This document shows, in pieces, positions 1 to 64,000 of a stretch of DNA of 64,000 bases. How positions within the stretch are numbered: position 1 is the first letter of the stretch; each line of letters opens with the position of its first letter. Origin of the DNA: Mesodorylaimus sp. YZB2_4 (taxonomy: Eukaryota > Nematoda > Enoplea > Dorylaimida > Dorylaimidae); the NCBI GenBank assembly GCA_030248295.1, contig JASANH010000233.1, forward strand, positions 124,001 to 188,000, in the 5' to 3' direction. A program made the position numbers and the translations under genes. Below the pieces are notes generated by a model. That model made no database searches. It had not been told where the DNA came from and saw only the letters and a program-made list of their open reading frames with translations.

Positions 1-785
1 AGGTTACCCCCGCATTGCACTGCCATGTGATGCGATGCAGTCATGGGCTCTGGCAAGTGATTGATGGAGTGAGCTACATGCTCATGATTTGGCAGTGCTG
101 AGGTGAGAACGTTGCGAATACAATAAATACCGGTATATTTCACGTTCTTTCCTATGCGTACATCACGCAGCGACTGGTTCGTTCTTGAAGATAGCCATTT
201 TACCGCGATTATACTCTATTTTCCTTCCACTGGACGCCTTCCGCAATTCTATGTATGTAGTCCCGAAGATACACAAGCAGGACCCCCAATGCGTCCGATC
301 AATCCTACGGCGGTTTCACGGTGTACGATTCCATATTGTGCAGTTCGTCGATTTGCAGCACAAGACATAAGTCAGCCATTGCATCGCGTGTACTGGCGCG
401 GCGTCGGTTGTACCAAGAGGTTATTCCGCCAATATCGCTCGATGTGGCATCCCTCAAAACCATGATCCTGCTCGAAGCGGCTATCTGTGTGGTGGTTGAC
501 AGATACGAGTACATGTTGTTCTGCGAGCACTTACCACCCGCCATTGTGACTCCTGCTGAACAATTGACGAGGCTCTGCGCTTTATGCGTGTCCGTCATCC
601 ATGCTTCCAGCTAGCGGCAGGGTCGAAGGTACCGGAAGTTGTTGGCAGTTGCAATTGGACGACTGATATGAGTCACTATTGCTATAATCTCTACATGGAG
701 AAACTCGAGGCGTAATTTACTACTATCCCAACTGTATTTTGGTACCAGAGAATAAACGACATCCTGACCTGCATCCCTCCAGCCA
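1..785. other. no gene recognised
   Basis: Short overlapping open frames occur on both strands here. None has a recognisable domain, a convincing splice structure or a signal peptide. Nothing is annotated. Confidence 0.5.
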
Positions 786-869
786 GTGTCGCTGAGGCAC
801 TCAAGTGCCTAAACTCCTTGCCCCACGGTGTCGCTGAGGCACTCAAGTGCCTAAACTCCTTGCCCCACG
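786..869. repeat. 42-bp tandem duplication (two copies)
   Basis: A 42-bp unit beginning GTGTCGCTGAGGCACTC is present twice back to back with no mismatch seen. As 42 is a multiple of three, the plus frame stays open and repeats a 14-residue unit (VAEALKCLNSLPHG). A GTAAG follows the second copy. Whether this is coding is unknown. Confidence 0.85.
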
Positions 870-1035
870 GTAAGATTTCATTCAAGCAGAAGGAGGGTCC
901 ATCGCCTTCCTCGATAACCTGCATCGTGCTGCAAACGGCCATATACCAAGAACTATCGCACGATAGAAGTGCGTTGTTTCAAAAAGAGAAAGGCAAGTTT
1001 GCGCTTTCTAGCGCCTCTTTGCCTGGTGTAAAGTG

Positions 1036-2055
1036 ATGGCTCAAAATAATTGCAATAGCTGCGGTTTGAGCGCATACGCGTACACCTTGGAAAAGTCTTT
1101 GTCATTTTCGGCGCATACGATTGTAACCCCTGTTTATTTCCTTATTAGCATTCTAAGCCGTGCTCTATGCCTTGTGGCGTTCTATAAACAATTAAAGAAG
1201 GAGAAAGCTTATGCTTACCAAGGCCTTGCTTTATTCAGCGACCTCATCGAAATAGTTACTGTGGCCTTGTATATGCTTACAAGAAATAATCTCTCGGGGT
1301 ATCGTCTGCCTGGGGCCTCCTGGTTTCAGGAGAACTATTTTCTGATATGGTATTCGGCTTGCCTGGCCTCGCCATTAGAACAAGGCATGATCACTACTTC
1401 GCTGTTGGTCTCTCTGAGCATGGCCGCTGATCGTATCTTTGCCATGGCTAGACCCTTTGCGTACAAGAATATCAATCACACTCGACACCAGATGATCGCT
1501 GTGATCGCTACTTTTGCATTGGGCTTATCGACCAGCCCCTTCGACGCCTTTCGTTATTATGCGAGCTATCAAGGTGGCAAGTATGTGATCATGGTCAAGG
1601 AAGCTTACGTGGCCACCCAAAGCGCCATCGCCTTGGCCATATTCCGCAATGTCATACGCATCATAGGCAACGTGGCATTGGTAGTGGGCAATATTTGGAT
1701 GGTCATCTTGTACCGATTCAAAGTAAACAAAGTCGGTGTGGTCGATGGCAATGAAGAACGTGCTGCCAAAAGGAAGTCAACTCAAAGAGCATTATTTTCG
1801 TTGACTTGATGCCAATCGATATTCACCACATCGGACTTGACTATGTTCAATGTCTACTACAGTCTTGTGTACACTAGTCCCAGCTTTACTAACTCTATTG
1901 TAAAATTCATGGCGCCGATCGACGATTTAGTTTTACAATTTACTAGTATTCTAGAAACTTTTGTTCTCTTTGCTATATCTAGACCATTTCGTGACATGGC
2001 GATTACATTTGTGTGTTGCAAGCATGGACAGAGTGAACATGCTGCTGTTTCGTAA
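1036..2055 (+). pseudogene. rhodopsin-like GPCR interrupted by one in-frame TGA
   Basis: The open frame from ATG 1036 encodes five or so hydrophobic helices. An MAADRIFAMARP segment at the end of TM3 matches the E/DRY region of class A receptors. It stops at TGA 1807-1809 inside the expected TM6, just after an RKSTQRALFSLT segment. The same frame then stays open to 2055 and supplies a TM7-like helix (LETFVLFAISRP) and a Cys-containing tail (FVCC). No GT donor or AG acceptor lies at the stop, so an intron is not an easy explanation. The layout resembles FMRFamide/peptide receptor-like orphans of invertebrates, but the ligand class is not assignable. Either a recent pseudogene, an allelic nonsense change, a sequencing error or stop read-through. 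Confidence 0.7.
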
Positions 2056-4430
2056 GAGCATATACCTTGTGCCGTGAATCGTGCCTCGTTCAGTTTCTGC
2101 TCTGACCCAGCTCTGAAAGAATGCTTATAACAAAGCCGACAGAGACTGTTTAAAAGATAAAAAAGCAAACTGCATGAACCTGCTCAATATTGCCTCAGCA
2201 CTGGGCAGGGAGGACAACGCATATGAGACTTTAAAAATTTTTGGGTCTGATTTCAAAGATGAAGGCGCTCTCCCAAAGGAACAGTCGACAAAGATGGTCA
2301 TAGAAAGGAAGCCCGGGTTGCCAATAGTTTTTTATTGTCAGTCTGTAATCAGCTGTATCCTTCCAGAAAAATGTAGGTAAACTAAGGGCTAAAACCTGGG
2401 GGCACAAGCCCAAACATTCAAATGTAAGTTTTAGATCTTCCAGAGTTCAATAGTCATATGATCAGCGGAGATCATCAGCTTTGAACCTACAGCAGTTGTT
2501 ATGCCCATACAATACCTTATTTAAATTCTGCCGGGTGGCGTAAGCTAGCTGACAGATCTCGTATAAGTATGAGCCTGCAATAATCTGTATGAGTATGTCA
2601 TTGCTATGCCTTTGTAAGCCCCCCGTAGTCAAGATCACTGGAGTTTCGTAAAAGCCAAGCTAGAAAGCGGACGGGTCTTCATGTTATCTTCTCTCTCGAG
2701 TCTCGACCTACAATTACGCACACCACAATCTCTCCCACGATGCCTAAGGCCCTTTCATTGCGTGATGCATGACCATCAACGGAAGGCAAAAAATTATAGG
2801 AAGAAGCCAACAACTGAAAATTCTTGCGAGGCGAACATAACTAATTTCAATGCCTGTGCCAGCAGGTTCTTTGAATGTTGTACTTTCGTGGGCTCCTAGA
2901 ACCCAGCTAGGTACGATTTCCTCTTCGAAGGAAACCATACCTAGCTGCCTCCTCGGAAGGAATATTTTGTTCGGAGAGGATCTTTTTTCCATGATTGATT
3001 ATACAACATTTGCCGCCAGCACGGACTTGATTAGTCCTTTATACAATTTTTCCTTGACAGATAAGAGCATCGCAAGAAGATGAAGACCTTGTAATAGCCG
3101 AAATTCAAGAAATGTGTTCTAAGCATACTGTATATACTGGTGCTAAGGAAAAACTACGAGCACGTTATGCAACAAGGAAAATTTTCATATATTTTTTAAA
3201 TTTGCTTCGCGCAACACAGAAAATGACTCTAAAAAGAATAGCATAAGATTGGGTAGGTACAGAAGTTAGCATGGGGTCATCCGAAATTTAGGCTTCTCCT
3301 CTAGCTCCTCGATCGGACCGATCGATAGCAAACCTCCTTTCAGAGTCCGCTCGCCTCGTCCGACGGAGCCTTTCTCATGGAGAAAGCCCACGTGCACAAG
3401 GCTCTCACAGACACCAATGAGCGGTTTAGTCGAACTGTCAACAAAATCTAAACAGCATAGTTTATTATTATGATCTCATTCTGGAGACAAGATACCATGT
3501 TAATAAACAATATAGCATATAACCAGCAATATAACGTAGACTGCGTGGAAAAGGCCAGGCCCGCTCGGAAGAAGAGGGAACCAGGAGAATGTGGCTAGTT
3601 TGGGTTGAGTGCTTAGCTGGAAGGGGGAAGGAATGCGTGAGAGTTGCTCGGTAGGGGCACGGGAATAAAGTAATGCCCTAACGGCTGCCGACAGTGCCCG
3701 TCAAAGAGCCTGCTGTATAATATGCGACATCATGGAGCACGTCGTAAGCTGATAATTGTGAGTGACTGAGCTCGCAAAACGCTGCTGTACTTGAAAGTAA
3801 AGCTTCGCGACGTCGCGACGTCTGGTCCAATATCTACACAATCTTGTTGTCTTGCCGCCTCCGGCCATAGCTCCATAAACATACTGTAACCGAAGGGACT
3901 CGCAAAGTTCACCTCTTTGCAAGAGTCTGCGCTGCAGCTTCGCATCCAGACGCGTGATTGTAACTTTTCATGATAGTTTTTCCGAAAGTCCAAGATCCGG
4001 GAGAGATATGATAAAAAAAGTCGGTCTCATTTATTAAATTCATCACATCACAAGCTGTCAGCGAACTGAACTTTTCGGAGAGGTAACGGCCAAGCCAGGT
4101 TCGCGCGGTTTATTACAGGAGACAGGAAAGTGAGGCTCCTGCCCTACCCTTCCATTGTACCTTTCCATTGTTAAACATCGCATCATTGTCTTGGCCTTGT
4201 GGGAACGTAATTTGTTTATGTTGAGAATCAAAGCATCCATGGTTCAATGCGTGCTAACCGCGCATGCTCGACTCGCGGCCGTGTGGAATTTGTCATATGT
4301 GCAAGGCATATGTGCAAACAGGAGATTAGCACTTTTTGAATTCCATTGTGGTCGCTACAGGCCCTCCGTCTGACAAGCTTACTATACAAGCAGAATTCAA
4401 ACATACACAAAGTGGTCACTAAATTCTGTC
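2056..4430. other. intergenic, no gene recognised
   Basis: No coding region with family motifs or paired splice sites was found on either strand. The stretch holds one short hairpin (2905-2946) and is otherwise unremarkable. Confidence 0.5.
2905..2946. repeat. short hairpin
   Basis: AGCTAGGTA (2905-2913) pairs with TACCTAGCT (2938-2946). The inner TTTCC and GGAAA can extend the stem around a TCTTCGAA loop. No associated gene. Confidence 0.7.
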
Positions 4431-4496
4431 TCAGGTTGAATCTAACTGTTTTGGTTTGTTGCGTAAAACATTGACAAATGCTTGTCTATACTGATT

Positions 4497-5433
4497 TTAA
4501 AAAATAGCATAAGAGATCGTATTCAGACTAAAGCAAAACGTCCCTAAAGCATTGGCAATTAATCGTAAAATCGAACTTTGAAATACTCCATAATTAATTA
4601 CAGCAAAGTAGAATCCTAAAATTGTGGAATAATTTTAAGAATAGAATCATTGATATAACAGTTTGAACTCACCTTTCATTGCCATATGGATACAGATCGG
4701 CATGATTACCATTTTAATCACACGCATATCATTTTCATCAAATCTGCTAATCTGTCCAGCAGATGTTGACGATATGCTGCGAACTTCGTTCTTAGTCTTT
4801 CGGACTCGAAGAAACAAAAGACAACCAGACGCTGCAATCAGTGTGAGATTTGTGAGAAAATTGACACTGCAAGCAATTCTGTACTTTTTCTGGAAAGCTG
4901 TTGGCAAACAGCTGACGCCTGGCTCGTACCAAATGGCCCATTCCGGCCATAGAACCCAGATGATCGTGCCTAATGCGAGTGTAAAGCACAAGGCGATATT
5001 GATAATAAGCCCGGTCGTGCTGTACACTTTTTGGTAGGTCAAAGGGGACAAAATAGCCAGACAACGATTAGTGGAGATGGAAACCAAATGGAATCCAGCT
5101 GACCATGCGAAGGAGTAGTGAAACAATGTCATAACTGCACAGCTACTACTCGTGTGGAATGGAGGTGCATTCTGGATCTTTGCTGTGGTGTGAGTGGCAA
5201 CAACAAAAATTGACACAAACATTATATCGCTGACGGACATACTAGCCATGAGCCAGTGGAATGAACTGTGCACTTGTTTGTGCAATAGGATGGCTGCAAT
5301 GACGAGTCCATTACCGAGTCCTCCTGCAGTAGCTTCCGTGAAATCGACCACAATTTCAATATTTTTGGTTACGTGGGCTTCATAATCGAAGGTGTCAGTG
5401 ATGTTGCTTATTTTCCCCCTTCTGTTTTTGACC
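4497..5433 (-). CDS. rhodopsin-family GPCR, 5' exon missing, early stop after TM7
   Basis: Two exons join in phase: 5433-4673 (acceptor after TTACAG, donor GTGAGT) and 4615-4497 (acceptor ATTTTAG). The first carries an NIT glycosylation site, TM1 with GLGNGLVIAA, TM2, TM3 with STNRCLAILSP where DRY normally sits, TM4 with WVLWPEW, and TM5 followed by a basic loop. The second supplies TM6/7 ending SLNTISYAIF, the counterpart of NPxxY. A TAA at 4499-4497 ends the frame there. The same frame then continues as NQYRQAFVNVLRNKPKQLD to a TGA at 4431-4433, which looks like the normal helix-8 tail. The start codon must lie in an upstream exon (above 5440) that I could not identify. Ligand unknown. It may be functional with a clipped tail or be decaying. 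Confidence 0.7.
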
Positions 5434-6990
5434 CTGTAATGAAGAGATTTATTCTCCCTTTTAAGGTTTTTGCTAGAGACGCATAATCATTGAGGGTATA
5501 CAGCCCGTGCATACCAGGAGTCTGAAACAAGGGCAGTGTTCAGAGATCCCTGCATCTCGTGATCTTGAAGCGTGTAACACAGTCACAATAGTAGGATGCA
5601 CAAGTTTAATTCCCATTCAAGGCAGGTTTTGTGTGCCCATAGAAAAGGCTGCCGCACACATCGCGCGAATATCGCACGACATACGAGTATGACATCTGCA
5701 GTAACAGAGGCACAAACCAGCTTTGTTGAGACAGGTGTCACTTGCACAGCATCCGTTGAAAACCTTGTTAAGCTAACCTCAAGGCATGAGATTCAGAAAC
5801 CTAGGTCATAATGGGACCTTGACGGACCACATGAGGACTGGAGGTTTAACACTACAGGATGAAAATGACGAAATAGGCAGTCAGGTGCTCGATCACGTGT
5901 TGAGGGATATCCGCAGCCTACTGCAGAAAGAGCAGCACATAACGTCTGTGCCATATGCTGTACGTGTGTTCCAGCAGAAGCTGACGATAGTGCTGCGAGG
6001 AGGAGGGGCCCCTGTTTAGTCAGAAATACCTGAAGACTTCATGACTTTCTGGACAGGAGGCACTGTGTAGCTGTAACTCGCAGATTGTAGAGGTGTCCGC
6101 ACCTTTGAAAGCCCGTAAATTTATATCTTGAGTTTAGATGGGATAAGGACCTACAATCAAGCAAATCGAAAAGCAAGTCTTTTAACGCAATTTGAGTATG
6201 TCTGACAACACAAAGTTTCCATTATGAATTTCCGTTGCAGCTTCCTCCTGATCACGGTGCTGCGGATATTAAGCAGCATTACCATACATCGCGTGCGTAA
6301 GGCAGGAAATTAGAGAAGATTTTTTCGTCATCAGAAATGCGAGTAATCTTCTTTTCTGTAATTTTGTCAAACCTTGCGCCCTACTGTAGATCGGTTTTTA
6401 TCAAAGGCTCGAGTGGCAATCACGGCAAGCAGCTACAAGATAATATTTCATGCCGATTTACATAGTATGTCTGGTCATGTGGCGATTAGGAAATCTTTTG
6501 TGGTCAATTCACCATATGCTGTGGGCCTAGGGTGTGACAAAAGTGCAGCCGCCATTTGCAAACCAAATGCTGTTTGTCACGCTCGGTTTGAAGGCACACT
6601 GTGACACTAATTGGCCCTGCGCTCCTGTCTGAATATGTCAGAGCCGCAATGTCGTTCAATTAGCTAATTTCACACTTGTTCGATGAAAGCAAGTCAGTGA
6701 AAAACCTTAATTTGCATTTTGCTGGCTTCAGTGCTCAACTCGAGCCATCAGAATCCTGCAGCAGGCTGACATAGACGCAAATTTCAGAAGCCAAGCAAGT
6801 GTAAAATTTGATGCCTGTTCCACATTGAAATCTTCGAAGCCTGTCGAAAAATTGGCCATGTAATCAATAAACACTATCGCGCTTCTTTGACTATGGGTCG
6901 AGCGAGGACAGTCTTTTCTTCAGTGACTACCTTTTCAGCTCGCTCTTGAGGTCTACCCTGAATCTACAAGTTTGATACAATATCTTGACG
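5434..6990. other. intergenic, no gene recognised
   Basis: It should contain the missing first exon of the minus-strand receptor ending at 5433, but no ATG-containing exon with a matching donor stood out. Nothing else recognised. Confidence 0.4.
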
Positions 6991-7543
6991 ATGCCGTCTT
7001 TCCGTTGGAAAATTTTTATTGTAGTTGCTGTCTGTTTCATGCTGACGGTTTCCGAAGCGAGACGTATTATGAAAACTCCGAGGACAAGGGTGAAGCAAGC
7101 TGGAAGTAAGATTTGGTATTTCGTCTACTGGTTTGTGAAACCCTATTTCGCTCGGATTTTCAGCTTGGTTGAAGTACTACATGCCTGGAAAACGGGATTA
7201 TCTGGAACCGGCTGCGATTTTCAAGAAGAAAAGAGAGATACCTGCGGACTTTGACCAGGCAATGGGAAAAGGATGTTGGAAAGAAAACGTGATTGGTGGG
7301 TGAGAAATATAGAATATTCTGCATGAGTTTTTCCAATTGGATTTTTCGGAGGCTAGCATAATCATGAAGCTTTTTTTGCAGTAAAATAGCAGGGGTATGA
7401 AAAAGTGCGCTCCGAACGGAAGCAATGTAGGATGCACGCGGAAGTGATGAACCGCTTTAATCAGTTATACGTGGATTGAGCTATCAGGTAGATTGTCCGA
7501 GCATGAGGCCAGGAAGGGGAAGGAAACGATGTTGGACATATAA
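6991..7543 (+). CDS. small secreted protein or prepropeptide (100 aa, 3 exons)
   Basis: Exons 6991-7105, 7164-7295 and 7488-7543 join with matching phases (1, then 1). The donors are GTAAGA and GTGGGT and the acceptors TTTTCAG and ATCAG. The product starts with a clear signal peptide: basic MPSFRWK, a hydrophobic core IFIVVAVCFMLTV, and likely cleavage after SEA. Exon 2 encodes WLKYYMPGKR followed by DYLEPAAIF and KKKR. Gly-Lys-Arg is the usual signal for dibasic cleavage and C-terminal amidation, so a peptide ending YYMP-amide is conceivable. A single Cys lies near the end. I recognise no family. The third exon is the least certain: the alternative donor at 7300 gives a stop in the next exon. 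Function unknown; a neuropeptide-type precursor is an inference from the layout only. Confidence 0.6.
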
Positions 7544-8187
7544 ATTGAAAAATCTCTGTCGGTGGTCCTTTATTGAAATGTGTTCGTGCGAAGTGTCAGG
7601 TTTGAGCGATGCTCTTGATCAGTCTCACAATTCATTCAATGACGCATTGTCAGAGAATTCGCGACAGCCCACACTTCTCTCACAAGTCGCACCAGCGTAA
7701 TCGATAACACTCACTGTCAGCAAAACCTCCGTCAAGTGACTGGAAGTTACTGGGAACAGGTTGTGTCGAGAACGTTCCTGACTTGAGAGCAATGTAGCAA
7801 AACGACTGATTGACATGCACAGACAGCTGAAAGGCGACAGATGTTTCACCTCATAGCTGAATCCTGCGTAACACATGCCACCAGCCACTAATCGGGTGCT
7901 CTTTCCACTCACACTTCCAGCACAGCAAAAGTTTTTTAACACTCTTTCTCACCTTTTGTTGCAAAAACAAAGGTTCCAGTAGGAAGTTCTCTGATCCTGC
8001 ACCAAAAACAATAGGCGCAGATTGTTATTTCACACACCTGATAACATACAGGTTTAGATATCACAGAAGATACCATATTTAGATGCTAGCAAGATAACGG
8101 TGCACGGCTAACAGAAAAATAGATTCCATTTGATGACGTGAAGTGTGGCAACTTGCATTTGGTAAATGTAGGTTAAGAATTTATTCA
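7544..8187. other. intergenic, no gene recognised
   Basis: No exon or RNA gene was recognised. Most of it is likely the 3' flank of the receptor that ends at 8188. Confidence 0.5.
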
Positions 8188-9889
8188 CTAGCTAAGCAAT
8201 TGTTTGCGTTCAGAAATTTGCTTTGGACTCTCATTTTCCGTCGCCTCCACATTTTGTTGCGCATCGCAATACAAGGAGTCATTTTCTGAGCTACTTCCCC
8301 TGGTAGACCCAGAGTTGAATGTACTCGCCACAGTCGAGCAAGTCAATGCCCGATTTCGGCACGAAATTGCTATTGGATCTAACTGAACCGGGCTCTCCAC
8401 CAAGCTTGTCTGTGGCCCGAGTTCAAAATCAGTGTTGGAGACAAATGACGATTCGACTTCATTTTTGGACGAATCAGTATTCCGAAGATACATTGTTCCA
8501 GGAACGAGTAGTTGGTTTAGAGACACTTTAGACTTCGTTTGATTGCGAGTGGTGCCGTTAGTGCCCAAAGTGTCATTACCAGCGTAGATGATGGTTGATC
8601 GAAACGAAGTTCCATTGGCTCGAAAACTACTACTTTTTGAATCCCCGGCCATCATTCCGTCGTTAATGCCATTCGTCAAATGTTTATTACCGAACGCAGG
8701 ACGTTGTCTCGAGACCGTACCACCTCGATTACTGAATGAGCCCGCATTTCTGATAAACAGTGCTTGAGCTAAGCGAGCCCGAAATCGACCAGATGCCAAA
8801 CTGTACATGATAGGATTGATGGACGAGTTGACGTAGGTCAGCATGTGACCTGCAACTTTGATGATGAAATAGATTTGATAATTTTCCTGAAGCGAGGCCA
8901 CGATATCGGGATAAAAGTTCAGCCACATGAATGAAGCATTTTGAGGTAACCAACAGAGGAAAAAGGTCAGTGCCAGACCAAATACTAGCCAAACAACACG
9001 TCGTCTTCGTTTTGATATTACGTTACCTCCTGGCCGCACCTGCGATCGAGAATTGCAACCTCGGTCATTGGCTACCAATAAGGGCTCTTCGGCCGCGTTC
9101 CTGATCGAACGAGCAACCAAGAGGGACATGCAGAATATGATGACCGATGGGAGGACAAAACCAGTCAGGAACACCAATAAGAACAACCATTTTCGATAGT
9201 CGTACAGCCCGTCTGGCCAGAAATCGAAGCAGGCCGTTGCTGTGACACCTCGTGTGGGCACCTCGGCTGTACGGTATAGGATCCACCACGGGATCGATAT
9301 GACGCCTGACACCACCCAGACATAACCACAGATACGCATGGCCTGGCCCGGACTGCGCCAATCGACAGATTTCAATGGATGACCGATAGCCATGTACCTG
9401 AAAAGAGTGCTTTGGTTGATCATTTTGGGGCTCAAAACAGTGTGAATGGGTCTCCTACCTGTCGATGGACATGATGGTCAGCACCCATATGCTGGCGTAC
9501 ATTGTGCAATACTGGCAGAAATGTGCTGCTTTGCACATGAATTCTCGAAAGGGCCAGTCGTTGAGGATGTAGACTGTGCCTTGGAAAGGGACGCAGAATA
9601 TCAGGAACAATAAGTCGGCTATGCTCAGATTCAGGATGTAAGCATTTGTGGTGGTGGCGCGATGTGCCCTTGTACGAATCAGGGCAAATATGACCACCGT
9701 ATTGCCGATTAGACCGATAGTGACCAGCAAGGCCAAGCACACGGTGAACGATATGAGAAGAGACGATGACAGTTTTCCGGGCGCGTCGTAAGCGGACGAG
9801 TCATCAGTTGACGGCAGAGTGGCATTCCCAAATAGAGTCGAATTCGGCAATACGGTGTCTGCTCCGGTCCAATTTTCTTGACCAAACAT
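8188..9889 (-). CDS. allatostatin-A/galanin-type neuropeptide receptor (class A GPCR)
   Basis: Exons 9889-9459 and 9397-8188 are separated by a 61-bp intron (GTAGG...TTTTCAG) that splits the Arg codon of the DRY motif. They encode 546 residues, a complete receptor. The N-terminus has sequons NWT, NST and NAT. TM1 has GNTVV, TM2 LSIADLLFL, and the TM2-3 loop WPFREFMCK with the disulphide Cys. TM3 ends IMSIDRYMAI, TM6 has FFLCWLPQ, and TM7 reads YVNSSINPIMYS. The cytoplasmic tail is long (about 180 residues) and Ser/Thr-rich. The WPF...CK, SMDRY-like and NSSINPI signatures are closest to the allatostatin-A/galanin receptor group. Receptors of this group couple peptide binding to G proteins at the plasma membrane. 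Orthology within the group is not settled. Confidence 0.85.
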
Positions 9890-12165
9890 AATATTTTAAC
9901 GTGAAGCTAGCAGTATTTGTAGCAAATACAGATGGCATACAGCGGGCAGACAGACCTTGGACAAGCCTGACGAGCGAAGGGAATCGTTTAGCGGCTAGGA
10001 GCGACGGCTGGGACGAGACAGGGAAAAGGCCATTAAAGGGAAAGCAGAGACGGTGCTAGCCGTGATCTTTGCGCGTCTCCTTTTTCTCTATTATCAAGGT
10101 GACCGAAGACGTCTGCCTCTTTCCTATATCATCAATTAAAGGCAGAACAAAAACGCCCCAGCGTGTTCTCAATTCGTCCTTTCCTTTCGTGCCTTTTCTG
10201 GTCTCCACGCAAACACCTTGTCTGCACAAGAGGAAACCCAAAGCTAATCAGACTCTCGACTCCTATTGTCTCCCTCTTCGCCTTTCATTTCCCAATCGAC
10301 TTGAATAGGAAGAGTAAAAGTAAAAGTAAATTCTCCCATCCTCTTCACTTTGTCCAAGCCAAGCTTCGCTGGCCATATTGATGACGAGTCCGATGGGAGA
10401 ATTCGTTCCACGATCAATTATGTGGGCAAAAAATGAATAGAAAAAACCGTCAAGCCAGACCTGATTGTAACTGCCGCCAGCTAGATAATGGCTGGGAAAG
10501 AGAAGCGGGAAGGGAAAAGCAGATGCGCAAGAACGTCCCTCTCAAAAATTGATAAGCTTTCTCATTGATCTTAGCCGGCGTTGACGAGTCTAAAATATAA
10601 AATCCCACATGTTTCGGATAAAACTGCTTCATCTAAAGTAATCAAGTTGACTTGGCAGCTGCCTCGTGGTCAACCACACTACTTATCCTTGGCTAGGTGG
10701 TAATCATTCATGGTGCGCGCATAGGCGAAGTATCAACCACTTTCATTTGTAATGAAATACTTTTTTTGCCATCAAGATTATCAGTGATTTTTCATTTTTT
10801 CCTTGGAGCTTTCCGCCCTCGCAATGAAATTATAAGTAGGTGTTCTAGATTTAGATGATTCTTTTAAATTCGGATTTGTCGCAAAAGGATTCAAAATTGC
10901 AGGACAAGTTTTTTCTGATTATTCCTGTCTTGACCAGACTTCCTTTGAACTATTTATGTTTCAGAAATGTTCTTCCTCCAAACGCCCAACGCAAATGCGT
11001 CAGCAAAAATGGCACAAACATTAATTGAGCGAGTAGGCCGAAAGTATATGGCACCAGGGCCATTGACGTAAACATGTTCGAAAAATAAATTCATAAAGTG
11101 AGAATATTTTACAAATAGACCAATTAGTCGACATACATTTAGAAAACCCGAGCTCACTTTTCTTGAATTTCAGACAAGAAAAAAACCGGGGACATTCATT
11201 AGGCTTTCCATGTTTCCTCCCATTCTGACAAACAGATTTTTTAATAAGCCTCGGCTGGCTCGCAGACAATGAAGAGAATTCTTTAATCTGATCTTCATTT
11301 CACACGAGAACTTCGCCTTGGTCTGTTTTGCGAAAGCACGTAAGAATCGCGCCAATCACTGGTCGACTGACTCAGAGACAGGCTCGATAACGGATTCTAC
11401 TCAAAGTTTCTATAGCTTCGAAACAGGTGACAACAAGAGGACATGAACCAGGTGTCGTTTCCTGCAGAAACGGATAGAACTCGATAGCTTATCCTTTGAA
11501 AGAAAAATGTACGATCGGCACGGCCCGCCCATGTGCCCTTATCGCACAGTTGACTAATCAAGAGTTTTGCAGCGCTCGTGCCTTCGAGCAAGTCGACTGA
11601 GAAATACAGAAGTGAGCTAACGAGCCGCAAAATAACTGAATTTATAATCATCGAAGCATACTTGGTCAGACAAGTGAGCACGTTGATGAAGCCTCGATGT
11701 GACCAGCGAACGCTATCAAATGGATAAGATGCACATCGTAAAGAAAACGGCTCTTTAAGAGTGTCGACTCCAAATCACGCAAGTTCTCTTCAGCATACAG
11801 TAGTAGCTCAATGGTGATTCATTTTTCATTTTTTAGCAGTAATTAATTAATCCGCTGTGTAACCTCACTCACAATCAGTTTACGAACACCGCGCCCGGCG
11901 AGAAAGATAGCGAGCTCTGACGCATAAGAGCACGAAGACCGCACCTTATATGGCCTCAGAACCGGATCACTTTACAATGAACATGCCTGATATCACCATC
12001 ACATACGAGTACAGTATGACAACTTTAGTTCTTCTCGAAGCTTTCAGGTTGACCTGACTCGATTCACCTTTATTGATCGGCATCGATGATGCCGCTGACG
12101 ACTGGAAACAGGCTTGGTGCAGGCCTAAAAGCAGCATACTCTTGACAGCTGCTCTTCTAGCGCTT
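9890..12165. other. intergenic, no gene recognised
   Basis: No supported gene on either strand. Presumably the upstream region of the receptor starting at 9889. Pyrimidine-rich around 10.1-10.3 kb; otherwise nothing notable. Confidence 0.5.
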
Positions 12166-12668
12166 TTTAAAAAATTTTTTGGGGTCGAAGCCCGTTTTGC
12201 CTATAACTGGCCAGCAGTCAAACCTTATAAGCAAGGCTGCTCTGGGACCAGCGCACACCGCAATGCTGGGAGCGGGAAAGTGCACGGCTAATGGGAATAA
12301 ACAGGAAAACTTGGGGGACCATGTAAAAGAGGGCCGCTGCAGCTTCTCTCTGCGTGTCTCCACGAGGAGCACCTCCACACGAGGGCATCCTGGACAGGAC
12401 ACCAACTTTCTTGGACGATGGCGGGTGGGCTTTGAATCCTGTCGGTGTTCGGCAGCTGAGACTGTCTACTCGCTTGGCATCCGTCTCTCCACTCGAAGCA
12501 CCTCGGCAGTACCGGGTGAGTCACCCACGGCCAGGCGTGCAAGGTCAGGGAGGGTTTATGGTTCGTAAACCGACCTCCATCACCGGGGATCGAACCTGGG
12601 ACGAGTCCAGCCACTCGCTCCCAAGCAGTACGAGGAGACGAACGCCGAACCGCTGCACCACCGCGGCC
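12166..12668 (-). mobile_element. tRNA-derived SINE, copy 1
   Basis: Read on the minus strand, the element begins near 12668 with a tRNA-like head. An A box TGGTGCAGCGG and a B box GGTTCGATCCC are both intact RNA polymerase III promoter elements. A tRNA-unrelated body of roughly 400 bp follows and ends at about 12166 in an A/T-rich tail. It aligns by eye along its length with the copy at 38475-38899, and fragments occur at 42229 and 43289. Several weak open frames here are artefacts of this repeat. Confidence 0.85.
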
Positions 12669-12721
12669 ACGCTGTTCTTAGAGCGTTGATGTGAGTTATC
12701 AATTGTTCTGCGGGCTGGATA

Positions 12722-12874
12722 GCGTTATTTATTTCCTTATACAGATTGATAAAGCAGTTATGACGGATTTGGGACCTTATGAACATCAAATAAGGAACTG
12801 ATGACGGACATCGGAAATTGTCGACCGCCCCTGACGGGCGTGCCACCATCCGCAGCACCGATCTCGGGTTCAGC
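12722..12874 (+). repeat. 153-bp direct repeat, upstream copy of the INO80D 5' exon
   Basis: This segment is repeated at 13718-13870 with one difference seen (ATGAACATC here, ATGAAAATC there). It includes an acceptor-like TTATTTCCTTATACAG and the ATG of INO80D with its first codons (MTDIGNCRPPLTG). After the repeat the flanks differ completely. Here the frame continues only to 13064 with no recognisable domain. Confidence 0.9.
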
Positions 12875-13717
12875 CTACCGGAAATACACCGCCTTCTTCT
12901 CGGGCCAAACATGCTTGGATACTTTACATATTCAGTCTATTCCGCCATGTTTTCACCGAGACAATGAAACCAGGGCATGCTGTAAATTTACAGATATGAT
13001 ATCCAAAGAAGTAATCCCCTTCCCCACTAAGTATCAACAGCGACCAGAAACAGGGTTACCCTAGTTGCGTCTGGTATAGCACGAGCGAGTTAAAACGCCT
13101 TCTGCTTGTCACAAATTTTACAGTCATGGAGCCTGACTCTGGATTTTTGCACCCATTTTAGACCGATTAAGAAGATGACTTAAAACAATGCAAAAATTGG
13201 CACAAATCACAATTAGATTGTAATTGAGTTCTATCTTTCTGATTGAATCATGTTTTCAACTCTTCTTATTCAAAAGGCTTATCCAGGGACTCACTGACAC
13301 CGATTGATAAATTTTTAAACTGCCCGCTAAAATGGGTGCGCAGTGCGTACATGCGACACCAATGCGTGCCGAGACTAAGCATAATTGTTATAGGTTCGCA
13401 AAAGTGCGGCGCAATGTTGCGAGCATAAACCATTTTTTGTGGCCTTCCATGATTTTGATATTTGCAATTGATAAATGATATTTTTATGTAAAAAACATCT
13501 GTTACGATTCTTGACATTGTTGTTTTCTTTATTTTATAGCTATCATTCTGTTGCAAACGCGGAACCTCGTTTTGAATAACTAGGCTTCATGAGTCCTGAT
13601 TTAGTGGACCATTCCCGTCGCCGAAAATTTTTTGTTTTTCATCTTGTTTTACAGCACTGCCGCGAATGTTTAGGCACTTCGCCATCGAAAAATTGCTGCT
13701 CTATATGAATAAATAAT

Positions 13718-13870
13718 GCGTTATTTATTTCCTTATACAGATTGATAAAGCAGTTATGACGGATTTGGGACCTTATGAAAATCAAATAAGGAACTGATGA
13801 CGGACATCGGAAATTGTCGACCGCCCCTGACGGGCGTGCCACCATCCGCAGCACCGATCTCGGGTTCAGC
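13718..13870 (+). repeat. 153-bp direct repeat, copy inside the INO80D gene
   Basis: Partner of 12722-12874. This copy is continuous with the INO80D reading frame (ATG at 13797), so it is taken as the functional one. Confidence 0.9.
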
Positions 13871-16800
13871 GTCTTTATTAATGTCAACGTCTAGTAATAA
13901 TGGTGTGGTTGGACAAGCTTCTTCGACCGGTTTTATTCAACCAAATTTAAACGGCCTATCGTCGAGTTATGCCAATATCGCTTCAACGGCATCTGCTGCT
14001 GGAGGTATTCCATCTTCTTCGGCTGGACCGGTGATAAATCCTAGCGGCCCCATGACTGATCAGCAACGGAAACAACAGACCGCCTTTATCGTCTTGCCTA
14101 TCTCGTTTCGAATGGCTAGTGGAGCGACTGGTACGTCCCAGCCTCTACAAATTCACCAGAATTCTACATCATCGGCACCAGTGAATCACGACGGTACTGT
14201 TCATAGAATATCAACAAGTACGGCTTCGATGAAAACGATAAATCAACCAAGTTTTCCTCAGCAAGAATCGACTGATTCGTTCATTCAGAAACAACCGTTG
14301 TCATCAGACCAGGCCGTAAAAACTGCCGTCAATTGGATTGTTCAAGATGCGAAACACAGACAGCAACAGCAGGAATCAATTTCACAACCGATTTATCATC
14401 GCAATAATGGAAAATTAATGGCTCCATCCATGCCATCGCCGGCAATGAAACACGCTAATGAAGCAAATTCAAGAAAATTTTCGACGTCCTCGACGAAGCA
14501 AAATGAGGTAAAAGCTCGTTGAGAACTTGAAAATAGTTTTGGTAGGGGTCAGATTTTCAAAACCGGACGCGTTATTTACAGGTCCATTTCTTTCTGAATT
14601 GTTCCCAGATCTTTGGCCAATAATGAATGCTTTAAAATTTTGGTTTTTTTGTACAAAATGGTACCAAATGGTACAAAATCCAGTGTGACTTTTTGTCCAA
14701 TTTCGGGCAGCCAGCAACTTTAAATTGAAAAAATAATTTTTTCAGGATCGTTATTTTACATTTGATATTCCCGCAACAATTTCTCATTCTGAGCCTAATA
14801 CGCCGCATCCTTATTATTCGCCTGCTCCAGATGGATTACCGAGATCAGCCAAAATAATTCCAACATCTCGATCAGGGGTTTCAGATGCCGTACGTCGAGT
14901 AAAATGCGGTGCGTCTGGGGAACCATTGAATGGATCAACTCCATCACCGGCTGGAATAAACGATTCTGTTTTGGGTGTGCCAGCAGGTGTTGACGGATGT
15001 GCATCATCGGCGCAATCGAACTTTGTTGGCAGCACCGATGAATTACGACGGAGCGATAGTATTGGCGAAGTGGGAGCCTTTATCGCCGATGGACTTTATC
15101 ACGAACCTGATCTCGCATTGTCCACTCATAATTCGTTTTCGGGATCGATTTCCAGCCCGACGACGGTATTATTGAATTCGGAAAATGGAACTTCTCTGCA
15201 TCAGTCCGTTGTGCCCACCTCGTCGTCCATGTTAATATCGCCGGCGGCGAGTACGATTAGTGAGACTGCATCATCCGCCACACCGCCAGGAAGTAATGGC
15301 AGACCGATCCAACAAAAACCAAACGCCGGAGGGAAAAGTGGAAAAAGTTCGGGCGGAGGAGCATTTTGTGCTTATGAAGAACGTCAATGTAAACAACGTT
15401 GCATCAATGGATTTCGTCATTGCATCCGGCATATATTATGCGATCCAAATGCTCCCTATCGCCCTTGTAGCTACGTGAAAAAGCAGGGTGCCAAAGAGAT
15501 CCGCTGCAGCAATGCGGTGGCTCTTAGTCAAGGTTCTGAGTAAGTACAGAAATTGTGGTTTAATTGTTTCTAACGGGAGTGGGGAAATTTGGGAGAAAAG
15601 TGCTGAGTCAATTATTGAGTGATCTCTGTTTTAGATATTGCAGTACACATCTGATCATGATGGGAATGAAAGAAGCGAAAAGGAGGAAAGTTTCGACGTC
15701 GAACGCCCCTGCTTCAGCGAATGCGACCCAGAAGTCTTCTGCGAACGACTTGCATGAGAAATCTGACAGTGATACTCCAGCTACTGCATCAGGGCCAAAA
15801 AAGAAGAAAGCACCTGCGAAGAAAACGCAAAATTCAACCAGTGGAACGGAAGAGAGTGCTCGAGGTGGTGTGGAAATGTCGCCTAATGTTTTTCATCAGC
15901 ATACGTCCGGTCACGAAAATGAGCAACTACAATACGCTTCGCCGAACATTCAGTATCAGCAGCATCAGGAGCAACGCATTTACGCATCTCATTCTCAGCA
16001 GCAGTACGGGCAGCAACACCAGGAATCGCCTCACCAGCATCCTCAATCATTCCTAATCAATGGCGACGATGGGAACAACGGGACTGCTGGCGGATGTTCA
16101 GAGTTGCCAGCTGGTTCGTCGCTGATCGGCAATGGTGTGCATGTCGGCGGTCCGAATTTTATGCAGCAGCCCCAACAAGCTCCACACGAATTTCATGGAT
16201 CTTATTTTATTGATCAACAACAACAACCGCAGTTCGATATGGCATCGTATCAGCAGCAGCAACAGCAGTCGCCCTATCAGCAGATGCAACCCCAGCCGGT
16301 TTACGTTTCGCAGTCGCAGCAACACGATTATATTATTACTCAGCAGCAACAACAAGCGCAACCGGTTTACGTGTGCCGTCAGCAAGATCAGAGGCCTGTG
16401 CAGGTAATTGGGAGGGATTGATGCGGTGATAAGCGAGTGGGGAGCGTTCGAAGGGGCCTGATGACCTTGATTGGTGGGTCTGTTAGGTAAGCAACCAACG
16501 ATCGAACTGGGTCGAAGCTTTATCTGATAGCGCACCTTTGACTGTTCATGAAACCACAAATGTGTTTCTCGTGCAGGTGGTGTACGAACATCCTCAAGAG
16601 GGCCAGTCTTACGGTCATCAATATTCGGCGATCATAGTTCAACAGCAGCCACCTTCCTTACAGCAGCAGCAGCAGAAGCCGTACGACCAAATTACAATGC
16701 CACCTCCTTCGTCGGTGCTAGGCGTGCCAGATGGATCTGGTTCCATGATTCCAAACGCGTCCCCTGCTAACCGAGGCTACGTCGCGGGACCGGGCGAGTA

Positions 16801-19800
16801 CATGATGGATATGTCTCGTGTACCTCCCGCTCACGAACAAAACGGTGGTCACGTGGCCTGGAAAATGTCCCCGGTTGCGTATAATGGAAACAATAATGCT
16901 ATGCGTAGTCCCCAGAAAGTGATGGCGTCTGGTCCCACATTGGTCTTGTGCGAGAATGGTACGAACACTGGCAGCAATTCGGATCTGGTTCGGTCGCATC
17001 CCGAATTAGCGGCCCACTTGTTGAACGCTGGATCGAGCACGACATCCCCTCAGCAGCCTCGTCGGTTCAGTGTGAGCAGTGGGGGCGGAGGCAATGGAAA
17101 TGGGCCGGCGGCTGGCTATCCGCCTCCTGTATCTCACGAGCAACCGCAGCAACGACAGCAGCTGACGCGAACAAGCTATCAGCAACAGCTACCGATGGTC
17201 GAGCCTTTTGATGATTCTGGTCAGGGATACGGCGCTCCTGCGCGTGTTCATGCGTCGTATTTGCTTAGCGGCGACGATCCTTTCTTGGGCGCGTCATCGT
17301 CCTCAGGATATTTGGTCAGTGGGAATGGAAATAGTGCGAGCATGGGTGCTGCGGCCATGGGTGTCGTGATGCTGTCGCCTGGTTCCAGCGAGTTGTCGGT
17401 GGACAGTCCGCGTTCGATCGCAGTCGTGGCGACGAATCCAGTGGCCAATGCTGGCGTTGGCCTGGCGGCGCAGCAACAGCCTAAATCTCTACCAACCTAC
17501 ATCTACGCGCCAGCCTCGGGTTCTGCGGCTCGTTTTTCCACTGACTTTCAAAGCACTTCTCCGTTGATTCAGTCTGTTGTGGTGCCTGATGGTGGCACGC
17601 AATCGGAGCAGAGGACGTCGCAGGTAACTGTGTCCCGTGTGGATATCGTATCGCCGGGCGCTGCTGCGGAACAGTTCGATAATGGTGCAGCGAGTGGAGC
17701 CGCAGCTACGGCTAGTTTGCCCGCAGTCACGCATCCCCATGTCCCGCCAACGAACAAAAAGGTGATTCGGTTGAAGCAGAAGAAAAGGCATTTGCGAATG
17801 GTTGGTCCCTACCGTCAGGTCCCCGCCGTTAGCCATATGTGCAAGATTTTGGAAGATTTGGATTTTGATCGAAAAGATTTGTTTCCTTTGGGTAAGCGGT
17901 GCTTATCTGATGGGCAGGTTCTATACGGCGAGTGGAGTCTTGGGGGGGGGGGGGTTAAATCCTGGCAGTTTGGTCAGTGGTGCAGACCAAACTGCCGGGA
18001 ACTACTGTCTGGTTACATAGTTCCTAGCTTACTAGAACTGGGGAGTCAGGGATATGCCAGCTTTTCTTCGTTGTGAGTGAGCTGGAGCTCAGATGATAAA
18101 GAGGCAATTCAGATCATGGCATAACTCGTGATTGCAGGCTTGGAACCGTCCAGTAGCGATACGGATAGCGATGACGAGTGCGGCACTGACTTAATACGGC
18201 GTTCATTGTCATTTATTCCATCCAGTGATTGCAAAACGGCAGTGAAAAATGTTGCAGCGCAGGAAGATGGAAAACCGTTGCCTGGTATCACTGATGAAAT
18301 TCACGGGTAGGTGAAACGTTTTTTAGTGGCGGGGCATCGATCAAAGGGAAGAGGGGCGGAGTTGGGCTCGGATAAGCCGTGTGTGGTAGGAAGGAGCTTT
18401 TCTTGTTTCAGGTCTATATTATCATCAGGCGTTGTTGCGAGAGCGCGACGACAGTTGTATTTACTCAAGAAGACGTTGCGATTGGATGAGAATCGCATAC
18501 GTCGGCGTGTCACCACTGAATCGCGGGTCGTGGCAGCAGCTAGTCGTTTATACCCTAACAGTGTGGGCGCCGCTTTGACTGATCGTCGTCGTCATCGAGT
18601 TCGACCTCATTATCGTCGGAGATTCCGTTTTTGGCAGCCATCGGCATCGAGTGACCAGAAGAAAGCAACAAGCAGCCATGCAGCACGAAAGACAGTGTCT
18701 AAAGCGAAGAAGCCAATCTCGAATATGCCGCTGTTGGACGCGGATGCAGAGTAAGTGACATTGGAGTTATCTGTCGAATGTGGAGTGCATAAATTTGATA
18801 TTTTTAGGCTTGAATTGAAGCGCGTTTTGACTCCGAGACGATGCACATTCGAAGTACCTGCGACTGTGGTTCTTGTGCAACAGACGGGAGCGAATGGAAA
18901 TGTTGAACAGCGGCGGCAAGTTTTGTCGCAGCAACGTTGCGCAAATCGGTGCCTGCCGTATTGTAATTTCTGCCCTTCGCATGTACTGCATGATGAAAGC
19001 CAGCAGTTGTATCGAAAATGCGCCCATGCCGAGTGCCATCGTGCTGCCATCGACAGCGGACCGGAAGCGGTTGCATCTTGTTTGGCTCATCGAACGCGTC
19101 ACGTGCTGAGACCATTGGATCGAGTGAAACTAGAGGAAACGGTCAATCCGCACCAGGCCATTGTACCTCCTGGAGATGATCAGAATCTGCAACAACAGCA
19201 ACTACAACCTCAACCGCAACTTCAGAAGGCTTCGAGTAAAGCGAAGAAACAAACGGCGAAGGCAGCTACGACTGGAACAGACCCAAGTACGAGTAGAGTG
19301 GGTGAAGGTGCAACGGCAGGAAAACGTAAAAGAAAGAAGCCCAATCCGAAGAATGTAGCTGAGGCTGAGGAATCGGAAGCAGGTATGCTGGGGTTTTGGT
19401 CTCTTGATTTTCTTGTGCCGAAGTGGGCGTCAAAAACTGGTGAAGTTTTGGTTTCCAATCAAATGATTGTGCATGTCAGGCATGGGAGCGTGACTGACAA
19501 CCCCTGCTGGAACTGATGGTCATTCAAGCGGTAAATTCTGTCTGTTTTGTAGGAGGCTCAAAAAGCGTACAGAAGAGCTTAGATACTGTTCCAAAAGCAG
19601 GTGATAGCAAACGAGCGTCACGCCTCTCCTCATCGTCGGTAAATAAGGACGAGGAAACTGTTGCCGCTGCCCAAGAAGCATTGACATTGGCATCAGTGGC
19701 GCAAGATTTCGGTTTCGAGGATCACGAGTTGACCGAGATGTTGATACGCCTACCGGACGAGGCATTCGATGGCATTTTGGAACCTGATCTGGGTAAGAAA

Positions 19801-20434
19801 TGTTTAGAAGTAGAATGTGTTATGGAGGCAGACTGTTTATTTTGAAGCTCGCACTGGACCAGGCGTGATCACAGTAACCGATTCAGGAGGCGGCAACGAA
19901 TTGGTGACTGGTGGTCAGACCACAGTGCCGTCGGCGCTGGGCGTCGATGCCATTGATATGGCCGTGCAAGCGGCGACATCTTCGTGCAGCCATAATTGGG
20001 CCGATGTTGAACAATTCCTGCTTTCCGAAGGCTATTGCGGAGCGACGGCTGGAGGAGCTCCCAATGCCGCAATGGCGAATATGGCTGGCCTGTTCTCACC
20101 ACCTCCGGCCTATACGAATTTGACTAATGCGGCTACGGTTTCGGTAACATCAGCTGAACAAGTGCAGTTTCGTCAACAGCAGCTGCATCTGCACGCTGGG
20201 CCAACTTCGACGGCACCGATGTGGTCGGCGGTCGCCGTGCCAGGTATGTCGGCTGAGGGATACCAGACGACGACGGAAGGCCTGCCAGTGCTATTGCCAA
20301 GCATGGACGCATACGCGCCACCGAGTATGGCCACGCCGGTGACTTCGTCGATCCTGCATTTGGTGAATAATATACACGAAGAAAGCGCGGAGCGAACGAT
20401 GGCGGCGACCAGTGCTTCGTGGAACACCAGCTAG
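13797..20434 (+). CDS. INO80 complex subunit D homologue
   Basis: Nine coding exons join in phase: 13797-14507, 14746-15539, 15635-16403, 16577-17891, 18138-18306, 18421-18750, 18808-19382, 19553-19792 and about 19863-20434. Together they encode about 1824 residues. Two Cys/His modules of the C3Hc3H type (putative DNA-binding, shared by INO80D and KANL2) are visible. The first is CKQRCINGFRHCIRHILCD...YCSTHL. The second is RCANRCLPYCNFCPSHVL...SCLAH. A C-terminal acidic patch, IRLPDEAFDGILEPD, matches the INO80D tail better than the shorter KANL2. INO80D is a regulatory subunit of the nuclear INO80 chromatin remodeller. Poly-Gln stretches (about 15.95-16.37 and 16.64-16.68 kb) make it much longer than vertebrate INO80D. 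The last acceptor is 19848 or 19863. A 5' non-coding exon probably lies upstream, as an acceptor-like site precedes the ATG. Confidence 0.88.
17964..17996. repeat. intronic hairpin beside a G13 tract
   Basis: GGCAGTTTGGTC (17964-17975) is perfectly complementary to GACCAAACTGCC (17985-17996) around a 9-nt loop. It lies in INO80D intron 4, just after a run of 13 G at 17942-17954. Confidence 0.85.
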
Positions 20435-21442
20435 TCGCCTTGGTGCGTTCTCATTTGTAAGTACATTTGTTCTGGAATAATGACGCCTGATTGGTTTCTC
20501 GTGGCTCCGGGATTATGTTAGTATTATTCTAAACCTGTGCACTGATATACATTTTATTACGCTTGGTATTACACATACGTGTGCGTAGTGGGGTCGAGAG
20601 AGAGAGAGTAGGTATTTAGTTGGGAATCGCATATAAGAGGGCTGAAATCGTGCGGCTTTTTCGTAGTTGTGGTTTGGCGAGGGTGGGTGTTTTTAGTAGG
20701 AAGCCGCTTGATGAAATAAGTTTTTTGCGATTTCCAAACTGAGTGGCAGGCGATGGTTTTTGTGTTGGTTGACTTTGTTAAGAGATGGATTAAGGGACTT
20801 ATAAGCTGTATGATTGATTTGCACACGCGGATGCCTCATCGATTGTGGACACGTAGTTGGAAGATTTGTGTCTATGGGAGAAATGGATGTGTGACGAAGG
20901 CTGCTATTGTGTACAGTATCTATAAGTGTGAGAGTGCGTAGTTGTTAGGACCTCGTTTCTATTGTTAGCAGTAGATGGGGTTCTCGTCTGAGGGATATCT
21001 TATGTACTTTTGGTAAGAGTCTTTTATTTGAGAAACAGTATGGTCTGAATCTCGCTCGTTCTATGTGCTGTCCCGTTACTGCATGATTGTGTGCTATGGT
21101 ACGCCAAGTAGGGGACAAGTAGCCGCCTGTAAGCTTTTCTTTCGAATGCACTAGTGTAGTGTGTTTGAAATGTGCGAATATATATTATAAGCTTATTGGA
21201 TTGTGAACCCGTTCCGACATTGTGATCAACGTGAGAGAATAACGTGAGTAGTGTTGACCACGAGGTAGTGTGCGTGAGGGTGACGCCCAGTACGTGGCTA
21301 TCGAAAGGTTCGAACACTCACGTGAGCTCTAATAACTTATTAGAGCCCGTAGAAGGATGGATGCGAAGGCGAGGTGCCAAGTGAGCCCGAGCGTAACAAG
21401 CGTGCTGAAGGAAATTTCAGGCCTTGCGACACAAAAAGGGTG
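20435..21442. other. INO80D 3' flank, no further gene recognised
   Basis: The stretch follows the INO80D stop and probably contains its 3' UTR. A GA-repeat (about 20595-20610) is present. No other coding region or RNA gene recognised. Confidence 0.5.
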
Positions 21443-21514
21443 CTCCTGGGCGGGCGTTGAACCTCGGACGCCCGCATTAAAAGAGGGAATACTCACCAAC
21501 TATACTACCCGGGA
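21443..21514 (-). pseudogene. tRNA-Asp-derived pseudogene with UUA at the anticodon position
   Basis: The minus strand reads TCCCGGG TA GTATAG like the intact tRNA-Asp at 21643, and shares its D arm with one extra base. The anticodon stem has one mismatch, and the loop TTTTAAT places TTA at positions 34-36 instead of GTC. The T arm is broken (at least two mismatched pairs and one base short) and the acceptor stem has one mismatch. It faces the intact gene in inverted orientation 128 bp away. Confidence 0.75.
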
Positions 21515-21642
21515 CACAGTGCAGTGATAGCGTACGATCCTTCTTTGGAAGTTGGAGAAAATGCATATATGCTTCGTGCAAGTGTTTGGCATAGCAGATG
21601 CTGCTGTCTTATATTAGTGCAAGAGCACTCCCCAGCAATATC

Positions 21643-21714
21643 TCCCGGGTAGTATAGTGGTGAGTATTCCCGCCTGTCACGCGGGCGACCGGGGTTCGAT
21701 TCCCCGCCCGGGAG
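21643..21714 (+). tRNA. tRNA-Asp(GUC)
   Basis: A 72-nt cloverleaf: acceptor TCCCGGG pairs with CCCGGGA, followed by discriminator G. The D arm is GTATAGTGGTGAGTAT. The anticodon stem CCCGC/GCGGG encloses CTGTCAC (anticodon GTC), and the T arm is CGGGG-TTCGATT-CCCCG. All stems pair, and the body matches eukaryotic tRNA-Asp. A T-run (about 21721-21731) downstream can terminate RNA polymerase III. No intron. Confidence 0.97.
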
Positions 21715-22596
21715 GTTATATTTTTTTTTTTCTGGAACTTTTTGTGCAGTTTCAGGGAAGACACAAAAACAAACAAGAGTCAGCCAAAGCTTTACGAAGG
21801 CTGGAGTAGTTTACACTGTCGTTCCTTTCATATTACAGAGGGAGAATGGTTTGCTCCAGGTGCATATCCAAATGGAAAGTACCTACTAAATGTGTCGTCG
21901 ACCTGGAGTCCCTGTGAGACAATTAGTCGTGACGTGTCCCAAGGCCTATCCTACATCAGAGTAATGCGACCGTGCTGAATTGGGAATACGTCCTAGACGA
22001 CTATCCATCGGCTATCGGCTATCTTTACAAAAGATATTCTGGCTGGAGCGGAAAGGACAAAAGGGGCGCCTATTCAAAAGAAAGGGAACTTTGGCCGAAA
22101 CGGGCCACAATCATTCATCATCCGCACACAATCTAAGCCAAGTTTCAGCAATATGCAGTCGTCCAGCATCTGTGAGGCGCCCAGGCGCCACCAGCACCCA
22201 GGACCCTATTAGATCGCACCTTGTATCATACAGTAGCACTTTGTCGTCTCTTGACTTTAAAAAGTAATGACAAAACGGGAAAGCGAGGGGAAAGTTTCTG
22301 CGAACTATTTCGTGTCATTATCACAGCGATACAAATTTTGCCGACCTTAGGCTTTGTAACTGCTGGAAGCCCAGGACAATCAGAAACACTAAAGCTAAGA
22401 TATCATGTGCCGGTAACCTAGTTAACACAAGCAAGTCTGCCTCCTCTTCCACTTTTAGGGGCAGTGTCAAATTTACCTGCTGCAATATTTGCCTAGCCTT
22501 GCGTCAGTCGAGTCAGTCGTTTCGTCGAACTAACGTTGAGTGAGGCTGCAGCGCGGGCGTGTATTGACAGCGAGCCGCATCGTCATGCCGACCGAA
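21715..22596. other. intergenic, no gene recognised
   Basis: Only short, unsupported open frames. Nothing recognised between the tRNA terminator region and the promoter-like block at 22597. Confidence 0.5.
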
Positions 22597-22643
22597 TGAC
22601 GTACACTGACGTGCAGTGACGTGGGTTGCAGGCACTATAAAAG
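22597..22643 (+). promoter_or_regulatory. triple CRE-like array with TATA box
   Basis: TGACGT occurs at 22597, 22607 and 22617, exactly 10 bp apart, so on one face of the helix. A TATAAAAG box starts at 22636. This is the arrangement of a CREB/ATF-responsive RNA polymerase II promoter. Transcription would start near 22665-22670. The first downstream ATG (22699) opens a 26-codon frame ending at 22779, with no recognisable product. Confidence 0.55.
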
Positions 22644-23134
22644 TGGCTCGACGATGGAGACTGGTTGCTGTTCGCTGCGCTCCAACCGAGTGAACGAAAT
22701 GGGGCTTTCAAGCTACCGTCGTTTGCCGGGTGGCGTCCAGTCCGCTTACTTCTGCAACTGGAAAGAGAAATATCGATAACGCTTACTTCTGACGCTTCCT
22801 TCGGATGTATCCCTTTCCAGGGATAGCCGACTTCCGCCTTCAAGGTCCTAGTGAGTGGAGCCCCGGAGCGGCCGCGCTGTCATACCGTACATGGTTTGCT
22901 AGCGGTGGGGTTCTGCTTGCTGGGGCCGCCTGCACCTTTTCTTATCTCAACGTTGCTCCCATGGGCATTATTCGCGTTGAGATTTGAGATTGGGTTGGCG
23001 AGTTGATAAAGGTGGGAGTTGGATATTGGTGAAGGGTGGATGCTGGTCCCTGATCAAGGTATGTTCTCATTGATCATCGTTCGATACAGTTGACATTATC
23101 GATTGATTCGCACAGACAACACGGATGTACAATT
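22644..23134. other. downstream of the promoter-like block, no gene recognised
   Basis: Holds a 26-codon open frame at 22699-22779 and another short frame at 22805-22987. Neither has a recognisable domain. A transcript starting near 22.67 kb would run antisense towards ETFBKMT. Confidence 0.35.
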
Positions 23135-23892
23135 TTATCCCAGGGCATAGATATCAGCTACAGTGGCCCCGTAGTGCTCTCTGGTCATATGATCAGGCAA
23201 TGAATATCTGGCTAATGTTGTCAACCGTACAAAATCAGGCGCATTTCTTAATCCATGCCGTCCAGGATCACCAACGATCACTTGGATTTGATCGCGTGAT
23301 CTGACTATCCGGTCCTTCAACCAAAGTAATAGCTTGGCTGAGAATTCACTATCATAGCACATGTCGCCAACCAAGATCACGTCCCACGAACAGGAGGTCT
23401 GGCTCAGGAGATCTGCCTGCTGGAAAATGATGTCATCACGTCGCAATCCATTCAATCGTCCGTTCAAGGCTGTGGCGAGGAGAGCTACTGTGAGGATGCA
23501 AAAACGTGTGCTCTGATAAGCCCATAGTGACCGATAGGCTGCAGTCACTTACCTTGATCAATATCATTGGCCACCACAGACCTGGCGCCACACAATCTAG
23601 CAGCGATTGCGGACGCCCCGCATCCGCTACCAAAATCAAGAACTCTCTTCCCTCGCACAGTTTCCGGACGATCTAATATGTAGCGAGTGAGTGCTTGGCC
23701 ACCAGGCCAATAGAAGGCCCAGTAGGGATCAGGGAACGGACACTGCTCGGGCTGAGCACTCCACAACGGGCATTCTGGTGTCAATAACCGTAACCGGATT
23801 TCTGGTGTCATGTGACCAGTCGAGCAAATGGTCAAATTGTGGTACATCCAGGACACGGCTCGAAGAAGAGAACGCTGTCGAATCAATGCCAT
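23135..23892 (-). CDS. electron transfer flavoprotein beta subunit lysine methyltransferase
   Basis: Exons 23892-23553 and 23487-23135 join across a 65-bp intron (GTAAGT...CTCACAG) to give 230 residues. The basic, Arg-rich N-terminus (MALIRQRSLLRAVSW) looks like a mitochondrial targeting peptide. The family signature HMTPEIRLRLLTPEC and DPYWAFYWPGGQALTRY follows, then SAM-binding motif I VLDFGSGCGASA, the acidic ANDID loop and the post-I motif GDMCYD. ETFBKMT (METTL20) trimethylates lysines of ETF-beta in the mitochondrial matrix and modulates electron transfer from acyl-CoA dehydrogenases. Length is near the family norm. ATG 23892 is the first in frame. Confidence 0.9.
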
Positions 23893-24233
23893 TGATCAGG
23901 CCTTTCCTAAAAATTGAGTCGACTCCGTTACAGCAAGGTTTTCTTTTTTGCTGTTTCACATATCAGATGATTGCAAGGCTTGCTTCGCTTATCCGCTCTT
24001 GTCCAGAGCGGATAAGCGGACTCGACTGTAGTCAAAAAAAATGCAAAATACTGGCATACTGAAAGCACATTTCCAAGCTTGGTCAGTCAAGAGCGTCAAA
24101 AAGACTATAGCGATTTAGTTTCTCAATGTACTCTCATCCAAGTCAAAACAGTCCGTAAACCTCCAACATCTGCCCATACAACGTATAACCAAGGGCACAC
24201 GATACTTTCAAATACGGTCCTAATATATGTGCT

Positions 24234-25547
24234 CTAATCGAAGAGACCGAATCCCATGTCTTCGTCAGATTCCTCTTTCTCTTCCTTCTTTTTCTCCTCT
24301 GAAACAGTAAGCGATAGAGCACCCACCAAGCTGATTCGTAGATCGAATTGACTCACCTTTCTTCTCTTCCTTGGCTGGTGCACCACCACCAGCCGCGGCG
24401 GCAGGAGCAGCAGCGGAAACAGCAACGGCACCAGCGGATGGTACAGACGCTAATTTCTTCTTGCCTACAAAATAAAATACACAATAAGAGTGACAGGGTG
24501 TACAGCGGAGAATGAAGCACGAATACACAAATATGGTAAGTAGGGCCCGCTACAAACAAGCCCACAGAGCACGGCCCACCCAAACAAAACGCGCACTCGG
24601 GACTGCACTATCCCTAGTGTGTAGCAGAAGTGGATCATTTCATGCGTTGATGGCTGAAAGATGTATAAAGCGTATGCAGAGGGCTCAAAATGTTCCCGGA
24701 TCCGTGGAGTTTTTAAACCCTCAATGGAATAACCCGACCCGACCATGGAATTTCTGCATGCATAACATCAGCATCAAGGCAGTGTAAAGTTGATTCGATG
24801 ACGGTGACTATATTAGATCTAGAAACTAATGCAGCAATGCATGAGATCGATTGCTCCGCTCACATTGCACAAAACTTTGAAAAATGTCCTCAAGTGGAAA
24901 AGTATGTAAAAGTTTTCCGATGAAAAAGAGAGGGAGCTTGCGTGTATTCTAGTCGAATGGCTGGCTGACGCTATGATAGCGTCTGACTGAGAGATATCTT
25001 TAATATTTTTGAGTTAATTATGTATGTGTGGGGCCTACGAGACTTTTCTAACGCCTTTCTTGCTAGTACTACTACTTATTCTAAATTCAGGTTAGACTTG
25101 GCACTACAGATCATTGTTAAAAGTGTCAAAAGGCGCCTATAAATCCACAGTACTAGTCCCGATTTCCATCCGAACAAGGATTGGCCAGGTGAGTCGGCAG
25201 GAAACGCTGTTTTGATTGATAGGGCGAACACATAGAAAATAGGAGCCTGTACTGAATTTTTCACCTTGAAAATCGCTTGGTGTTTCCTAAAGTCACTAGT
25301 GTCTTCTTTAGAATTCCCGTCGCTCTGATACTCCTTGTAAAATCAAGCAAGCAGCATAACCAGCTAGTCGCTAACCTTGCTCAATAAGGTCTTCGACATT
25401 CTTTCCTTTCAACGATTCGATCACTTTCTTGGCCTTTGCTTCGTCGAAGTCGACGCCAACACTACCCAGAATTTTTTTGATGTCAGCCGCGCTCGGATCG
25501 GTATGACCTCCCAATTGAGCCAACAAATAAGCCGCGACGTAACGCAT
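24234..25547 (-). CDS. 60S acidic ribosomal protein P2
   Basis: Three exons, 25547-25376, 24464-24357 and 24298-24234, all phase 1, give 114 residues, the normal P2 length. The N-terminal dimerisation domain begins MRYVAAYLLAQLGG and includes the DIKKILGSVG segment. An Ala/Gly-rich hinge follows, then an acidic run ending EESDEDMGFGLFD, the conserved tail that recruits elongation factors and is bound by ribosome-inactivating proteins. P1/P2 dimers form the stalk of the cytosolic large subunit. Intron 1 is about 0.9 kb, long for this window. An acceptor-like CTTTAG lies 18 bp upstream of the ATG, so a separate 5' UTR exon is likely. Confidence 0.97.
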
Positions 25548-26001
25548 TTTGATCTGACTTGATTTCTAAAGACAACAAAATTCACTGGCTGGCAATCGAT
25601 CGAAACCATCTTTTTGCCACAAGTGTCATGAACTTCAGTAGTGTTTCTCACGGGCTAAAATAAGTAAGAAAATCAAGATTTAGAAATATCCGGATCAAGC
25701 GATTCTGAAACACAAAGTGCAAACAAATACTTAACTAAAACGCTTTGAGTTATAACCCTTAAAAAGAGCAGAACAGTTTTTATATAATTTAAGCAAGGTA
25801 GAATTACTGGCGCAAAATCACATGATCTTGAGGTACAGTGCCTTGTTGACTGCTCGAAGCGCGAAGTTAAATTTCTCAAGTATATTACCCCCTACAGCCC
25901 ATGGATCGATGACGACGAAATGACGTATGATCAAATAGATCGGGCAAAGCGGCGGACACGACTGATTCTCACTAAGGCCTTTTTGTTTTATTGCTCTATC
26001 A
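25548..26001. other. divergent intergenic region between RPLP2 and NUDT14
   Basis: 454 bp separate the start codons of two head-to-head genes. It presumably holds the RPLP2 5' UTR exon and promoters for both. No clear TATA box was identified. Confidence 0.5.
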
Positions 26002-26953
26002 ATGGAGACTGAAAAGGACGACCCAATCACCAACATTCGTCTGATCCCCATCGAAACGTCGCCTTTCGTACGCATGAAACGAGCACATTTCACAAGGGAC
26101 GATGGGTCACAGTTCCAAGTCGATATTCCACAAATGCACGACAGGTACACTGAGTCCCTAGCTGAGTCTCGTTCTCATAGTTTCACCCATGGTTGACCCG
26201 ATTTCAGTGTTTCCATACTCTTATGCCACACTGGTCGCAGATCCCTGATCGTAGTGAAGCAGTTTAGACCAGCAGTTTTCATGAGCCGAATGTTTCCTAT
26301 TTTGAACGATGATCAGAGGATCGATGCACTCGATTTAGCATCGTGTTCTGGTCCTGCAGCACTGGGCTACACTTACGAACTGTGCGATGGTCTCGTCGAT
26401 AATCCGAATTTGAATGCAGTGCAAACAGCAAGGCAAGAAGTGCTGGAGGAGTGCGGATACAATGTTCCAGTGGAGAAGATAGAGCTGATTACGACACACA
26501 GGTAATCAATCACTAGGCAGTGCCAGCTCGAGAGACTGAAGTCTCTGAGATAAAAACCTCCAGGCAGGGCCAAGCAGGACTACATTTTAGGTGAATGGAA
26601 ATATAGCTAAGACATCAACCAGACCTCCCTTCCGGGGGGGGGGGGGGCGGTTTGACAATGAGTTCTGATCTCCCGACCGCCCAGGAATGCCCAGGCAGAC
26701 TGGTTCGAGATCTGATGCAAGGATTTTCAGGTCGCTCGATTCGGGAGCAGTGCAAACTCTGTTCTACGCAGATGTCGACAACACCATGAAGGTGTCTGAT
26801 GGCGGTGGCAATGCTCACGAAAACGAAGAAGTCGAAGTAGTCTATGTTCCTGTAGACAATGCTATGAAACTGTTTGTGGAGGATGAGAGCATTCAGCGAA
26901 GTCCTGATCTCATGTTCAGTGTGCTTTGGTTCTTGAAAGAGAAATGTCATTAA
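26002..26953 (+). CDS. UDP-sugar pyrophosphatase, Nudix family (NUDT14-like)
   Basis: Exons 26002-26144, 26208-26501 and 26731-26953 (both introns phase 2) give 219 residues, about the length of human NUDT14. The SLIVVKQFRPAVF segment matches the family core. The Nudix box is present: GLVDNPNLNAVQTARQEVLE then ECGY (G...REvLEECG), with the catalytic and Mg-binding glutamates intact. The family hydrolyses UDP-glucose and related nucleotide sugars to UMP and sugar 1-phosphate in the cytosol. Intron 2 holds a G14 tract (26634-26647). A polyadenylation signal AATAAA lies at 26992, 39 bp after the stop. Confidence 0.9.
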
Positions 26954-27052
26954 TGCGTCATTTCATGAAGTGTGGACTACTCATTCAAACCAATAAAGCT
27001 CCTGTCTAAAACTGGTGTTTACGCGCAGGTAATGTGGCACTTCGTTTCGTAG

Positions 27053-27226
27053 TGTAACCAAGCCTGGCAGGCGTAGGAAGGAGGCGGCCGACCCAAGTCG
27101 GCGGGACTAAAACTCCGACTGGAGCGACGGCTGAAACATCAACCCGAGGGGTTGATGTCTCCCAGCCAGGGGAGAGTATCGATTACTCTCTCCCACTTGC
27201 CATGGCCTACCAGGCGGGGGGTTACA
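27053..27226 (-). mobile_element. 174-bp MITE, copy 1 (TGTAACC termini)
   Basis: Begins TGTAACCAAGCCTGGCAGGC and ends with GGTTACA, so both ends carry TGTAACC in inverted orientation. Its interior matches copies at 32397-32570 and 57658-57819 by eye, with this copy reversed relative to both. No coding capacity. Confidence 0.8.
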
Positions 27227-28930
27227 TTAGGATCCTGAACTCATGCAAGTTTCAGATAATGCGTCGCCTACTTGCAGATGAACATGCTTCTTGCATGGCC
27301 AGCTGGCATCTGATCTATGGCTTGCGGTTTCGTGTTTGCGCCTGCTTTCTCATATGGAAACTTGCCCCGCGTGTCATTGCGAAACTACTGCAATGGATGA
27401 AAAATGTTAAGTAAACAAAAACGGATTGTCGGCCCATCGTGCGCCTGTGGGATCACTGTTCGCCTTCATCCACGTGCCACCTATAGCTGCATCCAAAGGC
27501 TGCATCTAACGTGAGCTCTTCTAAGATCTGAAGGAAAGTCAGTATTAAACCGCAGCCAGGGAAGGTCGATAGTTCTAGGCAGGGAAGGTCTGGCACAGGG
27601 GCTACACGATTTAACAGCTGCAATAAAGAGGTCAATTGCAACAATAGAAAAATAATGTGACAGTGGAACCGAGGGTATTTCGTTGAGACACTGAGAATAA
27701 GGGAGACGGTCTCGGACAGGGGTGCAGCATGAAAGCTGCAGGCTCACGTTATCACCATTGAGATCACTAGATGTCACACTGGCACTAGACGCGTATCGAT
27801 GGGCGGGTGGTTTGATTCGATCTATTTGCGGCGTGGCCATTGAGATTCATTGGACGCAATTGCACTTGACTGCTCACGATCTGTTTCTGCTGGGGGCCGC
27901 ATCAATGACAACGAGGACAGTGATCGTGTCAGTCAAATACACAATCTCAGAAGAACGAATTCCCTCCCTTGACCCACGTTTCTCGTACGGAGCCACCTAA
28001 CGAGTACACGGACAAGATCAAGATAACGTATGGCCGCACAATTATCATAATCGAGATCACTAGATGTCACAATCACGATCGCGAGCTGTCGCACAACGCC
28101 CATTTGGCCGACGATTGATCCATTGCTTGCGGCCTAGCCGTCGAGATCCGCTCCTCTTCTTCCAAGCACCGTTTGATGCTCGGGTTCTCTGTGATGCAGC
28201 TCAAGATGATTTTGAATTTCCCACCTCATTTACGACAATGCAGATACTTTACACTGCATGGAACTAAAGCTCCAAGTTCAAGTGAGCATTCGAGTGGGGG
28301 CCAAATGAACCTGTAGGTTATATTTTCACGAGTGCTTTTGTGGAGAAATGCCGGAAATGATTGAGCACACAATTATCGCGGAGACACTGTACCCAGGAGG
28401 AATGGGACCTTATATTCGGGTACCGAATCTACAGGCCTGCTAGAATGTACGAAGCTATTAATTGCATCCCTATGTGATTATACCATGCTCGAGAGATTCA
28501 CTGCTTATCTGAAATCGGTTCTGTGAGTTCCGGCTAACTACTGCATGTCATACAAAGTAAAGACGTTTTTGGACAGCCGTTTACAGCCTGGCCACATGCT
28601 TATAAGTGAGCACGCACTAAAAACGGCCTGAAGCGCTCTGTTGCCACTCTCCAAGTAGTGTGGCCTGCTGCAAACTAGTTTATGCCTTCGACTTGACAAC
28701 TGCCCCAAAATTTTCAGCATCTGCTACCCGCACTCTGCAACACACTCTAGGACTCCCGCGTCGGACTCCAGTTTGTGCAAGCAAAGGCAGTCAAGATAAG
28801 CCCAGAGACGTAGTGCTAGTGTTTGAAGAAGGCCAGGTGGGGTACATAGGTCTTCCCTGACCATTGTTCTGCGCACCATTTGCTCTAACTCTAGTGCTAC
28901 AGCGAGGGAAAAGGTTATACGGATTTGGAG
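27227..28930. other. intergenic, no gene recognised
   Basis: Two related segments (around 27747-27783 and 28036-28072) share GATCACTAGATGTCAC and weaker flanking similarity, suggesting an old local duplication about 290 bp apart. No gene supported. Confidence 0.45.
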
Positions 28931-31900
28931 ATGGAGAACATTTTGAGTTCACATTATCCTGATGCAAATATTGTTGACGAAGATGTCAGCTTTCCCGCAT
29001 TTGTATTGAAACATTTCGAGGAGTATGGGAATAAAGTAGCTGTGGTAAGGAATTTGATTTTATGATCAAAATATACATAATTCCCTTGCCCTGGATTGCC
29101 ATTTGGCTAAAGTGACTCGCCTTTATTTCAGATTTCCCCCAAAACGAATCAGTCATACACTTACTCCGATTTGATCCAGCTTAGTCGACGACTGGCTATT
29201 GGACTCCACAAGAAAGCGGGCATGCGTCGACGCGATGTGCTGAGTACTTGTATGGCTAACCACATTGAGCAGGTGCCAATCTCGTTGGGGGCTGGGCTGC
29301 TGGGTGCAGTGGTCAATACTGCCAATCCTGCTTACACTGTTCGAGAGCTCGTGCATCAATTCAGTGGGTGTAAAACAAGATACGTCCTCACAACCGCCGA
29401 CTTGGTCGAGAAAATTAACGCGGTCAGGTCACAGTGCAAGTTTATACGAGTAAGAGTTATGATATGGATTGTTACAGCGTAGTGACTTGAGCATAGACCA
29501 TTGGTCATGAATGACCTCATGTTCACTATGCACCTGGCAGGACACATGCTGCAAGTGCTGTAAGGACCCTGTGACGAAATGCTTTGCATAATAATCGTAA
29601 TCCTGTTACACTAGCGTAATTTGATACTCACGATAAGATTCTAAAACCTACTGTTTTTAGTCGAAAGTCTCCCAGGGAATATAAAGTTTTATGTGAAATA
29701 AGCTCGGAGCCAAACCCTTATCAGCTGTTATCTCGCATGAGTTAAATTCTATCGTAAATATAGTTTACGAGTGCTTATTTCGTGACTAGAGAATTACATG
29801 GAACTTTTGCAGTTTATAACAGTCGGACTTAATTATAATGTGTATGTACAGTAGAGTGCTGTGGCATGCTCGGTTCTGCTCGGTGAGCCAGTCTCTGTCC
29901 CCAGCGAAAGCACCCTCTTTGTCTCTTTCCTATGCCAGCATTAATGCTCGCAAAATTTATTACTGCAGGTCATTATTACCCTCGACTTTCGCGTCGATGA
30001 TTGTCTTTACTTGCCCGATCTCGTGGCTGATGAAGACAACGAATTCGTGTTTCCAGTAAGTCTTGACTCTTTAGAAATTTCAGCAAGCCTACATATATCC
30101 ATGATGGGGCCTGACTAAAGCTACAGTGCGGTAAGATGCGCGATAAGATGTGCTGTTACGCTTGGTCGACTTTTCGTGGGTTTAGTAACTTTATCATGAG
30201 TATGAGTTTTGATTAATTTTATGTGTCTCCCTCCCGTCAAGTGCATGTATTTGCTTGGGTACGGAGTAAACGATGATGATGATGATGATGATGATGATGC
30301 CACAGAATCAAGTACTGTATACAGCACATGCTGTGCGCATCTGGCGACCTGAGTAGGTTGGTGGGGGTGTGTATGTCGGTATGTGGGTTTAGCCGGTTTC
30401 ACGACTTTGTCACTTTCAGCATATCAATGCCGTCAAGGAGCTGGCCTACTTACTGAACTCTTCAGGCACTACAGGCTTGCCGAAAGCGGTTATGCTCACC
30501 CATCGAACATTAGTGGCCAATTTGTGTCAACTGACGTAAGAATATTCGGGTTTCAACATGACTGGAGGAAAAATATCTCATTTTCAGGCAACGATACTTG
30601 AAACGCCCTGCACCAGCGTTATTCTCGCCCAGCGTGAGTGATGTGGTTCTATCAGCATTTCCTATGTTTCATATCGGAGGCATCATAATATCGGGTATAT
30701 GGATGTTAATCAATGGAGCCACGGTGCTAATTTTTGACAGATATGACCCCGATGTCTATCTGGAGGCCATTCGAGCTTACAAAGTGCCTTTAACTGCTTC
30801 GATCTCTAATTTTAAATTTACTCCAGCCGCGTTTTAGGTTACTACAATTTTCACTCCGCCCCCCGTCCTCGTTCACTATTCGAAATCTTCCACTGCAACC
30901 ACAGAAGATTTCGAAAGTATTCGTTACATTATGTGCGGGGGTGCTGTGATCAGCAAAGAGCTGTCTGAGGCAGTCACAAATAAATTGAAGCCAGAATATA
31001 TCATTCAAGGTATGTCGCACTTTGCATGGTGCAGGGATGTAACACAGACTTCCTTTCTAGCGTATGGTATGACAGAACTCAGCCCACTCTGTCACTTGTC
31101 TCCATTGACTGGCCTGAGCTCGCAGAAACCAGGCTCGTGCGGTGTTTTGGTGCCAAACACTCAATGCAAGGTGAGATTATTGCTCATTCCTATTATCCTA
31201 AAAACTCACAAGATTTTGCTCGCAGGTCATAGATGTCGAAACGGGCAAAGCAGTTGGTCCTCACACTCGCGGTGAGATCTGTATTAAAGGTCCACAATTA
31301 ATGGAAGGCTACTTGAACAATCCCGAAGCCACTCGGCAAACGATCGATGATCATGGGTGGCTGCATACGGGTAATGGGGCTGGCTGGTGCTGATAATCAA
31401 CATGGTTGAAAGGCTGTTTTGCAGGGGATATCGGCTACTACGACGAGGATGACTACTTTTATATCGTGGATCGGATTAAGGATATCATCAAAGTGAAGGC
31501 ATTTCAGGTACGCATTGATATAATCCAATCCCTGGGTTGTGCTGAAGCAGGTCGTCTCTAATACAGTGAGGCAGGAGCAGTAAAGGAAATTCAGCAGTGG
31601 CAGCAATTGGGTACCACACAAATGTCAATATGACTCTGCATAGCCTGGCCAGCTGTCTATTATGAGGCATACAAGATTCTGCCCAGAGCTGATTAGGCAC
31701 ACAGTAATGGGTCCCATCCGCAGTTCCGCTGGCATTCCCTATTCTTACTTTTATCAGACCCAAAACACACATCTCCTCTAAACCTGTAGGTTGCACCAGC
31801 AGAACTGGAAGGCATCTTATTTACACATCCCGCCATCGCTGATGCGGCTGTAGTTGGGTGCCCAGATCAGTACGCTGGTGAGCTTCCACGCGCCTACGTG

Positions 31901-32145
31901 GTCCTGAAACCGGGCATCAAAGTCACTGCCAGCGAAATCCAACGTTTCGTGGCTGGTAGGTCCTGTTATTTCTATTTTATCACGGTGAAAATTAAAGCTT
32001 TGGATTTTCAGGTCACGTAGTTAGCTACAAACGTTTGGATGGCGGCGTGGTGTTCTTGGATGAAATTCCCAAAACTCCAAGTGGAAAATTACTAAGAAGA
32101 CTATTAAGGGACCATGCACGAGATGATATTAAGTCAAAACTATGA
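28931..32145 (+). CDS. 4-coumarate-CoA ligase-like acyl-CoA synthetase with peroxisomal signal
   Basis: Eleven exons: 28931-29044, 29132-29449, 29969-30055, 30420-30535, 30588-30783, 30838-31009, 31061-31170, 31226-31370, 31425-31507, 31790-31955 and 32012-32145. They join in phase to 546 residues, the usual size of the 4CL/luciferase-like ANL branch. The ATP-binding P-loop [17 protein letters not shown] is intact. So are AYGMTELSP (A5 motif), [19 protein letters not shown] with the hinge, and the catalytic-lysine segment [10 protein letters not shown]. The C-terminus is SKL, a canonical PTS1. The enzyme should adenylate a carboxylic acid and transfer it to CoA inside peroxisomes; the acid cannot be told from sequence. 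The frame stays open a little upstream of the chosen ATG, so an extra 5' exon is possible. Confidence 0.9.
30272..30299. repeat. (GAT)n microsatellite
   Basis: Nine GAT units plus one base, within intron 3 of the acyl-CoA synthetase-like gene. Confidence 0.95.
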
Positions 32146-32396
32146 ACATAAGTTCAGTACTTTAGTGAGTCGCTTTCGCTTGTTTGATAAGTAGGTAATA
32201 AGCAGATTGAATGGATTACGCATAAATTATTTTCTGCGCACTGCAGTGCTGTGGTATGGGTATTAAAACCACCGATAGGTCCTACCCGTTTCGTAAAAGT
32301 CGTAATGCCATTTCCGACAAACACAGTAACGACAGGCTCATTCGCACTGTTCGGTATCACTTTTAAGGGAGCGGCTGGTGGAGCTTTTGCATTACC
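32146..32396. other. 3' flank of the acyl-CoA synthetase-like gene
   Basis: No further gene. The interval ends at MITE copy 2. Confidence 0.5.
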
Positions 32397-32570
32397 TGTA
32401 ACCCTGGTTCCTGGTAGGCCATGGCGAGTGGAAGAGAGTAATCGACCCCTGGCTGGGAAACGTCAAACTCGGGTTGATGTTTCAGCCGTAGGTATAGTCG
32501 CAAGACTTGCCTTGCTCCAGTCGGAGTGTTTGTCCTACCCTCTCTCCGGAGCCTGCCGGGCTTGGTTACA
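32397..32570 (+). mobile_element. 174-bp MITE, copy 2
   Basis: Ends TGTAACCCTGG and CTTGGTTACA in inverted orientation. Interior shared with copy 3 (same orientation) and copy 1 (reverse). It sits between the acyl-CoA synthetase-like gene and the next coding region. Confidence 0.8.
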
Positions 32571-32750
32571 TTTGCAGGGCAGCCTGCCACCATGCCAGTA
32601 TGCACTCGTAAATGGCTAAAACATCATTCTAATCGATGATGCCCAAGCTGCCAGAGGGTCATCTTGTAAAGTGCAAGTGGCTCTCGCAGGTATCACCCCA
32701 TTCTGTATCTTCTGCATTTTTATGCTTTGAAGTGAGCGAGCCTGGTTGAT

Positions 32751-34013
32751 ATGGACCTGTTAAGGTACATCCTCGCAGGGCTTCTCGTTTGCTGGTTGTC
32801 GAAGATCGTGTTGGTTTCAATCGCGGTCTGCTTGTGCATCATTCTCATCGCATGCGCTGGGCTCATCCTGATTTTGATTCTATGGTTCCTGTGTGAATTC
32901 GTTTTCGTACAGATGATGACGTTGTGGAGAAACCGTTACCGGTCGCCGCCATCAATCCCTCATGATCGTTGGTCACCATGGGAAATTATTGCTAGCGTGC
33001 AAACGTCGAGCGATGAAATTATTAAATTCGGCTATCACTGGGACAGCGACCCGATCGACGATCCGCTCTATCCTCATCATTCATTGGTGTATGCGATCGG
33101 AGTCCGAAGGCGAAATTCGTTTTGGCGGACGATCACAGTGCAGCGAGTGTCAGTGGTGACTGGTCGAGGCGAATCCGTGAGTCGCTTCCAATGCTTCAGC
33201 ATTTCTCCATCCACGATAGCCATTCCATCTCGTGCGTACGTTTTTCAAAGTCGCGGCGCCCTATTCATTCATTTCTACGGCTATCATGGTTCTCGTTGCC
33301 CTTGTCCTGTCCTCATAGTCTATGATATCCGTTTCAACCAATGGGGCAAATTTTTGCTGCCGAAATTCTCACCGGCAAGCAAATATCAATCTGCTCTGCA
33401 AATAGTCTGCCTCGGGCGTCGAATGAAAGACCACACGACAGTGGATCAATGGCGAATCCGATTTCTCGGTGTGAACGAAAGGTTTGAAGAGTTTGATTGG
33501 AGAAGTCATTTCGGCAACTACGTCATCGATCTGTCCGCCAGCTCGGGACTGGTCCAATCAGTCAGCGAAAATGAGCTCATACTTGCGCCACCGTCTGTGA
33601 CATGGTATTTTGCTCGTTCATCAAGTCACACGATTGGTATTGCTCGCGATCGTGATCGACACGTGTTTGTATATGACACAGACACGAATCGATTCGAAGT
33701 CTTCTCAAGTGATCGCGATTTGGTCGACTCGGAAATGTCATTGAAACGATACATCGAAAAGGTCAAAGTCATTGGCAACTACATTTATCCCCTGGCAATG
33801 AGCGATCGAGAAGCGATCAGCCGAATAAACCGAGTCAACAGCAACTGCTACACTCTCGTCCGCGTGAATTTAAGGCCGCCAAGTTTGAAGCTTTCAGCCG
33901 CCAGAGCATATTTCAAGGCGAATACGCAATTAACGCAGGTGACCGCTGAACAATTCGTTCAAGTGACGGGTGTGTTCCTGCATCTTCATTTGAAGCGACT
34001 CCAAAGTCGTTGA
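32751..34013 (+). CDS. membrane-anchored protein of unknown family (420 aa, one exon)
   Basis: One uninterrupted frame from ATG 32751. Residues about 5-55 are strongly hydrophobic (CWLSKIVLVSIAVCLCIILI then further Leu/Ile), enough for two helices or a hairpin. A short basic segment (WRNRYRSPP) and about 350 soluble residues follow. The soluble part alternates short beta-like strands with motifs such as HVFVYDTDTNRFEVF and PCPVLIVYDIRFNQWG. This recalls the strand-turn pattern of kelch/beta-propeller proteins, but no repeat consensus is clear. Being intronless while its neighbours are split is notable and could indicate retroposition. I recognise no family. Confidence 0.65.
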   Translation: MDLLRYILAGLLVCWLSKIVLVSIAVCLCIILIACAGLILILILWFLCEFVFVQMMTLWRNRYRSPPSIPHDRWSPWEIIASVQTSSDEIIKFGYHWDSDPIDDPLYPHHSLVYAIGVRRRNSFWRTITVQRVSVVTGRGESVSRFQCFSISPSTIAIPSRAYVFQSRGALFIHFYGYHGSRCPCPVLIVYDIRFNQWGKFLLPKFSPASKYQSALQIVCLGRRMKDHTTVDQWRIRFLGVNERFEEFDWRSHFGNYVIDLSASSGLVQSVSENELILAPPSVTWYFARSSSHTIGIARDRDRHVFVYDTDTNRFEVFSSDRDLVDSEMSLKRYIEKVKVIGNYIYPLAMSDREAISRINRVNSNCYTLVRVNLRPPSLKLSAARAYFKANTQLTQVTAEQFVQVTGVFLHLHLKRLQSR

Positions 34014-36323
34014 CGCCGGACAGAGCTCATGCTTAGATGAATATGATTTGATCTGATATGTACTGTTCTGATCGAGAGTGAGAAGAACACATCCGACATG
34101 CGGCTGTTTGTACTGTGCATGGTTGATAGGCAACGAAAAGAAACCAAACGGCTGGCGTACCAGCAGTTTGCCGCACATTGTCGAATGACCAATTGTTCTG
34201 CTGAAGAAAGAAGGGGTTGGTCAAAGCCGAGTTCCAGAAATCGTATTCCAACCCTCAAAGAACATGCACACAGAGAGACACCTCCGCACAGAGTCCCCCA
34301 ACACGACAATAGCACTTGGGATCAAATATAGAGTAGCCCTAACCCAGCCGCGAAACCCACGGACACACCAAGGAATAGATCTTGGGGTCAGCGCCGGACG
34401 TTTTCAAGTACGAACCAAAAGGACGACAATCATTCGAGAACGGTTTGAAGCACCCCAGAGGGCCTGTTGACACCCGCATAGTTACCTTTCCTCAAGTCGC
34501 CGAATAAACAGAAACTGGCAGAAAATGAGCAAAAAAAACAACCCAGTGCAGTTTAGACCAACAAGATAGTCTGGTGACTTGTAATCAAGCCAGTAATAGT
34601 CAACACAGGGGCATTTTCAGGGAAGCAAGTCACCACAGCACTCCTTAGAGAGCCATGGTGATTCAGTTCGGCGACTGTCCCATATTGCTTGAGCTCGGTG
34701 TCATCTGCTCAATATGCAAGACTTTCAGCCAGGCGTCGTAACAAATGATTGCTAGAAAAGTCAAGGGTGCCATTTTTATTCATCATGGGTACAGTTCAGT
34801 TCGTAGGATCCTTGCCAGCACCCTTGAGGATGTTGGCTCGATTTTTAGAGTTGTTCTAGCCCGTTTTAGTGCGACAAGAATCAACTATTGTACGTAGGTG
34901 TTATGTCGTTGTAGTTTGAGAGTGCGACAGCTCTTCTTCGCTCTCGTACCGGCGGGTTCGGGCTGATCTTACAAGCGAGCGGTCCAAGGTCTTCAATAGC
35001 CCAAGCCTGGTAGAAAGGCTTATTCCTGCAGAGTATCGATTACTAAGACCCCGATTCCTCAACAAATCCCTCAGGCGTGTCTGCCGCGCCTCTCAAGGGT
35101 GCCTGCAACTGCTCTGTGCAATGATACACTAGCCTGGCTGCTGGTCGAATGCACCCGGTCCTAAGATGCCCACGCTGGCGAACAGTTCCACTGTCGATGG
35201 CGCAGTAAAGACTTCCGTCAACACCAGAGGATCCTTCACGAAGCACAACAATGCACGACGATGTCTCAACGGTCCTAGATCTTACCCACAGACAAATCCG
35301 CAGACAAATTAAGTACCTGCCCAGGAGTCAACGCCTAAGCTTTTCCAGTATTAACCAAAGGGAACGACGACCGCATAGGCCCTTTGAGAGTATGCTAATC
35401 GAAGTCCATGGCCAGCACCTGGATCGCCCCACAGTCCTGCCAATGGGGCGGACCACATGAGGGCTGGCTTCCCTCGAAGGGAGATCACTAATCCCACCTA
35501 CCAGCCTGTTCTTATACCGCCCTGGCTCCTCACCGAGTTAACTGCCCAAGCCACACCCCCAAGAACTCCCGGCGCCCCCAAGCGGCAATGTTCACAACAT
35601 AGGTAATACAATCCATAACCATGAATATTTCGAACAATCACTTTTCTCAGCAGCTTTTGGAAGCGCAAAATTAAGTTTTTAAAATGCCTTGCTGCTACAA
35701 ATGTTTTCATACAGACTTCAGTTGCTGACTGCGTATCAGTTCTTCAAGACGGGAACGCAGTAGTTTTGATCAGACCACACAGATTTAGAGGGTCGGCAGG
35801 CGGAAGCCGAACGAGCAGCGATTCAGGGAAGTTGTCCTCGAAAACCAGCACTGACCCTCCCGCCTCTCGCTATCATCGTGGGACGCTGATTCTGTCACAA
35901 AATTCCATCGCTGGAGGTGGTCCCAGTCGAGACGTCAGAGGGTGCAAACTGGTCCCCTCATAGCTCCGCTGCTGGCGGATTTACTTATCATGACTGCTTT
36001 CCGGCTACAGGCGAAATGGGCTGCAAGTCCTTTGGGAGAACTGGGCGGCACAAAAGCCCAGACTCTAGACAATTTTTAAGCGAACAACAACAGTATACTA
36101 TTCCTTCGACCCTTTAGCCTTGACTATAGGTTAGTTAGCGCCAATGACATCCATCAAGCCACAGCATTATCACACTCATGGTTGTGAATTTGTGTCCTGA
36201 AGGCATGTCATGTCATGTCATTTTACTGTCGCCAAGCATCGCTAAAATGCACTCATGGGCGCAGCACACAATGTATATATATATGCACATGCGAACTACA
36301 CAAGAATATAAGGACTTTGATAA
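34014..36323. other. intergenic, no gene recognised
   Basis: Several short frames on both strands lack domains, signal peptides or splice structure. An AT microsatellite-like run lies near 36272-36285. Nothing annotated. Confidence 0.5.
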
Positions 36324-36512
36324 TTACTTAAAAAACAGGAATTCACGCAACGATACTTTAAAAGCTTTTAGCCCTTTCACCACGATGTCATTTGGTAAGG
36401 AGTTCCGTAAAACAAGGGCGCTATGTTCAAATGACTGAGTAAAGGAAGAAGTCCTATGCTTCGTTACAACCAAATGGTGCGGCTCGACTGGGGTCCTGAA
36501 GCTTTTACGCAT
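36324..36512 (-). mobile_element. non-LTR retrotransposon fragment (ORF2 C-terminus)
   Basis: The minus frame reads RTSSFTQSFEHSALVLRNSL then PNDIVVKGLKAFKVSLREF. This is the pattern that closes ORF2 of jockey/CR1-like LINEs (RT.SF...a..LWNsLP...l..FK..l). Stops break the frame upstream at about 36.52-36.7 kb. A dead 5'-truncated copy. Confidence 0.7.
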
Positions 36513-37495
36513 GCGTGGTCTAAAGATTCAGTCGACAGGACACTATTCTGTGATCCAAACTGAAAAAGCTGTTTGCAAAATTTCTTTGCTAGCGAACTCT
36601 GCCTTTTCAAATTCCGTAAGCCGATACTTTTTGCTTAGACTTGCAAAGAGTCCCAGGCTGGGGAACGTTAGGCTTCAGCTAGCAGTCTTTTATTTCTAAC
36701 TCTCCCCCCCCCCCCCCCAACGAATCACACCAGCTGCATTACGTATACAAAATCATTTACGGTCAAAACAATTGTTCCGCTTCAAACTATAAGCTCATGT
36801 TAGATCGCTTTTAAAATTCGTAGTAAATAGGCTCCTGGTGCAGTCATTTCGAAGTGTCGCTGTGACTTTGCTTAAAGTACATTTTAAACGGATGCCGCGC
36901 CTTCTAAAACCATAGAGTTCAAGTTTAAGCCAGCTCGCCAAAGAAGGGTTCTTATAAACGTTTCTCATATCTCGCCCATCATATCTCCCATTGCACCCCC
37001 TCCCACCAGAGGCGCGTGCTGCGAATCACCCATCTTATTTCCCCATTTCCCAAATACAAAGCCGTAGATCTCATTTTTTTCTTCGAAAAAAAACTCCTCC
37101 CCAAATGGGACCAGAAAACGACAAATCTACTAGAGTCGAATGTGGTACTTCAATGAGAATAATGGCTCCCACTGGAATGCAGAAGTACATGTGTTTGCTT
37201 GAAAACGAAAACGATCAGAAATGAAAAACTTTGCTGTCTAAAGATTTTCTGTCAACTTATTGTCGCGTCTTGTACTTCAATACATCCACCTAACACGTGA
37301 CATTCGTCCGCCCAGTAAGTGTGGGTGTACCCCATTTTTTAATAAAAGTGGCTACCATTCGAGTAAAAATCGCTTTTTTGGTGTTTTGTTCCGTCTCTGA
37401 GCAGCTCGTTTTTGTGAGAACCTTTCGCTGTAGTGACCACAGGAAACTACTCGACTCTCGTATAAACGGGTTCGAGTCACTGACGGTGAAAGGAA
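36513..37495. other. LINE remnant then intergenic DNA
   Basis: Contains a C15 tract at 36704-36718. The part next to the LINE fragment may be further retrotransposon remnant. No gene recognised. Confidence 0.4.
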
Positions 37496-39757
37496 ATGAC
37501 TCACCATCCGTGGTGTCGCTTTCACAGGCGTCACTTATGTTTTGTAGTTTTGTTCCTGATCTGCGAGAATTTTCTATCGGAAGTAAATACGATGAAAGTG
37601 CCACTGCTAAGGGCTTTGACGGATGATGAACTGCGAGCTCAGAATGAATCCAGCTCGAGTTTGGAAGTTGATGAGTTGGCACTGTGGAAAAATATTTCGT
37701 CAACCATTATCGGGATGATCGAAGTTGAGATCAAGCTCGAGAAGGAACATGAAATGTGGAAAGAGGCGAATGGTAAGTGCGGATGAGCTCGTTTTTGAAT
37801 GCGGTAGGGCGCAGGCGCGTTCGTCGTGTTCATGTTTTGCTGCATCACCAAACACAGCTCTCACCGATAAAGGGGCGCGCAAAGTACAGGAATGATTTAC
37901 CTCGCTGGGAACCAAACAGTCGCCAGTAATTCAGCAGCCAGCGTGGCGAATCCACCCGGCCACCAGCTGATAATACGGCTAGCAACACATGATCTGGTCG
38001 CAATGGTTAAGACAGGGAATTTGAGCTCGCTCTGGACCTGATGGCTGAATCTGATGCAAATCCTTCTAAGATTGTCCCAGCATCTGCCGAAGCGAAGCCT
38101 GAAGCAGCCTCCCAATTCGCGCTTGTGTGCGACTATCAACCCACTCCACTTCCCTGTCCCGCAAAGTGCCCAGGCCCCTGTTATGGTGACGGAGTAAAGG
38201 TTCGTTAGCATTATGCTGTGCATTTCGTGTCTTACCATTCATTCAACAGGCTCATTTCAGGTGCTCTGTCGTGCTTACCCCAGTACAGCTGCTCTATAAT
38301 TGCTCACCCGCGAGGGAGCTATTGTAATTACCCTGGACCTTCGTATTAAGCGCACCTCCTGATCGTCAGTTGATTAATTCCTTTTAGCCGAATCCTTCTA
38401 GTTCTTCAACCTGACTTCATCTGTGCTTTTGTCGTGGCCTTCATCTGGGCGCTCATCAACTGTGAGCGCTCGGCGGCCGCGGTGATGCAGCGGTTCGGCA
38501 TTCGTTTCTCCATATTGCTTGGGAGCGAGTGGCTAGACTCGTCCCGGGTTCAATTCCCGGTGATGGAGGTCGGTTTGCGAACCACAGAACCTCGCTGGCC
38601 TTGCAGCCAGACCATGGGTGACTCAACTGGTACCGCCGAGGTGCTCCGAGTGGAAAGACTGAAGCCAAACGAGGAGACAGTCTCGGGTGTCCAACACCGA
38701 CAGGGTTTGAAGCCCACCCGCCATCGTCCGAGGAAGTCGGTGTCCAGTCCACGGTGCCCTGCGTGGAGGTGCTTCTAGTGGAGACACGCAGAGGGACGCT
38801 ACTGTGTGTGCCGGTCCCCGCACAGCCCTGCTTATAAGGTTTGACTGCTGGCCGGCTACTGTAGGCAATAAATGTTTCAGCCAACAAAAATTTTTTAAGT
38901 AAACAAAACTGTGAGCGCTGTCCAAAATCACAATTGCCATGCCTACTGTGAGACAAGCTAGAGTTTCTTTCCAGCCTGATGCGACAGATTGAAAAGGCGT
39001 GTTTGGCCCGCGGGGAAGATATACTGAGCAGTACTGTACGGGTATATTGGGTTGCCTTCGTTGGCTGGTCGATACAATTATAAACCCGTCGGGTTGCCGT
39101 CTCGGGCTCCTACGATTAGGAGGCCTGCCCCGAGTGTTTTTGAGACTGTTCGCTCCTTGCGGCACCTTCTCCAAGGTATAGCAGTTTAGCCAGTTGCAGC
39201 GTTAATTGAATTTCCTGCCCCCATTCCTGCGGCAGTGACAGGCCATACTCGTAAATAGCACCATCCTGCGGGTGTACCGCAAGCAGAAGCACTAAAATGC
39301 ATTTATACTCGTACGCGTACAGTACCCTGGCCAAGGCCACAATAATCATATCACGCGCTCTGCTCTTACAATATCGTATCCACTTTCAGGTTCACCTTAC
39401 GATCACGCAAGCAGGACCACTTCCAATGAACGGAACATATATCTCGTCAAACACCCCTGGGAAACACTTGAAGACGCCACATTCTCTCCGGCTGCTCTAG
39501 CTGTCCTCGTGGCCTTGGCCGTGGCAGTGTTCGGCTTTGTGGTCATTATTGGCGCCAGGATGATCCAGATGTAAGTTCGCAGATGTCGTATTTCTCATGC
39601 GGTTATCTCTAAATTGGAATTCAGGTGGTGCACAGACAGAGCAGTCCATCAGCAAGATGCGGTGGGCAGGGATTTGAAAGACATGGAAGAACAGATCGAT
39701 ATGAAAAGCTTCACGAATCCAGTATTCCATCTACATCTTCAAGATGGTTTTGATTGA
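37496..39757 (+). CDS. single-pass type I membrane protein with FxNPxF endocytic-type tail
   Basis: Exons 37496-37772, 39390-39570 and 39625-39757 join in phase (1, then 2) to 196 residues. The N-terminus looks like a signal sequence: basic start, core LCFVVLFLICENFL. The luminal part is about 90 residues with sequons NES and NIS and an acidic, Glu/Lys-rich helix. TM segment: AALAVLVALAVAVFGFVVII. The 43-residue tail ends MKSFTNPVFHLHLQDGFD; FTNPVF fits FxNPxF/Y, the motif read by PTB adaptors such as Dab2 and ARH in clathrin uptake (known from LDL-receptor and amnionless tails). No cysteine-rich amnionless or LDLR ectodomain is present, so it is neither. Intron 1 (1.6 kb) contains a SINE. 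Function unknown; an endocytic co-receptor is an inference. Confidence 0.68.
38475..38899 (+). mobile_element. tRNA-derived SINE, copy 2
   Basis: The head has GTGATGCAGCGG (A box, one change from consensus) and the B box GGTTCAATTCC. The body matches copy 1 at 12166-12668, and an AATAAA and A/T-rich tail follow. It lies in intron 1 of the FxNPxF protein gene, same strand. Confidence 0.87.
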
Positions 39758-40328
39758 TGAATTTTTACAAATAATCATGGCTTTTTATATTATTTGCTAG
39801 CTCGTATTACATATTTTTCCTACTGTGGTGGAGTGTACGTAGAATGCAGTGCAAGTGAAAGAATGGCCAAGTCTCCAGTGTAAATCGGATGCAGTGCTGT
39901 CCTATGTAAAGCCAATCTAGATGGACGATGAATAGGAACCGGAAGCTATGATAATAGGATCACGGGTTTTATGTGGTTCTGTACGTCAAGATACCAGGAT
40001 CCACAATGACCTGAACATGACTTGAACATGAGGCGATGGAATGGTGTGGGAGGTAGCAAGGTACCAACTATTTTGATGCAAATGATGGCTCAAGCAACAA
40101 CCGTCATTATAAAATATTAATCACCTCGGATCTGAATCCCATGATGTTGTGCTTCAGTGAGGAAGTATGTCCACCTGCACAGAACGTATGCCCGTACACA
40201 TTTGCATGGATAAGCTGATCCGGTGCCACAGAATTTCGCTAATACAGCCTGTACGAGTATGTGTTTCCTGTGTTGTGCCGTCAGCTGTGCGGTCTTTATG
40301 ACCTCGCTCTTACATGATCACGATCAGA
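39758..40328. other. intergenic, no gene recognised
   Basis: 3' flanks of two convergent loci. Nothing recognised. Confidence 0.5.
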
Positions 40329-41273
40329 TCAAGGTGCTTCACTGACCACTCCAACTGCGTTCGTTAAGTGCCCAGACATTCGTGCTAACTTTCGAGCAGC
40401 TCGACGAAATTCGCTATTGAAAACGAGACTGGCCACAATAGTGATAATGGCATTCGCGCCGTAGGCTATTGTAGCATAATTGCCGACCTGGGGCGGCACA
40501 GGAAAGATGTTACTCAAAAACAATATCGCATTTGGAACAACGACTAAAACGAAATCAGTGACGCAAATGCTCATTACTGTTTTAGTTAATGATAGCTGCC
40601 TCTTCATCCTGGCCGCGTCTCCGTCCGCCAATGGCAAGGTGGCAATGTGACGACTTCCCAGTACGAATGCGCAAACAGTGATCATGACTGAAAAAGGTCA
40701 CTGACCACAGAAAATGCCAAATAATACGAGACGTAAGACTAAGCGAATACTTTGGGCTGGACGCACTCGCAGGTGCTCACAGGACCTGGAGCAGCCCACG
40801 CTGTGCAAAATGAAGCAATTAGGGAACCAACAGTGAGCACATATCCGTGTAACATTTCTACCCATGCCTTGGGTCGAGTACATCTGCTTTAGAACCACGA
40901 GGGCGCCGTAAAGACCAACAAACGTTCGATGGCTGCAATGAGCAGCATTATTGCCAGTGACTGGAACACAAACGGGCACAGGTCGGGGAACAGGACCAGG
41001 ACACAGTCCCAAGGGTATCGAGCTTCGCTAAGAATGTCCACATTCAGAAGACGATATAAACCAGCCCAAACGAGATGCACCCCGCATAAAAAGTGGCCGC
41101 AAGTCACACCAAAAAGTAGAGCAGACTTTTTTTAGCAGTTTGCGATCACTGAACAAAGTAATGAACGCAGTTAAGTTGGCAAATTTAGCCGCTATGCCCA
41201 CACCGATATAGACTCCGAAAGCTGGTATCTTGTATTGTAAGGAGGGCAGGGTTGTGTTGGACACTGTTGACAT
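40329..41273 (-). pseudogene. rhodopsin-like GPCR pseudogene
   Basis: All parts of a 7TM receptor can be followed in order on the minus strand, but not in one frame. TM1 (ATG 41273, NTT sequon, VYIGVGIAAKF) runs to LLKK at an A7 run near 41125, where losing one base restores the next block. TM2-TM3 (ALLFGVTCGHFL to MLLIAAIERLLVFTAP) stops at a TAA near 40893. The same frame continues with TM4 (WVEMLHGYVLTVGSLI) and hits TAG near 40738. TM5-TM7 (ATG 40685, VCAFVLGSRH, ICVTDFVLVVVPNAIL, YGANAIITIVASLVFNSEFRRA) are in another frame. One shift, two stops and a second shift make decay far more likely than introns. Similarity is to srsx-type orphan receptors at most. Confidence 0.75.
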
Positions 41274-42228
41274 AATGCAATCTGACTGCAATCTGAGGTT
41301 GCGACATCTACCCCTGGCACTCACGCAAGGTACTGTAGGACGGAAGTGCAGCAGATGGGCTATCTAAAGGTCATGCCTCATTTACTGTAAGTGACATTTT
41401 CGCAATGATGCCATAATGAGGAGGGATGAGCAAAGGGGACATCGCCGGTTAGTGACAGCAATCAACTCAGTGCATGCAGGCAGCTGACACAGCTGAAAGG
41501 AGCATAGCTATCTAAAGTTGGTGATAACCCAAATGCATGGCTAATATGAGGTATTTGCGAGAATTAATAGATAGCTGAAGACAATACTAGCATTATCGAC
41601 AAGAAAAGAGTGCCTTTTATGATGGGCACATAGGTTTTTATGGAGTTCTTGACAGGCCGAAACGAACAAAGGGTGGCTCGCGTTTTTGCTCGGGACAACC
41701 CTATGCGACAATGTCAAGGCATATGCCCCCCCCCCCAATAATTGTTTCTCTCTACTTATTTAAAAGCAGAATACGAAAATTGGAGGAGGCTTGAGGGAAA
41801 ACAGGGGCCACAGTGCAGACTCGATCTGTATACTTCTTGGCTTTGCTCACTCACTTCCGCTGCCAGTGAAGACACATCCTCGATCTGGGGAGATCCTAAG
41901 CTGACACGAGCCATGTCCTATATCTCTCTGATCATCTTGAGTTTGGGAAATGCTGCTATAAGGATATCTTGATTGAGAAGGCGACACCAGCAGGTGGTTA
42001 TTTCATCGCACAGCTGGGAAACTTGTGCAGGAGTTCAAGAAGCAGCTATCGCATGTATAGCAGGGTGCGAAAGACTGGAACAAAATTTCCTGCAGTCCAT
42101 TAAGGGCAATTTGAGGGAGAGGACAATGAACGGAAACGCACGTCATATTAGGCTACGAGAGCACAGGCGCCCCAAATACTCCTTTAGTTTCTCCTAGAAG
42201 CCATTTGGTAAAGTAAATTCTCCCTCAA
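41274..42228. other. intergenic, no gene recognised
   Basis: Contains a C11 tract at 41726-41736. No supported gene. Confidence 0.5.
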
Positions 42229-42297
42229 ATGCATGTTCGGTATTTGACAGCCGAGACTGTGTGCTCGTTTGGCCTCCTTATCTCTACTTGGAGCATC
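42229..42297 (-). mobile_element. SINE fragment
   Basis: About 70 bp (ATGTTCGGTATTTGACAGCC... to TTGGAGCAT) matches the SINE body also seen at 43289-43360. It abuts the kelch-like pseudogene fragment. Confidence 0.6.
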
Positions 42298-42298
42298 T

Positions 42299-43285
42299 AT
42301 TTTGGTTTGGCACAACAACATTTAAATCTTCAATGGTGTTACTCGATGCAGTCGATGCGCATGGAACGATTTCGAAAAAAAGCTGGCAACCATTATACCA
42401 GAAAAGCTTGTTGTAGGCAATTTTGTTCTGATTTGTGCCGTAGGTCAACGGTGTTCCCATGGGTGAGCGACAATCTGGATGAGCGACACCATGGGTAAGC
42501 GACAATGTAGAAGGAATGACCCAAGTCAATGTGACTAATGAGCGACAACGAGTAAACGAGCAATATAGTTATTATGCTTATAATACCCGTACATACAGAA
42601 GTCCTTGTACACCTGAACTTATTTAAATTTTGACATTTTACTTGATCAACCCAGATTACAATCACAATTATTTATTTTGAACTTAAAAACAACCTATAAG
42701 CTGGTGACATTTGTCATGGGACTTTTAGGAGCCTGTCAGGGTCAGATTCATCAGGCGAAAATGCGACTAAACACTCTAAGGAGGTTTTCTTCAAGAAGTC
42801 GATAGTGGACAAATTAGTTATCGTCAAAAACGTGAGAGAAAACGTTTATAACTTTCGCATTTCGCCTCATGCTCGATGCCAACTATTCGTGATAAATGCC
42901 GAACTTGCATTTTAACAATTCTTCTCATTTCCCTAGGACTATTGTGTTTTTCGTAACTCGATCAAAAATTTTTGCTTAAAATCTTACGTGCCTGCGCATC
43001 ATACTTGAATTTCTTTATCCCTGTAAGTTTTTCTCAGTGCATTGTCGCTCATCCATGGTGTAGCTTATTCAAGCCACGCTGACCTGGGTCAATATTATGC
43101 ACTGTCGCTCACTCGTGGTGTCGCTCATCTAAGTTGCCACTCACCCATGGTTGAACGAGGTCAACATTAATCGCGCTTGCAAAGAGAAGATCTTGTCGCC
43201 ACGCTTATCATCCTCCAATTGATCGTATGACTTGTGGGTCCAGGTTTTTGTTGAAAGTTGCAGAGTGGAGACGACTCGTAGGATC
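42299..43285 (-). pseudogene. fragment of the secreted kelch-like family (copy 3), split by a transposon
   Basis: Two blocks, 43285-43166 and 42441-42299, align in order with the middle of the kelch-like genes (STLQLSTKTWTHKSYD, GDKIFSLQ, then the block ending VVVPNQN). Together they are under 100 codons. The 708-bp element at 42450-43157 separates them. Both outer edges abut SINE sequence, so the original gene is truncated on both sides. Confidence 0.85.
42450..43157. mobile_element. 708-bp non-autonomous inverted-repeat transposon with 8-bp TSD
   Basis: AGGTCAAC at 42442-42449 is repeated at 43158-43165, a clear target-site duplication. The left end GTTCCCATGGGTGAGCGACA mirrors the right end, which reads inward TTCAACCATGGGTGAGTGGC. 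Both ends carry several further units of (T)GAGCGACAA/C spaced irregularly (left) or its complement TCGCTCAYC (right). No coding capacity. The TSD length and iterated ends fit a Mutator-like (MULE) derivative. Confidence 0.85.
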
Positions 43286-43288
43286 TCC

Positions 43289-43455
43289 CTCCAAACATGT
43301 TCGGTGTCCAACAGTCGAGACTTTCTTCTCGTTTGGCGTCGGTCTCTCCACTTGGAGCATCGACATAGCGGATCAGTCACCCATTGCCTGGCGTGCAAGG
43401 TCAGCGAAGGTTTGCAAACCGACCTCAGTCACCGGGAATTGGACCCTGGACGAGC
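43289..43455 (-). mobile_element. SINE fragment
   Basis: The body and a degenerate B-box end of the SINE family (ACCGACCTCAGTCACCGGG to TGGACCCTGGAC on the plus strand). The tRNA A-box part is missing. Confidence 0.75.
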
Positions 43456-44175
43456 ATAAAAAATAACATCGCCTGGTTCTTTCCCGGTTGAAATTCAACT
43501 TCCAATTGTGAAAATAGAGCGGAAGAAAGAAGCGGCCAGGAAGCGCCAGAAATACGCTCCTTTTAAATTTCCCGCCTGTGGAAATCGGGAGACAAATATA
43601 CAATTTTTTTATTTTTCACGGAACACAAACACTCTAATGCAAATTAGATCGACCGCAGAGAAAAGGTGAGAAACTTATATATCATATTTTCTCGCGGTTT
43701 CCAGAATAAGCAGCCTAAACCGATCATAAGCGGCGCACAGGAGCGAAATTCAAACGGCGCGTACTTCCGGCACTTGGTTACCGCTACATTCTTCCTCTCT
43801 ATTTTCACAATTAGAAGTCGAATTTCAACCGAAGAATCCAATCGATGCCATTTTTCGTGCTCTGTCGAAAAAATTCGTGCCTGAAATGTACCTATCTCGT
43901 CTTGGCCCCAGAACAGCCCCGACTCCTTTCCCTTTTCTGACCTAATTTACTCTAGATTTCCAAAAAGAGCACATACCACAAAAACTTTTCAATACTTCCA
44001 AATTATCAGGCTCACTCAAATACTGCGTGCTTCCAACTCTACACAAAATAATCATGAGGATAATTTTTATTTGCCTCGCTTCTAACTAGTCCAGTGCCTC
44101 AGGCACTCTCTCAGCTGTAGTGCCTATGCAGCCAGCTGTCACAAACAATAAAATTCCCTTTCTTTCTGACTTCAG
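43456..44175. other. upstream region of kelch-like copy 1
   Basis: By analogy with copy 2, a short signal-peptide exon should lie here, but none with ATG, hydrophobic core and phase-1 donor was found. A frame at 44054 (MRIIFICLA) looks like a signal start but has no donor. SINE insertion may have displaced the original exon. Confidence 0.4.
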
Positions 44176-45209
44176 CTTTGAACGTGGGTCCATTTAACCA
44201 CGTTGCACAAGGCGTCTACGAAGCATGGAAGCAAGTCAACCCTGAAAATGTGAATGGTGGTAGATTTGCCGCTGAATACGGCGACGGAAAATTGTGGTTG
44301 GTCAGCCAACGCATATTTCGTCATGGATTCGAAGATCCGTGGGATTCGGCAGCTCGCGGGGGAATCGTCTCGACCTTGCAGCTGTCGACGAAAACCTGGA
44401 CCCACAAATCATACGATCGATTAGACGATGATAAACACGGCGACAAGATCTTCTCTTTGCAAAGGCGCTTATTCATGCTGACTTATGGCACAAGTCAGAA
44501 CAAGATTGCCTACCACAAGCTTTTTTGGTGGAGTGACGAAACAACTCAATGGCTGCCTGTGTTTTTCGAAATCGATCTATTCGCATCGACTGTGTCGGCT
44601 AACGACATCGAGTATTTAAGCGTAGTTGTACCAAACCAAAATGGAAATATAGCCTATGCTGTGGCGTCAGCTCATGCGAATGCTTACATAGGCTCTGAAA
44701 TCGCGTTCGCCGAGCTGAAGGTAAAATTTCAAGGAAGTATAGTTGTCAAAGCCACGCTGAAACCCTTGGCTCACCAAGTAGTTCAGGAACCGTCAGCGGT
44801 TTTTTTCACCGCAGTCAAAAACCGCAAATTGTATGCACTCGTTCAAGATTATTACAGCGAAGGCTACGTCCCTGATTATGGCCTTGCATACGTTCTCGAT
44901 CTGAAAACGAACCTGGTTGGCAATGTCAGCCTGAGCGGTCCGAGTCCCGGAGTGTATTTTTTAAATGAAAATATGCATCAAACAAACAACGAAATTTTGA
45001 TGGTTGGTGGCCTCCAATCGTACGAGTTTGGTAAATTTCGCGATGTCGATGACATCTACGCCCTTAACCTAGACGCACTTCGATGGGAGAAGACATCGCA
45101 CAAGATCCCGAAAGGCGCTGGTCGAAAGTCAGTTTATGATCAGCAGGGCAAGAGATTGTTTCTGATTGGGTTGAACGAAGGTGTGAAGGAAGCTCAAGTC
45201 GCTAGCTAA
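44176..45209 (+). CDS. secreted kelch-like protein, copy 1 (main exon)
   Basis: The exon opens after TTCTGACTTCAG and runs to TAA 45207-45209, 344 codons, in the same register as copy 2. It begins LNVGPFNHVAQGVYEAWKQ. Kelch-like strands recur: RFAAEYGDGKLWLVSQ, GGIVSTLQLSTKTWTHKSY, FMLTYGT, ILMVGGLQSYEFG, DDIYALNLDALRWEK and RKSVYDQQGKRLFLIG. The pattern (hydrophobic strand, Gly-Gly, Tyr, Trp) fits a beta-propeller. The signal-peptide exon seen in copy 2 is not found here, so this copy may lack a start or use another exon. Family and role unknown. Confidence 0.7.
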
Positions 45210-46041
45210 TATGTTCGTGCGACAATGTGCTGAAATGCTATCTGAGGCAGTAAAGAGGAATCGTTGATCTTTACTTCAGATTTTGTCTTAAGATACCCTG
45301 TCTCAGGACTTGTATCTGACGGTTATGCTTTGCGAATTTCACTTATCAGGCTTGGCAAAATGGCATTTCCAGGCCTCTCAAATTTTTAGTCAATATTCAG
45401 CCTATTGAGAATACCTCGAAACATCATGTAAGATGAGGCTCAAGAGAATTCAGAGCTCAGAAATTCGAGTGAGTAAGGGCAGAAAGTTTTATTAGAAAAA
45501 GAGGGCACGTTATTCGCCATGTTGAATACTATGCGTTAGTAACAAAATTTTTTATCAGAGTATACATTCGATTACATTCTGGGTGCGGGGGGGGGGGGCG
45601 ATGACAGCATTTTTATTCGTGTGGTGCTTTCATCATGCGACGCCCATTTTTATCAGGACACGTATAGCATCGTAACTACTGTATGCGAGAAGAAATTAGT
45701 TCCTCTCCATAAAGAACAGCAGGAATACTGTGAATCCTTACGATTAGTTACGCGTCACTTACAACAGGGTTTCACAGGGGGTCCGGCCTGGTAGATATAC
45801 TGCACTGAAAGTGAGAGGAGGTTATCGTTAGTAAAGGATTTCGAGACTCTTAAATACAGGAGGCAAACTTACAGATTATTTAAAAGAAGTGCTCACTCTC
45901 TTTTATGACAAGCCACTAAAAATACTCTTAATTGCAGCAAATGTATTAACTGTGCGGCAAGTTGTCGAAGTGACCCTGGTTGACCTTCGGGTGGCTACAA
46001 TAGGTAAGCACGTAACGATCAATTATCGAACAATAGTCCTA
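45210..46041. other. intergenic, no gene recognised
   Basis: Between the inverted kelch-like genes. Holds a G12 tract at 45587-45598. No gene. Confidence 0.5.
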
Positions 46042-46185
46042 GCGAACAACTGATTACCTGCAATTGACCTAGGCGAACAATTGCTCACGAAGAAACGACC
46101 TAGCGAATATTTTATTATTGGCGAACAATTGCTGGCGAACAAGTGCCCGCGAACAATTGTCCGCGAACAACTGTAGGCGAACACT
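46042..46185. repeat. iterated GCGAACAA array
   Basis: GCGAACA occurs at least seven times in about 145 bp, the last four roughly 14 bp apart (about 46135, 46149, 46163 and 46178). It resembles the iterated ends of the elements at 42450 and 51080, but no inverted partner array was found in the window. Confidence 0.75.
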
Positions 46186-47497
46186 TGACCGGACACCAGA
46201 AGGGATCGGGCACTAGTGCATATTCAGGAAGATTCAACAAAAGTCTGGACAAGAATTCAAACAAGAAAGACTGTGAATGACTGCTACTGCTAAAATCGAA
46301 ATTGCCGTCTGCAGACTTTATATTTTTTAGCAGATGACGGAAAAGAAACTGATATTCAGCATGGAACTCCAGAATAAAGCAATGTACAGCATGAAGCCTG
46401 ATTTGTTCGGTTCACGATCAGCTTGAATGCACGTGGCATTTTGTGCTCAATAATTCCGTGGCACGTCAAAAGATCGCGGGAAAAGGTCGCAACAAAAAGA
46501 TCGCAAGGGGAAAAAACCCCAACTGTATTGTCACGACAAGAAAATCTTTTTTCATTTTTACATATACTGTATTGTCATGAGCGCGGAGAATAAAGTATTT
46601 CATTTAAAAAGCATATTTTAAAAGTTGTAATTATGAGCGACACCTCGCAAATAATCCATGATATCTCTGTTACCTGCATACCAGTGAGGGCTGTGCGATA
46701 GCAGCTGCAAATTCCTGTCAAATTTCTGAGGGCTGTGTGAGGGCTGTGAGGGTCCAACCCCTGTGAGAGTCCAATCCCTGAGGGCTGTGAGGGCTGTGCG
46801 ATAGCAGTTGCAAATTCCTGTTCATGTACCTTATTCCTTATTCTGGAAGTTTTCTAGTTTTTAATGTTCTGCTCTTTTCCATGTCTTTCAATGCCTGAGT
46901 GCAGTGTAACTGCTTCATTGAAAGTAAAGTCATACGTCATAAGTCATAAGTCCATAGACGAAATCAAAATCCGATTTGGACCTTCGCCGCTGTCACGCTA
47001 TAAAAACTGTTGGCTACCTTCGCTTCGTTGAAATTCCGGAGGAATGATCACGTCTTCCAGCGATCTAGGATTTGGAAGCACATCGCCAAGTATTCCCCGT
47101 CGTGTTCTCTAAACTTTACGTTTTATACATGGAAGCTGACCTTGCACAGCAGCTGACAACCCAGCCGTCACTGCGACAATAATCTGATGAGTTGATTCCT
47201 GAGCTCCTGATGCTCGATCTTTGATAAATAATTCACGTGCCAAAACATAGAAACCTGAGCAGGAGTACTTTCAAGGCAAACTGGAAAAATGGCTGAACTA
47301 TCAAACCGTACAAAAGTTGGTGCACTATTGCCTATAATCCTTACGTAAAGTGACGATAAGCCCACTTATGTTTTAGAGAATGAAAAGTCAAAGGCACTAC
47401 AAGAGGATGACTTTTATGATTGGCACGTTGATCCCAACGTTATTTCCTTCTTATTCCACTGACAGCACTGAAATTTCCCAACTACAAGCTTACAATA
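46186..47497. other. intergenic with minor repeats
   Basis: Holds a short (A)AAAGRTCGC array (46467-46515) and a direct repeat of about 33 bp (46685-46718 and 46789-46822, GAGGGCTGTGCGATAGCAG). No gene recognised. Confidence 0.5.
46467..46515. repeat. iterated AAAAGRTCGC array (three units)
   Basis: Three AAAAGATCGC/AAAAGGTCGC units, 13-15 bp apart, next to AAGGGGAAAAAACCCC. Possible end of another inverted-repeat element. Confidence 0.6.
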
Positions 47498-49293
47498 TTA
47501 AGTAGCGACTTGTGCCTCCTTCACACCTTCGTTCAACCCAATCAGGCACAATTTCTTTCCCTGCTGATCATAAACTGACTTTCGACCAGCGCCTTTCGGG
47601 ATCTTGTATGATGTCTTCTCCCAGTAAAGTGTGTCTAGCTTGAGGACGTAGATGTTTTCGAAACTACGTGATTGACCCTGGGCGTACGACTTGTTACCAC
47701 CAACTATTAAAATTTCATTATTTGTTTGATGCATATTTTCATGAGTAAAATCCACTTCAGGATCTGGACCGCTCAGGCTAACATTGCCAACCAGGTTCGT
47801 TTTCAGATCGAGAGCGTATGCAAGGTCATAATCAGGGACATAGCCTTCGGTGTAATAATGTTGAACGAGTGCAAAGAGTTTGTTGTTTTTGACTGCGGTG
47901 AAAACGACTGCAGATGGTTCTTGAACTGTTGTGTGAGCCAAGGAGTTCAGCGTGGCTTTTACAACTATATTTTCTTCAAATTTTACCTTAAGCTCAGCGA
48001 ACGCCATTTCAGAGCCTATCGCAGCGCGAGCATGAGCCGACGCCACTGCATAGGCGATATTTCCATTTTGGTTTGGGACAACCACGCTTAAATCTTCGAT
48101 TGCGTTACTCGATGCAGTCGATGCGAGTCCGTCGATTTCGATAGAAACAGGCAGCCATTGCGTCGTTTCGTCATTCCACCAGAAAAACTTGTTGTATGTA
48201 ATCTTGTTCTGACTTGTGCCATAGGTCAGCATGAATAAGCGCCCTTGCAAAGAGAAGATCTTGTCGCCGTATAAATCATCGTCCAATCGATCGTATGATT
48301 TATGGGTCCATGTTCTCGTTGAGATTTGCAAAGTTGAGACGATTCCCCCGCGAGCTGCCGAATCCCACGGGTGGTCGAATCCATGACGAAATATGCGTTG
48401 ACTGACCAACCACAATTTTCCGTCGCCGTATTCAGCGGCAAATCTGCCACCCTTTACATTTTCGAGGTTGGCTTGCTTCCACGCTTCATAGACGCCCTGC
48501 GCAACGTGGTTAAATGGACCCACGTTCAAAGCTGAAGTCAAAAAAAAGGTAGAAGGCGTAAAAGTTGGCTAGCCATTGAAAGATATGTTTTGGAATGTTC
48601 TAGATCAAGCTTCGGAAACTTATTTGGCATTTCTCTGCAGGGCACCCTTTTGTGATCTGCTGTTCATCAGATTTCTAGCGTAAAATATACGCATCCGGCC
48701 TATCTGAGCATCCGCAGCCATCCATGACTTCAATTGAGCACTAAGAAACGGGGTTAGATTTTTTACTTGTTCGCTTATAGTTGCATGCGCCGAAGGCCTT
48801 AGAACACCTGTTTTCAGGTAAAATAAGTCTATGATCTTCGGTCTGAAGATATTCATAGTCAGAAAACATTTCACAGAACCTGAAGAGACATCAAGGCAGT
48901 AGAACTCGGCATTTCGACCGTTCGTGGCGTTCTAGATAAAACATTTTAAAAACTGCGCTTTTGCGAGCTGTTTCAATTATTTTTGTGCAAAGTGTTGCAT
49001 CAGTGCGTCTCAAGTTGGCTGCTAGCTCGAAATCCTAGATAGGAAGTTGTTCGCATGTCGCACTGCAAACAATTGCCGCCTAAATTGTATCCAGACTAAG
49101 GATGTAAAATTGTATTCAGATCCAGAACTATGTGTCATATCTTGAAGGATATGCCACTCTCGAAAGCCCTCTCATCAAAACAATTTCAACATGCTCCTTT
49201 TAAAATGAGTTGTGTCAAAAAGCAAGTATTGCGTATAAAAATCTTACCGTGAGCATTGACCAGGAGCAGTACTCCAGCCGCTACCACTTCCAT
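47498..49293 (-). CDS. secreted kelch-like protein, copy 2 (complete)
   Basis: Exon 1 49293-49248 (ATG, donor GTAAGA, phase 1) and exon 2 48531-47498 (acceptor GACTTCAG) give 359 residues. Exon 1 plus the first codon of exon 2 is a signal peptide: MEVVAAGVLLLVNAHA. The mature part parallels copy 1 along its whole length with many substitutions but no frame break, including GGNKSYAQGQSRSFENIYVL and KLDTLYWEKTSYKIPKGAG. The sequons NVS and others may be glycosylated. Intron 1 is 716 bp. The two genes point towards each other as an inverted duplication about 2.3 kb apart. A kelch-like secreted beta-propeller is an inference from the strand pattern; no known family recognised. Confidence 0.82.
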
Positions 49294-49559
49294 GCCGACC
49301 TAACCAACAAGTAGTTTTTCTAGCACCTGCTGTTATTAGATGAGATTTTGAGCTCGCACACTCTCAAGGAAAAGGTTTGTTAAATTCTGCTTTTTGATTG
49401 TATATTCAACAGATTTAAAAGTCGTAACCAGCGGAAGCTAATTTCAATTAAAAGCCACCACTCTAACAACTTATTGTAAGCTAGGCTCTAGCAAAAAGCT
49501 ACTGCACTGTATGGTCCCTATGCCAGCCATATTCGTATTCTGTGATGAACAAAGAGGAC

Positions 49560-49850
49560 AATTATTGAAATCGATCCATTCGCATTGACTTCATCGACTA
49601 ACGAGATCATGTATTTAAGCGTACTTTTACCAAACGAATTTGAAAATTTCGCGTATGCTGCGGCGTCGGCTCATGCTCACGTCTACGTTAAGGCAAGCTC
49701 TGAAAAACGCTCGCCAAAAATTTCGACATAAAGTTGCCAAAGCCCCTTGCTCGCCCATTAGTTAATGACGTCTGCCTCCTTAAGCTAGACACACTTAAAT
49801 GGGAGGAGACATCATACAATATCATACAATATATCATAACATATACAACA
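49560..49850 (+). pseudogene. fragment of the kelch-like family (copy 4)
   Basis: Matches copy 1 from the IEIDLFAST region through VVVPNQNGN and AYAVASAHA, then jumps to the KLDTLYWEKTSY segment. Frame breaks and a large internal deletion make it non-coding. Confidence 0.75.
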
Positions 49851-51079
49851 CTGAACCGTCTACCAACCGCTCTTATGCTCGCGCTGACTCATAACTGAAA
49901 TATGCCGCTGCATATAACAGCTGCGCGCTAATTTAACCCTTTATCTCAAAATCAATGTTTTACTGCTGCCGTTTGAACGGACTCTGCGAAAGAAATGGAT
50001 ATTTCTCTGACAAACAGCCCAATAATCCAAAATTCTAGCTTTATCTACCGTGCCTGATAAATTCTTCGTGAGTGCAAGAAAAGTGCGATGGCGACCCTGC
50101 TTGCGCAAGTTCGCAATCCTATCAGCCCTTTCTTCTATCCTAGCTTTAATTGCCCATTCTTTTTTATGACTACTCTTCCAATAGAAGAACGGTAAGCTTC
50201 TGCTTATTCCTTCACCTTTGGCTAACCAGCTTGGTCCATCTTTATCCAGGTGATTCAAAAGAACGTCCAAACATTTTACTTATTTTCACGGTGGAGAAAA
50301 CTGCGCAACAAAAGGCATGAAGTATCGGGTGCGCCATAAAGAATGACCCTCACAGAAATGGCTAGTTTTCTTCGGAAACAGTCGCGTAGTAAACTTTACA
50401 CTAAGACAGACAGATAGACTAAGACAGACAGGCAGACTTCGATTCTGCATCAGGCAGTCCACTTATCGTTAGTGTCCATCACAAGTTGTGAAAGTGAAAA
50501 AAAGCTGTGAAAGTTGGTACTCTCGACTGCATTTTGAAAACGAGTGGTGAAAAATTTGTCAAGTAAAATAGGTCAAGCTGACTCAGAATTGAATGCTGAA
50601 CAATGGTGTAAAATTTACTGCGATAACTTGCATAGTAAGGTTGGTAGAAGAGAAAACATTAGAGGTCATTCTGTATGGCACACCCGATATAACTCTCAGC
50701 AAACTGCCCGCCGAGGTAGTCGAACCGTGGACCTCGCTTTTGCAAAACTAATTTTTAAAGTTACAAGCTCTGATTATTGTGCAAGTAAATGTTGCCTTCT
50801 CCAGAACAAAAATATCGCGTTTTTTAAACTTCATTAAGGCGTAACGGATTTTAATAAAAATTGGCATGGTTGGAGGACACAGCAACTCTGGTACAAACAG
50901 TCTAGACTCATGCATTGACTTGGCCCGAGGAAAAATGTGGACCCAATGCATAAGTCTTAACTTCTCCGTGACTTAGCAACCATCCCTGAGTACGCAGGTC
51001 TTCCGCGCTACCCCAGCCAGTGAGCTCGATCAGGAGAAATGCCCATCCGTCTACCTGTTTTTCCTATCATATGACATAC
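49851..51079. other. intergenic, no gene recognised
   Basis: Open frames at 49941-50270 (minus) and 50544-50837 (plus) have no recognisable domain. No RNA gene seen. Confidence 0.45.
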
Positions 51080-52500
51080 GGGAAGTTTGCCCCCCACATT
51101 TCGTCCCCCACATTTCGTCCCCCACAATTCGTCCCTGCACAGTTCGTCGCAGAGTAGTTTCGTCCCCTCACATTTGGTCCCCAGACCATTCGTCTCCACA
51201 TCAACTATTGAGAGTTCAATAGGAGTTTGGAGGTCAGGTGATAATTGTCGAGAAAGGTTTTCTCGTTGAGCCCTGGCTCCAGGACGAATGCTGATTTTCT
51301 CAACGGCCGCCAATCTTCAGCTGCTTTCGCAAAGTACCGAATGGTTCGCCGATGGAACGTTCAGCACAGCGGCAGCCCTTTTCGAACAAGTTTACACTAT
51401 TCATGTCGTACGGTTCAACGCGGTCATCCCTGTCGTCTATGCTTTTTTGCCGAATAAGACGAGGGCGACGTACGTCAAGCTCCTGCAAGAATTGAAACGT
51501 CTGCAGCCTGGTCTCCATCCAGCGCAGTTGATGACAGACTTTAAACAAGCTGCCATGCAAGCCTTCGATCAAGAATTTCCTGGAATTCAGAAGACCGGAT
51601 GTTTCTTCCATCTATGCCAGTCCATGGAGAAAGGTTCAGAATGAAGGTCTCAAGGTAAGCAGTCATTATTCAATCATTCAGACCACTATTTAGTCTCATT
51701 CATAGTATCCTGATTTAAATTCTAGGCGCGCTACGAGCATGATCATGAATTCGCTCGCTGGATTCGTGTGTTACTGGCCCTGGCATTTGTGCGTCCTGCC
51801 ACTGTCGCCAACGCATTCGAAGATCTGGTCGAGAACGCAGATTTCCCAGATGATGCACGCCCAATCGCCAATTATTTCGAGGACACCTACATCGGACGAA
51901 GGTTGCGACGTGGACGACAAGTCCCGCAGCTCCCTATCGCTCTGTGGAATGTTCATCAACGCACACTCGACGGCCAACATCGCACCAACAACGATGTGGA
52001 GGGATGGCACCGTGGATTTCAAGAAACGTGTTGTGCGATATTTCCGAATATCTACAGATTTATCGACGCTCTCAGAAGTCAGCAAGGCGTTCATAATTAC
52101 GAAATCGTTCATATGATCGCTGGTAACCCAGGCAATCCGAGGAATAAGAAATACGCTGCGATTTCGGCTAGAGTCAAACGGATTTGTGAGGACTTTGATA
52201 ATGGAAATGTGATCGATTTTTTTGGAGGTATCGCATACAATTTCGAGTTCTGAGTATCTTGGCTTATATTCTACATACATCATTGCGTATTCTTGGGGAC
52301 AATATTTGTATTGCTATGATAAGGGTAATGCTATGATTTCCTTGACAATGAATACAAAAATTTTTCTGGGGATGAATGGTCTGGGGACGAAATGTGAGGG
52401 GGCGAAACAGCGGGGGACGAAACTACTCGGGGACGAAATGTGCAGGGACGAATTGCGCGGGACGAATTGTGGGGGACGAAATGTGGGGGACGAACTTTCC
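51080..52500 (+). mobile_element. decayed Mutator-like (MULE) transposon with iterated terminal repeats
   Basis: Terminal inverted repeats at 51080-51194 and 52374-52500 are built from 12-16 bp iterations of TTCGTCCCC(C)CACA (left) and its complement (right). The transposase remnant joins 51282-51650 and 51726-52253 across an intron (AAG|GTAAGC...TTCTAG). The MULE signature is clear: EWFADGTF (first Asp), PVVYAFLPNKTRATY, MTDFKQAAMQAF (second Asp), GCFFHLCQS, and RTNNDVEGWHRGF (Glu). A one-base frameshift lies near 51620 after LCQS, and the N-terminal DNA-binding region is missing, so it cannot be autonomous. Target-site duplication not evident. Confidence 0.88.
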
Positions 52501-52639
52501 GCAAACCAGCTCATATAGGCAGTGCTCTTATCATGTCACTAAATCTACACTTTTTTGCAAGCAACGTAAAAAATTGACCGTCGCTTGTTTTATTCCAGCG
52601 CCTTTAAAGCACAACACGATCTGGGAGGACCAGCAATGA

Positions 52640-55372
52640 AGAAAAACGGGCTCTGAAGCTCAACATTGATCATCCATTATCATATTCAAGAAGCGTTTCG
52701 AGAATACACCAACGGCGAAAAGTTAAATCCTGTCAGCGTCCGCGCGGAGACGATGGCTGCCGGACACGGGTTCACCCGCTCCATATTACGACTGTCGCTG
52801 ATGTGGGACGAGGAAGACAAAAATAAACACTTATATTTGCCTAAGTCGGCTATACTAAAGGCCCTGAGTAAAGATGCAATTGGAAAGTTATCCGACATGT
52901 TTAACATAGAAGATGGAGCTGCGAAACAGGGTTTCACTCAGATGGTGATCACCGCCCACAAAACCGAATGCACTGTGTATGGACTGTTTGGAAAAGGATA
53001 CCACCCCCACCAGTTCCCATGGCCCGCACTTACGCCACTTGGGTCGGTGACAGCGTGCGTCCACCACTGATCTTGCTAGAAGACTTGGGCGATCGGGCCA
53101 GAATGCTGGGCGATGGGAGTGCATCGTTGACCTACAAGCGATTACTCAGTGCGGCCGAAGTCCAAGCCAGTTTACAAGCCTGGTGCCTGACGACTGACGT
53201 GAAATGGCGCGACAAATTCGAAGCGTTTGAGCAAAGGACGGCCACCATGTTTGCTGCTTTCATTCCGATGATGCAGAAAGGCATGAAGAAGTGGAAGGAA
53301 ACATTTTCAGAAGCGTTTGGCAAATTCGATGATGTCAAAATTCTGAAACTGCTCCGCGTGGAGGCTATAGTCCAGCATCACAACGAGTACAAGGCTTGGA
53401 TGCCTGCCGTACCGAACCACGGAGACTTCTGGGCCAATAACATTATGTTCAGTAAATTGCCGGATGGATCGATGGTAACGATGTGATGGCACTGATTGAT
53501 TGGCAACTGTTTTGATTGGAAGTGCATAGTCCACTGACCACACTGGCCACCTGACACAGTTGACCATTTCAGGGCAATCCGTTGGACGATTTCAGTCACA
53601 AACCCAGCATGAGTTTCGATGGGCACCTGCGCGATGCCCACATGGACGACATCATAAAACATTACTAAACCTGTCTGGAAAAGAACCTGGGGAAGAATAT
53701 GCCCAAGGAATTGACCATTGATCGAGTGCTCGCTATGGCTCACAAACAAACGGCACTCAAGTGTCTTATCCTGTTCTGCATGCAAGACACCATGAACGCG
53801 CCCAGATCACTGCCATTCCGAAACCTGGGAATAAAAATTCTGTCAAGTCGTATCGTCCAATCTCGCTGCTTTGTGTTGTCTCTAAAATTTTGGAGCGGCA
53901 TATGGATAAACTACTTCGCTCATATTTGTCATTATCTCCAAATCAGCACGGTTTCTGCAAGCGGCGTGGCACGAATACTGCGCTAATATCTACAACACAA
54001 TTCATCCATGATTCTTTGAACTCGAGAAATTCAAAATTCGTTATTGGAATATTCTTGGATCTCCAGAAGGCCTTCGATCGTGTGCCCCACGTATTATTAT
54101 TAAATCGCCTTAAATCCGATCGTCGCATACCATCGAGAATTATAAGGTGGTTGGAATCCTATTTATCTGATCGATCTCAACACGTCGTAGTTGACGGTTC
54201 TGCTTCTTCACCTGCGAATGTGTCCTCAGGCGTGCCCCAAGGCAGTGTTCTTGGTCCGACATTATTTATCGCCTTCCTTGATCCGCTCCTACACGAATTC
54301 AAATTGCGATTCCCGCACTTTTTATTGCCTGCTTACGCTGATGATACGTCGTTATTTGCACCGCTCAAAAACCTTAAGTACAACCGCAGTGCGTAAAACT
54401 GTACCTTCTCCAACTCATCAACATCAGATTGCAAAACAGGATCCCACGCAACACAGCCATCCTCCAGTACAGAACGTATGCATGCATTATAAACGGATCC
54501 AAATATACGTGGATGCACATTTTATCGAGTCTGCGTCGTAAAGCACCAATCATAGCGTTGCATTTACGAGCAACAATGGACACGTGTTCACTGAATTTGA
54601 GGTCACCAGAAAACGTAATACCTAAGTAAGTTACCTGATCGACAAATTCCAGCTTGGTGCCCTGCAAAAACAGATTCGGTAGTTGACTGAGCCGGTTGTG
54701 ACCATAGCGAAAAATATGGCTTGCGTTTTTTCCACGTTGATATTTAATCCAGCTTGACCAAACCACATCATGATAAAATCCAAGGCAGGCTGAATTAATT
54801 TCTCGGCTTCTTTAAATGATTTTACCATTTCTTATCAGGAAGGTCTTGAGCGTGCCGGTTGGATGTCTTTATCTGAGCGTAGACGTCGTCTGAAAGTGGT
54901 ACAGTTTTATAAATTTTATCACGGGTATCACGATTTCAATAATCGATTTTTTATTCACAAAGATGGTAATGTACGTGCAAGTGATAGGCGCTGTGATATC
55001 GATCATCATCTAATTGTGCCTAAGCCAAACTTTGAGTCTTATCGTCAATGTTTTACATATTCTGGTATTTTGCTTTGGAATAATGTGCCACTGGATGTCG
55101 CCTGGGGAACGTATGGTTGGTTTTACCGTAATATCAACATGTGCTTGTGAATGTCTCATGTTTTATTTTTATGAGTATGTCTTTTGATCCTCGAGTGCAC
55201 TCTTACGTGTTTGATCAAAAGTAAAGATTGATTGATTGATTGACGCTTTGTTCGCTCCAACTGATAGCTCTGACGACAAGATCAAGCAAGAACGCATGGT
55301 CGAAAGAGCTAAAGCTGCACTGGACTATGCGTCAAAGGTGCTGGACATTACCATCAAAAATGGGTAGTGATT
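52640..55372 (+). pseudogene. CHK/EcKL-type kinase pseudogene
   Basis: Collinear pieces of a CHK kinase-like (ecdysteroid kinase-like) protein. They are TMAAGHGFTRSILRLSL (N-lobe) and SAILKALSKD, followed by a frameshift at a C-run near 52997-53002. Then come PLILLEDLGDRA, the catalytic VPNHGDFWANNIMF (HGDxWxxN) with another shift near 53468, and VMALIDWQLF followed by a stop. The C-terminal part is cut near 53784 by a LINE and resumes at 55246 as LFAPTDSSDDKIKQERM. Two shifts, several stops and the insertion mean it is dead. Living members phosphorylate small lipophilic or choline-like substrates. The family is large in arthropods and nematodes. Confidence 0.85.
53784..55245 (+). mobile_element. 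LINE (jockey/CR1-like) insertion with an internal inversion
   Basis: Block 1 (plus, to about 54393) carries reverse-transcriptase motifs SYRPISLLCVVSKILE, FLDLQKAFDRVPH, GVPQGSVLGP and AYADDTSLF. Block 2 (about 54835 down to 54333-54393) is on the minus strand and holds the following part of the same protein: NINVEKTQ, VTYLGITFSGDL, CVAWDPVLQ and ELEKVQ. Block 3 (54836-55150, plus) is the ORF2 C-terminus (SLSERRRRL, ILLWNNVP). The 3' end is a GATT microsatellite tail (about 55229-55243), typical of CR1/jockey-type LINEs. The 5' part is truncated. Frames are broken. Confidence 0.85.
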
Positions 55373-55989
55373 TTAATTTTCTTTGATCGTGGTGGTTAGT
55401 AGTTTAACATCGGCTTGGCTGTATCACAGATGAGACAAAAGTCATAATAGGGCATTTCGTAACTGTGGTGTGTCTGCTCGGTTCAATGTTTTAGATATTA
55501 TGGACAATAATAATTCAGCACAAGTTAAATATAGAAAACTGTTCCAAATGTTGCGCCTTCTCTGATCTTTCTAGCAGCTTGACTGAAAGACTTGGACCAG
55601 CATCGTTTATATGCCTGTCGTATAGAACCTGTTATTGCTCAAGTTTTTGTCTGGACGTATTGGAGAGGCTCGACTGGCGACCGATACTCTGCACAGAGCC
55701 TGCAACTGGGAGCGTCACCCGTCAGAGTGACGTTTCATTCATGTACTAGGTCGGAAGACTTGACTGGCTACCCTGGGTTCTTGGCGTAGTGAAAAAGCTG
55801 TATTGATCACTCCCTCCAGTAATACGGACCAAGTCGTATTAGAGTATGAATATTTGTCTGTTTATGGGACATTGCAGGGGAATTGTGCAAGTCGCAGATA
55901 CATACTCTACAGTGTAAGTATAAATATACTACTGCAGAATGGAAAAACATCAGTTTTGGCCTTGCCAATGAAATCAGAGACCGCAGGTG
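55373..55989. other. intergenic, no gene recognised
   Basis: Between the dead kinase and the convergent receptor gene. Nothing recognised. Confidence 0.5.
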
Positions 55990-57354
55990 TCAGTTATGAT
56001 CACTTAACTCATCTTCCGATTTGCTTCTCCGTCGTCGAGCTTCAGCTGCGGATAATCTTCTCAACAATCGTATTCCCGTATTTAGAACCACTTGCACCGA
56101 CTTCTTCTGGTACATAAGCAACGCGGGGTTGGCCACGGTCGACAGTAAGCCCATTAGGGTGAACACGACGAACAGCACGTCCACAGTGCTCGACGTTTCG
56201 GGTGACTCGGGAATGATATAGCAGATCAGCATGACGCATTCTAATGGCGTCCAACAAAGTGCGAACAGAGCCAGCATGGTGCAAATACAATGATTGACGC
56301 GGAGTAACAAAGTCAATTGAGTCCGTTCGTGGTCGATGAAGGAGAGAAATGAGCGACGACTTCGATCGTCCGTCCCTCGGCGGGAAGCAGTCGATGAGTG
56401 GGTAACAATCTCGGAATTGGAACACGGTCTGGACAATCGCCTATGATCACCGCTGGGCACTGGAGCAGGAGCAGCCAAGAGTTGACTGGAAGAAGGGAGC
56501 AGGTGTTGCCGGGGGTTGGGTGCAGGTACATCTCTGGGTCCTTGGCCCAAATTGGGCGGGTATTGATCCTCAAATCTCAATCTCAGATTTAACTCTTGGT
56601 TCGTCTTTGTCATGAGATAGGTGATAAATGCCAATGGAATAGCGAACAGGACCGTGAATAGAGCGCAGTTGATCTCTTTTGTGTTAGAATCGTAGCTGAT
56701 TGCGCAGAACCCGTATCCATCTACCGACACACCGAAGTAGACAGTCAGATCGTAGTATCTCACACTAGCTTTCAAGGGCAGGAGCAGGCAGATGCTACAT
56801 AGCCACACACCACCTATGACAATAATATACAACAGGACCCCCGTGGCTCCGCTACTTCGCCAATGCCTAGAGGGTCTAAACACGAGAAAATGCCTTTCGA
56901 AAGCGATCAGTACGTAGGTCATCATGGTGACTACCACGGGCAGGGTCTGCAAGAGTGGTGATGCGTAGCATAACCAAGGCCCCACACGCCAGTGGGCCAA
57001 TGATAGAACGAAAAGAGATAACGGAACGACTACTATGCTTTTGAATAGATCGCTGAGACATAAATTAAAGAGAAGGAAGTTGATAAAACGATGACACGAT
57101 GTTTCAGTGACGATGGTAAAAATCATGTACACATTGCCAGCTGCTCCTGTCACAGCTACAACAGTGTAGAGTACGACGTACAGGGGCCAGATGGCCCGAA
57201 AATTAGGTTTCAGGCATGAAGAATCAGAATGGTTCAAACTGAGGATAGCCGCTTTGAGCGAGAGCAGTTCATCGGGTGATAACTGCCTGATAGCCGTATC
57301 ATTCAACGGTATGTGCGTATGGTTGATTATTGGACATTCGGTCCAGCGAAACAT
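55990..57354 (-). CDS. rhodopsin-family peptide-receptor-like GPCR
   Basis: One exon from ATG 57354 to the stop at 55990 encodes 454 residues. The frame is open to 57465 but without another ATG, so either this start is right or an upstream exon exists. The N-terminus has sequons NHT, NDT and NHS. TM1 has GNVYMIF, TM2 LCLSDLFKS, TM3 follows the Cys of GPWLCY and ends AFERHFLVFRP (ERH for DRY). The TM4-5 loop has GFC for the disulphide. The third intracellular loop is about 110 residues, Pro/Ser/Arg-rich. TM6 is FALCWTPLE and TM7 VANPALLMYQK. The layout fits a neuropeptide-type class A receptor; the ligand group is not assignable. MITE copy 3 lies 304 bp upstream. Confidence 0.82.
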   Translation of the reverse strand: MFRWTECPIINHTHIPLNDTAIRQLSPDELLSLKAAILSLNHSDSSCLKPNFRAIWPLYVVLYTVVAVTGAAGNVYMIFTIVTETSCHRFINFLLFNLCLSDLFKSIVVVPLSLFVLSLAHWRVGPWLCYASPLLQTLPVVVTMMTYVLIAFERHFLVFRPSRHWRSSGATGVLLYIIVIGGVWLCSICLLLPLKASVRYYDLTVYFGVSVDGYGFCAISYDSNTKEINCALFTVLFAIPLAFITYLMTKTNQELNLRLRFEDQYPPNLGQGPRDVPAPNPRQHLLPSSSQLLAAPAPVPSGDHRRLSRPCSNSEIVTHSSTASRRGTDDRSRRSFLSFIDHERTQLTLLLRVNHCICTMLALFALCWTPLECVMLICYIIPESPETSSTVDVLFVVFTLMGLLSTVANPALLMYQKKSVQVVLNTGIRLLRRLSAAEARRRRSKSEDELSDHN

Positions 57355-57657
57355 GATCGGTGAAAGCTGTGAAAGTGACAGCAATAATTCCAGATTTGAC
57401 GGATTTATACAATGAACTCTGCAATTAGTTTCATCAAAAAAGAATTCGGCAAACACGAACGGCAATTTTAGAAACTCGTTAGCTAATGAGGTGGGGGTTA
57501 CGCCGTTCTAGGATCACAAATTTGCTAATGACTGCTACACGATTCTGAGACTAGGATGGAAAAATGTCACCGTCCAGCATGCCTAAAACGCCTTTATCGA
57601 CATTCTGATCTGCGATAGTGGTTTACTGTATATTGTTCTGATAACAGTATGTTCTGT

Positions 57658-57819
57658 TGTAACCCTCGTGCCTGGTTGGCCACGGCAAGTGGGAGAGACG
57701 TCAACCTCTCAGATTGATGTTTCACTCGTAGGTACAGCAGCAAGACTTGCCTCGCCAACTTTCTGTCTCGCCGACCTTGATCGGCAACCTTTCTTCTGCG
57801 CCTGCCAGGCTTGGTTACA
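57658..57819 (+). mobile_element. 162-bp MITE, copy 3
   Basis: Termini TGTAACCCTCG and CTTGGTTACA in inverted orientation. CTGT flanks both ends, a possible 4-bp target duplication. Same orientation as copy 2. Confidence 0.8.
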
Positions 57820-58724
57820 CTGTTGCTGCGCTGGTCTAACCAATGCAAGATATTGTTTGTATTGGTACGCCCAAAGACCAGGGCAACTATGTAGATTTTC
57901 TGAGACGCATAACCAAAGAAAAACCATATTTGCGCAGCTAGGCTGCGTGAGTTTTTCGCCAATATCTCAGAATTTGATAAATCGTGCGTCGCGGCCGGAT
58001 TAGGCGCTGCTTATCACGCTGGGTGCGCGCTTACTGGGTAAATCATTATGTAATGCGTCCCTTCATCCTCGATACCTGATCTTGGTGATGTGGTGAAACA
58101 TGAACAAGATCGTTGAAGTTGCGGGAATGTTTTGAATAATGGCTTAAACCTCTTCAAGTCTGCATCGAAGATGTGCTCAGGAAGTTATTGAATTTTTCTT
58201 GGCGGCACCTTTTTTGACACACTGCTTTTCTAGAAAGAATGTGAAGCAAGTTTATGTGCAGGAGAGAGTACCGTTCAACCCCGACAGTGTCTTATTCACC
58301 GGGAAAAGCGACGAGACACCATGTGACCTCAAGTCAATCCCTAATCCAAATTAGTACCTTCACGATCAGGTTTGCTTTCGATTAGACATAAAAAGTGTCA
58401 GATTTGATTTGTCTTACCCTGCTCGAATGTTTCGGAATGTATTACCCTGTCGAAAGCCAGCTACGCTTTCCAAACAGATGAATTTGCCTTTTCCTGGCGC
58501 AACCCGCACGTACTCTGCGATTTTCTCTGGAAATGACAGTATTCCACGTGTTTGCCACTGCAGTCTGCCGTCTGGCGAAGAAGACCAGAAACTGTTATGA
58601 CTGCATATCGACCACAAGGATTACATATCTATGATAGGCTATCGGGGGTCACATTGTTTGTTAACTCCATTTTCACCAAATAAACTAGCATATAGCCAGG
58701 GAATACGTATCAGTCATGTCGTCA
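57820..58724. other. intergenic, no gene recognised
   Basis: 3' flank of the DEG/ENaC gene and 5' flank of the receptor. No gene recognised. Confidence 0.5.
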
Positions 58725-61700
58725 TCACTCGCACAAGCGGCTTCGTCTCTTCCCACGGCATCTCTGAATGCACTCCCAACAAATACTGACGATTTCGAAC
58801 GCCGAAAGAAATGAAACGCTCAACCAAAGACCGACATAAGAGCCCACATCCGAAAGCATGACTTCTTGCTGGAAGGAGCGGTCAGACGTGTGAACGTCTC
58901 TACTGTGGCAGCTAAATCCTACCGTGACAGAAGGACATTCTTCTTGTATTATCGTGCTTGTGCGCTGATAATAGACATTGATTTTGGCATAGTTTTTCCT
59001 GCAAAAAAAAGTTGCGTGCTACGTAAAATAAGACCATGTTCACTTCTCTCATGCATTACTTACCTGTACGTTCTGACGCAAACGTCGTAAGCTATATCCT
59101 TCTGTATTGTGCATCGCTGGTGCTGAAAGGATGGCATGCAAACTGCAAAATGTACCTGAGTCGCCTGTGTTGCTGATCCGAGTCCCTACTCTGGTTGACA
59201 CTCTTCTTATGGAGATTTTCCAGGCGAGCCCCTACAGAGTCATGAATGGCCAGCTGTTTCTGATATCCCCTGAAAGTTTTTGTGCTTTCCCACTTTCCCC
59301 CACTGGACCTATTGCCCCATTTTGGACTGGCCAGCGATCCTAATATGATCAGCTTGGCACCAAGCCAACAACTCTCACAACAGCTTTAGTCTGAGGTCTC
59401 CAGTAGAAGCACGACCGCAGTGGGAATCCTGCGCCAGCAGCAGCGTCCCACGAGGGTACTGAACGGTAACATCAGAAGGATGATGCAGTCGACCACAATT
59501 ACCAGCTCCCGAGAACCGACTTACTGAACTAAGCTGTCGCCCCCCCCCCCCCCAGCCTCAATAGGAACAGAACTGCGACGTCCCTGGGCCAGTAAGTGGG
59601 ACGTCGCAGTTTTACCAAATTGAGCTCTGCTACAAACCTCTGCTACACCAAACCACCAGGGTTTGTAGGTCTGCGAGCGTTGTGAGATGGCAATTCAGAC
59701 ATCCTGGTACCATACAACATTCTTAAAAATTTCGGTGTTAAACAAACAAATGCCGCCTATTTTCCATCACGGGGTCCAATTTCCGCTGAATTTTTTTATT
59801 TTATTCCATTAGGTCGCCATTGGCTGACCGTCAGCCGCTAATATTCAAAAACATGTTGTATGGTACCATGAAACATTTTGCGACCACTCGCAACATGAAG
59901 TCCTGATTGCTACCTCGCGACCTTCTTTTGTCCTCGTATGTGCACACTGTAAGTGTCACAGAGCGATTGATGTCTGTCCTCGCAAGTGGTACTGTGAGGG
60001 ATATAGTGTTCGATATATCGTGTGATTAGGTCTTTTATGCCTGTCATCGACACTGCCCATTATGTTGCGTTTTTTGGTGATATGTGCCCTTGCCCATCTG
60101 TCCGCCTAGTCTCTCGTCGCTCTGCGGCCTCGCCCTGCCTCTTTGTCTTGCTGACTTCCTGTCTGGTGCCTTGCCGTCTTGGTGTGCCTAGTCTGCTCAG
60201 TCGTGTTGTGTTATGTTGCCTCGTGTGGTTGCTCAATAAACCTCTCTCTCGTATTGGCTTGTGTTATCGATATGGGAGATCTCGCCTTACGGCATCCTAC
60301 AGTGCGATCAAAGACCCTATTCTGTACTCACCACATAGTCACGTGAGGGCCATGTCGTCCTCGCTATGCTCATGTCGAAAAAGCTTTGCCTGAAAACAGA
60401 TTAGAGAGAGCAACTCTTGAACGTGCCGCTATATGAAGGCGGCACTACAGTAGAGTGATTTCTATTTCAGGCACTATATATACGTGTACTGTAGATACAG
60501 TAATCGGCGCAGCTATTTCCAGCGTGAATTCAGGGTCAATCGAAAGAGGCAAGGCTCAGGCCACTCGCAAACTTACCAACATGGGGGTGGACACAGGCAA
60601 TTGGCCTTCAGAAACGTATCATTAGCCCATTCTATAACTTCGTTCACGCAGTCCCCTGAAAGCACAGTTTTTTATGCTAGGGCGAGTGAGCGTGATAGGC
60701 ACGTACGATCTTCGACTCCACATGTGGACTCATTAAGCGGCAATGGCAACCGTGGATCCCCACATAAGCAATTGTTCAACAGCATCGACTGCATACAACT
60801 GTTGATGCATCCCTGAAACTACTCGTCATAGTCCTTATTCTAGTGCCCAGTCCAACAACTTACATCCAAACTATATGCAGTTGGAAAATAGTAAATCAGC
60901 CCCTCTTTTGTCATTGTACAATTATTGTAGGGCATGGGAAGTTTGTGCAATTGATTCTAGTACCAAGAGTAAACTTTTACTATTTGCACAGACCAGAATT
61001 TCAAGGTCTTACGTATGCCAGACTGAAAGATGTTTGAAATCCCATAGGGGCCGTTAGAGCGTCGACATCAGCCAGCACTGTATCGTTCTGAGTAGCTATG
61101 ATAATGGCCATGGCTGCTTTGGCTGTGCTTCGCATGTAGTCTTGTTGATCGGTGAAAAGGACCAGTTCGAGACCTGTAAGAGACAATGCCATTAGGCGTA
61201 GGAAGGAATGAGACCCAGATTGGTCAGAAAGGGTCCTGTACCCAGCTCCAGCAAGCACTGCTGGAGCTGGTGCAAGCGTGCCTGTCTCCATATGTATTGT
61301 ATACTATAGTGCAGGACGATATACGTCATCCTGTCAAACACTCCTTGGTCAATGCGTGACGCCAGAAACAGGTGAGCTCTTTGCTAGTCAACCCACTCGT
61401 ACCATTGTCAGCTCCGGCATTATTGACAGTGTACAGTTCTGCCGATGAGTTCCCGTTGAAAGTGAAACAGTTCCCCAATGTTGGGTCCATTCTTTCGACC
61501 CATGCCCTTCAAAAAGAGTGACTATTCCACAGGCAGCCATCTGCTTTGCATACTCACTCTTCCCGGCATGGACGCTGGGCAAACTTGCATGACCGTATGA
61601 AATCATCTTTTTGGTACCCAATTTTTCGTAAAGCGTCTGGAGACACTGCTGCAGCAAGGAAGCGCCGGGCATCATCAAAAGCCGCATTCAGGGACTCGGT

Positions 61701-63853
61701 ATCGTTCTGATACTAAACAGAAGTCAGAATTATAGGCCACTGCTAGGTCATAGGAGAGTCAAACATACCTCTTCCAAACGCATAGCTTCTATAAGCTGCT
61801 GAATCCGGGGTGGTATATCTGGAAAAGATCATATCGCGGGCTGCATCAGCTTCATCGAACCTCACTTGCCAACTCCACTTACTAACACAACGGGGTTCAA
61901 TGCCGTGGAAATAATCCCATTTTCCAGTGTCTGTCACACAGTGAGTCACGTAATCACCAAGCAACCTCCAGTCCGTCCCACTGCAGCCATAGACAGCCTT
62001 GGTTTGGTTTTTCCTTCTAGCGTCGTTGTACTTGACCCAGCCATGATCGGGTACCACGTGCGGGCACTGGACTGCAGTACAACAGGTCACGGGCGTAAAC
62101 TGTGGCTTAGCACGAGGGAGCAATTGGCTTACTGAAACAGACTGGTTCGGGCTCATCCCACGTCCCATCATTCTGGCATATACGATCAGTATTGTAATTT
62201 GATAGAACATAATTTTTAGCATCGCTATTTCTAATGCAAGTGTAAACTGCCACAATTCCGGGATACCGTTTGTCAGCTTTGTTGGCCCAACTTGGTATCA
62301 GTCGAACGTAACCGTCGGAGGGGTTCTTAACTGGGGGACATTGGGCTAGAAATCATAGGGATTTAAGCAAGCGAGATTGGGCTTTGGAATTCTACTACTG
62401 GAGTTTTCTCAATACACTTACGCAAGCAGGAAGGCTGCATGCCCCATTCTCCATCGTAACATTGCAAAGTATCCGATCCGATCAATTGATAGTCTGGTTT
62501 ACAGTTGACCTTGGCACGCGTGCCGTGTTGAACTCGCACATCTGTTTCAGGTACGGGTTTACCATCCGAAGCCGTGTATATGATATTCACAGTTCCATTC
62601 ATCAAAAGTCTTTTGCATCGTTCTACAACATGGCTACGATCATTGGCTCTTCATGCATATGAATGGACAATAACTTACGGAAACAATGACCCATCTCATG
62701 CAATCCCTTCCACTCGCTCCGTTCGTTCGCACTATCGACTGAGCATACAGATGAATTCGTGCCAGAAACATCGTACCAGGTTTTGTTGAAACAAAACACA
62801 TATGCGGTTTGTCCAGCTGTGCACGGTTGGTCAGCACCAACCGCCAGTTTTAACTGATCTTTTCGCTCAGGTGCCATCGATCCGAACATATCACTGAAGT
62901 ATGTGGCCAGTCCAAACACCTTAATCATGCCAGCGTCCGCTGCCTTGCTGGCCTTTTCTACATTAGCGCATCGTACGTAAGCATTGTCGAAGTATAGGGG
63001 TGCGCCTAAAGTTACTTATTCTTACTGTAAATCTACACTAGGGCCTCGGTGTGACTGTCGTACATGGAAGAGTAGCTGATAATCCTTGCGGCAGTTTGCC
63101 CCAGGATCCATCATTGCAGGTTAGAGTGATTGTCGTTACAAGCGTTTCGTGCTCTTCTTCTTTGTACTGCGTAATGGTTGCCTTGCTGCCATTTTTATTC
63201 ATCTCATTATCGGTATATTTGATGGAGAAAAAAAGGTCGGGGTCTGATACAATCAGCTTCGGACAAGCACCTGCAAGGTAAATTGATTGACCATCTGTAA
63301 GAGCGCAAATGGTTGGCCAGAAGCCAATTGACGCTAGCAGCTAAGAGTTGACTCCAGACTTCACTCACGAAGACACTTGGGAACTTTAGCCCATGTGCCA
63401 TTAGGCCCACAGTGAGCTTGCTGACTTTGTTCTCCACTGTCTGATGCGACGGAGCCTTGACCGAGGCATAATACTCTGGCTGTCGAACCAGGAAGCCGGC
63501 GCGGGTCACTGTATTCCACATACGCCTGATAAATTGTTAACTTGGGACAGGTCCCTGAAAGGCTCATTGTAGAGTGTGAGATTCTCCAAGGGCATCATCA
63601 TAGATTTACTTGTGCAGTTCGGAAATTTGGCTGGCTCCCATTCACCCTTCTTCGAACATTCCACTGTGATGTTTGGTTTGTCCAGAAGAAACCCAGCAAA
63701 GCAAACTATCTTTGCTTCGGCTCCCTATTGGGAAAAGTGCTTGAATCTACCTAGGAGCACATTATCTGAGTAAGCTCTGACATACTGGCTGACGGGTGAC
63801 ATCCGTGTAAATCACATCTCCATTACTAACTTCTTCCATGAAATCGCATTGCA
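58725..63853 (-). CDS. DEG/ENaC-family sodium channel with seven CCP/sushi modules (5' end outside window)
   Basis: Seventeen exons in transcript order: 63853-63786, 63724-63610, 63554-63369, 63270-63064, 63005-62679, 62622-62422, 62345-62133, 62071-61866, 61712-61558, 61506-61403, 61173-61013, 60956-60864, 60812-60707, 60655-60577, 60389-60332, 59122-59064 and 58998-58725. All phases match, leaving 869 codons open. The first eight exons encode seven CCP modules (Cys and Trp patterns such as VNCKPDYQLIG...GEWGMQPSC). The rest is DEG/ENaC: KIGYQKDDFIRSCKF, LGNCFTFNGN, GLELVLFTDQQDYM, KLPMPYNNC, GCINSCMQSM, NCLCGDPRLPLP, NCLCPPPCW, ARTTWPSRDYV, NYAKINVYY, then TM2 with GLWLSVSFLSAFEI and a short basic tail. 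The family forms amiloride-sensitive trimeric Na+ channels. TM1 must lie upstream of 63853 if present. The join 60332 to 59122 is the least certain. Confidence 0.85.
59571..59611. repeat. perfect 14-bp stem hairpin in a DEG/ENaC intron
   Basis: AACTGCGACGTCCC (59571-59584) and GGGACGTCGCAGTT (59598-59611) are exact complements around 13 nt. It follows a C14 tract (59540-59553), inside the 1.2-kb intron 59123-60331. Confidence 0.9.
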
Positions 63854-64000
63854 CTGAAAAACATACAGTACAGAAATCATTATTGACAAAGCCTGCAGTC
63901 ATGGCTGCACCATTCGCCTGTTGACGAGCTGATGATTACGCCTCAATAACTGGCAGTCACGCGTGTATGTTTTGTGAAACCAGGATTAATAAGACTAGGA
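63854..64000. other. intron of the DEG/ENaC gene, running off the window
   Basis: The CCP1 exon begins with a phase-1 acceptor at 63854-63856, so at least one more exon lies beyond the window. Confidence 0.7.

Follow-up and report, generated by a model that had tools for sequence, protein, structure and literature searches.

A DEG/ENaC channel gene of Mesodorylaimus sp. YZB2_4 with a putative array of CCP modules inside the finger of its ectodomain

On the minus strand of the window (the whole 64,000-nucleotide stretch analysed here), exons running from position 63853 to 58725 splice into a single frame that joins a CCP array to a DEG/ENaC channel (Table 1). The chain comprises 18 exons, or 19 if a 54-nt intron near TM2 (58922-58869) is spliced; splicing is probable, if a judgement call, and the frame is kept either way. 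The exon at 59064..59122 has, by eye, an alternative start 21 nt further in that is in frame too. All introns are GT-AG, the joins are phase-matched and internal stops are absent, which bears out the single frame proposed in the initial annotation. The two alternative frames of the same coding sequence contain 32 and 45 stops, and 2000 random draws of window segments of matching lengths averaged 37 stops and never had fewer than 18. The joined 862-residue protein matches two Pfam families, ASC (PF00858, E 9.4e-54) and Sushi (PF00084, E 4.4e-19). The boundary between array and channel had to be redrawn: the last CCP exon, previously ended at 61866, is 62071-61883, and the array ends in phase 1 rather than at a phase-0 boundary as first described, the difference arising because a 50-nt exon (61818-61769, phase 1 to 0) had been overlooked.

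Table 1. Exons of the CCP-channel gene that lie within the window
Feature	Position	Strand	Evidence or remark
CCP1 first exon, phase 1 to 0	63786..63853	-	with next exon Pfam Sushi E 1.6e-8
CCP1 second exon, phase 0 to 1	63610..63724	-	joined Pfam match with first exon
CCP2 exon, phase 1-1	63369..63554	-	Pfam Sushi E 6.4e-4, 20.5 bits vs cut-off 20.7
CCP3-like exon, phase 1-1	63064..63270	-	three cysteines, without second CCP cysteine; no Pfam match
CCP4-like exon, phase 1-1	62679..63005	-	108 aa, five cysteines, HEMGH motif; no Sushi match
CCP5 exon, phase 1-1	62422..62622	-	Pfam Sushi E 5e-6
CCP6 exon, phase 1-1	62133..62345	-	Pfam Sushi E 5.7e-5
CCP7 exon, phase 1-1	61883..62071	-	Pfam Sushi E 0.013, under cut-off; four cysteines
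Linker exon NIPPRIQQLIEAMRLEE, phase 1 to 0	61769..61818	-	flanking introns 64 and 56 nt
DEG/ENaC finger exon, alpha2-alpha3 region, first Cys pair	61558..61712	-	Pfam ASC; beta-ENaC alignment from residue 226
DEG/ENaC GNCFTFN exon	61403..61506	-	exon chain and channel alignment
DEG/ENaC ectodomain exon (GLELVLFTDQQDY...)	61013..61173	-	exon chain and channel alignment
DEG/ENaC ectodomain exon	60864..60956	-	exon chain and channel alignment
DEG/ENaC Cys-rich exon	60707..60812	-	exon chain and channel alignment
DEG/ENaC exon with CLCPPPC	60577..60655	-	exon chain and channel alignment
DEG/ENaC exon (TWPSRDYV)	60332..60389	-	exon chain and channel alignment
DEG/ENaC exon	59064..59122	-	preceded by 1209-nt intron
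DEG/ENaC exon before TM2	58923..58998	-	ends at probable 54-nt intron 58922-58869
TM2, pore (LWLSVSFLS), cytoplasmic C-terminus, stop	58725..58868	-	hydropathy peak; alignment to alpha-ENaC 276-576

The initial annotation had advised looking past position 64000 for TM1. Using the window's own genome (145 Mb) beyond the window end, we found TM1 and the FPAVTVC strand 0.8-1.5 kb past it, and the gene is complete as modelled. The same genome gave 133 matches to cuticle collagens, which fits a nematode. The exon upstream of CCP1, at 64749-64662 (outside the window, numbering continued past position 64000), ends in phase 1. With this sequence included, the full-length model has 22 exons, 21 in-phase joins and 1017 residues, its start codon being the first ATG in a frame that stays open farther upstream. 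In order, the model has a cytoplasmic N-terminus, TM1, the FPAVTVC strand, the finger, palm and thumb, and TM2. The array accounts for 1506 nt, or 502 codons, from phase 1 to phase 1.

Against Pfam, the full-length protein matches ASC at E 2.4e-67 in two stretches (best 675-997), with the best Sushi stretch at 157-214 and no EGF families among its matches up to E 1. Once the array is removed, a single ASC stretch (38-495) covers positions 5-453 of the 455 in the profile at E 5.3e-72, and the protein is an ordinary 515-residue subunit. The full-length protein spans the membrane twice, on either side of a large ectodomain, the top 19-residue hydropathy windows starting at residues 49-65 and 981-986, and the FPAVTxC strand follows TM1 (FPAVTVCSLNPY). 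The best PDB matches are human ENaC: the alignment to alpha (6wth_A, E 1.2e-40) covers 85-139 (E 3.8e-7 for that piece) and 276-576, and that to beta covers 226-543, with an N-terminal piece (59-118) that is non-significant by itself (E 0.11). A G/S-x-S pore motif in TM2 is typical of DEG/ENaC, and here SVS aligns to GSS of alpha-ENaC; of the His-Gly motif typical of the N-terminus the Gly is kept and the His is not (PGLYHALM, vs HGIPHI or SGIPHI in relatives). Downstream of the array lie 16 channel cysteines, 13 of them in family order as judged by eye, and the conserved ectodomain cysteines presumably pair as in the family disulfides. Seven such family-wide disulfides are described in one account of DEG/ENaC (PMC6197857).

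By alignment, the 502 residues of the array interrupt the finger at the site of the human ENaC GRIP domain, and the CCP-like string more than doubles the outer part of the subunit. Discovery of TM1 and the placement of the array inside the ectodomain strengthen the architecture originally claimed, and the sequence makes it very probable that one gene encodes a complete DEG/ENaC subunit with a CCP array interrupting the finger.

The modules are not all equally well marked. The count of seven CCP modules in the initial annotation holds for the five that Pfam PF00084 lists when modules are scanned singly (E 0.013 or better), three of them above the cut-off (CCP1, CCP5 and CCP6), with CCP2 just under it and CCP7 weak; it does not hold in the same way for the CCP3 and CCP4 exons (63270-63064 and 63005-62679), which gave no Sushi match in that scan and are CCP-like by eye only. 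Four cysteines are present in five of the seven, with three in CCP3 and five in CCP4. In a genome-wide Sushi search, CCP5, CCP1 and CCP6 were the exons of this gene over the cut-off, and CCP2 fell under it. The end of the CCP3-like exon resembles CCP5 in tblastn at non-significant values (E 0.38 and 0.63), and of all splice calls in the model its donor, GTACGA, is the least secure. An M60 metallopeptidase reading of the CCP4 exon, with its HEMGH motif, was dropped because the Peptidase_M60 matches (E 0.099 for the exon alone, 0.0072 and 0.0089 in joined proteins) all fall below the cut-off.

How did the array come to lie in this gene? It is a symmetric 1-1 block, and a relative in the same genome (C64) lacks the array and, as judged by eye, shares the phase-0 introns that flank it; from these two features we infer that the array is a shuffled-in insertion in an ordinary subunit gene. 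A search for a paralogous array elsewhere in the genome gave eight matches at E<=0.001, all within the CCP-channel gene. None of the 48 Sushi candidates scored lay, by position and as compared by eye, near any other of the ASC matches listed, and no second gene with both ASC and Sushi was found in the genome among the matches listed. An EGF search of the genome returned at least 149 matches (150 of 348 candidates scored), of which, among the matches listed, those nearest to an ASC match on the same strand are upstream of it, by about 3.5 kb for C24 and 6 kb for C1.

Other relatives may carry large stretches of a different kind in this region. In six of the 15 relative loci fetched (C86, C290, C17, C51, C61 and C42) the finger exon is preceded by a mucin-like stretch of 710-1,760 residues; three have short slots (C123, C9 and C64), and C11, C34, C387, C54, C290:79-89k and C307 were counted in neither class. 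Only for C86 is the stretch in one frame with the channel (beta1 strand), and the stretches are of low complexity, where open frames come easily (619 codons are open in a second frame at L054). C86 and the five others resemble the CCP-channel gene in that a large stretch lies immediately ahead of the finger exon or a short way before it, but theirs is Ser/Thr/Pro-rich and almost cysteine-free. Beyond these 15, a further 15 loci were read on one strand only; among them, C35 has an ordinary slot of 112 residues between FPAITIC and GWCFTFN, and C14 has a proline-rich stretch before the finger region. A tree of the finger region, made from 14 sequences cut by hand and about 100 columns, an alignment too short for firm conclusions, places the CCP-channel gene outside the mucin-like clade with support of 0.90. 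We give even odds to the idea that the alpha1-alpha2 finger slot is a general plug-in port, holding a CCP array in one subunit and mucin-like stretches of ~700-1,800 residues in at least one and probably six relatives, which would define a channel class with giant built-in extracellular tethers or cis-clustering domains; no description of such a class was found in the literature searched.

CCP proteins have been described as clustering or stabilising receptors (PMC9083331), and by analogy a role of this kind is plausible for the array, the channel being localised or gated by a partner that the CCP modules bind. Presumably brought into an ordinary subunit gene by shuffling of a symmetric phase-1 block, the array would extend away from the finger, close to the top of the channel (a homotrimer would carry three arrays), and bind an extracellular partner, which might be matrix, cuticle, a synaptic scaffold or another cell. 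Such binding would anchor, cluster or stabilise the channel in cis, and a single polypeptide would then play the part that secreted CCP proteins, LEV-9 among them, play for acetylcholine receptors. The finger is involved in ENaC gating, so opening could also be biased when the array is under load or occupied. For the complete CCP-array subunit and the anchoring role taken together, we put the probability at roughly 0.55.

Alternatively, the array may be mainly a gating element, with a CCP-bound ligand or mechanical load opening or closing the channel through the finger. Its position in the slot where the GRIP domain sets ENaC gating would suit such a function, as would the description of the finger alpha2 region with the ENaC gating machinery (PMC6197857). 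GRIP, however, works via short inhibitory tracts and proteolysis, and just two R-x-K/R-R motifs were found in the protein: one lies in the cytoplasmic tail, and the other, the furin-like RCKR at residue 457, lies inside the array at the start of CCP5 and includes a CCP cysteine. We consider this gating reading unlikely. A second alternative, which we regard as distinctly improbable, is that the array is a cassette, the gene yielding the CCP channel and also, when the eight array exons are all left out, the ordinary 515-residue channel. Leaving them out would not disturb the frame, since phase 1 is found both at the end of exon 64749-64662 and at the start of exon 61818-61769, and the shortened protein matches the ASC profile almost from end to end; this symmetry, however, is expected of a shuffled insertion, alternatively spliced or not. 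It is very improbable that the locus represents two genes, a chimeric assembly or a decaying gene instead of one working protein, for although two CCP-like exons are degenerate, an 808-nt intron precedes CCP1 and some donors (GTACGA, GTACGT and GTAAAT) depart from the usual GTAAGT/GTGAGT form, 1017 codons run without a stop in fitting phases, TM1 and the missing strand lie upstream of the array, the flanking introns match C64, and only 64 nt separate CCP7 from the next exon with no separate TM1 after the array, on which grounds a two-gene or read-through reading was rejected.

The CCP-array subunit, with its proposed anchoring role, suggests how DEG/ENaC channels might be anchored to, or clustered by, outside partners. 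A tethering model has been described for DEG/ENaC channels (PMC10148893). In that model of touch, how the channels are held and pulled from outside is still an open part. A self-borne binding array in a gating-relevant loop, together with apparent mucin-like stalks at the same site in relatives, would, if true, make tethering testable in single polypeptides, and would reveal how easily new domains can enter the ENaC GRIP slot.

No description of DEG/ENaC and CCP in one protein was found among the literature matches listed, InterPro and an animal-rich protein collection being outside the scope of that search. A large protein collection likewise yielded no homologue, none of 3859 candidates passing at E<=1e-5 and none of 2410 at E<=1e-3, which we take as poor animal coverage rather than absence. 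As a general idea, DEG/ENaC with extracellular modules is already known, and the nearest precedent is the expanded EGAS ("EGF plus ASC") group of C. elegans, whose currents were no different from controls in a screen (PMC10424705). These too are nematode DEG/ENaC subunits with added extracellular modules, but the modules are EGF there and CCP here. Human ENaC alpha, beta and gamma, which provide the best PDB matches, have an extra domain, GRIP, in the same finger slot between alpha1 and alpha2 (PMC6197857); GRIP itself is small, built of beta-sheet and linked to activation by proteolysis, whereas the present slot holds about 500 CCP or CCP-like residues. LEV-9, Hig and Hasp are CCP proteins that cluster acetylcholine receptors in invertebrates (PMC9083331), and theirs are likewise CCP arrays acting on receptors, but as separate proteins outside the channel polypeptide. 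CCP modules built into the receptor itself are found in the GABA-B receptor subunit R1a, where two of them are described as conferring axonal targeting and surface stability (PMC9083331); that receptor is metabotropic and bears its CCPs at the N-terminus, whereas the present subunit is a channel with its CCPs inside a loop.

The minus-strand gene that occupies 63853-58725 and continues upstream beyond the window encodes, as its sequence shows, a complete DEG/ENaC subunit whose ectodomain carries an array of CCP-type modules in frame. The initial annotation had joined CCP modules and channel in one frame, and the rebuilt gene bears this out: all introns are GT-AG and phases match at the joins. 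Most of the 17 introns listed, 14 in all, fall within 51-98 nt; the others measure 187, 229 and 1209 nt, and an 18th, of 54 nt, is probable. The coding sequence has no internal stops, against 32 and 45 in its other two frames; random window segments of the same length have a mean of 37 and a minimum of 18 (2000 draws). Pfam finds ASC (PF00858, the DEG/ENaC family; E 9.4e-54) and Sushi (PF00084, the CCP module; E 4.4e-19) in the 862 joined residues from the window, and a search of solved structures with the channel part gives ENaC subunits as best, with FaNaC and ASIC chains next. The junction had been misplaced, in an exon running to 61866 with a phase-0 boundary: the CCP7 exon stops at 61883, in phase 1, and a 50-nt exon separates it from the channel exons.

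TM1, reported as missing beyond the window (positions 124001-188000 of contig C80 in the 145-Mb assembly), was located upstream on the same strand when N-terminal exons were sought in C80:185001-205000. Three exons (A to C, see table) precede CCP1, the last separated from it by an intron of 808 nt. At full length the protein comprises 1017 residues; the array spans 155-656, and the highest hydropathy windows begin at 49-65 and 981-986. Pfam splits its ASC match in two stretches (E 2.4e-67; Sushi, E 1.6e-18); removal of the array leaves one ASC match, to profile positions 5-453 of 455 (E 5.3e-72). The strand after TM1 provides a conserved cysteine absent from the window part, and by eye 13 of the 14 family cysteines, which pair as disulfides, follow the array.

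The seven modules first called CCP are reduced to five recognisable ones, CCP3 and CCP4 being only CCP-like. In Pfam scans of single modules, three (CCP1, CCP5, CCP6) score above the cut-off for Sushi, CCP2 lies 0.2 bits short of it, CCP7 matches weakly and CCP3 and CCP4 give no Sushi match; the division also rests on cysteine counts, CCP3 having one too few and CCP4 one extra.

Feature coordinates (window or extended window numbering, unless a locus is named)
Feature	Position	Strand	Remarks
Exon A	65533-65264	-	extended; carries the first ATG, the cytoplasmic N-terminus and TM1
Exon B	64923-64819	-	extended; reads FPAVTVCSLNPYS...
Exon C	64749-64662	-	extended; leaves in phase 1, fitting CCP1's requirement
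CCP4-like exon	62679-63005		HExxH motif (HEMGH); Peptidase_M60 match under threshold
50-nt exon	61818-61769	-	
C86 relative	L050 (G000:C86:150001-160000), 2472-7910	+	Ser/Thr/Pro-rich stretch begins right after KRKKR basic motif
Rhodopsin-type receptor open frames	55993-57507, 8191-9895, 4650-5486	-	Pfam 7tm_1; 4650-5486 also chemoreceptor family Srx, E 6.4e-15
Open frame	53722-54393	+	reverse-transcriptase-like by eye
14-bp tandem repeats	51091-51182, 52383-52494		opposite orientation
Open frames between these repeats	51270-52250		transposase-like by eye
Inverted open frames	44121-45206, 47501-48568	+, -	~2.3 kb apart, much alike by eye; kelch-type Pfam match under cut-off in the first

The arrangement at 51091-52494 is as in a DNA transposon.

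Where the array sits can be judged from alignment rather than structure. The array-less protein aligns to 85-139 and 276-576 of alpha-ENaC, and to 226-543 of beta-ENaC plus a weak piece at 59-118; passages of a cryo-EM study of ENaC put beta-Trp218 in alpha2 of the finger, and the GRIP domain between that element and alpha1 (PMC6197857). From these alignment ends and published positions, the array appears to fill the GRIP slot.

Comparison with a relative points to how it may have arrived there. In the C64 relative (printed sequence, by eye), exon MNKYIKAATRNLTDSEDTYKLL stands between the beta1 exon and the finger exon, flanked on either side by a phase-0 intron. The counterpart of exon MNKYIKAATRNLTDSEDTYKLL in the CCP-channel gene begins MSTYIKLKQRP... 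and joins the array in phase 1; from the array, a linker exon leads back to the phase-0 intron shared with the relative. The array itself measures 1506 nt and is bounded by phase 1 at either end. Insertion of shuffled modules into the gene of an ordinary subunit would produce such a pattern, and skipping the block would yield an ordinary subunit.

Among 15 relative loci fetched, three have a short slot, six have Ser/Thr/Pro-rich frames and the other six show neither clearly. C123, C9 and C64 lack the array, since only 94, 158 and 246 nt respectively separate their beta1 and finger pieces. In C86, beta1 and ~1,760 residues (43% Ser, Thr and Pro) form a single open frame, with a TM1-like exon upstream and a finger exon downstream near 8033; its joined N-terminal part matches ASC at 16-112 (Pfam, E 3.2e-14). 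Five reverse-strand loci (C290:24.5k, C17, C51, C61 and C42; L052, L053, L054, L055 and L056), in sequence that stops short of the beta1 strands, carry open frames in which Ser, Thr and Pro make up 42-62% of the residues. Their lengths are 710-1,566 residues, lower bounds for the three that reach the end of the fetched piece; the frames stop at most ~260 nt from the first finger match or enter it. With Ser/Thr/Pro-rich frames before the finger in six of the 15 loci, large inserts seem to have entered this slot repeatedly, the CCP array among them. C17 has a further open frame of 183 residues, of globular composition, just upstream of its Ser/Thr/Pro-rich frame.

DEG/ENaC is a large family expansion in this genome, with at least 114 exon-level PF00858 matches (profile search, best 93 of 1086 candidates scored). 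Several contigs are rich in them (C64, C26, C290). With the array as query, all eight matches in the assembly fall in the CCP-channel gene itself, and no second array was found. A Sushi search gave 31 matches at E<=0.001 (48 candidates in a relaxed list); compared by eye with the ASC matches listed, no other lies near ASC, all being on other contigs or far away. The cuticle-collagen N-terminal family, a nematode marker, has 133 matches; an arthropod-type cuticle family has none, and neither do control genomes, so its absence is no proof. Together these counts point to a nematode as the source.

As to function, the array would bind an outside partner, and the channel would thereby be anchored or clustered. 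The argument is by analogy with LEV-9, Hig and Hasp and with the CCP modules of GABA-B R1a, which confer targeting and surface stability (PMC9083331), and with the matrix-tether model of mechanosensors in the DEG/ENaC family (PMC10148893). The main functional rival would have the array act in gating via the finger.

Among the papers listed by literature searches, titles and abstract openings yielded no description of sushi/CCP modules in a DEG/ENaC, and a term search of the main text of a phylogenetic survey of the family found neither sushi nor EGF (PMC9822975). The architecture may already exist unremarked in public annotations. A DEG/ENaC with added modules is a known kind, as C. elegans EGAS, glossed as 'EGF plus ASC', shows (PMC10424705); the added modules are EGF there and CCP-type here.
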